Source of the DNA: Photobacterium sp. CCB-ST2H9
Lineage (GTDB): Bacteria; Pseudomonadota; Gammaproteobacteria; Enterobacterales; Vibrionaceae
DNA length: 64,000 bases
Direction: 5' to 3'
NCBI RefSeq assembly: GCF_023151555.2
Contig: NZ_CP100425.1
Span: 1,550,001-1,614,000, forward strand
The stretch's first letter is position 1; each line of letters opens with the position of its first letter. The translations under genes were made by a program, and so were the position numbers. Shown here piece by piece: positions 1-64,000 of the stretch. The notes beneath the pieces are model-generated. The model saw nothing but the letters and a program-made list of their open reading frames with translations. It made no database searches and was not told the origin of the DNA.

Positions 1-125
1 AGTCTCAAAGTCGTTTGAAATGCGTGCAGTGGTATGAAAATCAACATAAACACTGTGCGAAGTCATAATTCTTTCATTCAGAATCTTTAGGATGCCTGTC
101 GTCAAATTCAATACAACGTAATCCA

Positions 126-419
126 ATGATGATGAATCAGAATAATCAGTTGTCTCAGACTCAACAGACTAAGCAAGGCAATCATGGCATGTTGGCTAGT
201 GCTATCGACTATATCTATAACGCGTTCCCTAATCTGAGCTATCGCCCCAGACCGGATGATGTCAAATTGCTGGCTGCGTTTTTACAAAGTCAGCATCCGG
301 ATACCCCTGCTTTTTTAGGGGAATTGATGAGCAGCAGTTACAACGCAATTGAAATTGAAATTAATAAGTTCCACAGCCGGCTGGATAAACAGAATCAACA
401 GTTGCCGGTATTCAGTTAA
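126..419 (+). CDS. Hypothetical small protein (97 aa)
   Basis: I do not recognise this protein. It is a soluble, Gln/Asn-rich small protein with no signal peptide, membrane segment or obvious catalytic motif. The first 20 residues are low complexity; the rest (about 22-90) looks like a compact helical domain with a central Tyr-rich stretch and an acidic/helical C-terminus. Three Met codons in a row make the exact start uncertain, and no clear Shine-Dalgarno sequence precedes them. A strong Rho-independent terminator follows ten bases after the stop codon, which supports a real monocistronic gene. It converges on the ynj operon. Confidence 0.65.
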   Translation: MMMNQNNQLSQTQQTKQGNHGMLASAIDYIYNAFPNLSYRPRPDDVKLLAAFLQSQHPDTPAFLGELMSSSYNAIEIEINKFHSRLDKQNQQLPVFS

Positions 420-428
420 CTGAACCCT

Positions 429-457
429 CAGCTGCTCAATTGAGCAGCTGTTTTTTT
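429..457 (+). terminator. Rho-independent terminator of the 97-aa gene
   Basis: A perfectly self-complementary 22-base sequence (429-450) is followed immediately by seven T residues (451-457) on the plus strand. There is no T-run on the minus strand, so it serves the upstream gene and not the converging ynjF. Confidence 0.85.
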
Positions 458-479
458 AAGGTCAATTTGACGTGTTGTG

Positions 480-1097
480 TCAGTAATCTGTTGTTTTCAG
501 GGTTTGGTAACCGGCCCATATTCTGGTCGCAGTCGTGATCCAGCATAAGGATCCGAATATCCAGGCGATGAGGGCAAAGTGCTCCGGGAACAGACAGAAA
601 AGTACAAAACAGGCAATCGTTTCAGTCCCTTCCGTCAGTCCTCCCAGATAAAACAGTGACTTGTGCTGATATACCGGGTTATCGATCTGCCGTTTCCCTG
701 CCATGATGGCAAAAGCAAGAAAGCTGGAGCCTGTTCCGACAAAGGCAAATATCAGAAATGCACCGGCAACGGCGTTTTGATCCGGCTGAGCCAGCACAAA
801 TCCGAAAGGCACCAGCGAATAAAATAGAAAATCCAGCGTGATATCGAGAAATCCCCCGCAGTCTGTGATGCCTCTTCGGCGGGCGAGTGCACCATCCAGG
901 CCGTCAAATATCCGGTTGAATACAATAAATAACAATGCCAGCAGATAGTGGTTATAGATCAGTGCGGGCAAAGTCAGCAGGCCAATGATGAAACCGGTGA
1001 CGGTCATTTGGTTGGCACTGAAAGGGGATTTTTCCAGAAGCCGTCCAAGGCCATTGACAGGGGCCTTGAGCAACTGAATGGCATAACGGTCAAGCAT
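480..1097 (-). CDS. ynjF: CDP-alcohol phosphatidyltransferase family inner-membrane protein YnjF
   Basis: This is a membrane enzyme of the CDP-alcohol phosphatidyltransferase family, which swaps CMP on a CDP-linked lipid for an alcohol acceptor; the substrate is unknown. The family signature is complete: D65xxDG..AR73, then G81xxxD85xxxD89 (numbering from the chosen start), with hydrophobic segments on both sides. Length (205 aa) and sequence closely match E. coli YnjF. I chose the ATG at 1097 (MLDRYAIQ) because it overlaps the end of ynjD by eight bases, giving translational coupling, and because E. coli YnjF starts the same way. It is the last gene of the leftward ynj operon. Confidence 0.9.
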   Translation of the reverse strand: MLDRYAIQLLKAPVNGLGRLLEKSPFSANQMTVTGFIIGLLTLPALIYNHYLLALLFIVFNRIFDGLDGALARRRGITDCGGFLDITLDFLFYSLVPFGFVLAQPDQNAVAGAFLIFAFVGTGSSFLAFAIMAGKRQIDNPVYQHKSLFYLGGLTEGTETIACFVLFCLFPEHFALIAWIFGSLCWITTATRIWAGYQTLKTTDY

Positions 1098-1743
1098 CGC
1101 TGGTCTCCCCCGGTGGTTCAGGCCACAACAGGAGTTGTCCGCCAGGCGGGACATCGTCCTGATCATGGGTGACCATTAAGGCCGGAATATTCTGCTGTCG
1201 GATCTGGCTGAAAACAAAGTCCCGGAACTGTATCCGAAGGTCTTTGTCGAGCTTGCTGAACGGTTCATCCAGCAAAATTGCATCCGGTTCTGCCAGCAGG
1301 CTGCGCATGAGACTGATCCGAGCACGCTGTCCGCCGGAGATCTGACCGGGACTCTGGCAGGCCAGATCCGTCAGGCCTAATGCTGCCAGTGTTTCGTAAG
1401 CGCGTTTTTTGCGTTCACTTTTCTTCACTGACGATGGTAAACCAAAGGCCAGATTTTGCCAGACGTTCAGATGAGGAAAGAGCAGGTCGTCCTGAAACAG
1501 CAGGCCAATCCGCCTTTTGTCCGGTTCGAGAGTATCAATCGGGTGATCATTCAGACTGATCTGGCCCTGATAGTGACAGTCAGGTGCAGTGTGACCGGCA
1601 ATCACACCCAGCAGCGTCGATTTACCGCAGCCGCTGGGGCCCATGATGGTGAGTATTTCCCCGCGTGCTGCCGAGAAGCTCAGCGATGTCAGTAATCTCT
1701 GGTCCCCGTTATTTATAGTGAGGTTTTTCACGGATAAGCACAT
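1090..1743 (-). CDS. ynjD: ABC transporter ATP-binding protein YnjD
   Basis: This is the cytoplasmic ATPase that powers the YnjBCD importer. It carries Walker A GPSGCGKST (residues 35-43), a Q-loop glutamine near 84, the ABC signature ISGGQ (135-139), Walker B AILLDE (155-160) and the H-loop His193. At 217 aa it is a short ATPase without an accessory C-terminal domain, like ThiQ and E. coli YnjD. Its start lies 35 bases inside the end of ynjC, and its stop overlaps ynjF, so the three genes are tightly coupled. ThiQ was considered, but the ynjA/B/C/F neighbours identify it as YnjD. Confidence 0.9.
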   Translation of the reverse strand: MCLSVKNLTINNGDQRLLTSLSFSAARGEILTIMGPSGCGKSTLLGVIAGHTAPDCHYQGQISLNDHPIDTLEPDKRRIGLLFQDDLLFPHLNVWQNLAFGLPSSVKKSERKKRAYETLAALGLTDLACQSPGQISGGQRARISLMRSLLAEPDAILLDEPFSKLDKDLRIQFRDFVFSQIRQQNIPALMVTHDQDDVPPGGQLLLWPEPPGETSDA

Positions 1744-3403
1744 GTGGCTCGGAATTCCTTGTTGTTTTTTCAGCGGTCATTTTCGTTTGATAATAGCGGC
1801 TTGCCAGCATTGCGATGATAAAGAGCAGGAAAGGTACCAGTCCCTGCAGCAGGCCATATATGGCGCTGACCCGTCTGTCCTGACCACTGGCCAGGGCAAC
1901 GGCTTCTGTGGTCAGCGAACTCACCCGTCCAGCACCCAGGCTGAGGGTTGGCAGGTACTGTGCCAGACTCACGCTGCAGCCGACGGCGATTGCCAGACAC
2001 ATTGCGGGCATTAACATGGGGCGCTTCACTCGCCACCAGGCTTCCAGTGCAGACAGGCCCAGACTGCTGGCTGTCTGGGTATAGCGGCGGTCAAAACTGC
2101 GCCAGGGACCATCCAACGCCAGATAAAGATACGGAAACACAAATAGCACATGGCTCCAGACCACCCAGAGCAGATGATGCTGGCCCGGCATCAGATAGGT
2201 GGTGACCTGAATTCCGAAAAGTAATGAGACCTGTGGCAATACCATTGGCATTGCAATGAGCCAGCCGGGGAGGCCGATCCCCGTTTTTTCCCGGTACTCG
2301 AGACATCCAATCGTCAGAATCAGCGCGATCAGCGTACTGATGGCTGCGATCAGCAGGCTGGTGGCAATCAGCTCTGCCACGAAAGCTGTTTCCTGTTGCC
2401 AGAATTGCAGGCTGAAACGGCTGGGAAGTAAGTCCGGAAAGCGCCACCGCAGGGCAACAGACCAGGTGATTAACACCGGAATGACCATCATCGGCACCAG
2501 TATCAGCGGCCAGTGAAGATGGCGGCCCGGCAGGTGATGCTGACGATGTCCGGCGTACTGCCATTGCTGCCAGCCCCGGCAGATGAGCCATTCAAATACG
2601 CGAAACAGTGCCAGCAGTGCCAGGCCCAGCAATAACAGCAGCAGAGCGCCAACCGCAGCTCTCGGCATCAGGTTGATGTCCGGATCATTGAACCACTGCC
2701 AGACCAGTACGGCGAATGTCGGCGGGCGGGTGGGGCCAAGAATCATGGCCATATCGACGACAGAGATGCCGTATGCCAGCACTGCGAAAATGGGCAGCCG
2801 CATCCTGGGCAGCCACTGCGGCAGGATCACGCTGATCCAGGTTGCCGCGTGGTTATAGCCCAGTCCGCTGCCGACAGCCATTAAGCGACTGACATTGAGT
2901 TGCTGCAGGACGGAAAGACTCATTAACAGCAGAAAGGGGGTCTCTTTAATGGCTAAAGCCAGTGTCAGGCCCAGACCATAAGGATCTTGCAGCAGTGAAA
3001 ACTGGCCCGGATCGCCACCCAGTGATGTGATGAGACGGGCGATCATTCCGGTTGAAGAGAAGGTGAAGGCGAACCCAATCGCGAACGCCACATGCGGGAT
3101 AGCCAGAATGGGTGATAACCAGGACTCAACGGTATGCCATCGGCGGGAGCCCCAGCTTTTTTGCAGGATCAGGAACGTGAAAATTAAAGCCAACAACGTA
3201 CTGAGGACGCCGGTAAACAACGTCAGCCAGACCGATGACTGAATACCCGGCCAGGAAAACGCCTGCCCAAAAGCCTGAAAACCGGGTTCATTCAGCCCTG
3301 CCATCGGCAGCCAGGACAGGGCAGGTAATAAAATTCCCACCAATCCCGGCACCAGGGGCAAACAGCAGATGATCAGCGAAGCAATAAACAACAAATACAA
3401 CAT
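1709..3403 (-). CDS. ynjC: ABC transporter permease YnjC (fused double permease)
   Basis: This is an inner-membrane permease of the binding-protein-dependent type, with two homologous permease halves in one 564-aa chain, as in ThiP and FbpB. Multiple hydrophobic helices run through residues 1-270 and again through 295-555. The middle of each half carries the EAA-type loop expected to contact the ATPase (for example the region around LGLSALEAWWRVKRP in the second half). It sits between the binding protein gene ynjB (56 bases upstream) and ynjD. The substrate of the Ynj importer is not established; the thiamine and iron relatives are only structural analogues. Confidence 0.9.
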   Translation of the reverse strand: MLYLLFIASLIICCLPLVPGLVGILLPALSWLPMAGLNEPGFQAFGQAFSWPGIQSSVWLTLFTGVLSTLLALIFTFLILQKSWGSRRWHTVESWLSPILAIPHVAFAIGFAFTFSSTGMIARLITSLGGDPGQFSLLQDPYGLGLTLALAIKETPFLLLMSLSVLQQLNVSRLMAVGSGLGYNHAATWISVILPQWLPRMRLPIFAVLAYGISVVDMAMILGPTRPPTFAVLVWQWFNDPDINLMPRAAVGALLLLLLGLALLALFRVFEWLICRGWQQWQYAGHRQHHLPGRHLHWPLILVPMMVIPVLITWSVALRWRFPDLLPSRFSLQFWQQETAFVAELIATSLLIAAISTLIALILTIGCLEYREKTGIGLPGWLIAMPMVLPQVSLLFGIQVTTYLMPGQHHLLWVVWSHVLFVFPYLYLALDGPWRSFDRRYTQTASSLGLSALEAWWRVKRPMLMPAMCLAIAVGCSVSLAQYLPTLSLGAGRVSSLTTEAVALASGQDRRVSAIYGLLQGLVPFLLFIIAMLASRYYQTKMTAEKTTRNSEPHVLIREKPHYK

Positions 3404-3459
3404 ATTGCGACGTCACTTATTCAAAAACACGATGATGTACAGTCAGGTTCTGGCCACAA

Positions 3460-4650
3460 TTAGTGTCCATAGCGCTGCTGCCATGCAGCCTCCAGCGCGG
3501 TTTGCCAGCTTGGATGAGGCTCGGCAATGGCCTGATAAAGCTGGAAGCCCTGAGTTTCTTCTTCAGAACCCAAGGCTTCCGGGGTCAGAATGGCCGGGTC
3601 ACCCCAAATTTGAATATTGGACTTGCGGGCCTGTGCTTCCGGGCTCATCAGAAAATTAATCACGACACGGGCGGCTTCTTTGGCACTCGCATTCCATGGA
3701 ATCGCCAGAAAGTGAATGTTCGACAATGCGCCCTGTTCAAAAGCAAAAGCTTTGGCAGTGGCCGGTAAATCCCCCCGTTCGATAGCCGCTTTTGCTTCGT
3801 TCGGATTGAAAGTGATCGCGACCAGAAGCTGCCGGTCATCCAGCAGCTGCATCATTTCAGTAGCACTGCCCGGGAAACGTTTCCCCTGTTGCCAGGCAAC
3901 CGGATGCAGCTGGTCCAGATATCGCCACAGCGGCGCCGTGATTTGATCAAATTTTGCCTTCTCTTTTTCCGGATCGATCGGTTCATAAAGGGCAGGGGCA
4001 GCATTGGTCAGCTCAATGAGTGCCGCTTTCAGGAAACTGGTGCCATGAAATGCTGGTGGCTGCGGGTAAGTGACTTTCCCCGGGAATGCTTTTGCGAGAC
4101 TTAGTAGTTCTGCAAAGCTTGCGGGCGGATTGCTCAGGGTCTGACTGTCATGAATGAACACCAGCTGACCGACTCCCCAGGGCGCTTCCAGGCCATCAGT
4201 GCTTTCCGTAAAATCTTCATAAACAGGCAAGCGTTTATCGACCAGCTTCCAGTTCGGAAGCTGAGCCACAAACGGACCATCCAGAAGTTCGTTGGTTTTC
4301 ATCGTGCGGAAGTTTTCGCCATTGATCCAAACCATATCGACACTACCGCCTGTATTTTTTCCGGCAGTTTTTTCCGCAAGTAAGCGTTGGGATGTCTCGG
4401 CAATGTCGGCGACTTTGACGTGATTCAGCGTAATGTCGTAGCGGCTTTTAACCTCACGGGCAACCCAGCGCAGGTAACTGTTGATAGGCTGGCTCCCGCC
4501 CCAGGCATTGAAAAATACGGTTTGTCCGCGTGCACGCTGCTGAATGTCTTTCCAGCTCATGTCACTCATTGCAGGTTGATTCTGAGCTTCGCTTGCCATC
4601 AGCGGGGACGCTGCCAACGTCAGGCAAAGCGCCATCCATGTTAATTTCAT
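3460..4650 (-). CDS. ynjB: ABC transporter periplasmic substrate-binding protein YnjB
   Basis: This is the periplasmic solute-binding protein of the Ynj importer. The chosen ATG at 4650 is preceded by AAGGAAA at proper spacing and gives a 396-aa protein with a clear signal peptide ([19 protein letters not shown], cleavage about residue 19-20). An upstream ATG in the same frame would add 27 basic residues and lacks this ribosome site. The mature part has features of the large type-2 periplasmic binding fold, including the early NAWGGS segment typical of YnjB/ThiB-like proteins. It lies 13 bases downstream of the VTT-oxidoreductase gene, so all are probably co-transcribed. Confidence 0.9.
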
Positions 4651-4663
4651 GATGATTATTTCC

Positions 4664-6883
4664 TTATTTTTCCTGCAAGTTCGTCGGATGATCAGCAATG
4701 TCTGTTTTTTTCTTATCATGGGCAGAGCCACCTCGCTGCCAGCGATGATACTTCTCCAGCCATGCCAAGATGCGTTCTGGTTTGTTCGCCTGTTTCCATA
4801 CCCCGGCTGTATATTTGTTCGCTTCGCTCATCGTCGGATAAGGGTGGACGGTCCCCAGAATTTTGTTCAGACCCAGGCCATACTTCATCGCCAGCGTAAA
4901 CTCTGCAAGCAGCTCACCGGCCTGGTTCCCGACGATGGTCGCGCCGAGAATGGTATCTTTCCCTTTCGGGGTCAATACCTTAATAAAACCATAGTCTTCT
5001 CCGTCGGCAATTGCGCGATCTAAATCATCAATCCCGTAGCAGGTCACTTCGACTTCTGTGCCCTGATTGGCTGCTTCTTTCTCATTGAGCCCTACGCGCG
5101 CAACTTCGGGGGAGGTATAGGTGACGGCGGGCATCACGCGATAATCAGCCTTGAATTTTTTCAGCTTGCCAAAAAGGCCATTGACAGCCGCATACCATGC
5201 CTGATGGCCAGCGGCATGGGTCAGCTGAAATGGACCGGCGACATCACCCACAGCATAAATATTGGGATATTGCGTCTGCAGATACTCATTGACTGTGACG
5301 GTTCCGCGTTCGTTAACGCCGATACCCAGTGTTTCCAGCCCAAATCCACTGACATTCGCGACCCGGCCTAAGGCGAGAATCACGGTGTCAAACGTGATTT
5401 CATGACGTTCATCCAGGGGGCCTTCCAGGATGACAAACTGTGTCGTTTCTCCCTGAGCCGTTTTTCTGGTCCCAAATTTGGTGGCTTTTTGTTTCAGTCT
5501 GATCTCGACGCCATCCTTGATCAGGCTTTGATGTACCAGAGCCGCGGCATCAGCATCTTCACGAATCAGCAATTGATCGGCCATTTCAACCAGTGTGACC
5601 TGACTGCCCAGTCGCTGAAAACTCTGTGCCAGTTCACACCCAATCGGGCCGCCCCCCAGGACCAGAAGCTGTTTGGGTTGTTCCCTGATTGACCAGAGGG
5701 TATCTGACGTCAGATAGTTAATGTGTTCAATACCTTCAATTTGCGGAACAACAGGGCGGGCTCCGGTGGCGATGACAATGTTTCGGGTGGTTATGCGTTC
5801 GCCGTTTACTTCCACTTCCCACGGCGACAAAATTTGTGCTTCTCCCTGAATGCAGTTCACGCCGAGCTTGCTGTAGCGTTCTTCAGAATCGTGCGGTTCG
5901 ATGTGTCGGATAACTTGATGTACACGTTGCATCACCGCAGTGAAATCGATCTGAGGTGTGTTTGTCTGAATGCCAAACTCGGGTGCCCGGGTAATGGTGT
6001 GCATGGTGTGAGCCGCGCGGATCAGGGCTTTTGAGGGGACACAGCCGGTATTCAGGCAGTCGCCGCCCATCCGGTGTTTTTCAATGAGTGTAACTTTTGC
6101 TTTCACGGCTGCAGCGATATAGGCGCTGACCAGACCGCCGGCGCCAGCACCGATCACCACCATATTCTGGTCGAATTGCGTCGGACGTTGCCAGTGCTGA
6201 TAGATGCGGTGTTGCTGAATGACACCCATGATACCTTTCGCAATGAATGGAAAAATCCCCAACAGCACCAGAGAGATCAGGACCGGCAGTGAAATCAGGC
6301 CGGACAAAGATTCAATTTCTCCTAACTGGGTACCCGCGTTGAGGTAAACCATGGTTCCGGGCAGCATCCCCAACTGGCTGACCCAATAGAAAGTACGGCC
6401 ACGCATCGGAGTCAGGCCCATCAGCAGGTTGACCAGAAAGAACGGAAAGACGGGAATTAAACGCAATGTAAAGAGATAAAAGGGACCATCTTTTTCAACA
6501 CCCCGGTTCACAGCAGACAGGCGTCGTCCAAACTTGTGTTGTACCCAGTCATGCAGCAGGAAGCGGCTCGCCAGAAATGCGAGTGTCGCACCCAGCGAGC
6601 TGGCAAATGAAACGACCAGCAAACTCCACCAGAAACCAAACAGCGCCGCACCCAGTAAAGTCATGACCGCAGCGCCCGGGAAGGAAAGGGCAGCCAGTAC
6701 AACATAAACTGCGAAAAATAGCGTACTCGACAGTAAGGGGTGCTCAATAATGCTTGCCTGCAGGGAATGCTGGTAGGCTTTTGCTTGTTCAAGCGTGAAA
6801 TAGTTGCCCAGATCGAAAGCGAACCAGGCGATAAAGGCGGCGGCAATGAAAGCCAGTAACAAAGGTTTTTTGAATCGGTTCAT
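4664..6883 (-). CDS. VTT (SNARE-associated/DedA-like) membrane domain fused to FAD-dependent disulfide oxidoreductase
   Basis: This is a 739-aa two-part protein. Residues 1-220 are a TVP38/DedA-type VTT membrane domain: hydrophobic helices, a central conserved loop ([12 protein letters not shown]) and the [10 protein letters not shown] motif. Residues 240-715 are a pyridine nucleotide-disulfide oxidoreductase resembling mercuric reductase and dihydrolipoamide dehydrogenase: FAD motif GAGAGG (245-250), redox pair C276/C281 in [13 protein letters not shown], an NAD(P) motif GGGPIG near 400, a second FAD motif ending in AVGDVAG near 560, and a C-terminal HPYPTMSE that corresponds to the catalytic His-Glu pair. 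Its start overlaps ynjA by four bases. The natural substrate is unknown; metal or thiol reduction at the membrane is an inference. Confidence 0.88.
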
Positions 6884-7491
6884 CGGTGCTTATCTGCTTG
6901 GTGAGTGGGCTGATCGTGTTTGGTGTCGTTTTGTTTCGGTGCCGGTTGCTGACTTAGAGGAATCGAGCAGAATGCCTGCGAAGGGACATCCAAAGCGGTA
7001 TTAAACTTTGCAGACAGGTTTTGGAAACTGACTAACGCTGTCAGCTCGACCAGAGCATCTTCGTCATACCACTGTTTCAGATCATCAATCATCTGCTGAG
7101 TTACACGATTACCGGTGACTGTCATTGCTTCGGTATAGGCCAGTACTGCTTTTTCCTGAGTATCAAACAGCGGACTTTCCTGCCATTGAGTCAGGGCTTG
7201 TATTTTTTCGACTGATTGGCAGCGTTGCGCCAGTCTCATGCCATTGGCATCGACACAAAACGCGCAGTCGTTGAGCTGAGAAACACGGACGCAGACAAGG
7301 GATCGCATCACATCAGACAACGGTGATCGTTTTCTGTCTAAGTAACCAAAGAAACTGGCCACGAGGTAAAACAAGACGGGTCGGCGTCCCCAAAGTAAAG
7401 CCGGATTCAGCGGCTGTCCGAAATGGCGTTTTTGCAGCCAGAGCAGGGGACGGATTAAAATGGAGTAGCGTTTTTTTGCCGGTACACGCAC
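6880..7491 (-). CDS. ynjA: Carboxymuconolactone decarboxylase/AhpD-family protein YnjA
   Basis: This is an AhpD-like cytoplasmic protein (203 aa) and the first gene of the ynj operon. The AhpD motif appears as C76-A-F-C79, with Asn83 where AhpD proteins usually have His, so peroxidase-type activity is not assured. An AhpD-type helical core spans about residues 55-165, and a charged, Gln/His-rich tail follows. It starts with GTG at 7491; GGAG lies eight bases upstream, which supports this unusual start. The four-base overlap with the oxidoreductase gene suggests the AhpD-like CxxC protein and the flavin disulfide oxidoreductase could work as a thiol redox pair. That pairing is an inference. 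Confidence 0.85.
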   Translation of the reverse strand: MRVPAKKRYSILIRPLLWLQKRHFGQPLNPALLWGRRPVLFYLVASFFGYLDRKRSPLSDVMRSLVCVRVSQLNDCAFCVDANGMRLAQRCQSVEKIQALTQWQESPLFDTQEKAVLAYTEAMTVTGNRVTQQMIDDLKQWYDEDALVELTALVSFQNLSAKFNTALDVPSQAFCSIPLSQQPAPKQNDTKHDQPTHQADKHR

Positions 7492-7581
7492 TGGAAGTTC
7501 TCCGGAGAAAGCGGTTTATCATACCGACCGTTCAGATCCGGACAAATTTCAGAAATGGGGGGATTGATTTAGCTTTTGTGA

Positions 7582-7974
7582 TCAGTTGATTGAAAGTTGT
7601 ACAGTACGCGCAACCGGCTGATTGGTGAGTGAGCTGCGAGTATTGGTATCCAGCACCAGATATGTACTGGCGATGAGCTGCAACAGGGCAAGCAGGATGG
7701 TTTTGCCAATGTGATAGTTTCGATACCAGTATTTACGGGCTTTGATTTTCAGGATCAGGCCCCAGCTAATCAGCAGAATGTTGATTACAGAGGCAACCAG
7801 GCAAGAGGGAAGCAGGTTACTTTCCGTGCCGGTTGGTGTGTGCGCAAAGATGAGCAGAACGGCAGAAGGAAGCAAACTGATAAAGACCAGGTAGCGCATC
7901 AGTTTTGGCCATTTGTGGAATTTATCTTTGAAAATTGTGTCAGTCTGGCCCGGAAACGGCGTAGATGAGCGCAT
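7582..7974 (-). CDS. Hypothetical inner-membrane protein (130 aa)
   Basis: The protein is unrecognised. The ATG at 7974 sits just downstream of a near-perfect AAAGGAGG ribosome site, which decides against the ATG 30 bases upstream. Three hydrophobic segments are visible, at roughly residues 27-45, 55-75 and 90-108. A basic stretch (KIKARKYWYR) separates the last two and probably faces the cytoplasm. There is no catalytic motif. It lies 90 bases upstream of ynjA on the same strand, so it may share the promoter of the ynj operon. Confidence 0.6.
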   Translation of the reverse strand: MRSSTPFPGQTDTIFKDKFHKWPKLMRYLVFISLLPSAVLLIFAHTPTGTESNLLPSCLVASVINILLISWGLILKIKARKYWYRNYHIGKTILLALLQLIASTYLVLDTNTRSSLTNQPVARTVQLSIN

Positions 7975-8116
7975 ATGACCTCCTTTCTGATGCAAAACAT
8001 ACATTCTAAAGGCGGCGAAGCTGAAGAAAAGTTAACTGATGGAATTGTTATTAATGTTTGTGAGGTTTGTCTGTTTTTTACACAGCCCTGACAGGGTGCC
8101 AGGGCTAAAGCAGGTT

Positions 8117-8147
8117 ATTTAAAGCCAGTGCAAATCGCTGCACTGGC
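8117..8147 (-). terminator. Probable terminator of tfoY
   Basis: A nine-base-pair stem with a six-base loop (8124-8147) lies directly downstream of the tfoY stop and is followed on the minus strand by a T/A-rich tail. A second hairpin with a seven-base-pair stem (8084-8106) lies further on. The U-tract is short, so termination efficiency is uncertain. Confidence 0.55.
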
Positions 8148-8163
8148 AAAATAATCTGAATAC

Positions 8164-8775
8164 TTAGTGATGAGCGCCAGAATTGACTTCTAGTTTGGAC
8201 AGGAGCTCATTTCGACGTTGTGGGGTAATCACAGACCAGTGTTTTCCACTGACTGCGCCTTCTAACGCCCAAAGCAAATCCAGACTCAATGACTCGTGAT
8301 GAGATTCCTGCAGCGCCTGAAAAGCACCGATAGCACCAACTTCAAACAGCTGATCTACAGAGTTGATGCCTGCTTTCTTGAGCATACGCTCATTGGCAAG
8401 GCGAAGATTTGGCAGATCTTTAATGCGGTTAGGGCTAGCCTGCATTTTTTTCTCTTTGTCAGCCTGTGCTGCATTAAGAGAAACTTCAGCGTGCTCCAGA
8501 ATGACTTCTGGGGTTTCCCACCAGTTTTCCGGAATGGCATAGTGTTTTGTGACGACAGGAAAACCGCGTTTTTGATAAACGTACGGTTTGAGGCCAGCTT
8601 GTTTAAAGGTTTCTTCATTTTTCGCGTTAGCGCGCAGATGCAGCTTGTCGCTAACAACCAGAGCAAACATCGTTTCACCTGCGAAAATGCCAAAACCGCC
8701 AAACATTGAGCGAGATTTAATCTGGCCAAATTTCTCAAATAAACGAATTGAATCTTTCAGTAGTGGTTTGTCCAT
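8164..8775 (-). CDS. tfoY: TfoX/Sxy-family regulator TfoY
   Basis: This is a 203-aa two-domain TfoX/Sxy-family regulator. The N-terminal domain (about 1-100) carries the family hallmark RSMFGGFGIF near residue 22-31. The C-terminal helical domain (about 120-195) carries the LPNLRLANERMLKKAGI block. The protein alone could be called TfoX or TfoY. I call it TfoY because a cyclic-di-GMP-I riboswitch lies in its leader, as is known for V. cholerae tfoY and not for tfoX. In vibrios TfoY activates type VI secretion and motility when c-di-GMP is low. The ATG at 8775 (MDKPLLK) matches the family start; an ATG 30 bases upstream is less likely. Confidence 0.88.
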   Translation of the reverse strand: MDKPLLKDSIRLFEKFGQIKSRSMFGGFGIFAGETMFALVVSDKLHLRANAKNEETFKQAGLKPYVYQKRGFPVVTKHYAIPENWWETPEVILEHAEVSLNAAQADKEKKMQASPNRIKDLPNLRLANERMLKKAGINSVDQLFEVGAIGAFQALQESHHESLSLDLLWALEGAVSGKHWSVITPQRRNELLSKLEVNSGAHH

Positions 8776-8859
8776 GCTTCTTTTCTCGGTTAGAAATTTC
8801 AACAAAAGAAGTCACCAAACAACGGAGCGAGGATTCAATTGTGCATAAGATTATGAGTC

Positions 8860-8881
8860 TTTTGTCATAAGAATGACAAAA
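8860..8881 (-). promoter_or_regulatory. Perfect hairpin between riboswitch and tfoY
   Basis: A perfect nine-base-pair inverted repeat with a four-base loop lies about 25 bases downstream of the riboswitch aptamer and about 85 bases before the tfoY start codon. No T-run follows on the minus strand, so it is not a classical terminator. It could be part of the riboswitch expression platform or an RNA-processing or stability element. The role is inferred. Confidence 0.45.
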
Positions 8882-8904
8882 GTGTCCCATAAACTTCACT
8901 TCAT

Positions 8905-9012
8905 CCATCGGCAACCCCGCTACCATGAGTAATAACTTTATCACTAAGTCATTGCTTTTAGGCCGGAAGCTTTGCGTCCCATCCTTTCAGATGGTTTGCC
9001 TTGTTCGTGACT
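8905..9012 (-). ncRNA. Cyclic-di-GMP-I (GEMM) riboswitch upstream of tfoY
   Basis: Read on the minus strand, the leader contains the GEMM-I signature in order: a TCACG stem start, GGCAAACC, a P2 stem closed by a GAAA-type loop, the GGGACGCAAAGC core, TTCCGGCC, an AT-rich variable P3 extension, and the closing GGTAGCGGGGTTGCCGATGG. This order and wording match the c-di-GMP-I class. The P3 extension is longer than in the well-known V. cholerae Vc2 RNA. About 130 bases separate the aptamer from the tfoY start. The ligand assignment rests on established knowledge of the class. Confidence 0.93.
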
Positions 9013-9160
9013 GTTTAATCATATATCAATAAGACAAATTTGATATCGATCGCACAAAAAATTGTGATACTCTTCGCAATAAAAATCGTATAAATTTTAC
9101 AGAAACTAACTGATTATCCCATCAATTCCTCTGTAGCGTAGTAATATTCCATATAAACAT

Positions 9161-9186
9161 AGCCGATATGGGTGTTTATATCGGCT
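9161..9186 (-). terminator. Hairpin downstream of purR, possible terminator
   Basis: Nine-base-pair arms (9161-9169 and 9178-9186) with an eight-base loop lie 33 bases past the purR stop codon. The following minus-strand bases are A/T-rich but lack a continuous T-run, so the call is tentative. The rest of the 8776-9218 gap holds the tfoY leader and its presumed promoter. Confidence 0.45.
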
Positions 9187-9218
9187 GTTTATCAATATAT
9201 GTAGGTTAATATCGTTTT

Positions 9219-10229
9219 TTATGGATGTGTTATTTTTTTGACGGAACGGCGAACCACGAGCTCAGGATTGATCTCAAAAGTCTGAAATTCATGGTTTTTA
9301 TCTTTCACGCGTTCCATCAGAATTTCCACCGCAGTCTTGCCTAAACGGCGTTTTGGCTGGTGGATTGTTGTCAGAGGCGGTGAAAAGTACGGGGCCAGAT
9401 CAATATTGTCATAGCCAATAATTGAAATATCATTTGGTACATTGATCCCTGCTTGTTCAAATGTACTGATTAAGGCCATTGCCATAATGTCATTGAAGCA
9501 GAAAATAGCAGTTGGACGCTCTTTCATGGCAATAAAAGCATTGGCTGCATCTACGGCAGATTCACATTCGAAATCACCTTCAATGATCCAGTTTTCATTG
9601 ACCGTCAGACCAGCTTCGCTCATGGCTTTATGGAAACCTTTCAGCCGCTCACGGCAGGTAGATTTATCTTTCTGGCCGGAAAGACAACCAATTTTAGTGT
9701 GTCCATTGTCAATAAAATGACGAGTGGCAAGATAACCGCCAAGTTCTGCATTATCCTGAATATTATCTGTTTTTGGGCGTGCAGGACCCCAGTCCATGAT
9801 AACCATGGGCAGATCAGGCTGTCGCTCTAACTGTTCCAGCAGTTGATCATCCAGATCAGAACACATCACCAGCAGACCATCCACACGCTTTTCAGAAAGC
9901 ATGCGCAGGTAATCCTTCTGTTTGGCCAGATTACCTTCGGTGTTGCATAAAATCAGCGTATAACCGGATTTATAGCAGTACTCTTCAACGCCATGCACCA
10001 ACTCGGCAAAGAATGGGTTGGTCGATTTTGTCACCAGCATGCCGATGGTGCTGGTTGTATTACATTTCAGGCTGCGCGCGACGGCGCTTGGCGCGTAGTT
10101 CAATTCTTCAACTGCCGCCAACACTTTTTTCTGTGTTGCTTCCGCTACGAAGCGGGTTTTGTTGATCACGTGTGAGACTGTGGTAGTAGATACACCTGCC
10201 ATACGTGCAACATCTTTAATGGTTGCCAT
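9219..10229 (-). CDS. purR: LacI-family purine repressor PurR
   Basis: This 336-aa LacI-family repressor closely resembles E. coli PurR, which binds hypoxanthine or guanine and represses purine synthesis genes. The helix-turn-helix (residues 3-25, [20 protein letters not shown]) and hinge helix (SAVARSLK) are nearly identical to E. coli PurR, implying the same operator. In the corepressor domain, the equivalents of Phe74, Thr192, Arg196, Phe221, Glu222 and Asp275 are present. The position of E. coli Arg190 is Lys ([10 protein letters not shown] segment) and Tyr73 is Phe. The start MATIKDVA is the standard family start. A candidate PUR box lies about 170 bases upstream. Confidence 0.93.
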
Positions 10230-10398
10230 AATTGTTCTTCTAGTCTTCAGGCCCTGATCAGGGTCTTTTCATATTTGCCAGACGCTAAAACGCCGCTTCT
10301 CTGCGAGGATAGCGGCGGGAAATGAGTGGCTCAGGCCGAGTGGTAACAATACCTTACACCGATATGAAGTCTGACTTTCTATTGCTATTTATTTCATC

Positions 10399-10414
10399 GG
10401 TTAATCGCTTGCGC
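10399..10414 (-). promoter_or_regulatory. Candidate PUR box upstream of purR
   Basis: The minus strand reads GCGCAAGCGATTAACC, matching the core GCAANCGNTT of the PurR operator, with weaker outer positions. It lies about 170 bases upstream of purR, in a leader of about 345 bases (10230-10574) that also holds a GC-rich hairpin at 10293-10319. E. coli purR is autoregulated, so the same is inferred here. Confidence 0.4.
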
Positions 10415-10536
10415 TCACATTCTACAAGGACTCACGCACAGTGCAACGTTTCTCTTGAAATGTGAGGGGAATCTTGATGCAGCTCAAGAATACTGGCAAC
10501 TTGAAAGTTGTTTCAGTCTTTACATTGTAAGTGCTG

Positions 10537-10568
10537 TGCAAGGGCAACGGCTCCGCGATGCCCTTGCA
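10537..10568 (-). terminator. GC-rich hairpin just past hmuV
   Basis: A perfect ten-base-pair stem (10537-10546 with 10559-10568) starts six bases beyond the hmuV stop codon. No T-run follows on the minus strand. It may be a transcript-end stabiliser or a weak or factor-dependent terminator. Confidence 0.45.
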
Positions 10569-10574
10569 GGAGGT

Positions 10575-11396
10575 TCAGGCTGAAAGGACGATCGGAAAGT
10601 GCCCGCGGGGGTGAGATTCGATGATCACCGGGGAACCATAAACGGAGCTGATATTCTCGGTGGTCAGGGTATGCCAGGCATCACCGTCTGCTTGTATCTT
10701 CCCCTTATTCAGCAATACCAGTCTGTCTGCGTATTCAGCCGCAAGATTGAGGTCATGAATGACCAGGATGACGGCGGCTCCTTTACGGGCCATATCTTTT
10801 GCCAGTTTCAGGCAACTGTGCTGGTGGGCAAGATCTAAAGCTGAAGTCGGTTCGTCCAGCATCAGAATGCACTGGTCTTTAGCATTGCTGAGCTGAGCCA
10901 GTACACGGGCAAAATGAACACGTTGTTTCTCGCCGCCTGAGAGGGTGGGGTACTGACGCTGGCTCAGGTGACAGATCCCAACAGCCGTCATGCATTCCCG
11001 GGTAATTCGGAGACAATCTGTGCGCTTCAAACCAAGTGGCATACAGCCAAATTCAACGACCTCCTGCGCAGTAAAACCAAAAGACAGGCTGCTGTGCTGA
11101 GGAAGTACACCCAAGTGTTTGGCCAGCAGGGATGGCTGCCAGTCGCTGTGCTTTTGACCAAAATAGTATACATCACCTTTGGCACCAATTTCGCCGCAAA
11201 GCACTTTGAGTAAAGTACTTTTACCGGCACCATTCGGGCCGAGTAAAGCTGTTAACTCTCCGCTGCGGAAACTGATGTTCAGCTGATCCAGTAACGTTTT
11301 ACCGCCAAGTTGTAGTGATAAACCCTCGGCTGAAAGCACCGGTGATTGCTGTTTTTCGTGCCGGGGGCGAAGGGGGCGAACGATATGATGAATCAT
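10575..11396 (-). CDS. hmuV: Heme ABC transporter ATP-binding protein HmuV
   Basis: This is the cytoplasmic ATPase (273 aa) of the heme importer HmuTUV, which moves heme from the periplasm to the cytoplasm. It has Walker A GPNGAGKST (53-61), the signature LSGGE in the segment YPTLSGGEKQRVHFARVLAQL, Walker B CILMLDEPTSALD, and the H-loop in LVIHDLNLAAEYADR. The ATG at 11396 overlaps the hmuU stop as ATGA. A longer frame reading upstream overlaps hmuU by 270 bases and is not credible. It is the last gene of the hmuTUV operon. Confidence 0.93.
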   Translation of the reverse strand: MIHHIVRPLRPRHEKQQSPVLSAEGLSLQLGGKTLLDQLNISFRSGELTALLGPNGAGKSTLLKVLCGEIGAKGDVYYFGQKHSDWQPSLLAKHLGVLPQHSSLSFGFTAQEVVEFGCMPLGLKRTDCLRITRECMTAVGICHLSQRQYPTLSGGEKQRVHFARVLAQLSNAKDQCILMLDEPTSALDLAHQHSCLKLAKDMARKGAAVILVIHDLNLAAEYADRLVLLNKGKIQADGDAWHTLTTENISSVYGSPVIIESHPRGHFPIVLSA

Positions 11397-12475
11397 TGTA
11401 AACGGCCTTTTTGTTTCAGTAGCAGAGCTATAAAGAACGGTGCTCCCAGTAAAGCGGTGATGATACCGACCGGCAGTTCGGCAGGTGCGGCAATAACACG
11501 GGCCAGCATGTCGGCAACCAGTAAGATAAGTGCCCCCAGTAAAGCCGAGAGTGGCAGTAATGTTTTGTGATTCGGGCCTGCCAGCATACGGCCGAGATGC
11601 GGCACAATCAGACCGACGAAGCCAATCACGCCGGATAAGGAGACAGCGACACCCACACCAGCGGCGCAAAATAAAATCAGCAATCGTTTTAAAGACTGGA
11701 CCTGAATGCCGAGATGTTTTGCTTCTGCTTCGCCCAGTAATAAAGCGTTGAGTGCATTGGATCTGCGATCAAATTGCCAGAACAGGAATGCCAGGGCAGA
11801 AAATGCCAGCGTGATGCCCGGCCAGGTAGCACCCGCCAGAGAACCCATGGACCAGAGTGACAGGTCGCGCAGCGCCTGATCGTCCGCAAAGAAATTCAGC
11901 AGTCCCAGTGCCGCACCTGAGAGTGCACTGATTGCAACACCTGCCAGCAGCATCACCGTCACGGAAGTGCCGGTCTTATCTGTGCCAAGGGCGTATACGA
12001 TCCAGGTTGTCAGGGCGCCGCCAAGAAAAGCAAAAACCGGTACTGTCCCCAGCGTTAAAAGTAATGGAAAAGATGCTGCCATTGAGCTGAACAGGACAAT
12101 GGCCGAAGCGGCGCCAAGGCTTGCACCGCCAGCGACCCCGATAATGCCCGGATCGGCCAGCGGGTTTCGAAACAGTCCCTGCATGACCGTGCCACAGAGC
12201 GCCAGAACTGCACCAATCGCGATACACAGCAGTGTGCGTGGTAAACGGACTTGCTGAATGATGAGTGCAATGTGCGGTGCGACATGATCCTGTCCCGGAA
12301 GCAGTGACAGCCAGACATCGGCGTAACTGATCGACATGGGGCCGACAACGATGGAAGAGGCAATGGCAAGTAACAGCATGGCAAAAACGGCGGGCAGTAA
12401 GGCAGTGGCTGGCAAACGCTGTCTGGTAAAGGTACGGCTGCGGTTCAAAGTTGTTGTCATAAGTTTACTGGCCAT
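11393..12475 (-). CDS. hmuU: Heme ABC transporter permease HmuU (FecCD family)
   Basis: This is an inner-membrane permease of the FecCD/BtuC family, about ten transmembrane helices over 360 aa. Family landmarks include RLPRTLLCIAIGAVLALCGTVMQGLFRNPLADPGIIG near residues 75-112 and GVIGFVGLIVPHLGRMLAGPNHK near 280-305; the latter contains the helix that docks on the ATPase. Two starts are possible. The ATG at 12475 lies inside the end of hmuT (11-base overlap), and the ATG at 12460 lies just beyond the hmuT stop. Neither has a clean ribosome site. The gene is coupled to hmuT and hmuV. Confidence 0.92.
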   Translation of the reverse strand: MASKLMTTTLNRSRTFTRQRLPATALLPAVFAMLLLAIASSIVVGPMSISYADVWLSLLPGQDHVAPHIALIIQQVRLPRTLLCIAIGAVLALCGTVMQGLFRNPLADPGIIGVAGGASLGAASAIVLFSSMAASFPLLLTLGTVPVFAFLGGALTTWIVYALGTDKTGTSVTVMLLAGVAISALSGAALGLLNFFADDQALRDLSLWSMGSLAGATWPGITLAFSALAFLFWQFDRRSNALNALLLGEAEAKHLGIQVQSLKRLLILFCAAGVGVAVSLSGVIGFVGLIVPHLGRMLAGPNHKTLLPLSALLGALILLVADMLARVIAAPAELPVGIITALLGAPFFIALLLKQKGRLQ

Positions 12476-13301
12476 ACAGTGTCTGATTCAGCCGCTCTGC
12501 TTCTTCGAGAGTTTTGAGGTTTAACCCGCCGATGAGTGCGGTACCATCCACTGTGATAATGGTTTTGTTTTGGCCGGCAGGTGTTGCAGCAAGCAACGGC
12601 AGTGTTTTCAGCAAGCCATCTTTGCCGCCAATTGACTGACTGGTATGCGTGCTGAGTAGGATCACATCGGGTTGCATTTCAACCATTGCTTCTGATGACA
12701 GTGGCTTATAAGCATCAATTTGGATCGCGGCTGGATTTAAACCGCCTGCGAGCTGAATCAGGGTATTTGCTGTTGTGTTGCTGCCACCGACCATTGGCGC
12801 TCTTCCGCCGTGAATGGTCAGAAACAGGATACGTTTTCTGCTTTTCTGGTTTGCAAGTCGCTGCTCAATCACAGAAATCCGATGTTGAACCTCAGCGGCT
12901 AACACTTCTGCGTTTTGTGTTTTTCCGGTCAGCTGACCGACTTGTTGAATCCGTTGCATCAGATCAGCAATGGTTTCACCTGAGTTCAGAATATCGACCT
13001 GAATGCCGGCCTGACGTAACAGAGAGAGTACTGACTCCGGGCCCATTTCTTCGGAGCCCAAAAGGTGATCAGGGGCAAGGGCAATGATACTTTCGGCAGA
13101 GAGCTGCCGATGATATCCCAACTTTGGTATGTCATCATGAACATAGGACTTGCTGGTTATATCAACAGCGACAAGTTGATCTTCTGCCCCCATCGCATAA
13201 ACGAGCTCCGTAATGCCTGAACCCGCACTAATCAATCGATCGCCTGCCCAGGCAGTCGCGGCAGTCAGAAGAAAAACAGCAGAAAGTGCCGCTCGTCTCA
13301 T
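12465..13301 (-). CDS. hmuT: Periplasmic heme-binding protein HmuT
   Basis: This is the periplasmic hemin-binding protein (278 aa) feeding the HmuUV importer. The ATG at 13301 follows AAGGAG and starts a signal peptide (MRRAALSAVFLLTAATAWA, cleavage near residue 19-20). The mature domain has the type-III periplasmic-binding-protein pattern (SAGSGITELVYAMGAEDQLVAVD, then the SAESIIALAPDHLLGSE segment). Tyr and His residues in the N-terminal lobe (KLGYHRQLS) are candidates for heme contact. It is the first gene of hmuTUV and is transcribed away from hutX across a region carrying Fur-like boxes. TonB/ExbBD genes, which precede this operon in several vibrios, are absent here. Confidence 0.92.
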   Translation of the reverse strand: MRRAALSAVFLLTAATAWAGDRLISAGSGITELVYAMGAEDQLVAVDITSKSYVHDDIPKLGYHRQLSAESIIALAPDHLLGSEEMGPESVLSLLRQAGIQVDILNSGETIADLMQRIQQVGQLTGKTQNAEVLAAEVQHRISVIEQRLANQKSRKRILFLTIHGGRAPMVGGSNTTANTLIQLAGGLNPAAIQIDAYKPLSSEAMVEMQPDVILLSTHTSQSIGGKDGLLKTLPLLAATPAGQNKTIITVDGTALIGGLNLKTLEEAERLNQTLYGQ

Positions 13302-13423
13302 GATAACTCCTTGTTTTTTATTTTGGGAAATTCCAGTGTTATCACCGGATGAACTAAAACGAACAATATTCATTGCGTAGAAAAGACAGTCTTCGCCTTC
13401 CCAAACAAGTTATTGCATTATAG

Positions 13424-13542
13424 GAAGTGATAATTATTATCGCTTGAGCATATTATCCATGGCTTTCAAATAATATCAATTATCATTTGCAAAAGAGTAA
13501 ATCTCTCCTTATCATTTTATGAAATAAGATTAATTCTCATTC
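13424..13542. promoter_or_regulatory. Cluster of three Fur-box-like sites between hmuT and hutX
   Basis: The intergenic region contains GATAATTATTATC (13429-13441), ATAATATCAATTATCATTT (13470-13488) and a weaker ATAAGATTAATTCTCATTC (13524-13542). All resemble the 19-bp Fur consensus built from GATAAT repeats. Their position between divergent heme-import and heme-utilisation genes fits iron-repressed promoters on both sides. Binding is inferred from sequence. Confidence 0.75.
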
Positions 13543-13581
13543 ATCCTATAGAGAGTGATGGATCAGGAAGGAGCGCAGCGC

Positions 13582-14115
13582 GTGTTTGAAAAATTCAGTC
13601 TTGCGGAATTGAAAACGAAAGTCGGCACTATGCTGGAAGAAAATCCAAATCTGCATGCGGTATTGATGGCTGAAACACTGGAAGTGACGGAAGGCGAGAT
13701 CATCATGGCGTTACCTGATGAACTTGTCACGCGAATCGGCGGAAATCACGCACAGTCAATTCTGGAAATGCTTCCGGAGTGGGGCGTGATGACGACAATT
13801 GTGCATTCAATGGGGTCTATCTTTGAAGTGAAGGCGCCGTTTCCGAAAGGTAAAGAAGCCCGCGGTTTTTACAATTTGATGGGAAAACCAGGTGAGATGC
13901 ATGGTCATCTGAAACTGGACCGGGTATCAGATGTCGTATTGGTGAGTAAACCGATGCGCGGAAATGAAAGTTACTTCATTGGTTTTCTGGCTGAAAACGG
14001 TGAATGTATTTTTAAGATTTATCTTGGCCGTGATGAGAAACGTCAGCTCATCCCTCAGCAGGTCGAGAAGTTTAATGCATTAAAGCAAGCTTTTGTTGGA
14101 GTAGAAGCGTCATGA
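13582..14115 (+). CDS. hutX: Heme utilisation cytosolic carrier protein HutX
   Basis: HutX is a cytoplasmic heme carrier that passes heme to the heme-degrading enzyme HutZ in V. cholerae. The conserved core is present: GGNHAQSILEMLPEWG, then SIFEVKAPFPKGKEARGFYNLMG, GEMHGHLKLD and FKIYLGRDEKRQLIPQQ. I place the start at GTG 13582, because AAGGAG (13568-13573) lies eight bases before it. In-frame GTG 13555 and ATG 13558 add eight or nine residues but have poor ribosome sites. hutZ overlaps its stop as ATGA. hutW, which usually precedes hutX in vibrios, is missing. Confidence 0.9.
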   Translation: MFEKFSLAELKTKVGTMLEENPNLHAVLMAETLEVTEGEIIMALPDELVTRIGGNHAQSILEMLPEWGVMTTIVHSMGSIFEVKAPFPKGKEARGFYNLMGKPGEMHGHLKLDRVSDVVLVSKPMRGNESYFIGFLAENGECIFKIYLGRDEKRQLIPQQVEKFNALKQAFVGVEAS

Positions 14116-14657
14116 GCCAAGAGAAACAAGAACGACTGCAAAATCGCCTGGGCCCACAGATCCAGGAATTTCGTGAAACTTGCCAGACACTGCAATTGGC
14201 AACGGTCGATGCAGACGGTAAGCCGAATGTCAGTTATGCGCCATTCGCTCTTCTTGAAGATGGTTACTATATTCTGATTTCCCGAATTGCTCGTCATGCG
14301 CGTAACCTGCTTGAAAACCCTCAGGTTTCGCTGATGATGATCGAAGATGAAGCAGAATCAAAAGCCATTTTTGCACGGATGAGACTAACATTTGAAGCGG
14401 ATGTGGTGTTGGTTGAACGTCACACTGAGCGCTGGCAGGCTGGTATTGAAGCACTGAAAGTCCGGTTTGGTGAGATTGTGGATGGGCTGAGTGGGCTGGA
14501 AGATTTTAATCTGTTCCGTCTGGAGCCGACACAAGGGTTGTTCGTGAAAGGTTTTGGTCAGGCTTTCCAGGTGTCAGGAGATGACCTGGTCGATTTTGTT
14601 CATCTGACAGAAGGTCACCGACGGATGAATGAGGACCAGGGTGTGAAATCCGCTTAA
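14112..14657 (+). CDS. hutZ: Heme-degrading enzyme HutZ
   Basis: HutZ (181 aa) belongs to the pyridoxamine-phosphate-oxidase-like split-barrel fold and, in V. cholerae, binds and degrades heme to release iron. The split-barrel core is visible: TLQLATVDADGKPNVSYAPF near residue 23-42, then the ISRIARHARNLLENPQVSLMMIEDE strand/loop. The C-terminal segment (GLFVKGFGQAFQVSGDDL, HLTEGHRRMN) includes His residues of the type used as heme ligand in the family. It is translationally coupled to hutX and followed by a strong terminator. Confidence 0.92.
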   Translation: MSQEKQERLQNRLGPQIQEFRETCQTLQLATVDADGKPNVSYAPFALLEDGYYILISRIARHARNLLENPQVSLMMIEDEAESKAIFARMRLTFEADVVLVERHTERWQAGIEALKVRFGEIVDGLSGLEDFNLFRLEPTQGLFVKGFGQAFQVSGDDLVDFVHLTEGHRRMNEDQGVKSA

Positions 14658-14679
14658 TTCGTTCTGAGGTAATAAAAAA

Positions 14680-14707
14680 ACCGGGCATTCAAGTGTCCGG
14701 TTTTTTT
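14680..14707. terminator. Bidirectional Rho-independent terminator between hutZ and panP
   Basis: An eight-base-pair stem (14680-14687 with 14694-14701, one G-T pair) is flanked by seven A residues on the left and seven T residues on the right. It can terminate hutZ on the plus strand and panP on the minus strand. Confidence 0.9.
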
Positions 14708-14734
14708 ATGTTTGCTTCCTGTCAGCGCGCAGAT

Positions 14735-16402
14735 TTAATCGCGGATCCCTTCAGATGACTGAGCCAGAATCCGGGCTGTGATCGCTCTGACTTTCGGCAG
14801 GCTTTGCAGGCTGGTTTGAGCCAGTTGTTTCTGTTCTTCCAGAACATCTATCAGGATATCCGCCGTCGTCAGCGGATTGGCCAGTACGACGCGGAAGACT
14901 GTGGTGATGCGTCGGTCCCACTGTTCGGGCATGAGGCGGGTCCGAGAGACAAATGATTTTCCGGATTCGCGCTGACGTTTTTGAATGTACTGGGTTAAAT
15001 CGTTCAGCGCCTCATGAATGGCCTGTTTGTCTTCGTCATTCGCAATTGCCAGTGCTTTCTGGGTTTCCTGAGGCACATACCTGTAGGTCAGCAGGCAAAG
15101 TTCCGGTTCCGAAATCAGTTCAAAATCGGCATCGGCCTGAATGAGCTCAGCAAAGTAACAGGCTTTTTCAATGCTGTTATTAATTAACAGTTCGTAACCC
15201 TGACGGCTGATGATATTCAGGCTGGCAAACAGCAACATTGCCATACCGCTTCGGGAACCTTCCAGCGTGTGGCTGCCGAGGTCTTTGGAACCTTTCCGGA
15301 GAATATATTCAGCATGATGTTCAATGGCGGACATCAGGGCCGGATTTTTGAAAATCACCATGCCTGCACCCATAGGGATGTACAGTTGTTTGTGAGCGTC
15401 AATGGTGACAGAGTCGGCGCGTTCAATTCCTTTCAGGAGCGTCCGGTATTTGTTTGACATCAACGTGGCGCCACCCCAGGCAGCATCAACGTGAAAATGA
15501 CAATTATGAGCCAGCGCAATATCAGCCAGTTCGTCTAACGGATCGATATTACCGGTTTCTGTTGTGCCGGCAACGCCAATAATCGCAAATGGTTTGATAT
15601 TTCTGGCTTTCAGAGATTCGATGTTGGCTTTCAGATCATCGGTGCAAATTTTGTTGTTCTCGTCGGTTTTGATCGCCACCAGACATTCCCGGCCAATACC
15701 CAGAACATCGGCCGCCTTTTTCAGCGAATAATGGCCGCGTTCTGAAACCAGAATTGCCAGGTCATCATAACCGTAGTGTTTCATGGCCCGGAACAAACCT
15801 TCCTGAGCAACACCTCTGAAATCGCCATCAGGTTTCAGTAAATTATTGCGGGCAACCCATAACGCAGTGATGTTTGCGATGGTTCCACCTGAACAAAAGG
15901 CACCTAAAGAGTGTTCAGCACTGTGCATCCAGCGTTGATAGAAGGCATCGGTTTCACCATAAATCAGGTTATGGAGGATACCTAATACCTGACGCTCCAG
16001 TGGCGTAAATGCTTTGGAGGTTTCAATTTTCACCAGATTCTGGTTCAGACCAATCATGATCTTAGAGAGTGGCATCAGGAAGTAGGGCAGTGCCGACGTC
16101 ATGTGACCGATGAAGGTTGGTGCTGAAGTATGCACAGACTGTGCAACCAGTTTATTCAGCAGAAAATGCGTGTGATCTGATACAAAGCAGGGCTTTTCCG
16201 GCACTGAGGCGGAGGAAAAATCCTTTTCAATCTCTGTCAGCGGCTTTTCCTGCGCAGCAATGTGCGTTTGCAAAAAGGCATTGAGGTTTTCGGAGATCTC
16301 TTTTTCGATCCGGCCCAGAGTCGAATCGGGTGCTTCTGGCACGGTAAAGATACGGTGCAGGGTCTCAAGAGATGCTTCAGCTTGTCTGTTTTCCACTGCC
16401 AT
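14735..16402 (-). CDS. panP: Pyridoxal-phosphate-dependent aspartate 1-decarboxylase PanP
   Basis: This 555-aa group II PLP decarboxylase is of the type shown in Vibrio to make beta-alanine from aspartate for pantothenate and coenzyme A, replacing the pyruvoyl enzyme PanD. The PLP lysine is K338 in the motif TIDAHKQLYIP; the PLP-pairing aspartate is D306 in HVDAAWGG; the conserved CSGGTIAN loop begins near residue 170. The length fits this family and exceeds that of plain glutamate decarboxylases. No panBC genes are nearby. Glutamate decarboxylase is the main alternative, but the Vibrionaceae context favours PanP. Confidence 0.85.
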   Translation of the reverse strand: MAVENRQAEASLETLHRIFTVPEAPDSTLGRIEKEISENLNAFLQTHIAAQEKPLTEIEKDFSSASVPEKPCFVSDHTHFLLNKLVAQSVHTSAPTFIGHMTSALPYFLMPLSKIMIGLNQNLVKIETSKAFTPLERQVLGILHNLIYGETDAFYQRWMHSAEHSLGAFCSGGTIANITALWVARNNLLKPDGDFRGVAQEGLFRAMKHYGYDDLAILVSERGHYSLKKAADVLGIGRECLVAIKTDENNKICTDDLKANIESLKARNIKPFAIIGVAGTTETGNIDPLDELADIALAHNCHFHVDAAWGGATLMSNKYRTLLKGIERADSVTIDAHKQLYIPMGAGMVIFKNPALMSAIEHHAEYILRKGSKDLGSHTLEGSRSGMAMLLFASLNIISRQGYELLINNSIEKACYFAELIQADADFELISEPELCLLTYRYVPQETQKALAIANDEDKQAIHEALNDLTQYIQKRQRESGKSFVSRTRLMPEQWDRRITTVFRVVLANPLTTADILIDVLEEQKQLAQTSLQSLPKVRAITARILAQSSEGIRD

Positions 16403-16526
16403 AATGAATTGTTACTTTTAGTTAACGTCGGCAAATCCAGCTAATGTACTGGAAATGTGCGTGATTGTCTTGGGAAAATTCGAAAACGACACCGGACGAG
16501 GATCGCCCGGCGTGAGGAAAAATCGA

Positions 16527-17039
16527 CTATTTACACTCAGTCGAGGCAATAGCGCTCATTTGTTGGTTGTATTCTTTCAGAGGCTTATCAATGTCATCAG
16601 GGTGTGTAAGTAACTCAGCAAATGCACTGCGCAGTTCGTAATTTTTGGGATGAGGTGCGCCCTGGCGATCTTCAAAAACTTTTTTGGCGTAATCTCCCAG
16701 AGCACCTTTCTGTTCTGAAAGTGTTTTAATATCTTGCTGGCTCAGCTTCAGCCATGATTCGATCGACTGAGACAAATCAAGATGGCTTTCATCATGGGTC
16801 AGATACCAGTCTACCGCCTCACGTTTCAGTTCAAAGTGATGCGTTCTGCCTTCAAGAAACCAGTCACCGACCTCTTGCAGGTTCGGATCTTTTTGTACGG
16901 CAAGCTGAACAAGGTTTTGATACCAGCTCAGAGAAGCATCAACATACTTGTGGTATTTCTCGCTTTCACAACTTTCTGTGGCGGCGAATACAGAAGCGGG
17001 TAATAGGGCTAATGAAAGAGCAAGAGCTGAATACTTCAT
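16527..17039 (-). CDS. Hypothetical secreted protein (170 aa)
   Basis: The function is unknown. The ATG at 17039 follows AAGGAAA and encodes a signal peptide (MKYSALALSLALLPASVFA), so the protein is exported, most likely to the periplasm. Mature residues are mostly helical and charged, with Trp- and His-containing segments. Two Cys (CESEKYHKYV near the new N-terminus and a penultimate Cys at the C-terminus) could form one disulfide joining the ends. It is not a lipoprotein, because no lipobox is seen. It stands alone between panP and the NSS transporter unit. Confidence 0.7.
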   Translation of the reverse strand: MKYSALALSLALLPASVFAATESCESEKYHKYVDASLSWYQNLVQLAVQKDPNLQEVGDWFLEGRTHHFELKREAVDWYLTHDESHLDLSQSIESWLKLSQQDIKTLSEQKGALGDYAKKVFEDRQGAPHPKNYELRSAFAELLTHPDDIDKPLKEYNQQMSAIASTECK

Positions 17040-17256
17040 GGTTTTTCCTTGAATGATTTTTAGTAATACATACCGGCACAATTGACATAAAGTACCGTGA
17101 CATCAGGATTATTTGTCAAATTGTAGCGGCAGAAGCAAGCGAAAGGAAAGAAATCTTACAAGGAAACATGACCCGAGTGTAAAGAGTATGAAACATGACT
17201 CAATTCTTTGTTCTTAAAGTTAAAAGTGTCAAAAAGTTCGGGTCCGCAGGCGGGTA

Positions 17257-17284
17257 AAAACAAAAAGAGGCCCGAAGGCCTCTT
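17257..17284 (-). terminator. Rho-independent terminator of the NSS transporter-metS unit
   Basis: An eight-base-pair GC-rich stem with a four-base TTCG loop on the minus strand (17265-17284) is followed by a T-rich tail. It sits eight bases past the metS stop codon. Confidence 0.9.
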
Positions 17285-17291
17285 GTCATGG

Positions 17292-17390
17292 TTATGCTTT
17301 ATTTTTCATGGCAACGGAGATGCAGTAGGCTGCGCCTCCCCAGGTGATCCCCAGACCAAACAGCATCATGATAATAGCACCAGCTGTCAT
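17292..17390 (-). CDS. metS: MetS-type small subunit of NSS amino-acid importer (32 aa)
   Basis: This 32-residue membrane microprotein begins MTAGAIIMMLFGLGITWGGA and ends with a short basic tail (MKNKA). A single transmembrane helix fills most of it. The sequence pattern (GAI.MM.FGLG.TWGGAAYCI) matches the methionine/alanine importer small-subunit family (MetS), known to be needed for function of its NSS partner in Corynebacterium. Its ATG lies two bases after the stop codon of the NSS transporter, and its ribosome site (GAGGTG) is inside the end of that gene, so the two are translationally coupled. Confidence 0.88.
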   Translation of the reverse strand: MTAGAIIMMLFGLGITWGGAAYCISVAMKNKA

Positions 17391-17392
17391 AC

Positions 17393-18874
17393 TTACACCT
17401 CACTTCCATTTTGTGGTTTAGAGCTCACATTGATGATAACGGCAACAACGAACATAGCTGCAACCAGGCCCCAACCCAGGATCAGCAGATCAGACATTGC
17501 ATAACCGCCGTAGCCCTGGTCGACTGTGTTCAACAGGTTTTTACCCAGAATAATCGCCAGCATGATCGGGCTGATGAAACGGATACAGATTTCGAACCAG
17601 ATACCAATAGAAAACTCAGAAATCTTGTTAACGTAAGCCCGGATATCAGACACTTTCAGCAGCCAGCCAATCACCAGCAGCTCCACCAGGCAGCTTGCCA
17701 GCAGGGCAACGTTATTAATGAAGTAGTCCACCAGGTCAAGCAGCAGCAAACCACCGTTTGTTGCAAAGGCCATTGAAATCAGGAAGCCCAGTCCGCAGAC
17801 AACGGTAGAGGCTTTCTTGCGGGACCATTTCATCTTGTCGATAACTGCAGAAGTGACGGCTTCCAGAATCGAGATGTGTGAACTCAGACCTGCCACAACC
17901 AAAGCCAAGAAGAAAACCGGGCCCAGAATGTATGGTGCAGGCAGCAGGTTAATTGCTGCAGGAATGGTTACAAATGCCAGACCAACACCGGCAGACACAA
18001 CCTCAGTCAGTGGTTTTGACTGTTCTTGTGCCATGTAGCCCAGAACGGAGAAGATCAGGATACCCGCAACCATAGAGAATCCGCAGTTGATCAGTACGGT
18101 CATAAAAGCGTTGTTACTGATGTCAGATTTCTCTGGCAGATAGCTGGAGTAGGCAATCATGATGGCGAAGCCGACACTCAGGGTAAAGAAGATCTGTCCG
18201 TAGGCAGCAGACCATACTTTGGCGTCCAGAATCTTGGTGAAATCAGGACGGAACAGGTAATTCAGACCATCCATTGCACCTTCAAGGAAAATGACTCGCG
18301 CAATCAGTGCCAGCACCATGATGAACAGCAGCGGCATCATGATTTTACTGGCGCGCTCAATCCCGCCTTTCACACCGGTAAAGATGGCAGCGAAAGCAAT
18401 CCCCCATGCGATGACCATTGGGATGGCAATATGCAGTTGCAAACTTCCCAGTTTGCTTGGTGAGTTGTCTCCCAGTTTCAGGTATTCACTGAAGAAGAAT
18501 GCATTGGTGTCAGTTCCCCAGCTTTGTGTAAAGGCAAAGCCCATATACGAAATGGCCCAGCCAATCACAGCGACGTAGTAAACTGCAATGACAGCGGCAA
18601 TAAATACCTGGAACCAGCCCAGCCACTCAAGTTTGCCTCCCAGCTTGGCAAATGCCCTTGGCGCGGCACCACGCAGTTTATGACCCAGGCTGAATTCCAT
18701 GATCATGAATGGAATCCCGGCGGTCAGCATGGCGAAAAGGTAAGGAATAAAAAATGCGCCACCACCATTCTCATAAGCCATATATGGGAAACGCCAGATA
18801 TTCCCCAACCCGATAGCAGAACCCACAGCAGCCAGGATAAAACCGGCTCGGGTTCCCCATTGTTCGCGTTTCAT
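17393..18874 (-). CDS. Sodium-dependent NSS-family amino-acid transporter (MetP-like)
   Basis: This 493-aa neurotransmitter:sodium symporter family protein imports amino acids with sodium. The hallmark N-terminus WGTRAGFILAAVGSAIGLGNIWRFPYMAYENGGGAF (sodium- and substrate-site helix 1) is intact, followed by about eleven further hydrophobic helices. The adjacent metS gene suggests methionine or alanine as substrate, by analogy with MetPS; the substrate itself cannot be read from sequence. It has a good ribosome site (AAGGAG). The 385-base upstream region (18875-19259) presumably holds its promoter. Confidence 0.88.
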   Translation of the reverse strand: MKREQWGTRAGFILAAVGSAIGLGNIWRFPYMAYENGGGAFFIPYLFAMLTAGIPFMIMEFSLGHKLRGAAPRAFAKLGGKLEWLGWFQVFIAAVIAVYYVAVIGWAISYMGFAFTQSWGTDTNAFFFSEYLKLGDNSPSKLGSLQLHIAIPMVIAWGIAFAAIFTGVKGGIERASKIMMPLLFIMVLALIARVIFLEGAMDGLNYLFRPDFTKILDAKVWSAAYGQIFFTLSVGFAIMIAYSSYLPEKSDISNNAFMTVLINCGFSMVAGILIFSVLGYMAQEQSKPLTEVVSAGVGLAFVTIPAAINLLPAPYILGPVFFLALVVAGLSSHISILEAVTSAVIDKMKWSRKKASTVVCGLGFLISMAFATNGGLLLLDLVDYFINNVALLASCLVELLVIGWLLKVSDIRAYVNKISEFSIGIWFEICIRFISPIMLAIILGKNLLNTVDQGYGGYAMSDLLILGWGLVAAMFVVAVIINVSSKPQNGSEV

Positions 18875-19259
18875 AAGTATCTCCTTATGTACTGCTATTC
18901 TCTATGAAACAGCACTATTTAAGTTTTTTATTCTAAGTATTTACTTCCTGTTGCGCAGAATTTGGATTGAAACCCCACGCAGTTGAGTTGAGATTAACCA
19001 CTGATACTTACTAGCGCAATAGACAGTAACTTTTGTGCTATTGGCATTACTCAGCCTTTATTGTGGGTATTTTCCTCCGTTTTGTGAGAATCGTAAGATG
19101 TTAAGGAAATGTATAGAAGATTTAACTATGCGCGTCTTCTTATTGAGTATTTTATTTTATTTAACAAATTGGTACCTATGACTAACAAATAGTCAAAAAT
19201 TAGACTTTTGCAACATTGTCACTATCAAGTTCATACACAATAATCTTTAGTGTTTTTAC
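18875..19259. other. Intergenic region, no gene seen
   Basis: This 385-base AT-rich gap separates the NSS transporter start from the end of the barrel-protein gene. I see no open frame with a ribosome site, no strong terminator and no recognised RNA motif. A short inverted pair (caatag/ctattg, 19017-19045) is the only local structure noted. It probably holds the transporter promoter. Confidence 0.5.
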
Positions 19260-19886
19260 TCAAAATACAAAACTGATCCCAAGATTGGCCTGGTAAAAGC
19301 TGAGCCAGTCATTATCTATATTGATTTCACAGTCCTGCGTGCCTGAGTCGGTCTTGCACCGGGTGCTTGTTTTTCCATCAACACGACTTGCCAGCCATCG
19401 AGCTTCCAAACGAATTCTGATATTTGGGTTAATAAAGAAGTCGGAACCGAAGAATCCGCCACCAGAGAGTAAAACATCTTGGTTTGACCAGCTGGCATCC
19501 GTCAGGGTGCCGCCAAGGCTCAGGCCGACAAAACTGGTCAGCTTTGAGACGATGCGGTAATGGCTGCTGGCCTGGAAATGAAAAAAGGTGAAGCTGTCGT
19601 CGCCGCTGAAATTTTTGGTGCTTGTTTTCAGGTGTTGGGTTGTGAAGCCAATCCGGCCGTTGAAATCTCTTTGTTTTCCGTAGTCGCTTTCAATTGTGAT
19701 GCCGATAAGGTCTGATTTCTCAGGAGAGATTTTGATTCCTCCTTTAGCATCAATGTTGTCAGGAAATGTGTAGCCCCAGTAGGGTGTGATGTAAACAGGC
19801 TGACTCGTATTGGCTTGAGCCGCTGGGAGATAAAGCTGGCTGAAAATGACAATTAAAGGTAGTAAGTATTTGTTATATAAATACAT
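19260..19886 (-). CDS. Outer-membrane beta-barrel protein, hypothetical
   Basis: This 208-aa secreted protein has a signal peptide (about 1-25, ending AAQA) and alternating hydrophobic/polar strands typical of an eight-stranded outer-membrane barrel. It ends with Phe, the usual last residue for the Bam machinery. Two Cys (RCKTDSGTQDCEI) lie in a likely extracellular loop and could form a disulfide. It resembles OmpA/OmpW-like or acyloxyacyl-hydrolase-like small barrels in general build, but I cannot name a family. It is transcribed away from the 32-aa membrane gene. Confidence 0.65.
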   Translation of the reverse strand: MYLYNKYLLPLIVIFSQLYLPAAQANTSQPVYITPYWGYTFPDNIDAKGGIKISPEKSDLIGITIESDYGKQRDFNGRIGFTTQHLKTSTKNFSGDDSFTFFHFQASSHYRIVSKLTSFVGLSLGGTLTDASWSNQDVLLSGGGFFGSDFFINPNIRIRLEARWLASRVDGKTSTRCKTDSGTQDCEINIDNDWLSFYQANLGISFVF

Positions 19887-20044
19887 TGATTCATCCTTAT
19901 GCCAGTTGGGAGAATTGTGATTATCACCCTAAAACCATGTTTTCTAAATGGTCAAAGGTTCAAGGCGAGGCTACAATTTTTAAAACAGTTGCCGTTAGGG
20001 TGGCGAAATGTGGCCTCCGTAGCGGCAGTAAATTTGGAGTTTAT

Positions 20045-20143
20045 ATGAATCATCTAACCCCTGAATTTAAAATTGCTTTAGCCGTCGCATTCATCATTAT
20101 GATAGTCCTTTTCGGATTCGGATTGACGGCAATCACGCATTAA
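20045..20143 (+). CDS. Putative 32-aa single-pass membrane protein
   Basis: A short open frame starts with ATG after GGAG at five-base spacing and encodes MNHLTPEFKIALAVAFIIMI followed by a further hydrophobic run and a short end (TAITH). It has a polar N-terminus and one strong transmembrane helix (about residues 9-29). The good ribosome site and coherent helix support a real microprotein. The partner and function are unknown; it lies 100 bases upstream of the patatin gene and might share its transcript. Confidence 0.55.
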   Translation: MNHLTPEFKIALAVAFIIMIVLFGFGLTAITH

Positions 20144-20246
20144 TCGATATCATCACTCTGTCTATTTTTTGACTCTTACTGCCGAGCTTTGCGCTTAAAT
20201 AAGAGAATAGAGGGGAGTTTATGTTTTTGCAGAGTGAGTAAGACAT

Positions 20247-21449
20247 ATGAATCACTTGCCTTTTAGCCTCGGAGACTTAGATCTCAACCTGGTTGAAACT
20301 TTTGCCGCACAGTTAACAGGCGTAAAGAAGCGAAAAATTGCTGTCGTTGTTCAGGGCGGCGGTCAACGGGGTATTTTTACAGCAGGCGTCTTTGATGCAT
20401 TTCTCGAAGCGGGTTTTGACCCGTTTGAACTTTATATTGGCACCTCTGCCGGTGCTTTAAACCTTTCGTCATATATCAGCCGTCAGCATAAGTTTGGCCA
20501 TGACTTCATCACAAATCTGACGACTCAGAATGAGTTTTTTAATCTTTATCAGTATCTCAGCCAGCAAAAACCGATGAATCTGGACTGGGCTTTCAGTCAA
20601 ATTGAACAGGACGGACATACGCCCCTCGACATTGCGACTGCCCGTCGGGTGTTAACTTATCGCCAGGCGCTGGCCTGCGCGACTCGCAAAGATACCTTGC
20701 AGGATATTTACCTGCCAATGTACCAAGAGAACTGGCGCGATGTGCTGCGGGCGACCTGTGCGATTCCCTTACTGTATAACTTGCCGGTGAACTTACACGA
20801 TCTGGAGTGGGTTGATGGCGGAGTCAGTGCTGCAGTGCCTGTGCAGGAAGCATGGAAACGGGGCGCGGAACTGGTGATTGTCATCCGCACTGAGCCATTG
20901 CAACTGCCGCAGCAAACACCCGGGGTATTTGATGACTGGCGAGAACGGATTGAACAGGCACTGCCGGAATATATAGAGCGTTTCAGCCTGAATGAGTCTC
21001 TGGATAAAGTGAAGGCGATACGTCAGGATTTCACGGACCACTTTGAGCTCTGGAAAAGCATTTGGCGGGACAAAGAGCAGGCGGGGATTCAGGCCGCTGA
21101 TGCGCTGAATCAGGAGCTTTCTGAGGATAAGAAAGCGGTGAATGGTTACCGCAAGTGGCTGAGCGGACTGAACGTGGAGCGTTTCCTGTCACTGACCGGT
21201 AAACGTTCGGAAGTGCTCGATATGCTCAATAAGTATTATCAGAGCTATAAAGCCGACAATGAATTTCTGATTCATCCGCCGGAATCGTTAAAGGTGATTC
21301 AGCTGGCTCCGGAAAAAAACCTGCAAAGTAAAGCATTGCTCAGCAGCCGTCAGGACCTTGATCTGGATTATCAGCAAGGCCGTCAGGTTGGTCGCGAATT
21401 TCTTGAGTGTTTTGCTGATCTCCTCAACCGGCACACGAGTGTCAGGTAA
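20247..21449 (+). CDS. Patatin-like phospholipase family protein (YjjU-like)
   Basis: This 400-aa patatin-family lipid acyl hydrolase has a Ser-Asp catalytic dyad. The oxyanion motif is GGGQRG (37-42), the nucleophile motif GTSAG (65-69, Ser67), and the catalytic Asp190 lies in the VDGG motif. The length and the VVVQGGGQRGIFTAGV opening resemble E. coli YjjU. The C-terminal 150 residues are helical and charged, typical of the YjjU subgroup. There is no signal peptide, so it is probably cytoplasmic or peripheral. The physiological lipid substrate is unknown. Confidence 0.88.
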   Translation: MNHLPFSLGDLDLNLVETFAAQLTGVKKRKIAVVVQGGGQRGIFTAGVFDAFLEAGFDPFELYIGTSAGALNLSSYISRQHKFGHDFITNLTTQNEFFNLYQYLSQQKPMNLDWAFSQIEQDGHTPLDIATARRVLTYRQALACATRKDTLQDIYLPMYQENWRDVLRATCAIPLLYNLPVNLHDLEWVDGGVSAAVPVQEAWKRGAELVIVIRTEPLQLPQQTPGVFDDWRERIEQALPEYIERFSLNESLDKVKAIRQDFTDHFELWKSIWRDKEQAGIQAADALNQELSEDKKAVNGYRKWLSGLNVERFLSLTGKRSEVLDMLNKYYQSYKADNEFLIHPPESLKVIQLAPEKNLQSKALLSSRQDLDLDYQQGRQVGREFLECFADLLNRHTSVR

Positions 21450-21552
21450 GTCTGCGCCACATCCGGGAACGCATGACACGACCCATGTCCTTCAATCACG
21501 AATAGAAGGGCATGGGTCAGTATGCTGAAGTTGCAGGCAGGACATTTCTTTT

Positions 21553-21795
21553 TCAATACGGCCGGAATCTACGACGCGGAAATTCAATAATGATGGAAAA
21601 GTCATCGTATAGCAGTGCGGACAGATAGTTTGAATTTCTGATCTCATTATCATCGTATCTTTTTGCAAAAGATTCGAACGGTAAACTCCCATTCTGAAAG
21701 CATGATATGAAGTCAACTCGCTGCATGACCACACCAGATGTGTCTGAAATGACAATATTTAGTGAAATCTGATACAGTGCGCTCGTTACTCTCAT
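21553..21795 (-). CDS. Doubtful hypothetical ORF (80 aa)
   Basis: This open frame lies in the 365-base gap between the patatin and S33 hydrolase genes, divergent from the latter with 19 bases between start codons. Its amino-acid composition looks protein-like, with alternating hydrophobic strands, but the ribosome site is poor and a second, overlapping minus-strand frame exists. I cannot identify it. The region may simply hold the hydrolase promoter. Confidence 0.25.
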   Translation of the reverse strand: MRVTSALYQISLNIVISDTSGVVMQRVDFISCFQNGSLPFESFAKRYDDNEIRNSNYLSALLYDDFSIIIEFPRRRFRPY

Positions 21796-21814
21796 CCCAA
21801 ATCATGGAGGATCA

Positions 21815-23110
21815 ATGCAACAAGGTTTCTTTATCGGCGATATGTACTGTCAGCCGCATTTTTTTCAGGTGCCGCTGAATTATCAGCAACCCAATGGTGC
21901 CCGCATTCAGGTGTTTGCCCGGGAAGTGGTTGCCCGAGATAAGCAGCACTCAGATTTACCCTGGCTGGTTTACCTGCAAGGTGGGCCGGGTTTTCCATCT
22001 CCGCGCCCGGATGCCGAGAGCGGGTGGCTGAAACGGGCCTTGAAAACATACCGTGTGTTGCTTTTGGATCAGCGTGGTACAGGGCAAAGTCAGCCGGTTC
22101 ATGCACAAACATTGTCGGATCTGACGGCGCTGGAGCAGGCAGAATACCTCAGTCATTTTCGTGCTGATAATATTGTGCGCGATGCGGAAGCCATCCGTGA
22201 AGCTTTGGGCGTAAAGCAGTGGTCGCTGTTAGGCCAGAGCTTTGGCGGTTTTTGTACGCTGCATTATCTGTCTTATTATCCTGAAAGTCTGACAAGGGCG
22301 TATGTGACCGGGGGGATCCCACCGGTTTCAGGTCATGCCGATGTGGTCTACAGGGCAACATATCGTCGCCTGTTGGATAAAAACGCTGCGTTTTTCCGAC
22401 GTTTTCCTGATGCACAGGTGCTGTGTAACCGGATTGCAGATCATTTGCTGGGGAACGAGGTCAGGCTGCCCAATGGTCAGCGGTTTACGGTTGAACAGTT
22501 TCAGCTGATTGGGATTCATTTGGGCCGCAGCGGCGGTGATTTAGATTTGTATTATCAGCTGGAAAATGCCTTTGTTGATGTAAACGGGCAGTCTGAGCTG
22601 AGTTACAATTTCCTCAATGCCATGCTGGCTGAGCAGTCTTATCAGACCAATCCGATCTATGCGATTCTCCATGAATCTATTTATTGCCAGCATGAAGCGT
22701 CACGCTGGTCGGCGCATCGGGTACGGGGTGAATTTCCGCAGTGCCATTATCAGTCTGGCCGGGATTTCTGTTTTACCGGTGAAATGGTTTATCCGTGGAT
22801 GTTTGAGCAGCTGGAAACCCTGAAGCCTCTGCAGGAAGCCGCCAACATGCTTGCTGAGAAGTCGGACTGGCCTGCTTTATATGATGCGAGCCAACTGGCC
22901 GCAAACAAAGTGCCGCTAGCCGCAGCGGTTTACGTCGAAGACATGTATGTAGAATTTGATTACAGTCGCCAGGTTCTGGCAAACATGCCGAACAGCCGGG
23001 CCTGGATGACCAATGAATATGAGCACAACGGTCTGCGCGCTGATGGCGAGCGGATTCTCGATACCCTGATTCGTATGACTCAGGAAATACAGGATTCGCC
23101 TCATCGTTAA
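21815..23110 (+). CDS. Alpha/beta-hydrolase, S33 proline-iminopeptidase-like
   Basis: This 431-aa alpha/beta-hydrolase is of the prolyl aminopeptidase (S33) type, which removes N-terminal residues, classically proline, from peptides. Seen in order: the oxyanion loop QGGPGFPSPRP (55-65; first Gly partner is Gln, where HGGPG is usual), DQRGTGQS (85-92), the nucleophile elbow GQSFGG (Ser142), a helical cap in the middle, and the C-terminal His in EYEHNGLR. It has a strong ribosome site (GGAGG). No signal peptide. Substrate specificity is inferred only at family level. Confidence 0.85.
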   Translation: MQQGFFIGDMYCQPHFFQVPLNYQQPNGARIQVFAREVVARDKQHSDLPWLVYLQGGPGFPSPRPDAESGWLKRALKTYRVLLLDQRGTGQSQPVHAQTLSDLTALEQAEYLSHFRADNIVRDAEAIREALGVKQWSLLGQSFGGFCTLHYLSYYPESLTRAYVTGGIPPVSGHADVVYRATYRRLLDKNAAFFRRFPDAQVLCNRIADHLLGNEVRLPNGQRFTVEQFQLIGIHLGRSGGDLDLYYQLENAFVDVNGQSELSYNFLNAMLAEQSYQTNPIYAILHESIYCQHEASRWSAHRVRGEFPQCHYQSGRDFCFTGEMVYPWMFEQLETLKPLQEAANMLAEKSDWPALYDASQLAANKVPLAAAVYVEDMYVEFDYSRQVLANMPNSRAWMTNEYEHNGLRADGERILDTLIRMTQEIQDSPHR

Positions 23111-23391
23111 CAGCTGACCTGGCAGGCAAGGGCAGGCTGGTATTGATGTCCTTGTATCAACGTAGATTGAGGTTGTCTTTGATGATTTTGTTATGTTATA
23201 ACAACTGATTGTCGTTGACTGACGACAGAAGTCATGGGTGATGGCTGTTTTAGTGTCATAATTTTAGATATTATCAGTACACATCCATACCAGCAGCGCA
23301 TTGAAGTCAGTTGTGTGATGAGCTGAGTCGGTAGATAACTGAGCAATCATCCGTCGCCAGACCATGATTGTGTGAGAGGTAATAGAACAAG

Positions 23392-23991
23392 ATGGTAAAT
23401 GTAAGGGCCAGAGTCCCCTTTAAAGTCGGTGTAAACAGCCATATCCCTGCCGATATTCTCTCTTTTGAAGGCCTTGCTTCCGGTAAAGAGCACGTTGCTC
23501 TCGTCTTTCGAAATGCGGACAAACAGAACGCGACACCGTTGGTCAGAATGCACTCAGAATGTCTGACCGGAGATGTTTTTCATTCTTCCCGTTGTGACTG
23601 CGGTGAGCAGTTAGATGAAACCATTGAACGCATGGCTGAAGAAGGCGGTATTCTGCTATATCTTCGCCAGGAAGGGCGTGGTATCGGGCTGTATAACAAG
23701 ATTGATGCCTACCTGCTGCAGAGTCAGGGCATGAATACGTATGAAGCGAATAATCACCTGGGCTTTGGCGATGACTTACGTGATTTCACGGAAGCTGCAC
23801 AAATGCTGAAAGCGCTCGGTGTTGAATCGATTCGGCTGATCACCAATAACCCGAAAAAAATTCAGGATCTGGAAGCTTTAGGTATTTCGATCACTGAAGT
23901 GGTGGGAACGAAAGCGCACCTGAAAGAGGGGAATGAAAATTACCTGCGTGCCAAAGCAAGCCGCGGTAAACACCGTTTCCATTTTGACTGA
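23392..23991 (+). CDS. ribA: GTP cyclohydrolase II RibA
   Basis: RibA catalyses the first step of riboflavin synthesis, opening GTP to 2,5-diamino-6-ribosylamino-pyrimidinone phosphate, formate and pyrophosphate. Zinc ligands Cys57, Cys68 and Cys70 ([20 protein letters not shown]), the RQEGRGIGL loop and the NNPKK segment are all intact. The length of 199 aa matches stand-alone enterobacterial RibA; there is no fused RibB domain. The 281-base upstream gap (23111-23391) shows no FMN riboswitch pattern. A strong terminator follows. Confidence 0.96.
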
Positions 23992-24016
23992 CTCTGATGA
24001 TGACCACGTTGTGAAC

Positions 24017-24042
24017 AGCGAGCTTCTGAGCTCGCTTTTTTT
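24017..24042 (+). terminator. Rho-independent terminator of ribA
   Basis: An eight-base-pair stem (24017-24024 with 24029-24036) and a four-base loop are followed directly by a run of T. The following 250 bases to emrD contain no recognisable gene. Confidence 0.9.
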
Positions 24043-24292
24043 ATCCTGAAATCCACTGGTTTTGGATTACTTTTTCTAATCCTAATCATAATAAACTATC
24101 GTGCTGACAAACTCAGTATTTACTTGTCGTTCTGCCGGGCTGCCTATAATATCCCGCTCGAAATGTTGTCATAACGGCGCTCGTGGACGATGGTGATTTC
24201 TGAATCCATCTCTCAATCTTCTTTCAGCCCAGCCGTTTTATGATGACCTGTATTTATCATTATCTCTTCGAATTCATGTAAGGAGTGAGGTT

Positions 24293-25501
24293 GTGAACGG
24301 GCAATCTTATTCTGCCGGTGTGGCAAAAATACTGTTCCTGATTATCATTCTGGCAGCGGTCGGGCAAATGACCCAAACCATGTACGTGCCGGCTATTCCT
24401 CAAATGGCAGCGGCCTTCACGGTGAAACCGGCATTCTTGCAGGCTGTCATGGCGGCTTACCTGATTCCTTATGGTTTATCTCAGTTTGTATACGGGCCAT
24501 TGTCGGATCGGATCGGACGCAAGCCAGTGATGCTGGCAGGCATGAGCATTTTTATCGCAGGCACTTTAATGGCGCTCTTTGCGCCGACTTTTGAGGTGTT
24601 CCTGCTGGCAAGTTTTATTCAGGGAATGGGCACTGGTTGTGGCGGAGCGATGTGCCGGACCGTGACCCGTGACTGTTATGAAGGGGCAGAACTGCACCGG
24701 GTCAACAGTCTGGTCAGTATGGGGGTTATTTTCTCCCCGCTGATTGCTCCGGTGCTGGGCGGATATTTATCCGAATCTTTTGGCTGGTCTGCCAGTTACC
24801 TGTTCCTACTGGTTCTGGGAGCGGCGGTGACGTTGATCGTCCTGAGCCAGTTCACCGAGACACTACCAAAGGAAAAGCGTCGGGTTGAGCGTGTGACGAC
24901 CAGCTATAAATATGTGCTTGGAAATCGCAAGTTTCAGGGGTATGTGCTTTGTCTGGTTGCAACCTTTGCAGGATTAGCGGTCTTTGAAGCGGCAGCGGGT
25001 GTTTTACTCGGTAACGTTTTGAAATTAGATCCAACCACGGTCAGCTGGTTGTTTGTGCTGCCTTTGCCGGGATATATGCTTGGCTCCTGGCTGTCTTCAC
25101 AGCTGGTCAACCGTATGGGTCAGCAACGCGTGTTGTATCTGGGACTTGCCGCACTGAGCTTCGGGGCTCTGACCATTCTGTTGCCGGGTTTGGCAGGTAT
25201 GGTGACAGTCAGTTCTCTGATTGGCGGTGCGTTCCTGTATTTTATTGGCTCGGGTGTGATTTTCCCGGTAACCACGACTGCTGCGGTTGAGCCATTCCCG
25301 TACCATGCCGGTACGGCGGGAGCGGTGCTCGGCGGTTTGCAAAACCTGGGCGCTGGTATCGCAGCATTGGTGGCATCCATGCTGAGTGCAAAAGATCAGT
25401 TCAGCCTGGGTGCGATTATGGTGGCAATGGTGATGGTTGCAGTGGCCAGCCTCATTTGGGTGAGGCGCAGCCCACAGGAAGAAACCCCGGTTCTGGTGTA
25501 A
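24293..25501 (+). CDS. emrD: MFS multidrug efflux transporter EmrD
   Basis: This 402-aa twelve-helix major facilitator of the drug:proton antiporter group exports hydrophobic drugs. The helix 2-3 loop has the MFS signature GPLSDRIGRKPV, and helix 5 has the antiporter motif C-like sequence SPLIAPVLGGYL. The N-terminus and the CRTVTRDCYEG segment match EmrD. It starts with GTG at 24293, behind AAGGAGTGAGG. It shares a bidirectional terminator with yciU. Confidence 0.88.
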   Translation: MNGQSYSAGVAKILFLIIILAAVGQMTQTMYVPAIPQMAAAFTVKPAFLQAVMAAYLIPYGLSQFVYGPLSDRIGRKPVMLAGMSIFIAGTLMALFAPTFEVFLLASFIQGMGTGCGGAMCRTVTRDCYEGAELHRVNSLVSMGVIFSPLIAPVLGGYLSESFGWSASYLFLLVLGAAVTLIVLSQFTETLPKEKRRVERVTTSYKYVLGNRKFQGYVLCLVATFAGLAVFEAAAGVLLGNVLKLDPTTVSWLFVLPLPGYMLGSWLSSQLVNRMGQQRVLYLGLAALSFGALTILLPGLAGMVTVSSLIGGAFLYFIGSGVIFPVTTTAAVEPFPYHAGTAGAVLGGLQNLGAGIAALVASMLSAKDQFSLGAIMVAMVMVAVASLIWVRRSPQEETPVLV

Positions 25502-25540
25502 CTCTGCCTGTCCGGAGAATTCCCGGACTCTGACTGAAAT

Positions 25541-25573
25541 AAAAACGGCGCTGAAATCAGCGCCGTTTTTGTA
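25541..25573. terminator. Bidirectional terminator between emrD and yciU
   Basis: A long inverted repeat (arms 25541-25553 and 25558-25570) with A-run left and T-run right forms a strong stem. It can end both converging transcripts. Confidence 0.9.
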
Positions 25574-25588
25574 TGATTTGTTTCGGAC

Positions 25589-25915
25589 TCAGTCGCGTTT
25601 CCACAAAATGTGGCAGAACTTATGATCCGGGTCGCGGCTGATGAGCAAACGGGCGAACACGTCATCCAGTTCGTCATTTGCTTCATTGACCAGACCGATG
25701 CGTACTTCAGCATATTCTTCGCCTTCAACGGGGAAGCCGACGTGTTCTGGCCAGTCACTGCCGGTTTCGACAACTTCGGCTGCACCACGGTCATCAAATT
25801 GTGCTGTAAACAGCAGGACATCGGCGGGTTCGAGGCTGTCTTGCGCCATTTCGAGAAAAATATCGTAAGCGGCTTCGATGACATCGTCGTATGAAATCAG
25901 TTCTGAATTATTCAT
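25589..25915 (-). CDS. yciU: HI1450/YciU-family putative double-stranded DNA mimic (DUF440)
   Basis: This is a small acidic protein (108 aa) of the DUF440 family. The H. influenzae member HI1450 has a fold and charge pattern suggesting it mimics double-stranded DNA and binds HU-type proteins. Family blocks AYDIFLEMA, PADVLLFTAQFDDRG, EYAEVRIGLVNE and the C-terminal FCHILWKRD are present. Asp and Glu make up a large fraction of residues. The DNA-mimic role is inferred from the family. Confidence 0.92.
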   Translation of the reverse strand: MNNSELISYDDVIEAAYDIFLEMAQDSLEPADVLLFTAQFDDRGAAEVVETGSDWPEHVGFPVEGEEYAEVRIGLVNEANDELDDVFARLLISRDPDHKFCHILWKRD

Positions 25916-26070
25916 GTATCGGTCAATCTTAGTTCATTGGAACGCGCAGTATAACAAGCTCCATGGGGGAAAGGCTATCTGCGAGAAAGATTGATCTGCG
26001 GACAGAACCGTGAAGGCGCTGCTGATTTCAGCGGTTGAATCGCTATATCCCCATCCCTGAACGACTTTCA

Positions 26071-26079
26071 TGCTATGAT
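26071..26079 (+). promoter_or_regulatory. Extended -10 promoter element for the nucleotidyltransferase-polB unit
   Basis: TGCTATGAT fits an extended -10 (TGnTATNAT). Transcription starting near 26086 would exclude the upstream in-frame TTG at 26035 and supports translation from TTG 26116. I see no CTGT-N8-ACAG LexA box in 25916-26115. Confidence 0.4.
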
Positions 26080-26115
26080 GCTGGCAGATTGAGTTGTGAT
26101 TCAGGAAACAGATTT

Positions 26116-26889
26116 TTGGCTTCTCTTCTTCCCATTCTTGATAATCGTCAACCGTTTCAACCGGTGTTTCAGCCTTGCCTTCATGAAATGCTCCAGCATC
26201 TCAAAGTGCTGTTTAAAGGCGTTTTGCACAGTGTGTATCTGTCGGGCAGTGTGGCCCGGCGGGAAGCTGTTCCAGGCAAATCTGATTTGAATTTGACACT
26301 GGTTCTCGAACGGCCGCTGACTGAGCAGGAAAGCAGCCGGTTACACAGCCTGAGCTGGCACATTGCCAGACGGCATAAAGCCGTGACCCGAATTGATATC
26401 AGACAGGCATTGCGCAGTGAAGTGTTGTCTCTGGAAGGGATATTTCAGTGGGGCATCTGGCTCCGGCACTGCTGCATCTGTATCAGTGGACAGGATTTAT
26501 CAGACAGTTTTGGTGATTTTGAACCCAGCTGGGATGCGGCAAAATCCTTCAATGGTCCGCTCGAACCCATACTCACTGAGTACCGGCAGAAAATTACGAA
26601 AACCCGCGTGATGGCGCATTATCTTGACTACTGTGAATATATCGGAAAGAAAATGCTGTGGACCGGGTTCACGCTGGTCATGCACCGGGAAAAAACACTG
26701 GCACTGTCATTGAAAGACGCGACGGCCTGCTTTCTGAAAGTTTATCCGGACAAAGCTCTGGATGCAGAGCGGGCAGCCATGCTGGCAAATCGCACCCAGG
26801 TCCCTAAAAAAGCGACGCTCTTTTTGATGCAGCATTTTGGTCTATGGCTGGCCGAAGAGTGGCAGAAAATTGAACGTAAGATCGGCTGA
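26116..26889 (+). CDS. Nucleotidyltransferase-fold protein upstream of polB
   Basis: This protein has the pol-beta-type nucleotidyltransferase hallmark GS(x)11-12-D-L-N (Gly44-Ser45 ... Asp57, Asn59 from this start). The second metal-binding Asp of the usual D-x-D is Asn, so activity may be altered or lost. A helical C-terminal half follows, like the antitoxin/kanamycin-nucleotidyltransferase relatives. I place the start at TTG 26116, preceded by AGGAA at eight-base spacing; another TTG at 26035 adds 27 residues but has no ribosome site. It ends 19 bases before polB and is likely co-transcribed. The function is unknown. Confidence 0.65.
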   Translation: MASLLPILDNRQPFQPVFQPCLHEMLQHLKVLFKGVLHSVYLSGSVARREAVPGKSDLNLTLVLERPLTEQESSRLHSLSWHIARRHKAVTRIDIRQALRSEVLSLEGIFQWGIWLRHCCICISGQDLSDSFGDFEPSWDAAKSFNGPLEPILTEYRQKITKTRVMAHYLDYCEYIGKKMLWTGFTLVMHREKTLALSLKDATACFLKVYPDKALDAERAAMLANRTQVPKKATLFLMQHFGLWLAEEWQKIERKIG

Positions 26890-26908
26890 TCCAACAGACA
26901 GAACGCAG

Positions 26909-29311
26909 ATGAATTCAAGTTTTACCCGCCAGAGCCAGCAAGATGCAGGTTTCGTACTGACCCGTCAAAGCAGAGATGTCCGCGGACAAACGCAAATTAC
27001 ACTCTGGGTAAAGACAGAGCAGGGCCCTTGTCAGCTGATTGTGGAAGCGGACAAACCGGTTTGTTTCATTTCAGCCACGGATCAGCCACGGGCACAGGAA
27101 GTTCTGGCGCAACAGAGTGTGATGGTCACCTGGCGAACCCTGGAGATGCAGAATTTTCAGCATCAGACCATGTCGGCCTGCTATACCCCGACGATCAGTG
27201 CCGGCTTGCAGGTGGGAACTTTGCTGGCTGCGGAAGGCATCCGGGTCTACGAAGATGATATTCGTCTGGCCGATCGCTATTTAATGGAACGCTTTATCCG
27301 GGGAGGAATTGCTTTTACGGGGCAGATGACCACCAGAAACGGGTATCGGGAATTTCATCAGGTGAAAGCCAAAGCGGCGGATCATCAGCCTTCGCTTTCA
27401 GTGGTGTCGCTGGATATCGAGTGTTCCGAAAAAGGCATTTTGTATTCCGTCGGTCTGCACAGTGACTCGGACAGCAGGGTGATCATGGTGGGTCAGCCCG
27501 CGAGCCCGGATGAATCTGCGCTGGCTTGGATTCAGTGGGTCAGTGATGAAAAGGCCTTACTGCTTGCGCTTCAGGATTGGTTTACGCAGTATGATCCGGA
27601 TGTGATCATCGGCTGGAGTGTGATTGATTTTGACTTCCGTCTGCTGATGAAGCGGGCTGAGTGGCATAAACTGCCGTTTCGTATCGGCCGCGGTCAGCAG
27701 ACCCCGCACTGGCGGCAGTCCAGCCAGAATCCGAATTCAGGCTTTATCTCGATTCCGGGCCGGGTTGTGATGGATGGCATTGATACCCTGAAGACCGCAA
27801 CGTATAACTTCCGTTCCTGGTCGCTGGAATCTGTGTCTCAGGAGCTGCTGGGTGAAGGGAAAGCCATTCATAATGTGTACGACAGAATGGCTGAAATCAA
27901 TCAGATGTTCCGTGAAGACAAAGTTTCACTGGCCCGTTACAACTTGCAGGACTGCAAACTGGTCACCCGGATATTTGAGAAAACCCATTTGCTGGCGTTT
28001 GCGATAGAACGAAGCCGTCTGACCGGGGTGGAGCTCGACAGAGTCGGAGGCTCTGTTGCAGCGTTTACCAATTTGTATCTGCCTCAACTGCATCGTGCCG
28101 GGTATGTGGCGCCGAATCTGGAAAGTGAAAACTGGATTGCGAGCCCTGGCGGCTATGTGATGGATTCCAAACCGGGCCTGTATGATTCCGTACTGGTGCT
28201 GGACTTTAAATCGCTGTATCCCTCCATTATCCGTACCTTCCGGATCGATCCGATGGGGCTGGTTGAAGGCTTGCTGCTGGAAGAAGGCAAGGCGGATGAT
28301 CAGGCGATTGCCGGTTTCCGGGGCGGTCGTTTCCATCGTGAGAAACATTTCCTGCCGGAGATGATTGAAGCACTCTGGGCGGCCCGGGATCAGGCGAAAC
28401 GTGACGGTGAAAAAGCATTTTCTCAGGCCATCAAAATCATCATGAATTCCTTCTATGGCGTGCTGGGTTCTTCCGGTTGCCGATTTTTCGATCATCGTCT
28501 GGCTTCTTCAATCACCATGCGGGGTCATGAGATCATGAAAATGACCCGTGAGCGCATCGAGGAACAAGGGTTTGAGGTGATTTATGGAGATACGGACTCA
28601 ACCTTTGTGTCGCTGAAGAAAGCACACAGTGGTGAAGAAGCGGATGCGATTGGTCACAGGCTGGTGACGGAGATGAATCAATGGTGGACCGCGTATCTCA
28701 AAGAGACCTATCACCTGGAATCAGCGCTGGAACTGGAATATGAAACGCATTACCACAAATTTCTGATGCCAACGATCCGGGGACAGGAAACCGGCAGCAA
28801 AAAACGGTATGCCGGTCTTGTGATCCGGGATGGTGTGGAAGAAATGGTATTTAAGGGACTGGAAACGGTTCGCACCGACTGGACGCCGCTGGCGCAGGAA
28901 TTTCAGCAGACGCTGTACCGTAAGGTTTTTCACCAGGAAGATGTCGAAGAATATGTACGCCAGTATGTTGAGCAGGCCGGGCAGGGACTGTTTGATGACA
29001 AGCTGATTTACCGTAAAAGGTTACGACGTCACTTATCTGAGTATCAAAAAAATGTCCCGCCTCATGTGCGTGCTGCACGCCGGGCCGATGAAGTAAATCA
29101 GCAACTGGGCCGACCGCTTCAGTATCAAACCGGCGGATGGATTGAATATGTGATCACAACGCATGGTCCTGAACCCGTGGAAGCCAGACAAAGTCCCATT
29201 GATTATGACCATTACATTGAGAAACAGCTCAAACCAATCGCGGACGGGATTCTGCCTTTTATCGGCCGGCATTTTGATGACATCATTGCCCCGCAGCTGG
29301 GGCTGTTCTAA
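26909..29311 (+). CDS. polB: DNA polymerase II (family B) PolB
   Basis: PolB is the 800-aa family B polymerase that restarts replication and performs translesion synthesis under DNA damage. The 3'-5' exonuclease domain shows SLDIECSEKG (Exo I), the Exo II region DPDVIIGWSVIDFDFRLL, and YNLQDCKLV (Exo III). Polymerase motifs are LDFKSLYPSIIRTF (motif A), KIIMNSFYGVLGS (motif B) and YGDTDSTFV (motif C). The ends (QDAGFVLTRQ start, PQLGLF end) match E. coli PolB. The start is ATG 26909; an upstream in-frame ATG lies within the preceding gene. No LexA box was found nearby, although E. coli polB is SOS-induced. Confidence 0.96.
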   Translation: MNSSFTRQSQQDAGFVLTRQSRDVRGQTQITLWVKTEQGPCQLIVEADKPVCFISATDQPRAQEVLAQQSVMVTWRTLEMQNFQHQTMSACYTPTISAGLQVGTLLAAEGIRVYEDDIRLADRYLMERFIRGGIAFTGQMTTRNGYREFHQVKAKAADHQPSLSVVSLDIECSEKGILYSVGLHSDSDSRVIMVGQPASPDESALAWIQWVSDEKALLLALQDWFTQYDPDVIIGWSVIDFDFRLLMKRAEWHKLPFRIGRGQQTPHWRQSSQNPNSGFISIPGRVVMDGIDTLKTATYNFRSWSLESVSQELLGEGKAIHNVYDRMAEINQMFREDKVSLARYNLQDCKLVTRIFEKTHLLAFAIERSRLTGVELDRVGGSVAAFTNLYLPQLHRAGYVAPNLESENWIASPGGYVMDSKPGLYDSVLVLDFKSLYPSIIRTFRIDPMGLVEGLLLEEGKADDQAIAGFRGGRFHREKHFLPEMIEALWAARDQAKRDGEKAFSQAIKIIMNSFYGVLGSSGCRFFDHRLASSITMRGHEIMKMTRERIEEQGFEVIYGDTDSTFVSLKKAHSGEEADAIGHRLVTEMNQWWTAYLKETYHLESALELEYETHYHKFLMPTIRGQETGSKKRYAGLVIRDGVEEMVFKGLETVRTDWTPLAQEFQQTLYRKVFHQEDVEEYVRQYVEQAGQGLFDDKLIYRKRLRRHLSEYQKNVPPHVRAARRADEVNQQLGRPLQYQTGGWIEYVITTHGPEPVEARQSPIDYDHYIEKQLKPIADGILPFIGRHFDDIIAPQLGLF

Positions 29312-29949
29312 ATCAGATTTTCTTTGACCGCATACGCAGTCAGTTCAGCGGTAGAACTCATGTTGAGTTTATGTTTGATATTCTGGCGATGGGTTTCTAC
29401 CGTACGGGTACTGATCCCCAGTTCCTGAGCGATCTTCTTACTGCTTTTACCTAAAGCAACCAGCCTGAGAATGGTTTCTTCCCGGCGGCTGAGCGCTGTG
29501 ACTGCCATTGCGGCAGGCGCTGACTGTTCGATGGGCGCAGAAAACAACGTCTCAGCCACCAGACGACAAAAATAACTGCCTCCCTGATGAACGGCTTCAA
29601 TTGCCTGGACCATTTCTTCCGCGGAGACTTCTTTGAGAATGTAACCGCTGGCCCCGGCCTGCATCACCTGAAGAATATACTCCCGGTTATCGTGCATGGT
29701 CAGGATCAGCACTTTGATGTCCGGATAATCGCGCCGGAAGAAACGGGTCGCTTCAATACCGTTCATTTCCGGCATGCTGATATCCATCAGAACGACATCA
29801 GGCCGGTGCCGGGCAGCCTGTTTCAGCGCTTCGGCGCCGTTTGCAGCGGTTGCCACGACTTCAATGTTGGTTTCGTTGTCCAGCCTGGCTTTAAAGCCTT
29901 CCATGACCACCTGGTGATCATCAACCAGTAACACCTGGATCTTTGCCAT
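29308..29949 (-). CDS. NarL/LuxR-type two-component response regulator
   Basis: This 213-aa response regulator has an N-terminal receiver domain (about 1-120), phospho-acceptor Asp56 in VVLMDISMPEMNG, acidic pair Asp10-Asp11, and Lys in GYILKEVSAEE. The C-terminal LuxR-type helix-turn-helix (about 148-210) contains LGISTRTVETHRQNIKHKL. It pairs with the adjacent histidine kinase, whose end overlaps its start (29921-29949). The gene order suggests it controls the TRAP transporter upstream. Its last four bases overlap the end of polB on the other strand. Confidence 0.9.
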   Translation of the reverse strand: MAKIQVLLVDDHQVVMEGFKARLDNETNIEVVATAANGAEALKQAARHRPDVVLMDISMPEMNGIEATRFFRRDYPDIKVLILTMHDNREYILQVMQAGASGYILKEVSAEEMVQAIEAVHQGGSYFCRLVAETLFSAPIEQSAPAAMAVTALSRREETILRLVALGKSSKKIAQELGISTRTVETHRQNIKHKLNMSSTAELTAYAVKENLI

Positions 29950-31309
29950 AACTTTCTATTCCCTGAAGCGGAAGGTTGACCAGAATTTCCGTGCCTTCAC
30001 CGGGTTCACTGCTGATATCCAGTTCACCGCCCAGAAATTCCAGTCGCTCCCGCATATTACGAAGGCCAATGCCCTTGCCATTCATGGCTTGTTGAACATG
30101 AAAACCCACACCATGATCCCGGATGATAAACTGCAGGTTTTTCTGAATTACGGATAATGTCATCTCAATCCGGTCTGAGCGGGCATGCTTACTGATATTC
30201 ACCAGAGATTCCTGTGCCACACGATACAGCGTTGTCATCACATCTGTGGGTAATGTCAGTGACCCGAGCTCCAGAGCGTGACTGACCTGAATGTCAGTCG
30301 ATGCAGAAAAGTCATTCAGCAGATGCTCCAGTGCAGCGGCCAGCCCAATATCATCCAATGAACTGGGCCGTAAATTGTGTGAAATTCGTCTTAATTCGGA
30401 AATTGCCTGCAAAATAGCGTTTTCACTTAAAGCCCGGTGACTCAATGCCTGCTCAACATCAGACTGAGTCATTTTGTCTTTCAGTAACTCAAGGTGGCAC
30501 TTTCCTGATACCAGCAGCTGATTGACGCCGTCATGCAGTTCCCGGGCAACGTGCTTTTTTTCCTCTTCCTGAAACATCACGGTTTTATGAGCCAGCTCTT
30601 TCAGCCGACTGTCGGCCAGCCGGTGTTCATGCAGGTTAATCGCAAGGGTTGTGATCAGAATGAGTAAAGTCGTGATGGCAACCAGCACGATCACGGAAAT
30701 GAACGTCGTCCGGATATTGGCTTGTACGCTTTGTTCAACCCGTGTCATCTGGTGGGCAACATCTTCAATGTAGAGCCCTGTGCCCACCATCCAGTGCCAT
30801 TTAGGCAGCCAGGCAGCATAGCTGAGTTTAGTGACAACCTGATCGCTTGATGGTTTATGCCACAGGTACTGATGAAAACCTCCGCCTGATTTGGCAGTGT
30901 TGATCAGTGCCCGAATCAGGTAATCCCCATTCTTATCCTGCAGATCCAACAGGTTTTTGCCGACCAGTTCAGGCAGAACCGGGTGCGCCAGATTGGTTCC
31001 GTTTTCGTGGTAGACGAAAAAGTAGCCATCGTCGCCGTAGCGGAGATCGTTCAGTATCCGTTTGACTTCGGTCTTGGCTTTTTCATCATCGGGTCCGGCG
31101 TTGTGATAGAGATGGTGGATGCTGTCGAGTGCCAGATCCACCGTATCTTTCAGAGCCTGCTCTTTTGCGGCAATCAGGTTTGCCCGAAACGTCGCGATTT
31201 CTTTCTGACCAAGAGATTGTGCCTGATGAATCGCGATCCAGCTGATGGCAGCACTGATCAGCAGTAAGGGGAGGAGCGTGAGAAGAATCAGCTTCACTTT
31301 CAGTGGCAT
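29921..31309 (-). CDS. Cache-domain sensor histidine kinase (HisKA_3/NarX-like)
   Basis: This is a membrane sensor kinase. From ATG 31309 (MPLKVKLIL) it has a first transmembrane helix (4-28) and a periplasmic single-Cache-type sensor (about 40-195) with DDGYFFVYHENGTNLAHP and GWLPKW-like Trp-rich ends. A second helix (about 200-225) is followed by a dimerisation box with His259 in ARELHDGVNQLL and an ATPase domain ending GKGIGLRNMRERLEFLGG...SEPGEGTEI. A start at ATG 31441 would add 44 residues; neither start has a strong ribosome site. This Cache type commonly senses small organic acids, which fits the adjoining TRAP transporter genes. Confidence 0.88.
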   Translation of the reverse strand: MPLKVKLILLTLLPLLLISAAISWIAIHQAQSLGQKEIATFRANLIAAKEQALKDTVDLALDSIHHLYHNAGPDDEKAKTEVKRILNDLRYGDDGYFFVYHENGTNLAHPVLPELVGKNLLDLQDKNGDYLIRALINTAKSGGGFHQYLWHKPSSDQVVTKLSYAAWLPKWHWMVGTGLYIEDVAHQMTRVEQSVQANIRTTFISVIVLVAITTLLILITTLAINLHEHRLADSRLKELAHKTVMFQEEEKKHVARELHDGVNQLLVSGKCHLELLKDKMTQSDVEQALSHRALSENAILQAISELRRISHNLRPSSLDDIGLAAALEHLLNDFSASTDIQVSHALELGSLTLPTDVMTTLYRVAQESLVNISKHARSDRIEMTLSVIQKNLQFIIRDHGVGFHVQQAMNGKGIGLRNMRERLEFLGGELDISSEPGEGTEILVNLPLQGIESYGKDPGVTG

Positions 31310-31447
31310 GGTTACCAGCACCTGCTTGGTCAGCGGTTTTCGGGATGCCCTGAATGTTAACAATTTGTATACAGGAACAAAGAAAAAAGGTGGCACTTTG
31401 TGAGAAAAGTGCCAGCCAGCTCTATATTTGTCTGTTTTCATGGATGG

Positions 31448-32731
31448 TTACAGGCCGTAGAAGCCCGGGAAGAGCAACACTGTCGCTAAAATCAGGATCT
31501 GAATTGAAATAAAGGGCAATACGCCTTTGTAGATGTCCCGGGTCGATATGCCTTCAGGTGCCACGCCTTTCAGATAGAACAGACTGAAACCAAATGGCGG
31601 CGTCAGGAACGATGTTTGCAGGTTCATCGCAACCAGAATCGCGAACCAGAGCATGTTGATGCCCATGGTATCGGCGATGGGTGCCAGAATCGGCACGACG
31701 ATAAAACAGATTTCAACAAAATCGATAAAGAAGCCCAGAATCAGAATGATCAGCATGGTGAGGATCAGGAAGCTCCATTGCTCACCCGGCAAAGCCATCA
31801 TCCATTCTTCGACCAGATAATCCCCGCCGGTATAGGTAAAGGCCATGGAGAAGGCGGTCGCGCCCAGCAAGATACCAAAGACCATGGCGGTGACTTTAAC
31901 GGTTTCGAATGCGCTGTCGTACAGCATGCGCCAGGAAAACTGGCGATAAAGGACGGAAAGAACGACTGCACCTATGCCACCCAGCGCTGCAGATTCAGTC
32001 GGGGTTGCAATACCTGCAAAGATGGAGCCCAGCACCACGATAATGAGCGCCAGCGGTGGCAGTACCGCTTTCAGGGCAATGAAGATTTCCTGCTGGCGGG
32101 ATTGGTTGGGATCTCTGTCCATCGGACGTGCAGCTTCCGGATTCAGCCAGCTGTATATCACGATGTAAACAATATACGCCAAGACCAGCGCAATCCCGGG
32201 CCAGATCGCTGACTGAAACAGATCACCGACCGGAATACCCAGCACATCGCCTAACAGGATCAGCACAATCGATGGCGGAATGATTTGTCCCAGTGTCCCT
32301 GAAGCACAGATGGTTCCGGTTGCCAGTCCTTTGCTGTACTGATATTTCATCATGACCGGCAGAGAAATCAGACCCATGGCAACGACAGAAGCGCCGACAA
32401 CCCCGGTTGAGGCTGCCAGCAAGGAGCCAACCAGTACCGTGGAAATCGCCAGTCCACCGCGCACGCTGCCAAAGAGTTTCCCCATGGATTCCAGCAATTG
32501 TTCGGCAAGGCGGGTTTTCTGCAAAACAAGGCCCATGAACACAAAAAGCGGTACGGCCATTAAGACCGTGTTTTGCATGATACTCATGATCCGAAAAGGC
32601 ATGAAGGCAAAGATTTCAGGACCTTCAGCCCAGATCCCGAACAGCAGGGCAATCCCGCCAAAAGTAAATGCCACAGGAAAGCCCAGCAGAAGTGCAAACA
32701 GGGCGACGACGAACATAATAATACCAACCAC
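31448..32731 (-). CDS. dctM: TRAP transporter large permease, DctM family
   Basis: This is the large membrane subunit (427 aa, about twelve hydrophobic segments) of a tripartite ATP-independent periplasmic transporter that uses an ion gradient. Family landmarks include LFVFMGLVLQKTRLAEQLLESMG, the STGVVGASVVAMGLISLPVMMK block and SGTLGQIIPPSIVLILLGD. The start is GTG at 32731 with AAGGAG six bases upstream. It lies ten bases after dctQ and is followed by the sensor kinase gene. Confidence 0.92.
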   Translation of the reverse strand: MVGIIMFVVALFALLLGFPVAFTFGGIALLFGIWAEGPEIFAFMPFRIMSIMQNTVLMAVPLFVFMGLVLQKTRLAEQLLESMGKLFGSVRGGLAISTVLVGSLLAASTGVVGASVVAMGLISLPVMMKYQYSKGLATGTICASGTLGQIIPPSIVLILLGDVLGIPVGDLFQSAIWPGIALVLAYIVYIVIYSWLNPEAARPMDRDPNQSRQQEIFIALKAVLPPLALIIVVLGSIFAGIATPTESAALGGIGAVVLSVLYRQFSWRMLYDSAFETVKVTAMVFGILLGATAFSMAFTYTGGDYLVEEWMMALPGEQWSFLILTMLIILILGFFIDFVEICFIVVPILAPIADTMGINMLWFAILVAMNLQTSFLTPPFGFSLFYLKGVAPEGISTRDIYKGVLPFISIQILILATVLLFPGFYGL

Positions 32732-32741
32732 GGAACACTCC

Positions 32742-33266
32742 TTATTTTGCGTGGGACAGGCTTGGGTTAACCAGGCGGTTGATGTTGTGGAGGATCATCC
32801 CGATCCCCGAGATCGCCATGAACAGGAAAGAAATGGGAATCATGCTTTTAATCAGCCATCGGAAGGGCAGGCCGCCCGGGTCGCCACTGGATTCACCGAG
32901 CGCATAGGACTCTTTGGCAAAATCAATGCCGTACCAGAACACCATCAGACAAAAAGGCAGCAGAAAGAAAACAGAGCCCAGCAAATCGATGATGGCGCAG
33001 GTTTTCGGACTGAAGCGCTCGTAGAACACATCCACACGCACGTGTCCGCCGGCTTTGAGTGCAAAGGGAACACCCAGCAAGAAAACCGCGGAGAATAAAT
33101 GCCATTCCATTTCCTGCATTGCGATAGAAACGGAATTAAAGACATAACGCATGATCACATCATAAAAGACGTTGAACATCAGAATGATAAATAAGGTGCT
33201 GGCAATCCAGCCAAGCAGATCGGAAAACCGGTTGATGATTTTCTCAAAGGCTAACAGGCTTCGCAT
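32742..33266 (-). CDS. dctQ: TRAP transporter small permease, DctQ family
   Basis: This is the small membrane subunit of the TRAP transporter (174 aa). Four hydrophobic segments are visible, with the DctQ landmark VFYDVIMRYVFN...AMQEMEWHLF. I chose ATG 33266 (MRSLLAFEK), which has GGAG at six bases; the ATG 39 bases upstream would place extra polar residues before it. It is flanked by dctP and dctM in the usual P-Q-M order. Confidence 0.9.
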   Translation of the reverse strand: MRSLLAFEKIINRFSDLLGWIASTLFIILMFNVFYDVIMRYVFNSVSIAMQEMEWHLFSAVFLLGVPFALKAGGHVRVDVFYERFSPKTCAIIDLLGSVFFLLPFCLMVFWYGIDFAKESYALGESSGDPGGLPFRWLIKSMIPISFLFMAISGIGMILHNINRLVNPSLSHAK

Positions 33267-33337
33267 AAGGACTCCGTTGCGAGGCAACATATCTGAAAAA
33301 GACAAATGCGCCGGAACTTCCGGCGCATCGACTCGTA

Positions 33338-34429
33338 TTATTCCTGTTGAGCCTGACTGTCGAGGTAAGCTTTATCGGCAATCAGGGTCCATTCACGGGC
33401 TTTCTTCAGATAAGCCGCTTGTGATTCCAGGATTTCTTTCGCCAGCGGATCTTTTGCTGCCTGCTCAGCCAGCAGCTCGTCATTGGCTTTGCGGATTGCC
33501 GCCATGACATCATCCGGGAAGTGCATCACCTTGATATTCGGATATTCTTTTTTCATGGTTGACCAGTTTTCTGCACTGGCATGGGTGTTCAGAATATACA
33601 TATCGTAGGCAGACAGGCGCATCGCAACGCGCAGAATTTCCTGAAGATCTTCTGGCAGGCGCTCCCAAGAGCGTTTGTTGACTAAGAATTGCAGCTCAGT
33701 GGCCGGTTCATGCCAGCCGGTGTAGTAATAAGGGGCGATTTTGTGAAAACCCATTCGCAGGTCCAGACCCGGGCCGACCCACTCCAGCGCATCAATGGTA
33801 CGACGCTCCAGTGCTGTATAGAGCTCACCGGGGGCGATATTGGTCGGGCTGGCTCCCAGTTTGGCCAGAACTTCACCCGCAAAACCAGGAATACGCATTT
33901 TCAGACCTTTCAGGTCATCAACGGATTTGATTTCTTTCTGGAACCATCCCCCCATCTGAACGCCCGTGTTTCCGCCGGGGAACGACAGCAGATTGTGCGG
34001 GCCGTATACCTTTTCCATCAGTTCCATACCACCGCCGTGGTAGAACCAGGCGTACTGTTCAGCGGCAACCATACCGAATGGCATCGTGGAGAAATAAAGG
34101 GTGTTCGGTACTTTGCCTTTCCAGTAATAAGAAGCGGAGTGGCCGATGTCATACTGACCGGCTTTGACCATATCAAACACACCGAACGGCGCTTTGTGTT
34201 TGTTCGCGGAATCAATCCGGATCTGCAGGCGGCCATTGGACATTTTCTCAGCCATTGCCGCCATCGCTTTGGTGGTATCCCCGAAAATCGGGAAGTTTGC
34301 ACCCCAGGTTTCAGCCAGTTTCAGGCGATAGACTTTTTCTGCGGAATAAGCGGCGGTACTGGAAAGTAAAACCGCAACAGTGCCGGCGGCAACCAGCGCG
34401 TTGCGTACAGTGCGTTTTACCAGACTCAT
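33338..34429 (-). CDS. dctP: TRAP transporter substrate-binding protein DctP (TakP-like)
   Basis: This is the periplasmic solute receptor (363 aa) of the TRAP system. It has a signal peptide (about 1-30, ending TAAYSA), a strand-loop with NKHKAPFGVFDMVKAGQYD, then FPGGNTGVQMGGWF and the hinge-arm MRIPGFAGEVLAKLGASP with the ligand-anchoring Arg. The GGNTGVQMGGWF and EWVGPGLDL blocks resemble TakP, a sodium-dependent 2-oxo acid receptor, so pyruvate-like or other 2-oxo acids are plausible ligands. That is inferred by similarity. It has a good ribosome site (GAGGA). Confidence 0.88.
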   Translation of the reverse strand: MSLVKRTVRNALVAAGTVAVLLSSTAAYSAEKVYRLKLAETWGANFPIFGDTTKAMAAMAEKMSNGRLQIRIDSANKHKAPFGVFDMVKAGQYDIGHSASYYWKGKVPNTLYFSTMPFGMVAAEQYAWFYHGGGMELMEKVYGPHNLLSFPGGNTGVQMGGWFQKEIKSVDDLKGLKMRIPGFAGEVLAKLGASPTNIAPGELYTALERRTIDALEWVGPGLDLRMGFHKIAPYYYTGWHEPATELQFLVNKRSWERLPEDLQEILRVAMRLSAYDMYILNTHASAENWSTMKKEYPNIKVMHFPDDVMAAIRKANDELLAEQAAKDPLAKEILESQAAYLKKAREWTLIADKAYLDSQAQQE

Positions 34430-34851
34430 GTTTCACGTCCTCATTTTTATTGTGATAGCGGGATAAACCCTATGCATTCAAAGCATTAAACAAAGGATAG
34501 GCGTGAACAAGCGCAATAACACGGAGGGTTAAAGATGCCCCGACAGGATTTGTAAGACTAAGGTATTAAGTACTTTTACGAATATCATCGGTATCGCACC
34601 GATAAGGATCTGTTTTTCAAAGAAGAAAAGTATGTCAGGCCAGTCAACTGATGCGGTGATTACGTATGATGGGCTGTTCGTGATTTTGTTAATTATTTGT
34701 AATGACTGTGAAGTGGCTCACTGATGAAACGCTGTGCTCAAAGGCTGAATCAGCGACAGATCGGTGGGAAAGCGTACTGGTATTCAAACCATGAACTCGT
34801 TACTATCTCAGTGTATATTTATTGATCAGAATCAAAGATTGGGGGCTGAGA
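34430..34851. promoter_or_regulatory. Upstream region of the TRAP operon with a candidate CRP site
   Basis: This 422-base gap holds the leftward dctP promoter and the rightward DUF1289 promoter. TGTGA-AGTGGC-TCACT at 34707-34722 matches the CRP half-sites in nine of ten positions. A small hairpin (ATCGGT/ACCGAT) lies near 34588-34604. CRP control would fit carbon-source uptake but is only inferred. Confidence 0.4.
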
Positions 34852-35103
34852 ATGGAGCAGTTAGATTTCTTTACGATCCCCAGTCCGTGTATTGGTGTTT
34901 GCCAGGCCAATAATCGGGGATACTGCAAAGGGTGTCTGCGAAGCCGGGAAGAGCGATTCCACTGGCAGGAAATGAATAATGACCAGAAACGCCATGTCAT
35001 TAAACTGTGTAAGCAGCGGTATCAGCGATTGCTCAGATGGAAGCGGGAACTGGAAGCGGGAGTTGCCCAGGAAGCTGACAATCCGCAACAAAGCTTGTTC
35101 TGA
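34852..35103 (+). CDS. DUF1289 small Cys-rich protein
   Basis: This 83-aa protein has the DUF1289 signature: Cys13, Cys17, Cys25 and Cys28 in SPCIGVC...YCKGCLRSREE, a probable metal-binding knuckle followed by a conserved Arg and Glu. The C-terminal half is basic and helical (KRHVIKLCKQRYQRLLRWKREL). The role of the family is not established. The ATG at 34852 is preceded by a G-rich ribosome site; an ATG 30 bases upstream is weaker. Confidence 0.85.
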   Translation: MEQLDFFTIPSPCIGVCQANNRGYCKGCLRSREERFHWQEMNNDQKRHVIKLCKQRYQRLLRWKRELEAGVAQEADNPQQSLF

Positions 35104-35129
35104 TGGCTGTTTCAGGTTCCGAGATACAA

Positions 35130-35155
35130 AAAAAGCGCCTTGAGAGGCGCTTTTT
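35130..35155. terminator. Bidirectional terminator between DUF1289 gene and rplY
   Basis: A perfect eleven-base-pair inverted repeat (35130-35140 with 35145-35155) with a TGAG loop has A-run and T-run arms. It terminates both convergent genes. Confidence 0.92.
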
Positions 35156-35181
35156 CTTCAGCGTTTTCAGCCAGACCGCAA

Positions 35182-35460
35182 TTAGATGCGGATGAAGTCC
35201 ATGTGCTGAACTTTTGGCTTGAATGGGTGACGCTGGATGTCTTGTGGCTTAACGTTCACTTCTTTACCGTCGATAACCAGAGTGATTGCTTCGTAGAACG
35301 CAGCTTTGTCCATTTGGTTGATCACGTCATCGTGGTTCAGTTCGATAGAAACTGGCGCTTCTTCGCCACCGTAGATGATTGCAGGGAACTTGTTAGCGTG
35401 ACGCAGGCGGCGGCTCGCACCTTTACCCAGGTCAGAACGTACTTGTGCTTCAAATTTCAT
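35182..35460 (-). CDS. rplY: 50S ribosomal protein L25
   Basis: L25 (92 aa) binds 5S rRNA loop E in the large ribosomal subunit. This is the short form without the CTC-type C-terminal domain, as in E. coli. The start block [32 protein letters not shown] is classic. ATG 35460 is the standard start; longer in-frame reading would run through the leader and promoter. A strong promoter and a stable leader hairpin lie directly upstream, consistent with the known autoregulation of rplY by L25 in gamma-proteobacteria. Confidence 0.96.
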
Positions 35461-35490
35461 GATATTTACTCTTAATTGAGTGAATGAAAA

Positions 35491-35521
35491 GGTATTCCGT
35501 AATGCGACCTTACTGAATACC
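35491..35521 (-). promoter_or_regulatory. rplY leader hairpin (L25 autoregulatory-type)
   Basis: On the minus strand the 5' leader folds as an outer stem GGTATTC/GAATACC and an inner stem GTAA/TTAC around a GGTCGCA loop. E. coli L25 is known to repress its own mRNA through a leader structure that imitates its 5S rRNA site. The position and shape here fit that, but the mimicry itself is inferred. Confidence 0.6.
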
Positions 35522-35537
35522 GTCAAATCGAGCGCGG

Positions 35538-35566
35538 ATACTAGCACCCATCCATCAAACTGACAA
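35538..35566 (-). promoter_or_regulatory. Sigma-70 promoter of rplY
   Basis: Minus-strand TTGTCA (35561-35566) and TAGTAT (35538-35543) are spaced by 17 bases, and TGC before the -10 makes it an extended -10. Transcription should start near 35531, giving a leader of about 70 bases. Confidence 0.75.
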
Positions 35567-35716
35567 GCATATTTCTTTCAAGCGCTTTCTGAGGTGTTAA
35601 AAAGCCAGCAATCGTTCAGCGATCTGTACGGTAGGCCCCTCAAGACCCTCCTTGTTGAAAGAGATCAATAAATGCGAATAGATCTTATTTCCGGTTGAAT
35701 CTGTGATCCGGATAAC

Positions 35717-35755
35717 AATGATATTGATAGTAATTATCATTTGCTTTTGTATAAT
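35717..35755 (+). promoter_or_regulatory. Fur box and -10 of the heme receptor gene
   Basis: AATGATATTGATAGTAATTA followed by TCATT (35717-35741) resembles the Fur consensus. TATAAT lies at 35750-35755, so bound Fur would cover the -35 region. This fits iron-repressed expression of the receptor. Confidence 0.7.
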
Positions 35756-35803
35756 CCGTTCCAGAAAATCATCTCACTGATAAAAGAATTGATAGCAGGG
35801 AAT

Positions 35804-37852
35804 ATGAATCATAAAAAGTTGTCACTGATTGCCAGCGCTGTTTTGCTGGCACTTTCACCTACATTGCATGCTCAGGAAAAAACGTCGGCGGCTGATGAAA
35901 TGATTGTTGTGACCGCATCGCGGCTGGAAGCCACACAACAAGAGAAAACACGTTCGATTGACGTGGTTGATCAGAAAAAGCTGGCTGAAATCCAGCCGAC
36001 TTCAGTCGCAGATGCACTGAAATTTGAACCCAATGTTTCTGTGGTCGGCGGCAATGTACCGGGAAATCAGTCGGTGAACATTCGTGGCTTACAGGATAAT
36101 AAAATCCTGCAGGTCGTTGATGGCAACCGCCAGAACTTCAGCTTTGACCACAGACCATCTTATTTCCTGGATCCTTCTTTGCTCAGTGAAGTGAAAGTGA
36201 TTAAGGGCCCGATCAGTTCCCTGTATGGCTCCGGCGCAATTGGCGGCGTGGTGATTCAAAATACGATCAATGCTGCGGATATTGTTGATGGTCAGGGGCT
36301 GGGTGGCCGAATTAAAACCGGTTATCAGGACAATGGGGATGTCTGGACAAACGCTGCTGCGATTGCCAGTCAGTCTGACCGCATCAATTGGCTGCTGGCC
36401 GGAAGCACACGTGACACGGGTGCAATGGAGCAGGGTAACGGTCACAAACTGTACGGGACTGAGTCGAAAGATACGACAGGTCTGGCGAAACTGAACTGGC
36501 AGGCAAATGCAGCCAATCGCCTTGGTCTCAGTCTGCGCTATTCTGATCGAGACGGACACCCGCCGGTTGTGGGCTCGACCGATCCTGCTGCGGCTGACAC
36601 ACTGATTGATCGTGATACGAAGGATCAGAATATCACCCTGAGTTACAACCTGAACCCGTCGAGCGAGCTGATCAATCTGGACGTCAGTGTTTACCATAAT
36701 CTGTCCGAGATCTCTGAAACCGCCACCACGGGGAACGGGAAAGATCTGAGTAAGATCACCACGCTCGGCTTTAAAGTGACGAACCTGTCGAAGGCAGGGG
36801 ATGTTCAGCTTTATACCGGGCTTGACGGCTATCAGGATAAACTGAATGCCAAACGAGGCGAAGGAGAGCAAGGACGTCCGACACCCCCGGACGGTGCTGA
36901 AACCACAACACTGGGTGCTTTCGCTTATGTGAATTATGCACTGACGAACAGCATTGGCCTGGATGCCGGCTTACGTTACGACACCTTTACCTCTGAAGCG
37001 GATGGTTATCAGGACAACGACGAATCCGCGCTGTCACCTTCTGCCGGTATCAGCTGGCAGGCCGCTTCCTGGATGCAGTGGTCTTTGCGATATGATGAGG
37101 CATTCCGTGCACCGAGCACCACAGAACTCTTTACCGACGGCACTCACTTTACGATGTTCAGCATTCCGGGGATTGGGCCGGTTACGAACACCTTCATTCC
37201 AAACTCGGATTTGAAACCCGAGAAAGCGAAGAATATTGAGTTGAAAGGTCAATTTGATTTCGAAAACCTGCTGGCTGAAGACAAGCTGAGCCTGACAGCT
37301 GCGGTTTTCCGCAATGAGGTGAAAGATTTCATCAATCTGGAAGTTGACGTACCCGGTAATCAGGCAATGATGGGTTGCATCATGGGAAGTGGCTCAGGGA
37401 TTGGTTGTGCCGGAACGAGCCGTTCTGTCAACGTGGATCGTGCAGAACTGGAAGGTTATGAACTGTCGGCGGTTTATCAGATTGAAAATCTGACGGCGGG
37501 TCTGTCTTATGGCCAGACACGCGGTAAAGATAAAGCAGATGGCTCATGGCTGGAGAATGTCCCGGCTGACAAATGGGTCGCTCAGCTTGAATATGGTTTC
37601 TGGCAAATTGATACCAACGTTGGTACACGGGTGATGTTTGTCAGCGATCAGGACCGTGTGAAAGAAGGTGAGACTTATCAGGGTTATCAAACGGCGGATT
37701 TCTATGCGAGCTGGGAGCCGATGTCGAGTCTGGATGGCCTGAAAGTCGATTTCACCGTCGCGAATGCGTTTGATGAAAACTATCGCATTGCATGGAATCA
37801 GGTCTATCAACCAGGGCGTTCTTTCCGACTGTCGGCGCAATACACTTTCTAA
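35804..37852 (+). CDS. TonB-dependent heme/hemoglobin receptor
   Basis: This 682-aa outer-membrane receptor imports heme with energy from TonB. The start is ATG 35804 (MNHKKLSLI), preceded by AGGG, with signal peptide to about residue 24 (LHAQ). A TonB-box-like segment DEMIVVTASR comes next, then the plug domain with NIRGLQDN and KVIKGPISSLYGSGAIGG, then a 22-strand barrel ending in Phe. The heme-receptor motif FRAPSTTELF followed by a His (DGTHF) and IPNSDLKPEKA corresponds to the FRAP/NPNL box with its heme-binding His. It resembles HutA/HutR-type receptors. It lies 22 kb from the hmu/hut cluster but shares a Fur box. Confidence 0.9.
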   Translation: MNHKKLSLIASAVLLALSPTLHAQEKTSAADEMIVVTASRLEATQQEKTRSIDVVDQKKLAEIQPTSVADALKFEPNVSVVGGNVPGNQSVNIRGLQDNKILQVVDGNRQNFSFDHRPSYFLDPSLLSEVKVIKGPISSLYGSGAIGGVVIQNTINAADIVDGQGLGGRIKTGYQDNGDVWTNAAAIASQSDRINWLLAGSTRDTGAMEQGNGHKLYGTESKDTTGLAKLNWQANAANRLGLSLRYSDRDGHPPVVGSTDPAAADTLIDRDTKDQNITLSYNLNPSSELINLDVSVYHNLSEISETATTGNGKDLSKITTLGFKVTNLSKAGDVQLYTGLDGYQDKLNAKRGEGEQGRPTPPDGAETTTLGAFAYVNYALTNSIGLDAGLRYDTFTSEADGYQDNDESALSPSAGISWQAASWMQWSLRYDEAFRAPSTTELFTDGTHFTMFSIPGIGPVTNTFIPNSDLKPEKAKNIELKGQFDFENLLAEDKLSLTAAVFRNEVKDFINLEVDVPGNQAMMGCIMGSGSGIGCAGTSRSVNVDRAELEGYELSAVYQIENLTAGLSYGQTRGKDKADGSWLENVPADKWVAQLEYGFWQIDTNVGTRVMFVSDQDRVKEGETYQGYQTADFYASWEPMSSLDGLKVDFTVANAFDENYRIAWNQVYQPGRSFRLSAQYTF

Positions 37853-37878
37853 AATATATGAATATCTGTTTGTGATTC

Positions 37879-37905
37879 AAAGCCGCACTCTCGTGCGGCT
37901 TTTTT
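37879..37905 (+). terminator. Rho-independent terminator of the heme receptor gene
   Basis: A nine-base-pair stem (37880-37888 with 37893-37901) and TCTC loop are followed by a T-run. Confidence 0.9.
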
Positions 37906-38108
37906 GATTCCGTTTCCTTTGTGAGCTGATGACCCGGTTCAACTAAGGCGGCATCACAGTATTTACGGTGCTTGATGTTTTACGGCGATTGATGAATTCA
38001 TTTCATAAGGGTGTTTGGCTTTCTATGATTATGGGGACGGAATGCTTCGTTAGAATGGTTGGGGAATTCCTTTATCGCGCTCTCAATTTCATCAAGTCCA
38101 TTACCAAT

Positions 38109-39002
38109 ATGAATAAAAACGATAACGATCTGCTGGCGTTTGTGACCGTCGCTCGTGAAGGTAGTTTGACAAAGGCGGCCGTGCTGCTGGGTGTGTCTCA
38201 GTCCGCGTTAAGTCACGCCGTTCGGGGTTTAGAGCAGCGGCTGGATGTCCGGTTACTCAATCGCACGACGCGAAGTGTATCGTCAATCGAAGCGGGTGAA
38301 CGGTTGATGAACGCCATTGCGCCAAAGCTTTCTGAAATTGATCAGGAGCTGGAGCTGATCAACGAGTTTAAGCTGCGTCCCGCAGGAACCATTCGCATCA
38401 CGGCTGCTGAGCACGCAGTGAATACCATTTTATGGCCTAAAGTTCGCGAACTGCTGCTCGAATATCCGGAAATCAACGTTGAAATCAGCGTCAATTATGG
38501 TCTGGTCGATATTGTGTCTGAACGCTTTGATGCGGGCATTCGTTTAGGGGAAAGTCTGGATCAGGACATGATCGCAGTTCCCATTTCTCCGCAATTGCGA
38601 ATGGCGGTGGTTGCTACGCCGGAATACTGTAAAAAGCCCGGTAAACCGCAAACGCCGGGCGAACTGGTCAATCACAACTGTATCAACATTCGTTTGCCAA
38701 CCTACGGCGGGGTGTATGCGTGGGAATTCGAGAAAGGCAGTAAAGTCATCAATGTGAACGTCAAAGGCCAGATGGTCATGACCAGCTCACAGGGGCGTCT
38801 CGAAGCGTCGTTGGCTGGCCTTGGGGTGACCTACATACCGGAAGATCTCGTGCAAACTCATCTCGACAGCGGCCGACTGGAACGTGTGCTGGATGACTGG
38901 TGCGCACCCTTTGACGGCTATTACCTTTACTACGCCAATCGTCAGCTTTCATCTCCGGCCTTTAAGCTGCTGGTTGAGGCACTTCGCTACCCGCGGGAAT
39001 GA
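38109..39002 (+). CDS. LysR-family transcriptional regulator
   Basis: This 297-aa LysR-type regulator has an N-terminal winged helix-turn-helix (about 4-62: LLAFVTVAREGSLTKAAVLLGVSQSALSHAVRGLEQRL, then LLNRTTRSV). A periplasmic-binding-like effector domain (about 88-290) follows, containing RITAAEHAVNTILWP and the GVTYIPEDLV segment. The ATG at 38109 (MNKNDNDLL) begins at the usual distance from the helix-turn-helix; an upstream in-frame start would add 47 unlikely residues. It converges on the broken MFS gene, which may be its target. Confidence 0.88.
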   Translation: MNKNDNDLLAFVTVAREGSLTKAAVLLGVSQSALSHAVRGLEQRLDVRLLNRTTRSVSSIEAGERLMNAIAPKLSEIDQELELINEFKLRPAGTIRITAAEHAVNTILWPKVRELLLEYPEINVEISVNYGLVDIVSERFDAGIRLGESLDQDMIAVPISPQLRMAVVATPEYCKKPGKPQTPGELVNHNCINIRLPTYGGVYAWEFEKGSKVINVNVKGQMVMTSSQGRLEASLAGLGVTYIPEDLVQTHLDSGRLERVLDDWCAPFDGYYLYYANRQLSSPAFKLLVEALRYPRE

Positions 39003-39109
39003 TGAACGCAATGAATCGGATGTCAGAATTGATGTTTACCCCCGGTTCTGGCTCAGATTGCTCGCTGATTTAGTTCACGCTATCTGCTGGTGGAAAAAAC
39101 GCGAGCATC

Positions 39110-39141
39110 CTTGGCCGCGCGCGAGGTGTGTCTCGGCCAAG
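39110..39141 (-). terminator. GC-rich hairpin between LysR and MFS genes
   Basis: A perfect eight-base-pair stem (39110-39117 with 39134-39141) lies just past the MFS stop codon. On the minus strand a T-run comes about ten bases after the stem, so terminator function is uncertain. Confidence 0.35.
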
Positions 39142-39150
39142 TGGAGGATG

Positions 39151-40419
39151 TCATGCCCGGTTGCGGGAGCGTTTGGTCCAGAGCAGCAGGGCGCTGATTG
39201 CAGTAAACAGCGCGATAATCCAGGTCATGGTCCACGGCGTCCCGTCCCGAAAATGGGCCAGTAACAGAGTGAAAATGATGCCGCTGCCGTATTGCAGCGC
39301 GCCGATCACGGCTGATGCTGAGCCTGCATGGCTCTCGACTTCATCCAGAGCCGCAGCCGTTGATGAAGCGGCAATGATGCCGTTCATGGAAAAGAAGACA
39401 AATATCGGCACGACGATCATCCAGATCCCGCCCATCTCCGCTTTCACTGTGACCACCATGACCGCAATACTCAGAGTGGCAACCAGTGTGGTCGCTTTGA
39501 GCAAGCTCTCAAGGCGAAAACGGTGCACCAGACGACGGTTTACAAAGCTCAACCCCATCAAACCGAGAATATTCACCGCGAACAGCCAGCCGTAGTGTTG
39601 ATGTTCGACGCCGTAATAATCGATGTAAACAAATGGAGAGCCGGTAACAAACGCGTACGCTGCCATATAGTAAAAGGTCAGGCTCAGGGTGTAGCACATA
39701 AAGGGTCGATTTTTGAATAACTCAACATAGTTGCCAAAGGCTGAGCCGAGTGAGGCCTTCGCTCGCTTGTCGTGACTGAGGGTTTCCGGCAGCAGGAACA
39801 GCGAGAAAAACATCAGGGTTCCAATCACAGCAAGCAGCCAGAAGATGGCGTGCCAGGTGCTGAATTTGATCATCTGACCACCGAGCAGCGGCCCGATGAT
39901 GGGTGCGACTGCCATGATAATCACCAAAGTCGACAGCATGTGCGCTGCTTTACTGCTGGTGAATAGATCACGAATCATCGCGCGGGCAAGCATCGGCCCG
40001 GTACACGCACTGAGCGCCTGAAAGACGCGTCAGAAAACGATCTGCTCAATGCTTTGGGACAGCGCGTAGCCGACTGAGCTAATCACAAATAACACCATCC
40101 CGATAAAGAGCGGAATACGGCGCCCGATGTGATCGCTGATTGGCCCCCAGACAAGCTGAGCAATCGCAAAGCCAATCAGAAAGCCCGTGACGGTGGGTTC
40201 TGCATCGCCCTGTAATTCCGTTGCCATTGTTGGCATGGCCGGAAGATAAATGTCTGTAGACAATGAGGTAAACGCCATGAATGCCCCGAGAATCAACATG
40301 AAAAGAATGCCAGAGGCCACCGAGGGACTTTCTGAAAGAGAAACTGTGCTGTTCATAGCGTCCACATAAAAGTTGTTCAAACGGGAAGGTAAGGAAGAGA
40401 TTAGCAAAGAACGATTCAT
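39151..40419 (-). pseudogene. Bcr/CflA-type MFS drug transporter interrupted by one in-frame stop
   Basis: Two halves of one twelve-helix drug:proton antiporter lie in the same frame. The N-terminal part (40033-40419; probable start ATG 40356) covers helices 1-3 with STDIYLPAMPTMA and the MFS loop GPISDHIGRRIPLF. A TGA at 40030-40032 interrupts the run QIVF*RVFQALSACTGP. The C-terminal part continues to 39151 with normal helices and tail. Relatives have Trp at the stop position (WRVVQAL-like), so a single TGG to TGA change explains it. It lies behind an AraC gene on the same strand. Recent decay or a sequencing error are both possible. Confidence 0.85.
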
Positions 40420-40553
40420 TGAATAATCGGCTTAAACATAATGAGTTTATGAAAAAAACTCATGAATCGTATGAACGTGTTGCGGGTATGCGGCAGTCAG
40501 CGTGAGGGTACCTGAAGAACAATCAGCCCATCGCATTGCCCGACAGGCTCACT

Positions 40554-41465
40554 TCAGGAGATATCTGCCTCACGCAGCGCCTTAATGTCTTTTGAAGGCG
40601 GTGCACCGAACAGGCGGCTGTATTCACGGCTGAATTGGGATGGACTTTCGTATCCAACGCGGAAGGTTGTCGCCATGGCGTCGAGATTTTCAGTCAGCAT
40701 CAATCGACGCGCTTCACTTAAACGCAGTTTCTTTTGAAATTGCAGCGGCGTCATGGACGTCATGGCACGAAAGTGAGTGTAAAACGCTGATTTACTCATC
40801 CCGGTGTATGAGGCCAGTTCACTTACGCTCAGTGGTTTCACAAAGTTGTTTTTCAGCCAGTCGATGGCTTTTGAAATCTGATGACTGTGACTGCCTGCGG
40901 TGACGATTTGATTCAAACGTCCGCCTTGTTCGGAAGTCAGTAAGCGATAGAAGATTTCTCGTTTGATCACCGGGGCGAGAATTTTGATGCTTGCCGGTTC
41001 ATCGAGCAGTGCCAACAAACGAACAAAAGCATCCAGCAGAGGCTTGGACAGTTCACCGACAGCAATCCCTTTGTGCGCTTCTTTGCCTGGGTTAAATGAC
41101 AATTCACTGTCGACGATCAGTTGTGAGATCTCTTGAAGGTCGAGTTCCATCACCAGGCCAAGATAAGGCGTGTCCGGACTGGCTTCCATGATGTTGGCGA
41201 TGATCGGGAGATCGACTGAGGAAATCAGGAAGTGGTTCGCATCATAAACAAAGCTGTCCTCACCGAGTATCACCCGCTTTTTACCCTGTGCAATCAGGCA
41301 AATACTGGATTTGTGCGTATAGCTTGTTGGTGGAGTCGGTGTTTTCCAGTGACTCAGACGAACACCCGGAATAGCCGTATCAAACTGATTGGTATTCCGG
41401 GTCCATTGCTCGATTTGCCGGGCGAAGGTCAGGGTTGCTGTTGCCATGGAATTTGAATGGTCCAT
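40554..41465 (-). CDS. AraC-family transcriptional regulator (AraC_N type)
   Basis: This 303-aa regulator has an N-terminal cupin-like effector domain of the AraC_N family (about 20-175: SSICLIAQGKKRVILGEDSFVYDANHFLISSVDLP). Two helix-turn-helix motifs follow near the C-terminus: PLSVSELASYTGMSKSAFYTHFRAMTSMTPLQFQKKLRL, then ATTFRVGYESPSQFSREYSRLFG. GGAG precedes the ATG at 41465. It is divergent from the cupin and hydrolase genes and upstream of the broken MFS gene, the likely candidates for its regulon. Confidence 0.88.
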   Translation of the reverse strand: MDHSNSMATATLTFARQIEQWTRNTNQFDTAIPGVRLSHWKTPTPPTSYTHKSSICLIAQGKKRVILGEDSFVYDANHFLISSVDLPIIANIMEASPDTPYLGLVMELDLQEISQLIVDSELSFNPGKEAHKGIAVGELSKPLLDAFVRLLALLDEPASIKILAPVIKREIFYRLLTSEQGGRLNQIVTAGSHSHQISKAIDWLKNNFVKPLSVSELASYTGMSKSAFYTHFRAMTSMTPLQFQKKLRLSEARRLMLTENLDAMATTFRVGYESPSQFSREYSRLFGAPPSKDIKALREADIS

Positions 41466-42034
41466 CGAGGCTCCACATGTGACTCAAGCGGTCATGTCGT
41501 TGCTGCAAGATGCTGTCGTTATAACATTATCTCGGTGTATGTAAAGAATATCAGGCAAGATACGATTTTGCTTTCAGTCTGCGTGACCGCTGATATGTGC
41601 ACCGTCATTAATGCGAAAATCTGAATGAGTTCGAATAAAAATACTTTATTTATCAGTATCTTGATTGTTTTTTCTTGGCGATGTCAGTCTGTCCGGTACA
41701 TTGTCCTAATTTCCCCGGATAAAAAGTGAATTGGAAAAATGGGCAAGAATTAGCGTTGAATAGGCTAACGACATTTCGCACTTCGGGCGTAAATTTGTTT
41801 CATGGTTGGGTGACATTTTCCAAAGTGAAGTCCTGAACTGGGAGGAGTGAGAGCAGGTCACTACAGCTAAACTGGCTGGATTGCACAGGCAAGTTTGTCA
41901 GGCGTCAATAGCCAGCGATAAGCGCATGATTACGTTGCCTTAAATGCAGCCGACGTCCTGAATACGGTGCTGAATTCAGCCTGTTTTCCCATTTGAATTG
42001 CAAATGCCACAAAAGAGAATTATTGGAGCTGATG
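41466..42034. other. Divergent intergenic region between araC-type gene and cupin gene
   Basis: These 569 bases contain no convincing coding frame, terminator or RNA motif that I recognise. The AT-rich part (41520-41720) probably carries the two divergent promoters. No clear direct repeats typical of AraC operators were found by eye. Confidence 0.45.
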
Positions 42035-42481
42035 ATGAGTCATGAAATAAAAAATTTGATCCCGGAAGAGCTGAAAGCGGGCGTATTTAAAGGTCATGGT
42101 ATTTTTGATTTTGGTGAAGAGAACGTTGCCTACGCGGATTATTTTACCGGCACCAGCTATCTGGCTCTGCTGAATAAGCCGGGGCTGATCGTAGCGAACG
42201 TCACGTTTGAGCCGGGCTGTCGCAACTTCTGGCATATTCATCATCTAGGAGGACAGATATTGCTCGTGACGGGCGGCCGTGGCTGGTACCAGGAAGCGGG
42301 TAAAGCGGCCCGTGCGCTTCATCCTGGTGATGTTGTTCATATTGCACCGGGCACCAAACACTGGCACGGCGCGGCGAAAGACAGTTGGTTTGCGCATGTC
42401 GCGATTGAAATTCCGGCGGAAGGTGCCAGCAATGAATGGTGTGAACCCGTGTCAGACGAAGAATATAACGCACTGAACTAA
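42035..42481 (+). CDS. Cupin-domain protein
   Basis: This 148-aa single cupin barrel has cupin motif 1 as WHIHHLGGQILLVTGGRGWY (His67, His69 and Gln74 in place of Glu) and motif 2 as HPGDVVHIAPGTKHWHG (His109). These residues would bind one divalent metal. The ATG at 42035 is six bases from GGAG; the ATG immediately before it (42032) is too close. The gene is followed at 150 bases by an alpha/beta hydrolase, and both are divergent from an AraC regulator. The substrate is unknown; this cupin type often accompanies small-molecule or quinone detoxification genes. Confidence 0.85.
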   Translation: MSHEIKNLIPEELKAGVFKGHGIFDFGEENVAYADYFTGTSYLALLNKPGLIVANVTFEPGCRNFWHIHHLGGQILLVTGGRGWYQEAGKAARALHPGDVVHIAPGTKHWHGAAKDSWFAHVAIEIPAEGASNEWCEPVSDEEYNALN

Positions 42482-42633
42482 AGCGTTTATCGGGATTATT
42501 CGTGAGCGACTGCCTTGGATATTCTCAGTATTAATTTTTCATCAATATCAGGTATTCACTTGGAAGTCTGAAACCGGGCTTTTGGGATTTCTGTTGCCTG
42601 AATTTCTTCAATCACTTCATTCAGGCGCATCTT

Positions 42634-43587
42634 ATGCCAGCGATCGATAATTATATTTTCACGTTAAGTGACGCGGTGACACGCGAGTCAGTGTCCTATA
42701 AAAACCGTTATGGCGTGACGATTTCAGCGGATCTTTATCGGCCAAAATCTGTAAGCGATCTGGCAACCTTGCCAGCTTTGATTGTTGGGGCACCTTACGG
42801 TGGCGTGAAAGAGCAGGGGCCTGGTGTTTACGCCAATGAAATGGCACAGCGCGGTTTTACGGTTCTGACCTTTGACCCGTCGTTTAATGGTTACAGTGGC
42901 GGTGAAGTTCGCCACCTCTCTTCTCCGGATCTGTTTGTGGAAGATTTCAGTGCAGCCGTCGATTTTATCGGGACTCGTCCGTTTGTTGACCGCCACAAAA
43001 TTGGTGTGATTGGCATTTGTGGCAGTGGCAGCTTTGGTTTGAGTGCAGCTCAGGTGGACCGCCGTATCAAAGCCGTTGTGACCGTCAGTATGTATGATAT
43101 TTCCCGCTACCATGCGAAAGGCTTTCATGATGCGCTGACTGATGAAGAGCGAAACGGCTGGCTGGATATGATTGCCGAACAGCGTTATGCAGAATTTACC
43201 GGTGCTGCCCCTGCGATGACACCGCGGGGTGCACCGATGGATATTGGCAGTGAAACCGATGAAATCGGCCGCGAATTTGGTGCGTTTTATTCACGTCCGC
43301 GTGGCTACCATCACAACTCAATCACTCAGTTTACGATGAGCAGCGCGCCGTCGTTCATCAATTTCGCGCTTTTGAATCACCTGCAGTGGATCTCGCCGCG
43401 TCCAATTCTGTTCGTGATTGGCGAACATGCACACTCACGATATTTCAGTGAAGATGCTTTTGAAATGGCAGGTGAGGCAAAAGAGCTGCTGGTGATTCCT
43501 GGCGCAAATCATGTTGATCTGTATGACAAAACGGATCTGATTCCTTTCGACAAACTCGAACGTTTCTTCAATGGGGCATTCCACTAA
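42634..43587 (+). CDS. Alpha/beta-hydrolase of the YcjY/dienelactone-hydrolase-like group
   Basis: This 317-aa cytoplasmic alpha/beta-hydrolase has the strand-loop LIVGAPYGGVKEQGPGVYANEMAQRGFTVLTFDP, then the nucleophile elbow GICGSG, where Cys129 holds the nucleophile position as in dienelactone hydrolases. The acid lies around FVIGEHAHSRYF, and the catalytic His is in GANHVDLYD. The last Gly of the elbow (G-x-Nuc-x-G) is Ser. Cofactor-independent hydrolysis of an ester or lactone is expected. It sits downstream of the cupin gene. Confidence 0.82.
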   Translation: MPAIDNYIFTLSDAVTRESVSYKNRYGVTISADLYRPKSVSDLATLPALIVGAPYGGVKEQGPGVYANEMAQRGFTVLTFDPSFNGYSGGEVRHLSSPDLFVEDFSAAVDFIGTRPFVDRHKIGVIGICGSGSFGLSAAQVDRRIKAVVTVSMYDISRYHAKGFHDALTDEERNGWLDMIAEQRYAEFTGAAPAMTPRGAPMDIGSETDEIGREFGAFYSRPRGYHHNSITQFTMSSAPSFINFALLNHLQWISPRPILFVIGEHAHSRYFSEDAFEMAGEAKELLVIPGANHVDLYDKTDLIPFDKLERFFNGAFH

Positions 43588-43598
43588 GTCAGCGTCTG

Positions 43599-43617
43599 CG
43601 CCAGCTTGATGCTGGCG
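43599..43617. terminator. Hairpin between converging hydrolase and radD genes
   Basis: A seven-base-pair GC-rich stem (43599-43605 with 43611-43617) fills the 32-base gap between the two stop codons. There is no T-run on either side, so it is a weak or factor-dependent terminator candidate. Confidence 0.4.
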
Positions 43618-43619
43618 AT

Positions 43620-45389
43620 TCACTTGATTGATGACACTTTGTTTGCATTGATGTTTTGATACTGGTCAAGATCAAACAACTTATCCCTTATGGCCCAGAA
43701 GCGACCGCTTTTACGGGCAATAATGATTTCCGGCGGACGCAGCCGGTGTTCATTGCCGGCAACCTTGGTTGGGGCCGTCTCAGTAAACGGACGATGGCGG
43801 TCAACCAGATGCGGATTGATGAACTTCTTCAGGAATTCGGTTTTCTGGGTTTTGTTCGTCAGTTGCCAGGTTTCACTGATATGACCATCGTCTTCACTGA
43901 AATAGGTCACTTTCAACTGAGGCTTGCCATACTGGTTTTTCCCGGCTTCCAGCTTCATCTCCGTGCATTTCATGATCATGGCGTCTTTCAGCTTTAAAGC
44001 ATCTCTGAGCTTTTTATCCGGATCGACCATGACAGCATCGCACTGATGGCAGCGTCGCGCTGCAATGTCGTTGTCTGCACCGCATTCTTCACAGAACTTG
44101 GCCCGAAAGCGGTAGCCGCATTCCTCCCGTTCGCCGTCATCGTCCTCAAAGTAACCCTGACAGCGACGGCCATAGTGTTCAATCAAAAAGCCAGCCGGGT
44201 CGAGTTTGCCCCAGAAGCTGTTTTTGAAGCCGCAGGCCGGGCAGGGCACCATGATCACTTCGCTGCTGCTGTCCGGTTTGGGATCGCCGACTTCCGGTTG
44301 ATACAGGTCGTAGCAGTTCCCGGCATACTCCAGAACCAGGCAATCTGTTTTGCCTTCAGCAAGGCGCAGACCGCGGCCCACAATTTGCTGATACAGACTG
44401 ATTGATTCCGTCGGACGAAGAATAGCAATCAAATCGACATGCGGTGCATCAAACCCCGTGGTGAGAACCGACACATTGACCAGATACTGAATTTGCTGAT
44501 TTTTAAATGCATTGATGATGCGATCCCGTTCTTCCAGCGGCGTGTCTCCGACAACCAGTGCCGCGTTTTCTTCGGCCAGATAACCCATGATTTCTTTGGC
44601 ATGGTTGACCGTCGAGGCGAAGATCATCACGCCTTTCCGGTCTTTGGCGTAATCAATCACCTGTTCAATAATCATCGGGGTTGCCCGGGAAGATTTCGCA
44701 ATCACAGCATCCAGATCCGATTCCCGGTAATGGCCGTTACTGGCCGGTTTCAGGCCGGAGAAGTCATAGCCGATCACGGCCATATCCATGATTTTGGGTT
44801 CTGTCAGGAACCCTTCGTCCAGCAGGTAACGGATAGGCAGTTCAAAGATGCAGTCCCGGAAAAATCGCTCCTGCTCGGTACGAACCTGACCCCGGGTGTG
44901 ATATTTGTAAATCCAGCCCATGCCCAGACGATAGGGCGTTGCGGTCAGCCCCAGAATCTTGATCCCTGTGTTGATTGACTGCAAGTGTTTGATCACCCGC
45001 TGATAGGCACTGTTTTCATCGTCCGGCACCCGGTGACATTCATCGATGACCAGCAGGGAGAATTCTGCGTCAAACTGGTCAAGACTGTTGACCATCGACT
45101 GGACCGACGCAAAAACCACTTGCTGATCGGTTTCTTTACGACCCAATCCTGCAGAAAAAATGGAAGCTTTTAAACCGTAGCTTTCGTATTTTGCGTGGTT
45201 CTGTTCGACCAGCTCTTTGACGTGGGTCAGCACCAGCACCCGACCGCGCGCAATTCGGGCTAATTCTGCGATCACCAGACTTTTACCGGCACCGGTGGGC
45301 AAGGTCAGGACGGCAGGCGTGCTGTGCTGACGAAAGTAGTGAACCGTGGCTTTCACACAGTCCTGCTGATATGGGCGAAGTGTATACAT
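43620..45389 (-). CDS. radD: DNA repair helicase RadD (YejH)
   Basis: This 589-aa SF2 helicase corresponds to E. coli RadD, which acts in double-strand break repair with RecA and SSB. Helicase motifs are the Q-motif-like LRPYQQDCV, Walker A PTGAGKS (31-37), DECH (116-119), LGLTATPYRLG (III), VSVLTTGFDAPHVDLI (V) and QIVGRGLR (VI). A Cys-rich zinc module (CPACGF, CGYRF, CEECGA, CHQCD; about 390-455) follows, as in RadD. Length and order match. The radD, rsuA, bcr neighbourhood is also found in E. coli. Confidence 0.93.
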   Translation of the reverse strand: MYTLRPYQQDCVKATVHYFRQHSTPAVLTLPTGAGKSLVIAELARIARGRVLVLTHVKELVEQNHAKYESYGLKASIFSAGLGRKETDQQVVFASVQSMVNSLDQFDAEFSLLVIDECHRVPDDENSAYQRVIKHLQSINTGIKILGLTATPYRLGMGWIYKYHTRGQVRTEQERFFRDCIFELPIRYLLDEGFLTEPKIMDMAVIGYDFSGLKPASNGHYRESDLDAVIAKSSRATPMIIEQVIDYAKDRKGVMIFASTVNHAKEIMGYLAEENAALVVGDTPLEERDRIINAFKNQQIQYLVNVSVLTTGFDAPHVDLIAILRPTESISLYQQIVGRGLRLAEGKTDCLVLEYAGNCYDLYQPEVGDPKPDSSSEVIMVPCPACGFKNSFWGKLDPAGFLIEHYGRRCQGYFEDDDGEREECGYRFRAKFCEECGADNDIAARRCHQCDAVMVDPDKKLRDALKLKDAMIMKCTEMKLEAGKNQYGKPQLKVTYFSEDDGHISETWQLTNKTQKTEFLKKFINPHLVDRHRPFTETAPTKVAGNEHRLRPPEIIIARKSGRFWAIRDKLFDLDQYQNINANKVSSIK

Positions 45390-45473
45390 GAATTTGATTC
45401 GGTTGATGAACAGCGCCGGGGGAGTTTAACGGCTTTGAACTGTGGGAAACAAGTGTCAGGGCGGTTGTAACAT

Positions 45474-45497
45474 CAGGGCCCGGAATTGCGGGCCCTG
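45474..45497. terminator. GC-rich hairpin between radD and the acetyltransferase gene
   Basis: A perfect nine-base-pair stem (45474-45482 with 45489-45497) and six-base loop lie 50 bases past the acetyltransferase stop. No T-run follows on the minus strand. It may cap the acetyltransferase transcript. Confidence 0.4.
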
Positions 45498-45548
45498 CGA
45501 ATGGTTGTGTTCATGAAACGACATTGATGAAGCTTCATGAAGTTATGT

Positions 45549-46043
45549 TCACGAAGCCATGTTCAGCGGTAGTTTCGTTGGTTTGATGGTTTTGGTCATC
45601 ATGCAGAACTGGCGCCGCGGGATAAAATCGTGTTTCTCGTAGAAACTGCGGGCTCCTTTGTTCCCGATATTGACTTCGAGTGTCAGTGCATGTACGCCCG
45701 CTTCAGCACAATGGGCTTCAATTTGCGGCATCAGCTCAGTCCCGATCCCTTGCTGACGCCATTCGGGTCTCAGGTAGAACTGGTCGATGAGTGCAATCCG
45801 GCCGCCGTATTCAAGGCTGAAGCTGTAGCTCAGGATGATATGACCGGCAATCATTTGATTGCCATTGTCGTTCACTTCAATGAACCAAACCTGGCCCAGT
45901 TCCGGATTGTTGAGTATTTGGTGAACTGCCTGTGTCGTTTGCTCGCGCTTTTGCGGCAGGACTTCATATTCAAAGAGTTCCCCAACAAGTGTAAGCAACA
46001 TGTCTGCAGAAGACAGGCCAGGCGCTACAAGTGAGATGTTCAT
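45549..46043 (-). CDS. GNAT-family N-acetyltransferase
   Basis: This 164-aa acetyl-CoA-dependent acetyltransferase has the acetyl-CoA-binding motif A IDQFYLRPEWRQQGIGTELMPQIEAHC (RxxGxG, about residues 86-112). Motif B follows as LEVNIGNKGARSFYEKHDFIPRRQF. The N-terminal region is compatible with the acceptor site. AAGG precedes the ATG. The acceptor molecule is unknown. It separates radD and rsuA, which are direct divergent neighbours in E. coli. Confidence 0.88.
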   Translation of the reverse strand: MNISLVAPGLSSADMLLTLVGELFEYEVLPQKREQTTQAVHQILNNPELGQVWFIEVNDNGNQMIAGHIILSYSFSLEYGGRIALIDQFYLRPEWRQQGIGTELMPQIEAHCAEAGVHALTLEVNIGNKGARSFYEKHDFIPRRQFCMMTKTIKPTKLPLNMAS

Positions 46044-46345
46044 AAGTCAACCTTAGTTGTTCGGTGTTGTCATGACATGGTCGTAATTCGCTTCAGGTGT
46101 TTATACGGATAACCCATGTCTTCTGTCTATAAGTGAAGACCGTGAAAATGGATAAATGTTCTACTTTTTGAGCTTAGTGGCAGTTCAGATAATGCGATGT
46201 AAAAATTTGTGATCAGGGGTTGCAATTAGTGATACCCCTTCAGAGAAGGCTGAGGACAGGTATCTATCGTACAAATCTTTCAGAATTGAGTATCTTCAGG
46301 TGACTTGGGTATATAATGGCGGTTTTGCAACACTTGGAGCCAGCC

Positions 46346-47035
46346 ATGCGGCTTGATAAGTTTTTGAGTACGGCCTTGGGAATTACGCGCAAAGAAGCCG
46401 GTAAGTTATTAAAAGATAAAAGAATTGAAGTGAATGGCGACGTTGTCCGGAATGGGGCGGTGAAAATCACCCCAGACTGTGATGTTGAATTTGATGGCCG
46501 TTCGCTGCATATGACGGGCCCGAAGTATTTCATGCTGAATAAGCCTCAGGGGTATGTCTGCTCACACGTCGACGATTTTAATCCGACAGTTTTTATACTG
46601 CTCGACGAAGTCAGCCCTGAAAAACTGCATGTGGCCGGTCGTCTGGATGCCGATACCACCGGCCTGGTGTTGCTGACAGATGACGGTCAGTGGTCACACA
46701 GGATCACGTCTCCGCGTCATGTGTGTGAGAAAGTGTACTACGTGGAAACGGCTGATCCGATCCCGGAATCTGCGGTCACCGAGTTTGCGGAAGGGGTTCA
46801 GCTTCGCGGCGAAAAAGAACTGACGCGCCCGGCAAAACTGGAAATTCTGGGCGAGCGAGAAGCGCTGATCACGATTTCAGAAGGCAAATACCATCAGGTG
46901 AAGCGGATGTTTGCGGCGATTGGCAACAAAGTTGAGGCGCTGCACCGTGAAAAAATTGGCACTGTTGAGCTGGACGAAGCGCTGGAGCCCGGCGAATACC
47001 GGCCTTTAACCGAAGAGGAAATCGCCAGCTTTTGA
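46346..47035 (+). CDS. rsuA: 16S rRNA pseudouridine-516 synthase RsuA
   Basis: RsuA (229 aa) isomerises U516 of 16S rRNA. The N-terminal S4 RNA-binding domain spans about 1-50 ([20 protein letters not shown] start). The catalytic domain carries Asp101 in [21 protein letters not shown], with the KVYYVE and GKYHQVKRM blocks. The chosen ATG at 46346 has GGAG six bases upstream; an ATG 30 bases earlier has none. A strong terminator follows. Confidence 0.95.
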
Positions 47036-47067
47036 CAGAAGTGCGAATAATCGGAATAAAAAGAAAG

Positions 47068-47106
47068 ACGGCGCTGACGATCAAACAGATATCAGCGCCG
47101 TTTTTG
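47068..47106 (+). terminator. Rho-independent terminator of rsuA
   Basis: A ten-base-pair stem (47068-47077 with 47092-47101) and 14-base loop are followed by five T. Confidence 0.85.
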
Positions 47107-47377
47107 TATGCAGCGGGGCGGAATTGTCAGGAAAGGCTCAGTTTTCCCGATTACTTGCCGCAGATTGCACCGTTGATTCACAAATTGTAAAACTTCACTC
47201 TCAGGCAATAACTGTGGTTTTCGGTGGCTCAGTTTTGACCTGTCTGCCGATGTGAGTCACAATTTTTTGCTAGTATACCTAAAAAAGAAAGTTATCATTT
47301 CCTGTCAGGAAAGATTCGCGCAGCGAAAATTGTCGTACAATCACTTTCTTTCCCCTTTATCTACTAATAAGTGGTTT

Positions 47378-48568
47378 ATGAGTAAATCTGACAGTCCTGG
47401 TCTGAGTTTTTCCTTAATTTTGATTCTCGGTGCAATCGCAGCATTAACGCCGCTAGCCATCGATATGTATTTACCCGCAATGCCAACCATTGCGAAAGAT
47501 TTGGCTGTCACTCCAAGTGCTGTGCAGGTCACGCTCACGGCTTATACGGCAGGTTTTGCTATCGGCCAGTTGATTCATGGCCCCTTATCAGACAGTTATG
47601 GTCGTCGTCCTGTTCTGATTATTGGCGTTGTGCTGTTCGCGCTGGCGGCAGTGGTCAGTGCGGTGAGTCATGACATTACTGAACTGACCTGGATTCGTGC
47701 CGCACAGGGTTTCGCGGGAGCATCCGCCGCGGTGATTATTCAGGCGCTCGTCAGAGACATGTTTGAACGTGAAGAGTTTGCCCGAACCATGTCTTTTGTG
47801 ACGCTGGTGATGACGGTAGCACCTTTGGCAGCACCCTTGATCGGTGGTTATCTGTCGGTCTGGCTGGGCTGGCGTTCAATCTTCTGGTCACTTGCGCTGT
47901 TCTCGGTCATTGTGATTCTGGCGGTGATGAAGATGATTCCGGAAACTCTGGCGCCTGAAAAACGTCTGCCGTTTCATCTCGGTTCCACGCTCAGAAACTA
48001 CGCGAGGATGTTAACATCTGCTCCGGCATTGGGTCTGGTTGTCAGCAGCGGGTTCTCGTTTGCAGGGATGTTTGTTTTCCTGACCGTCGGTTCATTCGTT
48101 TACATCGATCTTTATCATGTCAGCACTGAAAATTTCGGCTATCTGTTTGGTCTGAATGTGGTCTGTCTGATTGTGATGACCACACTCAATGGCAAACTGG
48201 TCCGTAAAATGGGCTCGCATTTTATGCTTCGCCTGGGTCTGAATGTACAGCTGATTGCTGGGGTCGGGTTGATTGCCGGTCAGGTCTTTGAGCTGGGGCT
48301 GTGGGGCGTTGTTGTACCTGTGATGCTCTTTGTCGGTGCGATCTCTACAGTTGCCAGTAACTCAATGGCCTGTTTATTAGCCAAATATCCGCATATGGCA
48401 GGTACGGCATCGTCTCTGGCTGGTACAATGCGCTTCGGAACCGGTACGGTTGTGGGCGGTATTGTAGCAATGATGCCGGACACATCTGCATGGCCACTGG
48501 CTGGGACGACCGCCGCCTGTGCGGTGCTTTCGTCACTGTTCTACTGGGCGCTGTCGAAAGATGCCTGA
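47378..48568 (+). CDS. bcr: Bcr/CflA-family multidrug MFS transporter
   Basis: This 396-aa twelve-helix drug:proton antiporter is of the bicyclomycin-resistance family. Landmarks are ALTPLAIDMYLPAMPTIA in helix 1, the loop GPLSDSYGRRPVL, RAAQGFAGASAAVIIQALVRDM, and motif C-like APLAAPLIGGYLS. ATG 47378 (MSKSDSPG) is the family-like start; the longer frame adds a charged 42-residue extension. It follows rsuA, as bcr neighbours rsuA in E. coli. The resistance substrate is inferred by family. Confidence 0.9.
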   Translation: MSKSDSPGLSFSLILILGAIAALTPLAIDMYLPAMPTIAKDLAVTPSAVQVTLTAYTAGFAIGQLIHGPLSDSYGRRPVLIIGVVLFALAAVVSAVSHDITELTWIRAAQGFAGASAAVIIQALVRDMFEREEFARTMSFVTLVMTVAPLAAPLIGGYLSVWLGWRSIFWSLALFSVIVILAVMKMIPETLAPEKRLPFHLGSTLRNYARMLTSAPALGLVVSSGFSFAGMFVFLTVGSFVYIDLYHVSTENFGYLFGLNVVCLIVMTTLNGKLVRKMGSHFMLRLGLNVQLIAGVGLIAGQVFELGLWGVVVPVMLFVGAISTVASNSMACLLAKYPHMAGTASSLAGTMRFGTGTVVGGIVAMMPDTSAWPLAGTTAACAVLSSLFYWALSKDA

Positions 48569-48600
48569 TTGTCGTAAGTAATCGTCAAGAAAAGAAATAT

Positions 48601-49257
48601 ATGGCTGAGTTTTATCAAGAGCTGCACCAACTGGTGAGTGATGGTCTGTCTGAACTAGATGGCTCTGTCGCTGCCGGAAAAACACCGAATAACCCGGTGA
48701 GTGAAACACATTTTTTAAGTGCCTGGATTACCAGAGTGATTAAGCAGCAGCGATATGATCACTGTGTTGCGAAAACGCTGCTTGCCTGGCAGCAACAGGC
48801 CCGCAGTCTGGGTAAACAGGCGCAATTGAAACAGAAATTTGAGCATATCCGATGGACCCTGTCTGGTGTTCAGACTGAAAGCGGGCTGAATCGTCCGGTG
48901 GATTCCGATGGTGTGCATGCGTTTTATCAGGCGCTGGAAGCTGCCGGGTGGATGGTCACAACGGGTTATGAAGTGAACCGCAAAGTGACGCATCATACCG
49001 ATGGTCAGGCTTCTCTGGTGGTTTGTGCAACACAGGCAAAGGCGGCATTCAGTGAAGAGGGTGTGCTGATCAAGCCGCTGTCGGTGTATGTCCGGGGGAA
49101 CAGCCAGCAATGTATCGATCTGGCTTATGAGAACGGATTGTTGCTGTATAAAGTGACCGATTATAAATCTTTGGTGAAATACCATGGTGAATATATTCTG
49201 CAGCCGGCGAATGCTGGCAGTCATCTGCCGGAATTGCCCACCTTGTCCCGGGATTGA
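48601..49257 (+). CDS. DUF2913 family protein
   Basis: This 218-aa soluble protein matches the DUF2913 family, found mainly in Vibrionaceae; its role is not established. It has no signal peptide or membrane helix. The N-terminal half is helical (ELHQLVSDGLSELD ... LSAWITRVIKQQRYDHCVAKTLLAWQQQARSLG), and the C-terminal half is mixed (PVDSDGVHAFYQALEAAGWMV ...). It starts 32 bases after bcr, so the two are probably co-transcribed, and a terminator follows directly. Confidence 0.82.
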   Translation: MAEFYQELHQLVSDGLSELDGSVAAGKTPNNPVSETHFLSAWITRVIKQQRYDHCVAKTLLAWQQQARSLGKQAQLKQKFEHIRWTLSGVQTESGLNRPVDSDGVHAFYQALEAAGWMVTTGYEVNRKVTHHTDGQASLVVCATQAKAAFSEEGVLIKPLSVYVRGNSQQCIDLAYENGLLLYKVTDYKSLVKYHGEYILQPANAGSHLPELPTLSRD

Positions 49258-49266
49258 TGATTGAGA

Positions 49267-49294
49267 AAATACAGCCGAAAGGCTGTATTTTTTT
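49267..49294 (+). terminator. Rho-independent terminator of bcr-DUF2913 unit
   Basis: A ten-base-pair stem (49267-49276 with 49281-49290) and GAAA loop are followed by T residues. Confidence 0.9.
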
Positions 49295-49452
49295 ATGGGT
49301 CAACAGGATGTTTCAATTCAGTTTCAAAGAAGAGTGAGTTGTTTGATGATATTGAAAAAAAGCAAGTAAATCAGTGCGTTTTAGCTTGTGATTTCAACAG
49401 TTCAACATAAAATTGTTTCCGTTTTCAGCATTTTTCCGACCGGTTATCCATC

Positions 49453-50850
49453 ATGAGAATCTCTTCCTCCGCGCCAGCGTTTATCGACGGCGCTTTTGTT
49501 CGTCGCCTGATGGCAATCGCTTTTCCGATTGCTTTGCAAATCATGTTGTTTTCCAGCCGGAGTCTGGTGGACATTCTGATGCTGGGTCAGCTCAATGAGC
49601 TGGATGTTGCAGCAATCGGTATTGCGGGCAGAGCACTTTTTGTCGTGACAATCATGCTGTTTGGTGTGACTACCGGCGGCGCAATGCTGGCCGCCCAGTA
49701 CTGGGGCGCCGGAAATCAGCATGGCATGAAACAGAGTGTGGCACTGACTATGCTCATGACAACGATTGTGGCTGTGTGTGCTGCGCTGATTTTCGGGTTG
49801 ATGCCTGAGCAGGTGATTGGTCTGGCGACGCACGATGCGGAAGTCATCATGCGGGGGGCTGAGTATCTGCAAATTACGGCCATCAGTTTGTTTGCAGTGT
49901 CATGGGGCAGCAGCGTGTCTGTGGGGCTGAGAGCCATGCATCAGCCCAGCATCAGCACATTCTTCAGTGCCGTGGGGATTGCCCTGAACCTGTTTTTAAA
50001 CTGGGTTCTGATTTTCGGTCATCTGGGGATGCCTGCTTATGGCATTGCCGGTGCAGCCTGGGCAACAGCCATCAGCGGGCTGGTCGAAATTGCGCTGCTG
50101 TTTGGTTATCTGCACCTGAAAAAGCATATTGTTGCATTTGAATGGTCCGTTTATCCGGAAGTCATGAATGCCGCCCTGATCAAACGTTTTCTGAAATTGT
50201 CGTTGCCTACAACTCTGAATGCACTGGCATGGTCGGGTGGTATTTTTATGTACCATGTGATTATCGGTCAGTCGGGTGTGGATGGTCTGGTCGCATTGTC
50301 GGTCATGACCCCGATTGAATCGCTGGCGCTGGCGATGCTGATCGGTATTTCCAACGCTTCAGCAGTGCTGATTGGAAATCAGCTTGGCGGAAACCAGATG
50401 GAGGCAGCGTACCGTCAGGCTTGGGCTGTATCGGTCATCAATCTGGCCTGTGCTGTGGTGATTGCAGGATTGATGCTGCTGATCCGCGATCCGATTTTAA
50501 ACCTGTTTGCTGCAATGACCCCGGAGACCCGGGCGCTGACGGAAAACTTCTTCCTGATTTTCTGTGCCGGGATGATTGTGAAAAGTCTGCCGATGACGAT
50601 GATTGTCGGTGTCCTGCGGGCTGGCGGTGACATGCGGTTTTGTTTTTATCAGGATCTGGCGGCGCAATGGGTGATCGGGATTCCGCTGACGGCATTTTGT
50701 GCATTGGTCCTGAAACTGCCGCTGGAGTGGATATACGCCATGCTGATGCTGGAAGAGTGCGTGAAAATTATCGGTTCAGTGATTCGGATCCGTTCCAAAG
50801 CCTGGATGAATAACCTGGTGGCAAACGAGAGTCAAAGTACGCCAGCCTGA
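49453..50850 (+). CDS. MATE-family efflux transporter
   Basis: This 465-aa inner-membrane multidrug and toxin extrusion protein has twelve hydrophobic helices in two homologous halves. The first half opens with RRLMAIAFPIALQIMLFSSRSLVDILMLGQLNELDVAAIGIAGR, the second with RFLKLSLPTTLNALAWSGGIFMYHVIIGQSG. It is likely a cation-coupled exporter; the substrate is unknown. It forms a single-gene unit with its own terminator. Confidence 0.9.
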   Translation: MRISSSAPAFIDGAFVRRLMAIAFPIALQIMLFSSRSLVDILMLGQLNELDVAAIGIAGRALFVVTIMLFGVTTGGAMLAAQYWGAGNQHGMKQSVALTMLMTTIVAVCAALIFGLMPEQVIGLATHDAEVIMRGAEYLQITAISLFAVSWGSSVSVGLRAMHQPSISTFFSAVGIALNLFLNWVLIFGHLGMPAYGIAGAAWATAISGLVEIALLFGYLHLKKHIVAFEWSVYPEVMNAALIKRFLKLSLPTTLNALAWSGGIFMYHVIIGQSGVDGLVALSVMTPIESLALAMLIGISNASAVLIGNQLGGNQMEAAYRQAWAVSVINLACAVVIAGLMLLIRDPILNLFAAMTPETRALTENFFLIFCAGMIVKSLPMTMIVGVLRAGGDMRFCFYQDLAAQWVIGIPLTAFCALVLKLPLEWIYAMLMLEECVKIIGSVIRIRSKAWMNNLVANESQSTPA

Positions 50851-50884
50851 CATCCTGTCATGTTCATGAATGAAGCGAAAACAG

Positions 50885-50920
50885 CCTGCATGATGCATGA
50901 TGCAGGTTGTTTTGTTTTTT
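50885..50920 (+). terminator. Rho-independent terminator of the MATE gene
   Basis: A seven-base-pair stem (50885-50891 with 50900-50906) is followed by a T/G run with mostly T (50907-50920). Confidence 0.75.
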
Positions 50921-50960
50921 GGGGTTTTAATTCTGAATGCAGCGCCTTGAAGTCATCGCA

Positions 50961-51086
50961 GGTTTCACATTCGCGTGTAATTTTTCATTCACATATTTCC
51001 TGCCGGCAGAATCAGCTTTCCATTTCAGACATTTCACTGTTGTGTGATGCGCACTTTATTGTCCTTTTATTGATTTATCGTCTATT
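50961..51086 (+). repeat. Conserved non-coding block A upstream of the phosphorylase gene
   Basis: This block aligns without gaps to block B (53780-53905) at an offset of 2819 bases. Its left part (50975-51025) agrees at about 39 of 51 positions, including GTGTAA, ATTCAC and TATTTCCTG. Its right part (51058-51086) agrees at about 22 of 29, including ATTGTCCTT and TCTATT. The middle is not conserved, but its length is identical. It lies about 230 bases upstream of the gene in a 390-base gap (50921-51313) with no other gene. Confidence 0.7.
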
Positions 51087-51313
51087 GAATACTGGCGACA
51101 TGGATTCAGTGAATTCTGAGTGTGATGGATCAGAGTTTGTGCTGAAGAAACAGCGGTTTGAAGTGTTTTTGGGGTTGCGGCCTATACTGAGCCTATAGAC
51201 CTCAGGGAAAGCAGCAGTGCTTCCTGAAAACAAGGCTTCCTGAAAATGGCGTCATCCGTCACCACTGGCCATTTCAACATCAATCCAGAGTCAGTATTGA
51301 ACAGGGGAAAATC

Positions 51314-52822
51314 ATGAGTCAGACGCATGAGCTTTATGTGATCGATATGGGGATCGATACGCACCAGGAGCCGGTGGCGTATATGCGGAGCGATTGTCAT
51401 ATCTGCCGAGCAGAAGGTTTTACGGCCAGTAGCCGGGTTCTGCTGACTCATGGCAAAAACAGCATCATCGCCACCCTGAACGTGGTGGACGATAAGGTAC
51501 TGCCCCCGAAAAGTGCCGGTTTATCTAAAATCGCCATGCATCGCCTGAATGCGATTGATGGTGTTGCGATCCAAGTTAGTCATGCGCCGGTGAATACCTC
51601 ACTTGCAGCGGTCAGGAAAAAGATTTTTGGTCATAAACTCAGTCATCAGGAGATTCAGGATGTCGTTGAAGACATCAGCGCTCACCGTTATTCGGATATA
51701 GAAATCGCCAGTTTTCTGAGTGTGTGCGCAGGGAGCCGCCTTGATGTCGATGAAATTATCGGCCTGACGCAGGCCATGGTGACATGCGGCAAGCGGCTGT
51801 ACTGGCCGGGTCAGACCAAAGTCTTTGATAAGCACTGCATTGGCGGCTTGCCGGGCAACCGGACCTCACCGCTGGTGGTTTCTGTTATCAGTGCGGCGGG
51901 GCTGACGATTCCGAAAACGTCTTCACGCGCGATTACATCCCCGGCAGGGACGGCCGATACGATGGAGGCGCTGACCACCGTGAATCTCGATCTGGCGGAC
52001 ATTCAGCGCGTAGTCGCAAAAACGCATGCCTGTCTGGCGTGGGGAGGGGCGGTTAATCTGAGTCCGGCGGACGATCTGCTCATTCGCATTGAACGTGTGC
52101 TGGATCTGGATGGGGAAGGACAGCTGATTGCCTCTGTTCTGTCGAAAAAAATAGCCGCGGGTTCGACCCATGTTGTGATTGATATTCCTGTGGGTCCCAC
52201 AGCTAAAGTCCGCTCTCAGCAAGATGCGGATCGGCTGGTTTCATTATTTACCCGGGTCGGAGAAGCTTGCGGCATTCACATCCGTTGTCTGATCACCGAT
52301 GGCAGCCAGCCGGTGGGAGCAGGAATCGGTCCGGTCGAGGAAGCGCGTGATGTACTGGCGGTGTTACAGTGCAGCGACACCGCGCCGCAAGACCTCAGAG
52401 AACGCGCTTTATTCCTGGCGGCACATCTGTTTTCGATTGCTTTTGATGAGGACTACGAAGCGGGGCTCACAAGGGCAACATCGATTCTGGATGAAGGCAA
52501 AGCCTGGCAGCAGTTTCAGCGAATTTTGGCTGCGCAAGGCGGGATGAAAACTCAGCCGCAAGCTCATTTTCAACATACGGAAACGGCGCATGTGAAGGGA
52601 AGACTGGTTGCGATTGATAACCGGCAACTCTCCCGTCTGGCAAAACTGGCCGGGGCACCGGCTACACCTGCAGCCGGGGTGCGACTGCATAAACGGGTAG
52701 GCGACAGAGTGGAACATGGTGATCCGTTGTTTACCTTGTATTCGAATACCGCCGGAGAGCAGCAATACGCCATGTCGTATTATCGTCAGTCGGAAATTTT
52801 TACCATCGAGGCCGCGAAATGA
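51314..52822 (+). CDS. Thymidine phosphorylase/AMP phosphorylase family protein
   Basis: This 502-aa nucleoside phosphorylase is of the archaeal AMP-phosphorylase-like subgroup. It has an N-terminal small beta domain (about 1-90), then the phosphorylase domain with KVFDKHCIGGLPGNRTSP (169-186, phosphate site) and SPAGTADTMEAL, and a C-terminal beta-barrel domain (about 410-495). The extra N-terminal domain separates it from ordinary bacterial DeoA. Archaeal relatives release base from AMP to give ribose 1,5-bisphosphate. It overlaps the next, PRPP-synthase-like gene by ATGA, which supports a phosphoribosyl role. Exact substrate unproven. Confidence 0.82.
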   Translation: MSQTHELYVIDMGIDTHQEPVAYMRSDCHICRAEGFTASSRVLLTHGKNSIIATLNVVDDKVLPPKSAGLSKIAMHRLNAIDGVAIQVSHAPVNTSLAAVRKKIFGHKLSHQEIQDVVEDISAHRYSDIEIASFLSVCAGSRLDVDEIIGLTQAMVTCGKRLYWPGQTKVFDKHCIGGLPGNRTSPLVVSVISAAGLTIPKTSSRAITSPAGTADTMEALTTVNLDLADIQRVVAKTHACLAWGGAVNLSPADDLLIRIERVLDLDGEGQLIASVLSKKIAAGSTHVVIDIPVGPTAKVRSQQDADRLVSLFTRVGEACGIHIRCLITDGSQPVGAGIGPVEEARDVLAVLQCSDTAPQDLRERALFLAAHLFSIAFDEDYEAGLTRATSILDEGKAWQQFQRILAAQGGMKTQPQAHFQHTETAHVKGRLVAIDNRQLSRLAKLAGAPATPAAGVRLHKRVGDRVEHGDPLFTLYSNTAGEQQYAMSYYRQSEIFTIEAAK

Positions 52823-53745
52823 GTGACAGAGTAACGCCGAATGCAGAAGCACCATGGGTGTTTTCCCTGCAACCACATCCGCTACTTGAACCGCTGACCG
52901 TTGCATTGGATGCACAGCCAGGTCATCTTGAATCCCGGCAGTTTCCCGACGGTGAGTTTTATCTGCGGGTATGTTCAACCGTTGAAAACAGGCGTTGTGT
53001 CGTCGTTGCTGATTTGTCGCATCCGGATGAAAAGTATTTACCGCTGATCTTTTTGCTGGAAACACTGCGTGAACTCGGGGCGTCTGAGGTCGGATTGATC
53101 GCGCCCTATCTGAGCTACATGCGGCAGGATTGCCGGTTTGCAGACGGCGAGGCCATCACATCGCGGATATTCGCGCAGTCTTTGTCCCGGCATATTGACT
53201 GGCTGGTGACGGTTGATCCGCATCTGCACCGTTATCATACCTTAGACGAAATTTATACAGTGCCCAGTCGGGTGGTGCAGGGCGCACCCGCGCTTGCACA
53301 ATGGCTGACGACAAAGAACAATCTGCTGCTGGTTGGTCCGGACAGTGAAAGTGAGCAGTGGGTCTCGAGCATCGCCGGGTTCAGTCAGCATCCTTATGTG
53401 ATTGGCGAGAAGCACCGATTCGGCGATCGGCATGTTGAAGTGATTTTGCCGGATATCGAAGTATACCGGGACAGAACTGCCGTCATTATTGATGATGTGA
53501 TTTCCAGCGGTCAGACAATTTTGCAGTGTGTACAGGCGCTTCAGTCCCGCGGAATCGACAAGATTCAGTGCGTCGCAGTCCATGGTATTTTTGCCGATGA
53601 TTCAGACAAAGCGCTGATTGTCGCCGGGCTCAGTCAGTTGGTGACAACCAATACCGTTCCGCACCCGACGAACGCGATTGATATCACCCCGCAGTTGCTT
53701 CCTGCTGTGATTGAGCTGTTGCAACGGACGCAAAATACGGGCTGA
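52819..53745 (+). CDS. Ribose-phosphate pyrophosphokinase-like protein (archaeal-type Prs)
   Basis: This 308-aa protein has two type-I phosphoribosyltransferase-fold halves, as in PRPP synthase. The ATP-flexible loop region is PYLSYMRQDCRFADGEAITS, the metal loop VDPHLHRYH, and the PRPP/ribose-5-phosphate loop VIIDDVISSGQTI. This form resembles the archaeal-type enzymes more than the housekeeping bacterial Prs (RQDRK, VDLHADQ). It is translationally coupled to the phosphorylase. It may turn a ribose phosphate released by its partner into PRPP; that is an inference. The housekeeping prs is not in this window. Confidence 0.82.
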   Translation: MSDRVTPNAEAPWVFSLQPHPLLEPLTVALDAQPGHLESRQFPDGEFYLRVCSTVENRRCVVVADLSHPDEKYLPLIFLLETLRELGASEVGLIAPYLSYMRQDCRFADGEAITSRIFAQSLSRHIDWLVTVDPHLHRYHTLDEIYTVPSRVVQGAPALAQWLTTKNNLLLVGPDSESEQWVSSIAGFSQHPYVIGEKHRFGDRHVEVILPDIEVYRDRTAVIIDDVISSGQTILQCVQALQSRGIDKIQCVAVHGIFADDSDKALIVAGLSQLVTTNTVPHPTNAIDITPQLLPAVIELLQRTQNTG

Positions 53746-53779
53746 GACGATTTCAACAGAGACAGCCAAAACGAATACC

Positions 53780-53905
53780 GGCCTCACGCTTCGGTGTAAC
53801 TTTTTATTCACGTATTTCCTGGCGATAGAACCAAGGTTTCATTTTCATGAAACCGAAGTACGGCTTGAGTATTTAAATTGTCCTTCTTCAGATTCCTTGT
53901 CTATT
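53780..53905 (+). repeat. Conserved non-coding block B upstream of the GMC oxidoreductase gene
   Basis: This is the partner of block A (50961-51086), with two conserved segments at identical spacing. In the non-conserved middle it has a perfect eight-base-pair hairpin (53833-53852) that block A lacks. It ends 111 bases before the oxidoreductase start. Promoter, leader RNA or binding-site function are all possible. Confidence 0.7.
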
Positions 53906-54016
53906 CATGATGCACTGTCGGCATGCTTTGCTGGCTGCATTTATCGTCATGACATTTCTGTTCACCTGTCATTCGTCATCTGTGATTGACTGACAATTCA
54001 AAGAAGGACTTTCTCC

Positions 54017-55765
54017 ATGGGAACAGCTGCCGCAAGTAATAAACTGCAATACGGATATCCGACGCCGGGGCCACAGAGCCCGACCGGACAAAAAGTGATG
54101 GATCATGTCTTTTTCCTGTCGAATGCCGAATGGAAACAGGCCCGGGAAGAAAATGATTATGATTTTGTCGTGATCGGCACGGGTTTCTGTGCGTTGGCTT
54201 TCGCCGAGCGTGCCCTGAAGAATAATCCCTTCGCCCGGATTTTGATGATCGAACGTGGCCCGTTCTTTTTACCTGAGCATTTCCAGAATCTGCCACTGCC
54301 GTTTAAAAATACTTTAGGCGGATTGTCGGAAACATTCCCCTGGACAATGTCGGCCAAAAATCAGTTGGGACAGGCAGGAACCATTCACTGGCAACATGGC
54401 ATGGTGCCCTTCTTTGGTGGGCGTTCTACCTTGTGGAGTGCCTGGTGTCCGAGACCCAATGATGAGGAGTTTGCCGGGTGGCCGCAGGAAACAATTGATG
54501 CGGCCAGAAGGAATTTCGACTCGGCTGAAATCCTGCTCAGAGTCCAACCGGCTGATCAGATTGATGCGGGCCGCAGTAAAGCTGAGCAGGCTTTTATTGC
54601 GGATAACCGCCCGGTGTACGGTGAGCTGCAACGAACGATTCAGCAGTTACTTGAACAGTCCGGTACTTCAGTGAACGGTATTTACCGCACGGAAGCTGCA
54701 CCGCTGGCTTCGGCATCTGAAAGGGTGAACGGTATCGATTTCCAGAAGTTCTCGACACCGGGAAGTCTTCTGGAACTGGCTGAAGTTCAGGCCGCGCGCA
54801 GTAAGGCCGGAACGGGCGCAAAACTGGATATCGTGACAGACTGCATTGTTGAGCAGATTATTCAGCAATCAGTAGATGGCATGCCGCAAGCCACAGCGCT
54901 GCAAACTTCCCGAGGTGTTTTACCGCTGGGATCGGCACAGCTGATCCTCGCTATGGGTACATTGCCGCCAACGACCTTGTTGCGAAATTCATTCCCGGAT
55001 TATCCCGGACTGGGCGATCGTTTCTCTGCGCATTTTATCAGCTCGATTGTTGCACGCGTGCCGAAGGCAGATCTGGATCCAAACGGTGACTGGGGTAATC
55101 TGGAATTAGGCGCCTGCTACGTGGCTGGTGTTGCGAACAACAGTTTTGAACAGCAATATCATATTCAGTTGTCGGCACTGTCGGATGAGAACCCGATTGT
55201 GAATTCAGCCACTGCGCTGCGGTATATGCCGGATGTGGTGGCGACAGCTTCGATGGCGCAATTGTTGTCCTCCAAAGACTATGTGGTGTTTGTTTGTGCC
55301 GTGCTGGGCGAACTTGATTACACCAATCCGGGCAGCTGGTTCAAAGGCAATCCGGAGGATCGCAACATCACCACCAACTCGCTGCTTCAGATTGAAGAAA
55401 ACGGGAAAGACAAAGAAACCTGGACCGCAATGGACGAGGCCACCTTCGGTGTTCTGGAAACTGTGCTCTCCCCGAAAGGCAAAGAAGCGGTGCAATACTG
55501 GCATGGCGCTCCGGATGAAGGAGACTGGACTTCGGTTCGTCCCGGTTCAACCGCCATTCGTGTTGATGCCCCGGTCCATGAAAGTTCGACCCTTCACATT
55601 GGTACTCAGCCAGACGCCCCGGTTGATTTGAACTACCGGTTCAAAGGCGCCAACAATGTGTACGTCACCGGTGGCGCACTCTGGCCACAGGGCGGCTCCT
55701 GGAACCCGACACTCACCATGGTCGCACTAGCGCAGGATCTGGCAGATAAGTTGTCCGGGAAGTAG
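54017..55765 (+). CDS. GMC-family FAD-dependent oxidoreductase
   Basis: This 582-aa glucose-methanol-choline family flavoprotein has the FAD motif VVIGTGFCALAFAERAL (51-67), the second GMC-type signature region HWQHGMVPFFGGRSTLWSAW (about 124-143), and the C-terminal catalytic/FAD block NVYVTGGALWPQGGSWNPTLTMVALAQDLADKL. The His of the usual His-His/Asn catalytic pair seems replaced in the GGSWNPT segment, where Asn is kept. It has no signal peptide. Alcohol, sugar or sterol oxidation is typical of the family; the substrate here is unknown. Confidence 0.85.
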   Translation: MGTAAASNKLQYGYPTPGPQSPTGQKVMDHVFFLSNAEWKQAREENDYDFVVIGTGFCALAFAERALKNNPFARILMIERGPFFLPEHFQNLPLPFKNTLGGLSETFPWTMSAKNQLGQAGTIHWQHGMVPFFGGRSTLWSAWCPRPNDEEFAGWPQETIDAARRNFDSAEILLRVQPADQIDAGRSKAEQAFIADNRPVYGELQRTIQQLLEQSGTSVNGIYRTEAAPLASASERVNGIDFQKFSTPGSLLELAEVQAARSKAGTGAKLDIVTDCIVEQIIQQSVDGMPQATALQTSRGVLPLGSAQLILAMGTLPPTTLLRNSFPDYPGLGDRFSAHFISSIVARVPKADLDPNGDWGNLELGACYVAGVANNSFEQQYHIQLSALSDENPIVNSATALRYMPDVVATASMAQLLSSKDYVVFVCAVLGELDYTNPGSWFKGNPEDRNITTNSLLQIEENGKDKETWTAMDEATFGVLETVLSPKGKEAVQYWHGAPDEGDWTSVRPGSTAIRVDAPVHESSTLHIGTQPDAPVDLNYRFKGANNVYVTGGALWPQGGSWNPTLTMVALAQDLADKLSGK

Positions 55766-55791
55766 TTGACCACTGCAACTATTCATATGAC

Positions 55792-55820
55792 AAAGCCTTG
55801 GCATAAGTCGGGGCTTTTTT
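55792..55820 (+). terminator. Probable terminator of the GMC gene
   Basis: A short stem (AAAGCC with GGCTTT, about 55793-55818) is followed by T residues. Confidence 0.6.
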
Positions 55821-56229
55821 AATTTAATCAGTATCTTATATCATTGTTCCTTTTATGTTATCGGCGCTTTTCTCGTTCTAATAGACTCACTTTATGCACC
55901 TTAGAATCTCTCCATGGTCCATATATGGTTCATCGCATGTCGATTCTGTGTGCGAGGGAATCCTAATCAATCCAACAAACTTCGGTTAGTGCAAAGTTGC
56001 AAGCTAGTACCGCCAAAGGCTTTGAGCGTGAAGAACCATGGTGACTTTACGGTGCTATGGGGTTTTGGTTTGCTTGATATGGGGTAACTGATCGTTTTGA
56101 TGGATAGTCGAAAAGTTGTTTTGCGATCGTTGGCTTTGAGGTTTGTGTTGTAAATGCCTTGGGGATATTCATTAACAAGTAATCACGCTCTGGCTTATGG
56201 TGATTGATATCTGTTTAATCAATCACCAA

Positions 56230-56526
56230 CTAAGTAACTATTGAAACTCCTTGCTTCGCTAGATTGTATTCCCTAAACGAAGTAATTCTTTCAGCAAGCA
56301 AATATAGCTGCTCTAAGCTCGCTGAGTGACGATTAGAGTATCTTCTGATGGTAAACGTCCAGGATGAGTGTGTCGGTGTAGCCGGGTCTGAGTCACATGT
56401 CTTGGGTTGGGGATCTATGCGAAATATAGGATCTAAACCCCTCGCTATCTTCAGAGATTGTATGATTGCGCGGGTGTAGTGGGATGAACTACAAGCCGAG
56501 TGTGGGATAGGGATTTTATTATTCAT
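56230..56526 (-). CDS. Doubtful hypothetical ORF (98 aa)
   Basis: This is the only sizeable open frame in the gene-poor flank. It starts with ATG without a ribosome site and encodes a Ser/Arg-rich sequence with a possible helical end (SLEQLYLLAERITSFREY). No family is recognised. It may be a remnant or chance frame. Confidence 0.25.
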   Translation of the reverse strand: MNNKIPIPHSACSSSHYTRAIIQSLKIARGLDPIFRIDPQPKTCDSDPATPTHSSWTFTIRRYSNRHSASLEQLYLLAERITSFREYNLAKQGVSIVT

Positions 56527-56707
56527 ATGTTACGACTTGAGCGTACAGTCCATCTGCTAGTTTCGTAACTTGCAGTTGGACAAAAGATAAGACCTGACTC
56601 CGCGCCTCCCTTGGCTTGGACGGCTATGCGTCCAAACGATCTAAAACCTTAAACTATTTGTGTTTTTTTTAAGCGCAGGGTATATTTTGAACAATTGTTA
56701 CTTTAAC

Positions 56708-56729
56708 TTATTGATATTGTTGGCAATAA
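56708..56729 (+). promoter_or_regulatory. Inverted repeat just before the hamA-like gene
   Basis: TTATTG and CAATAA form an inverted pair with a ten-base spacer, 17 bases before the start codon. AACAATTGTT, a perfect ten-base palindrome, lies just upstream (56690-56699). Either could be an operator or leader structure controlling the two-gene island. Confidence 0.35.
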
Positions 56730-56745
56730 GGTGGTTAAGGCTTAG

Positions 56746-57504
56746 ATGTTGAACTCAGAATGTATACAGCTTGATTCTTCAAGATCGTTGCACGTCATAG
56801 AAATTGAATCGATAACAGAAGATATAACGAAACTATTGGATAAGTATTTTGTTTCGATTTGTGAAGGTGATTCGGATAGCGAGATTAGCTTAGTTAAGAA
56901 AAGGCTGGCAAAGTTTCTTGAAACAAAAAACGAAGAAACACAAATGGGAGCTGTTGCTGAGTTCTTTGTTCATCTTTACTTGAATCAACTTAGCTTCAAG
57001 CAAGAGTTTCTATTTCTCAATTTAGAAGAAAACTCAATAAAGAAAGGTTTTGATGGTTTATTTTCAAAAAACTCTGAAACATTTTTAGTCGAAAGTAAAT
57101 CCGGTACGATCTTAACAAAGGACATTAGTCATAGAAAAAAATTACACACAGCATATACAGATTTGAAAAATTATGTGTCGGGTAAGAGCGAGAAGGGAAA
57201 GAACAACCCTTGGAGAAATGCTTATAACCATGCTAGTCATTTGGATGTGTGTACGGAGAAAGGAATAAGAAAAAAGATAGCAAAACTTAGGGATCTGTAT
57301 GATATGGGTAAGTATACAGATATAAAAGATTACAAAATAATCCCTTGCTCTACAATTTTTTTAAACTCTGTTTGGAATGATGATGAAAATTCAAAAATAT
57401 TATTAAGTCATGATTTTTTAAAGAAATATGACTGTGTAACATTAGATGCAATATGTATATCAAAAAAGAGTTTAGAACTGTTTAAAGAATATTTGGGTGA
57501 ATAA
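56746..57504 (+). CDS. hamA: HamA-like PD-(D/E)xK nuclease subunit of a Hachiman-type defence system
   Basis: This 252-aa protein is the first gene of the AT-rich pair. A PD-(D/E)xK nuclease core is visible: Glu72 in GAVAEFF, Asp103 in KGFDGLF, and Glu116-x-Lys118 in LVESKSG, followed by a helical region with the NPWRNAYNHAS stretch. This order matches the DUF1837/HamA family of Hachiman, where HamA is a DNA nuclease held inactive by the helicase HamB. The start ATG 56746 follows AAGG. Its last eight bases overlap the helicase gene. The HamA assignment rests on motif layout, size and partner, not a search. Codons are far more AT-rich than neighbours, suggesting horizontal transfer. Confidence 0.72.
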   Translation: MLNSECIQLDSSRSLHVIEIESITEDITKLLDKYFVSICEGDSDSEISLVKKRLAKFLETKNEETQMGAVAEFFVHLYLNQLSFKQEFLFLNLEENSIKKGFDGLFSKNSETFLVESKSGTILTKDISHRKKLHTAYTDLKNYVSGKSEKGKNNPWRNAYNHASHLDVCTEKGIRKKIAKLRDLYDMGKYTDIKDYKIIPCSTIFLNSVWNDDENSKILLSHDFLKKYDCVTLDAICISKKSLELFKEYLGE

Positions 57505-59971
57505 TTTGGCAATTTCGTTTAGTTGGCTTAAAGATGATGATAAGTTTTTCTCTTCAATGAAAAAAATGTCATTAAACACTCCTTTGAATGCTGAGGAAAT
57601 AGAGTATTTGCTTAGTTGTGCAGTGCTTTTTATTGAAGAGTATCATAAGGATAATCGTAAGCATTTATATTTTGAATTAGCTTATTTTATTGTGTTGAAA
57701 AGTGCAATTAATAATCATGAATACGAACCATTACTGGATGTAAGTTCTAATTTTGGCTTATACCCAATATCAAATTATATTACAAAGCACAATCTTTATA
57801 GCGGTAGTCTCTCTTCTGAATTTAGTCTTTTATATCAATTAAGTAAGTTTGAATACAATAGTATTATTGAAACATATGAACAAAGAAGCTCTAGATTACA
57901 ACTGGTCAATAGTGACGTTGAGGAAAATTGTTATATTGCACCAACATCTTTTGGTAAAAGCTCTCTTATTACAGAGATTATAAGAGAGAAAAATCTTAGT
58001 AAGGTAGCTATCATTGTTCCAACTAAGTCACTTTTAATACAGACTTACAAACTAATAAAAAACAATTTCTCTAATAGAAATATCATATTCCACGATGAGA
58101 TGTATGATGGTTCAGATAGTTTTATTTCGATATTCACACAAGAAAGAGCATTAAGACTTTTAAAAGATGAAAGCATTTCATTTGACTTGTTAATTATTGA
58201 TGAAGCTCATAACTTATTTAGCTATGATTCTAGAAGCTTACTCTTAACTAGACTTATTAGAAGAAATAGGAAAAGAAATCGCAATTCAGTAAATTACTAC
58301 CTTTCACCGTTAATTTCTGACTCTAATAATCTTAAAGTTGAAAGTGAACAAGAAATATTTGAAAAGAAAATTATTAGTAATATTAAAGAGGCTGATATAT
58401 ACGAATATAAAGAGTCAGGTGAAGTCAGGAAGTATAATCGCTTCTTAGATGTTTTCTTTGAGTCAGGGCGTAGTGATAATTACCTTAACTATATAATTGA
58501 AAATAGTAAGGAAAAAAATTTCTTGTACCTTCGAGCTCCTAAGAGAGTAGAAGAGCTATCCATACTTCTTGATTCAAAGCTAGAACACATTGGCTCCCCT
58601 AGTTTGATGGAGCTTTCAGATGTAATCTCAATGAATGTTCATAAAGATTTTTATTGTGTTGAATATATCAAGAAAGGGTTGGTTTATCTCCATGGGAAAT
58701 TACCTGATTTAATAAAGGAATATTTGGAGTTTAAATTTTCTGAAAATAAAGAAGTCAAATATGTAGTTGCTAATTCTGTTATACTAGAAGGTGTTAATTT
58801 ACCTGTTGATAATATGTATATAATGAATACTAATTCACTCGATGGTAAGTCTCTCACCAATCTTATTGGCAGGGTTAATCGATTAAATGAAGTATTTGAT
58901 GATGAAAGGAAGTCTCTAGACAAACTTCAACCTAGTGTTCATTTTGTTAACTCTGAAGATTTCAACCGTAGAGGTGGAAATATGGAGAATCAAATTAGAA
59001 AGCTAAAAAGTGGAGTGTTTAAAGATAATCTAGAAAATCCACTTTTAGTAAATTTTGATATAGATAAAATGAAACTGGATCTTGAAAAGGCTAAGGAAGG
59101 TTCTAAAATAGAAAGAGTTCTAACTCTAGAAAAAAAATTGGCTGAATATCAAGAGGTTAAAGAAACGGAAGATTTTCTTGTAACCAGTGAGTTAGATATC
59201 AAAAACCGAGTTAAAAGAATTCTGCTTGAGTCTGACATTCTATCTGTTTACTTTAGTTCTGGAGAAATGATCGATAGACTGTCGAATAAAGTTGACAGCA
59301 TATCACAACACCCTGAATGGGATGAGTCTCATATTATAGATAAGGTTTATTTGTTCTTTATTCAAGGTTTGGAAAGCTATATTTTTAAAAAGGACTTTCT
59401 GCGTTTACAGCATGACAAAGCGAGAGATTTCTACAAAATGTTTACTGGGAATCTCCATCGACTAAGTTTAAAAGAACATATATCAGATACCATTGGTTAT
59501 TTTCAAACTATTAAGTACTTGCCGCAAGGAAGAGAATTTTATATTGGGGATTCTTATGGAGAGGTTGGAAAAATAAATTATGATGGTAAAGTTGGAAAGT
59601 CTGTATATTTAGATCTTGCTACCAAATCAAACAAAGAGCTTGCTAATATTGCTTTAGTTAAAATAAAAATAGAGAGCGACTTTGTTTCATATACACTAAA
59701 TAATTTTATTAATGTGATGTATGACTTAAATCTTATTCCTGAAGAAGAATATGAGATTTATATTTATGGAACTACAAATAAATCTAACTCTGAATTTGTT
59801 AAGTTGGGTTTTAGTGGTTCTTTGATAAATAAGCTGGATCGAGACAGGCAGATGGAAAATTTATCTATCAATGATCATGGATTGGTGGAATACAATGGAA
59901 ATTTTGTTAACTATATAAAATCTCAGGATGATCTTATAAAGTTTGAAATAAGTAAATTTATAGATATATAG
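57497..59971 (+). CDS. hamB: HamB-like SF2 (Ski2-type) helicase of a Hachiman-type defence system
   Basis: This 824-aa helicase starts at GTG 57497, inside the end of the nuclease gene. Motif I is APTSFGKSS (148-156, Lys154), Ia IVPTKSLL (173-180), II DEAH (235-238). Domain 2 has a Ski2-like GLVYLHGKLP (394-403), motif V VANSVILEGVNLP (424-436) and motif VI NLIGRVNR (455-462). A C-terminal region of about 350 residues without known motifs follows, rich in Lys/Glu helices. In Hachiman, HamB scans DNA and releases HamA upon damage or phage attack. The overlap, stoichiometric coupling and AT-rich composition support one transferred unit. Confidence 0.75.
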   Translation: MNNLAISFSWLKDDDKFFSSMKKMSLNTPLNAEEIEYLLSCAVLFIEEYHKDNRKHLYFELAYFIVLKSAINNHEYEPLLDVSSNFGLYPISNYITKHNLYSGSLSSEFSLLYQLSKFEYNSIIETYEQRSSRLQLVNSDVEENCYIAPTSFGKSSLITEIIREKNLSKVAIIVPTKSLLIQTYKLIKNNFSNRNIIFHDEMYDGSDSFISIFTQERALRLLKDESISFDLLIIDEAHNLFSYDSRSLLLTRLIRRNRKRNRNSVNYYLSPLISDSNNLKVESEQEIFEKKIISNIKEADIYEYKESGEVRKYNRFLDVFFESGRSDNYLNYIIENSKEKNFLYLRAPKRVEELSILLDSKLEHIGSPSLMELSDVISMNVHKDFYCVEYIKKGLVYLHGKLPDLIKEYLEFKFSENKEVKYVVANSVILEGVNLPVDNMYIMNTNSLDGKSLTNLIGRVNRLNEVFDDERKSLDKLQPSVHFVNSEDFNRRGGNMENQIRKLKSGVFKDNLENPLLVNFDIDKMKLDLEKAKEGSKIERVLTLEKKLAEYQEVKETEDFLVTSELDIKNRVKRILLESDILSVYFSSGEMIDRLSNKVDSISQHPEWDESHIIDKVYLFFIQGLESYIFKKDFLRLQHDKARDFYKMFTGNLHRLSLKEHISDTIGYFQTIKYLPQGREFYIGDSYGEVGKINYDGKVGKSVYLDLATKSNKELANIALVKIKIESDFVSYTLNNFINVMYDLNLIPEEEYEIYIYGTTNKSNSEFVKLGFSGSLINKLDRDRQMENLSINDHGLVEYNGNFVNYIKSQDDLIKFEISKFIDI

Positions 59972-59980
59972 TTTTATTAA

Positions 59981-60020
59981 TAAGAGGTTGGCTATTATGG
60001 TGTTAACCTCTTATAAATTT
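59981..60020 (+). terminator. Probable terminator of the nuclease-helicase pair
   Basis: A nine-base-pair stem (59981-59989 with 60005-60013) with a 15-base loop lies ten bases after the helicase stop, followed by TAAATTT. The U-tract is weak. Confidence 0.5.
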
Positions 60021-60321
60021 GTTAGTAACCGCTCCTCGAGTTGAAATGATAAACCAGCTTAAATACTGAGGGTGTTCATAGTTCTGTGTCAGCGTAAGTC
60101 ATAGCTCCACATATTGAACGGCACTGTCTGAGATGTAAACCGCAGTTAACTTAGAGTAGTGCTTTTGTATCATATTAACACTGCTGCCATAGGTGTAACC
60201 CTCCCCTGTACTACACTTACCCCAGACATTTCGCTTGAAACCACCTCAGTTTCAGACGGATAAGTCATCTTTTTATTTCCGTTGACCCTGTTTGACCGAA
60301 CGCCTTTGACCGGAGTGAACC
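60021..60321. other. Intergenic region upstream of the formate channel gene
   Basis: About 300 bases with no gene seen. Composition returns toward the chromosomal average here, so the right edge of the AT-rich island is near 60020. I found no convincing FNR (TTGAT-N4-ATCAA) or sigma-54 site by eye. Confidence 0.45.
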
Positions 60322-61158
60322 ATGGCTGATCTTTTTGGGTTTGATGCGTTTTCACCGAAGCAAATCGCTGAAAAGGTGGACAATGTCGGCGTGATGAAAG
60401 CGCGTTTGCCACTGTTGTCGATGGTGATGCTGGGGGTGCTGGCAGGGGCGTTTATTGGCTTAGGCGCGCTGTATTTTGTGCTGATCAAGTCGGATGCGAA
60501 TCTGGGGTTCGGCACCAGTCAGATGCTGGGAGGCGTGGCATTTTCTCTGGGCTTGTTGCTGGTGGTGGTTGCCGGGGCTGAGTTGTTTACCGGGAATAAC
60601 TTGCTCGCGATGGCCTGGGCAGATCAAAAAATCACGACGGCAGAGTTGCTGAAAAACTGGCTGGTGGTGTGCGGTTCGAACTTTGTCGGAGCCGCGGGGC
60701 TGGCGGTGTTGGTGTATCTCTCTGGGCATACTTCGCTGAATCAGGGGAAGATTGCGGAGTGGTATCTTCAGATTGCGGCGGCAAAATGCAGCTTGCCATT
60801 TTGGACCGCTTTTTTCCGCGGGGTACTGTGCAATATTCTGGTGTGCATGGCGATTTGGATGGCCATGGCCGGACGGAGTGTGGTGGATAAGGCGATTGCG
60901 ATTGTTTTTCCGATCTCTGCCTTTGTTGCGGCCGGATTTGAGCACAGTATTGCGAATATGTTCTTCATTCCGCTGGCGATGCTGATTCAGACCTTTTCGG
61001 ATACGGCCACAGGGACAGATTCTGTCACCTGGATGGGGTTTATCGGGAATCTGATCCCGGTCATTCTGGGCAATCTGGTCGGGGGAAGTGTACTTGTTGG
61101 TCTGGTTTATTATGTGATTTACCTGAGAAAACCCGCTTCAGGCGCTGAAAAGCCTTAA
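60322..61158 (+). CDS. Formate/nitrite transporter family channel (FocA/FdhC-like)
   Basis: This 278-aa pentameric anion channel of the FNT family has six transmembrane helices. Family landmarks include GVLAGAFIGLGALYFVL in helix 1, the first re-entrant loop GAELFTGNNLLAMAWA, and FVAAGFEHSIANMFFIPLAM near residue 205, which holds the central His and pore elements. GGAG precedes the ATG. It lies directly upstream of a formate dehydrogenase gene, so formate is the likely substrate. Confidence 0.92.
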   Translation: MADLFGFDAFSPKQIAEKVDNVGVMKARLPLLSMVMLGVLAGAFIGLGALYFVLIKSDANLGFGTSQMLGGVAFSLGLLLVVVAGAELFTGNNLLAMAWADQKITTAELLKNWLVVCGSNFVGAAGLAVLVYLSGHTSLNQGKIAEWYLQIAAAKCSLPFWTAFFRGVLCNILVCMAIWMAMAGRSVVDKAIAIVFPISAFVAAGFEHSIANMFFIPLAMLIQTFSDTATGTDSVTWMGFIGNLIPVILGNLVGGSVLVGLVYYVIYLRKPASGAEKP

Positions 61159-61234
61159 TTCATCTGGCTATACGCGAAAGCCAAAAGTTGAGACAGAGAA
61201 ATGGCCGACCACCTCAAGTCACACGGACCGGGAT

Positions 61235-61243
61235 TGCTATACT
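61235..61243 (+). promoter_or_regulatory. Extended -10 element before the formate dehydrogenase gene
   Basis: TGCTATACT matches an extended -10. A start near 61250 would exclude the in-frame ATG at 61246 and favours translation from 61273. Confidence 0.35.
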
Positions 61244-61272
61244 GAATGCCAGAACCCGCTGTTGGATTGTGC

Positions 61273-63369
61273 ATGACCATGGCTTCTTCAATCGTGAAAA
61301 CTGTCTGTCCTTTTTGCGGCGTTGGCTGCGGGATCAATCTGAAAGTTGACGCGCAGGGAAATCTGGCGGGCGTTGAACCGCAACGCAGTCATCCTGTCAG
61401 TCGCGGCAAGTTGTGTGAAAAAGGCTGGAGCACGGCCTATGCTATCCGGCCGGATAACCGGATTACCGAGCCTTTAAAACGTATTCATGATCGTTTTTAT
61501 CCGGTGAGCTGGGATGAGGCACTGGACACTATCAGCGAGACCTTACAAGACATTCTGGCAGAATCCGGCCCTGAGTCGGTGGGTGTGATCAGCAGCGCCC
61601 GCGCCACCAATGAAGATAACTATGCTGCCCAGAAGTTTGCCCGTGCCGTCCTGAAAACCAACAACATCGACCATTGCGCCCGGATTTGTCACAGTCCCAC
61701 AGTGGCCGGACTCAAGCAAACGCTGGGTTCCGGGGCGATGACCAACAGCACCCAAGATATTTTTGAAACCGAGCTGATCGTAGTGATCGGCGCGGATCCG
61801 ACTGAAAATCACAGTGTCTTTGGTGGACAGATTTTTGAAGCGAAGCAGCGCGGGGCGAAGCTGGTGGTGATTGATCCCCGCGTCACCCGGCTGGCGAAAG
61901 TAGCGGATATTCATGTTCAGCTCAAACCGGGCAGTAATATTGCGCTCATCAATGCGATGCTCCATGTCATCCTCGAAAAAAATCTCCAGAATCAGTCTTT
62001 TATCAGCCAGCGGTGTGAGGGATTTGACGCGCTGGCCCGGAATGTCGCAACCATCACGCCGGAGTCGGTTGAATCCTGTACCGGCGTCAGTGCTGATGTG
62101 ATCCGTCAAACCGCGATGCTTTACGGACAGGCCCAGAGGGCCATGATCCTGTACGGGATGGGGATTACCCAGTTTGTCAGCGGTACCCAGAATGTGATTG
62201 CGTTGTCGAATCTGGCGCTGGTTTGCGGACAGATCGGCCGTCCCGGGACCGGAATCAATCCGTTGCGGGGGCAGAATAATGTGCAGGGTGCCTGCGACAT
62301 GGGATGCCTGCCGAATGTCTATCCTGGCTACCAGGCAGCCGATGATCTGGCAGTGCAACAGAAATTTACTCAAGCCTGGGGAACAGAAGTTGCAACCAAG
62401 CCCGGTCTCACGTCGCTGGGGATGACCAAAGCAACACTGGCGGGTGATTTTCGGGCCCTGATCATTTTCGGAGAAGATCCGGTCGTGACCGATCCGGATC
62501 AGAATCATGTCCGTGCAGCAATGAAAGAGATGGATTTGCTGGTGGTTGCGGAACTGACGATGACAGAAACCGCCAAACTGGCCGACTTCATTTTGCCTGC
62601 GGCTTCTTTCGCGGAAAAAGAAGGGACCTTTACCAACTGTGAGCGACGGGTCCAGCACGTGGCACAGGCGCTGCAACCGCCGGGTTCAGCCATGGGTGAC
62701 TGGCAGTGGCTCCAAGCACTGGCCGCGAAGCTAGGCAGCGATGCGCTGAACTGGCCAGACAGTGAAGCCGTGTTTGATGAAATGGCCTCACTGACGCCGT
62801 CTTATCAGGGGATGTCTTATCCGGGCATCATGCGTGCGCACGGCTTACAGTGGCCTTGTCATTCCGGCGCGCCTGAAGGGACCGCGATTTTGCATCAGAC
62901 TACATTTCCGATTGGTAAAGCTCGGTTGATTCCGGTGCATCAGATTGAAATTGATGAACCTGCTGATGAACAATACCCGTTGCTGCTGACCACCAACCGG
63001 CTTCATTTCCATTATGGCTGCGGCTCGATGACCCGGAAATCACCTTTGCTGGAGCGGGAAATACCGGCCGGACTCTTATTTATCAACCCGGAAGACGCCC
63101 GGACGCTGAATATTCAGCGTTATTCGCCGGTGGGTATTCGTTCGCGCCGGGGATATGTCGAGACGCGGGCCATGATCACCGAGGATGTGCCGCCGGGGCT
63201 GGTCGCCATGCCGTATCACTTCAGGGAAGCGCCTTCGAATCAGCTGACGAATACCGCGCAGGATCCTGTCACGAAAATGCCAGAACTGAAGGCATGCGCA
63301 GTGTCAGTGTCGCCGTTACCGCCGGGTCAGGAACCCCGGGGTATCGACCAGTTACGGGAGGAACCATAA
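61273..63369 (+). CDS. Formate dehydrogenase, molybdopterin-dependent catalytic subunit (cysteine type)
   Basis: This 698-aa molybdenum/tungsten bis-MGD oxidoreductase oxidises formate to carbon dioxide. The N-terminal [4Fe-4S] site is Cys12, Cys15, Cys19 and Cys48 (CPFCGVGCG ... GKLCEKG). The metal ligand is Cys139 in CARICHSP, where E. coli FdhF has selenocysteine, so this is a Sec-independent form. The conserved catalytic His follows it. The RGQNNVQGACDMG and C-terminal MGD-binding HFREAPSNQLTN blocks are present. I chose ATG 61273; ATG 61246 and 61279 are alternatives. It sits between the formate channel and a sulfhydrogenase-like subunit. Confidence 0.9.
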   Translation: MTMASSIVKTVCPFCGVGCGINLKVDAQGNLAGVEPQRSHPVSRGKLCEKGWSTAYAIRPDNRITEPLKRIHDRFYPVSWDEALDTISETLQDILAESGPESVGVISSARATNEDNYAAQKFARAVLKTNNIDHCARICHSPTVAGLKQTLGSGAMTNSTQDIFETELIVVIGADPTENHSVFGGQIFEAKQRGAKLVVIDPRVTRLAKVADIHVQLKPGSNIALINAMLHVILEKNLQNQSFISQRCEGFDALARNVATITPESVESCTGVSADVIRQTAMLYGQAQRAMILYGMGITQFVSGTQNVIALSNLALVCGQIGRPGTGINPLRGQNNVQGACDMGCLPNVYPGYQAADDLAVQQKFTQAWGTEVATKPGLTSLGMTKATLAGDFRALIIFGEDPVVTDPDQNHVRAAMKEMDLLVVAELTMTETAKLADFILPAASFAEKEGTFTNCERRVQHVAQALQPPGSAMGDWQWLQALAAKLGSDALNWPDSEAVFDEMASLTPSYQGMSYPGIMRAHGLQWPCHSGAPEGTAILHQTTFPIGKARLIPVHQIEIDEPADEQYPLLLTTNRLHFHYGCGSMTRKSPLLEREIPAGLLFINPEDARTLNIQRYSPVGIRSRRGYVETRAMITEDVPPGLVAMPYHFREAPSNQLTNTAQDPVTKMPELKACAVSVSPLPPGQEPRGIDQLREEP

Positions 63370-63371
63370 GA

Positions 63372-64000
63372 TGCAGCAGTATGTGCTGGAATCATTACAG
63401 GCGCTGCAAGTGCACTTGTCTCGGGCGCGGCAGTTCTATCAAGTGGTGGAAAGTGAAGGTGAGGCCTTCTGGCAGCATGTCCCGCAAGGGCCGTTTCCTG
63501 CGCTGACGTCGCAGCAACCCCTCAGTTCGGCGAAAGGATTCTTCTTTGCTGAGCAGGAAAGTCTGTATGTGTTCGATGGTCAGTTTTTCCGCGAAACGAT
63601 TCCGGCACCCGAGCCTTTTGTGTTATTCGGCGTTCAAAGCTGCGACCTGATGGCGATTCATTATCAGGACATTTTTTTCGAACAGGACCCTTATTATCAG
63701 GCGCGGCGGCAGCAGGCCTTACTGGTGGGGGTGGATTGCGTTCACCCGTGTGCGCAGGGCTTCTGCCATCTGGTGAATGCCGGACCGGGTGTCAGAGATA
63801 CCACGGCGGACCTGATTTTACATCCGCTTGAACACGAACAATGGCTGCTGATCGCGGTGACGGATGCTGGCAAGGCATCGCTGCAAGGACTGACGCTGAC
63901 GCCGGCTGCGGATCAGGACAAGCATTCGCGCTGGGATAACCTGAGCCATTGCGAGCAAGAGTTTGAGGATCAAACCTATATTCTGGAAGGCATTGAAAAG
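63372..64000 (+). CDS. Sulfhydrogenase-beta/AsrA-like 4Fe-4S subunit, partial (cut by window end)
   Basis: The open frame starts at ATG 63372, two bases after the fdh stop, and runs to the window end without a stop (210 codons visible). It begins MQQYVLESLQALQVHLSRAR. The segment LFGVQSCDLMAIHYQDIFF and the following LLVGVDCVHPCAQGFCHLV are typical of the beta subunit of sulfhydrogenases (HydB) and of anaerobic sulfite reductase subunit A. The two ferredoxin-type clusters expected near the C-terminus are outside the window. The coupling suggests electrons from formate pass to a multi-subunit redox partner, possibly a [NiFe] hydrogenase; this is inferred. Confidence 0.75.

Follow-up and report, generated by a model that had tools for sequence, protein, structure and literature searches.

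A probable divergent Hachiman (HamAB) gene pair at a variable chromosomal site of Photobacterium sp. CCB-ST2H9

In the Hachiman system HamAB of Escherichia coli, HamB surveys intact DNA and hydrolyses ATP in response to a free 3' single-stranded end, after which HamA degrades both phage and host DNA (PMC12278908). The passages on Hachiman type II in PMC8565338 describe it as HamA and HamB together with HamC/DUF3223, while those of PMC12799240 on HamMAB describe a nuclease-protease Hachiman built around the same HamAB core. A survey of Vibrio europaeus lists a single Hachiman_type_I, located in an insertion spot (PMC12824646). Our literature search by title and abstract retrieved no study of the Hachiman branch described below. 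It is represented by a gene pair of Photobacterium sp. CCB-ST2H9 that is very probably a divergent Hachiman (HamAB) defence system and, as such, is a divergent variant of known Hachiman and not a new kind of system. We file it under Hachiman because of its fold and motif, its partner gene and the order of the genes; the nuclease has no match among the HamA sequence models searched.

The features of the locus are collected in Table 1, with positions counted in the window, i.e. the whole stretch of 64,000 nucleotides that was analysed. Both open reading frames lie exactly where the sequence-only reading had placed them, with the same 8-base overlap, and all four residues of its nuclease layout as well as the GKS (153-155), DEAH and GRVNR motifs of the helicase are present. 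Homologues of each are numerous (nuclease: 715 matches at E<=1e-3 among 1170 candidates; helicase: 1643 of 7990 scored candidates), and therefore both are real, conserved genes. The pair is indeed far more AT-rich than both flanks, as had been claimed, with a GC content of 0.301 versus 0.508 in the 10 kb to the left of the insert and 0.544 in 60203-64000; the lowest value outside the insert, among 1062 segments of the pair's length (step 50), is 0.444. The same tendency was found in the relatives: of the 49 loci that combine a helicase match with 6 kb or more of flanking sequence, 48 have a hamAB lower in GC content than its flanks. A consensus promoter scan reported no site in the upstream region listed in Table 1, and promoter and terminator sites were no more numerous than in shuffled sequences. 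Elsewhere in the window, a low-GC stretch carries a c-di-GMP-I-GGC riboswitch aptamer (RF03167, 66 bits) at 8906-9009 on the minus strand.

Table 1. Features of the hamAB-like locus and its surroundings
Feature	Position	Strand	Description
hamA-like gene	56746..57504	+	252-aa PD-(D/E)xK nuclease, unfused; E72, D103, E116, K118
hamB-like gene	57497..59971	+	824-aa Ski2-like SF2 helicase; GTG start at 57497; K154, DEAH 235-238, GRVNR 458-462
Upstream region, possible promoter	56644..56745	+	partly conserved with Vibrio splendidus copy; blastn match to locus L018 starts at 56644
Inserted variable segment	55767..60202		between GMC oxidoreductase and formate/nitrite transporter genes
IS256-family element end remnant	60067..60136		70 bp, near right border; 87% match
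Dispersed repeat	55781..56140		about 360 bp, left of the genes; 78% match at G000:C1:3314236-3314602 (own genome)

Neither the nuclease nor any of 39 aligned relatives was matched by the HamA models of PADLOC-DB 2.0 (HamA1/2) or by Pfam PF08878.16; searches of Pfam, NCBIfam, PHROGs and PADLOC suggested no credible family for it, and querying PDB sequences with the protein or with its alignment gave no match at E<=10. The best match in any of these family collections, a weak one to the PADLOC model CARF4--CARF_PDDEXK (18.8 bits, 2.4e-4), was rejected as its family; this model is matched by 8 of 40 aligned nuclease sequences (best 5e-5), and the match overlaps the nuclease region, which we read as a shared nuclease fold, not as membership. 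Plain Foldseek reported no match at E<=0.001, and the HamA structures appeared only in a second look with VIA-align, which revealed the HamA fold across almost the entire protein, with a D...E-x-K active site. The best templates, 8vx9_A and 8zue_A (the latter matched only at its residues 262-533), were tied, and identity to known HamA structures in the structural alignments is 8-12%. Profile-profile comparison with hhalign was weak for the first 40-row alignment (E 0.013, probability 3%), and identified the nuclease as HamA-like more clearly when more diverse rows and shuffled controls were used. Moreover, a precomputed label of the newer PF08878.17 is carried by 54 among the 120 relatives listed, and two UniRef names among the relatives listed start with 'Anti-bacteriophage protein A/H', one of them truncated and the other 'HamA'. 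The DUF1837/HamA relationship proposed from the sequence thus stands at the level of the fold and failed at the level of PF08878.16 and PADLOC sequence profiles, and we take the missing matches to reflect the limited reach of older models.

D103, E116 and K118 are invariant in 47/47 aligned sequences. Directly before the catalytic ESK, all 47 have a hydrophobic or aromatic residue, whereas all seven canonical HamAs aligned have Gly at this place. This substitution, the failure of the 2023 HamA models and the very low identity to known structures would also suit a separate nuclease-helicase defence family, in which a HamB-related helicase has independently recruited a PD-(D/E)xK nuclease and responds to a different trigger or target; we consider such an origin very improbable and retain the assignment to Hachiman.

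Compared with HamAB of E. coli ECOR31 (8VX9, 8VXA, 8VXY; PMC12278908), the pair shares the two-gene arrangement of a nuclease and a Ski2-like helicase, the HamA fold over nearly full length and the D...E-x-K catalytic residues. It differs in that HamA is only 11-12% identical in structural alignments, in the replacement of the Gly preceding the catalytic E by a hydrophobic residue, and in the helicase, which has 824 aa versus 1174 residues in the modelled chain 8vx9_B. Another E. coli entry, 8ZUE, resembles our pair in chain B, which matches the helicase, and in the part of chain A (262-533) that has the HamA fold; since only this part of chain A is matched, 8ZUE is in our reading AbpAB-like. 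Its tie with 8vx9_A as the top structural match could suggest that the Photobacterium pair is itself an AbpAB-like variant, with the HamA domain as a structural adaptor and the cutting done by another nuclease. However, chain A of 8ZUE possesses a large N-terminal part, whereas nothing is fused to the 252-aa nuclease here, and the D...E-x-K residues, reported to be inactive in AbpA (PMC12278908), are intact and invariant in our family. The AbpAB arrangement, in which a HamA-like domain without catalytic residues lies behind another nuclease, is therefore not the one seen in this protein, and we regard an adaptor role as extremely unlikely. The HamAB core is also what the pair has in common with the accounts of Hachiman type II (PMC8565338) and HamMAB (PMC12799240) outlined above. 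Unlike type II as described there, it adjoins the GMC oxidoreductase and formate/nitrite transporter genes and no DUF3223 gene (no Pfam match to DUF3223 in any of five neighbouring genes, three to the left and two to the right, or in the small ORF upstream); unlike HamMAB as described there, it shows neither a fused protease nor an MBL-nuclease gene among the scanned neighbours, and its HamA catalytic residues are intact.

The relationship of the helicase is detectable at the sequence level. In PADLOC it matches the HamB family models (HamB1, E 5.8e-42, 142 bits), and HamB families take the top 14 places among the 18 listed. Canonical HamBs from the genus and order, four in number, reach 754-1015 bits with their own best PADLOC models, so the Photobacterium protein is a divergent HamB. 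Its best structural match is the Hachiman helicase 8zue_B, also a significant sequence match; the alignment spans residues 8-824 (only the first and last aligned residues are reported), and the model has helices at 9-117, which may correspond to NAH, the N-terminal helical domain through which HamB binds HamA. With the helicase HamB-like by both PADLOC and structure and the nuclease HamA-like by both structure and profile-profile comparison, the Hachiman call of the sequence-only reading is supported, and so is its guess of a divergent subtype. Within the PDB, the helicase family finds its best sequence match (8.9e-29) in an 853-residue chain of 9wh1, 9whk and 9whu that bears the name 'DNA polymerase theta (Helicase domain only)'; the aligned sequence of this chain resembles bacterial HamB, and the label may be wrong.

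The association of the two genes is near-universal. Among 53 loci obtained from one scan of named species genomes, which judging by their record titles represent Gammaproteobacteria, an alphaproteobacterial MAG, Campylobacterota, Bacteroidota, Bacillota and Gastranaerophilales/Melainabacteria, the helicase gene lies directly downstream of hamA on the same strand in 51; in the two exceptions the contig ends 147 bp past the hamA match (L060) or inside hamA (L070). Three loci (L022, L025, L067) show a split helicase match. In another locus, L069 from Helicobacter sp. (about 10001-12022), a hamA match ending at residue 127 meets a hamB match starting at residue 244, as if from a deletion. HamA and HamB have diverged in a correlated manner (r 0.83 between their distances for 47 pairs, comprising the window and 46 loci, against at most 0.18 in 2000 permutations). 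Since PF08878.16 was silent in control genomes as well as in the own genome, the comparison was repeated over 200 genomes of the phylum: PF08878.16 matches seven of them, the own genome not being among these seven, versus one, the own genome, for the nuclease profile of this branch, which is hence rare. The helicase is similar to Hel308 and Pol theta, both helicases of DNA repair, and this similarity would fit a pair that chiefly limits plasmids or repairs host DNA instead of acting against phages. This is highly improbable in view of its patchy occurrence, for besides the single nuclease match, a full-length helicase match is found only in the own genome among 40 (the own and 39 relatives; six others contain partial matches of 26-35%), and in view of its location in a variable site (see below).

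For the pair as a Hachiman system, conservation of the catalytic residues and of the folds of both proteins makes a mode of action like that of E. coli HamAB likely. By analogy, HamA and HamB would form a complex in which HamB rides intact double-stranded DNA and keeps HamA inactive; a free 3' single-stranded end, arising from phage replication or from the breakdown of host DNA, would enter HamB, and ATP hydrolysis would shift its domains and thereby activate HamA, which could then cut phage and host DNA, so that the infection would end at the cost of the cell and phage protection would result. Given the distance of both proteins from ECOR31 HamAB, the shared E72, D103, E116 and K118 point to the indispensable parts of the mechanism. 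We also entertain, with considerable doubt, the idea of a separate deep Hachiman branch extending over several phyla, with a hydrophobic residue and ESK instead of GEXK, unseen by HamA models up to 2023 and perhaps with a different DNA trigger or mode of cutting. Surveys that count Hachiman systems by means of 2023-generation HamA sequence models would overlook this branch.

Analysis of the genomic neighborhood revealed that the island comprises the two genes, as had been proposed, within a larger inserted segment than was claimed. Alignment with two relatives breaks at 55766 (G019) or 55765 (G011) and restarts at 60203 in both. The GMC oxidoreductase gene is found at E<=1e-60 in 4 of 52 genus genomes (the own included), and both flanks are kept in G019 and G011. 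Between them G011 has 170 bp (its GMC oxidoreductase match is partial), while in G019 this chromosomal site is occupied by an unrelated cassette of 11.8 kb (L071, G019:C21:137500-155500, 2150-13931), and therefore the site is variable; the pair thus marks a small variable site with different cassettes in close relatives. The G019 cassette encodes an OmpA-domain protein of 1617 aa, a 475-aa protein with no Pfam match and three paralogues of 390-393 aa that look like lipoproteins, and is possibly an effector-immunity cluster. A tRNA-borne or phage-borne island was rejected, as no tRNA was found in the window and the phage records with helicase matches are three, all partial (25-27% identical). 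Homology to the Vibrio splendidus copy spans 56644 to 59970, which suggests that the moving unit is probably about 3.3 kb. The 0.9-kb upstream stretch was rejected as a part of the system: it holds the dispersed repeat, and the one small ORF in it that was scanned lacks a Pfam match. Of 52 genus genomes, 14 (including the own) contain matches to the stretch upstream of hamAB, and fragments of the repeat recur in other Photobacterium genomes. Near the opposite border, the match of the IS256-family remnant overlaps the end of a transposase gene of this family on NZ_CP099736.1, and matches of 30 and 40 bp to the remnant occur at two further places in the own genome.
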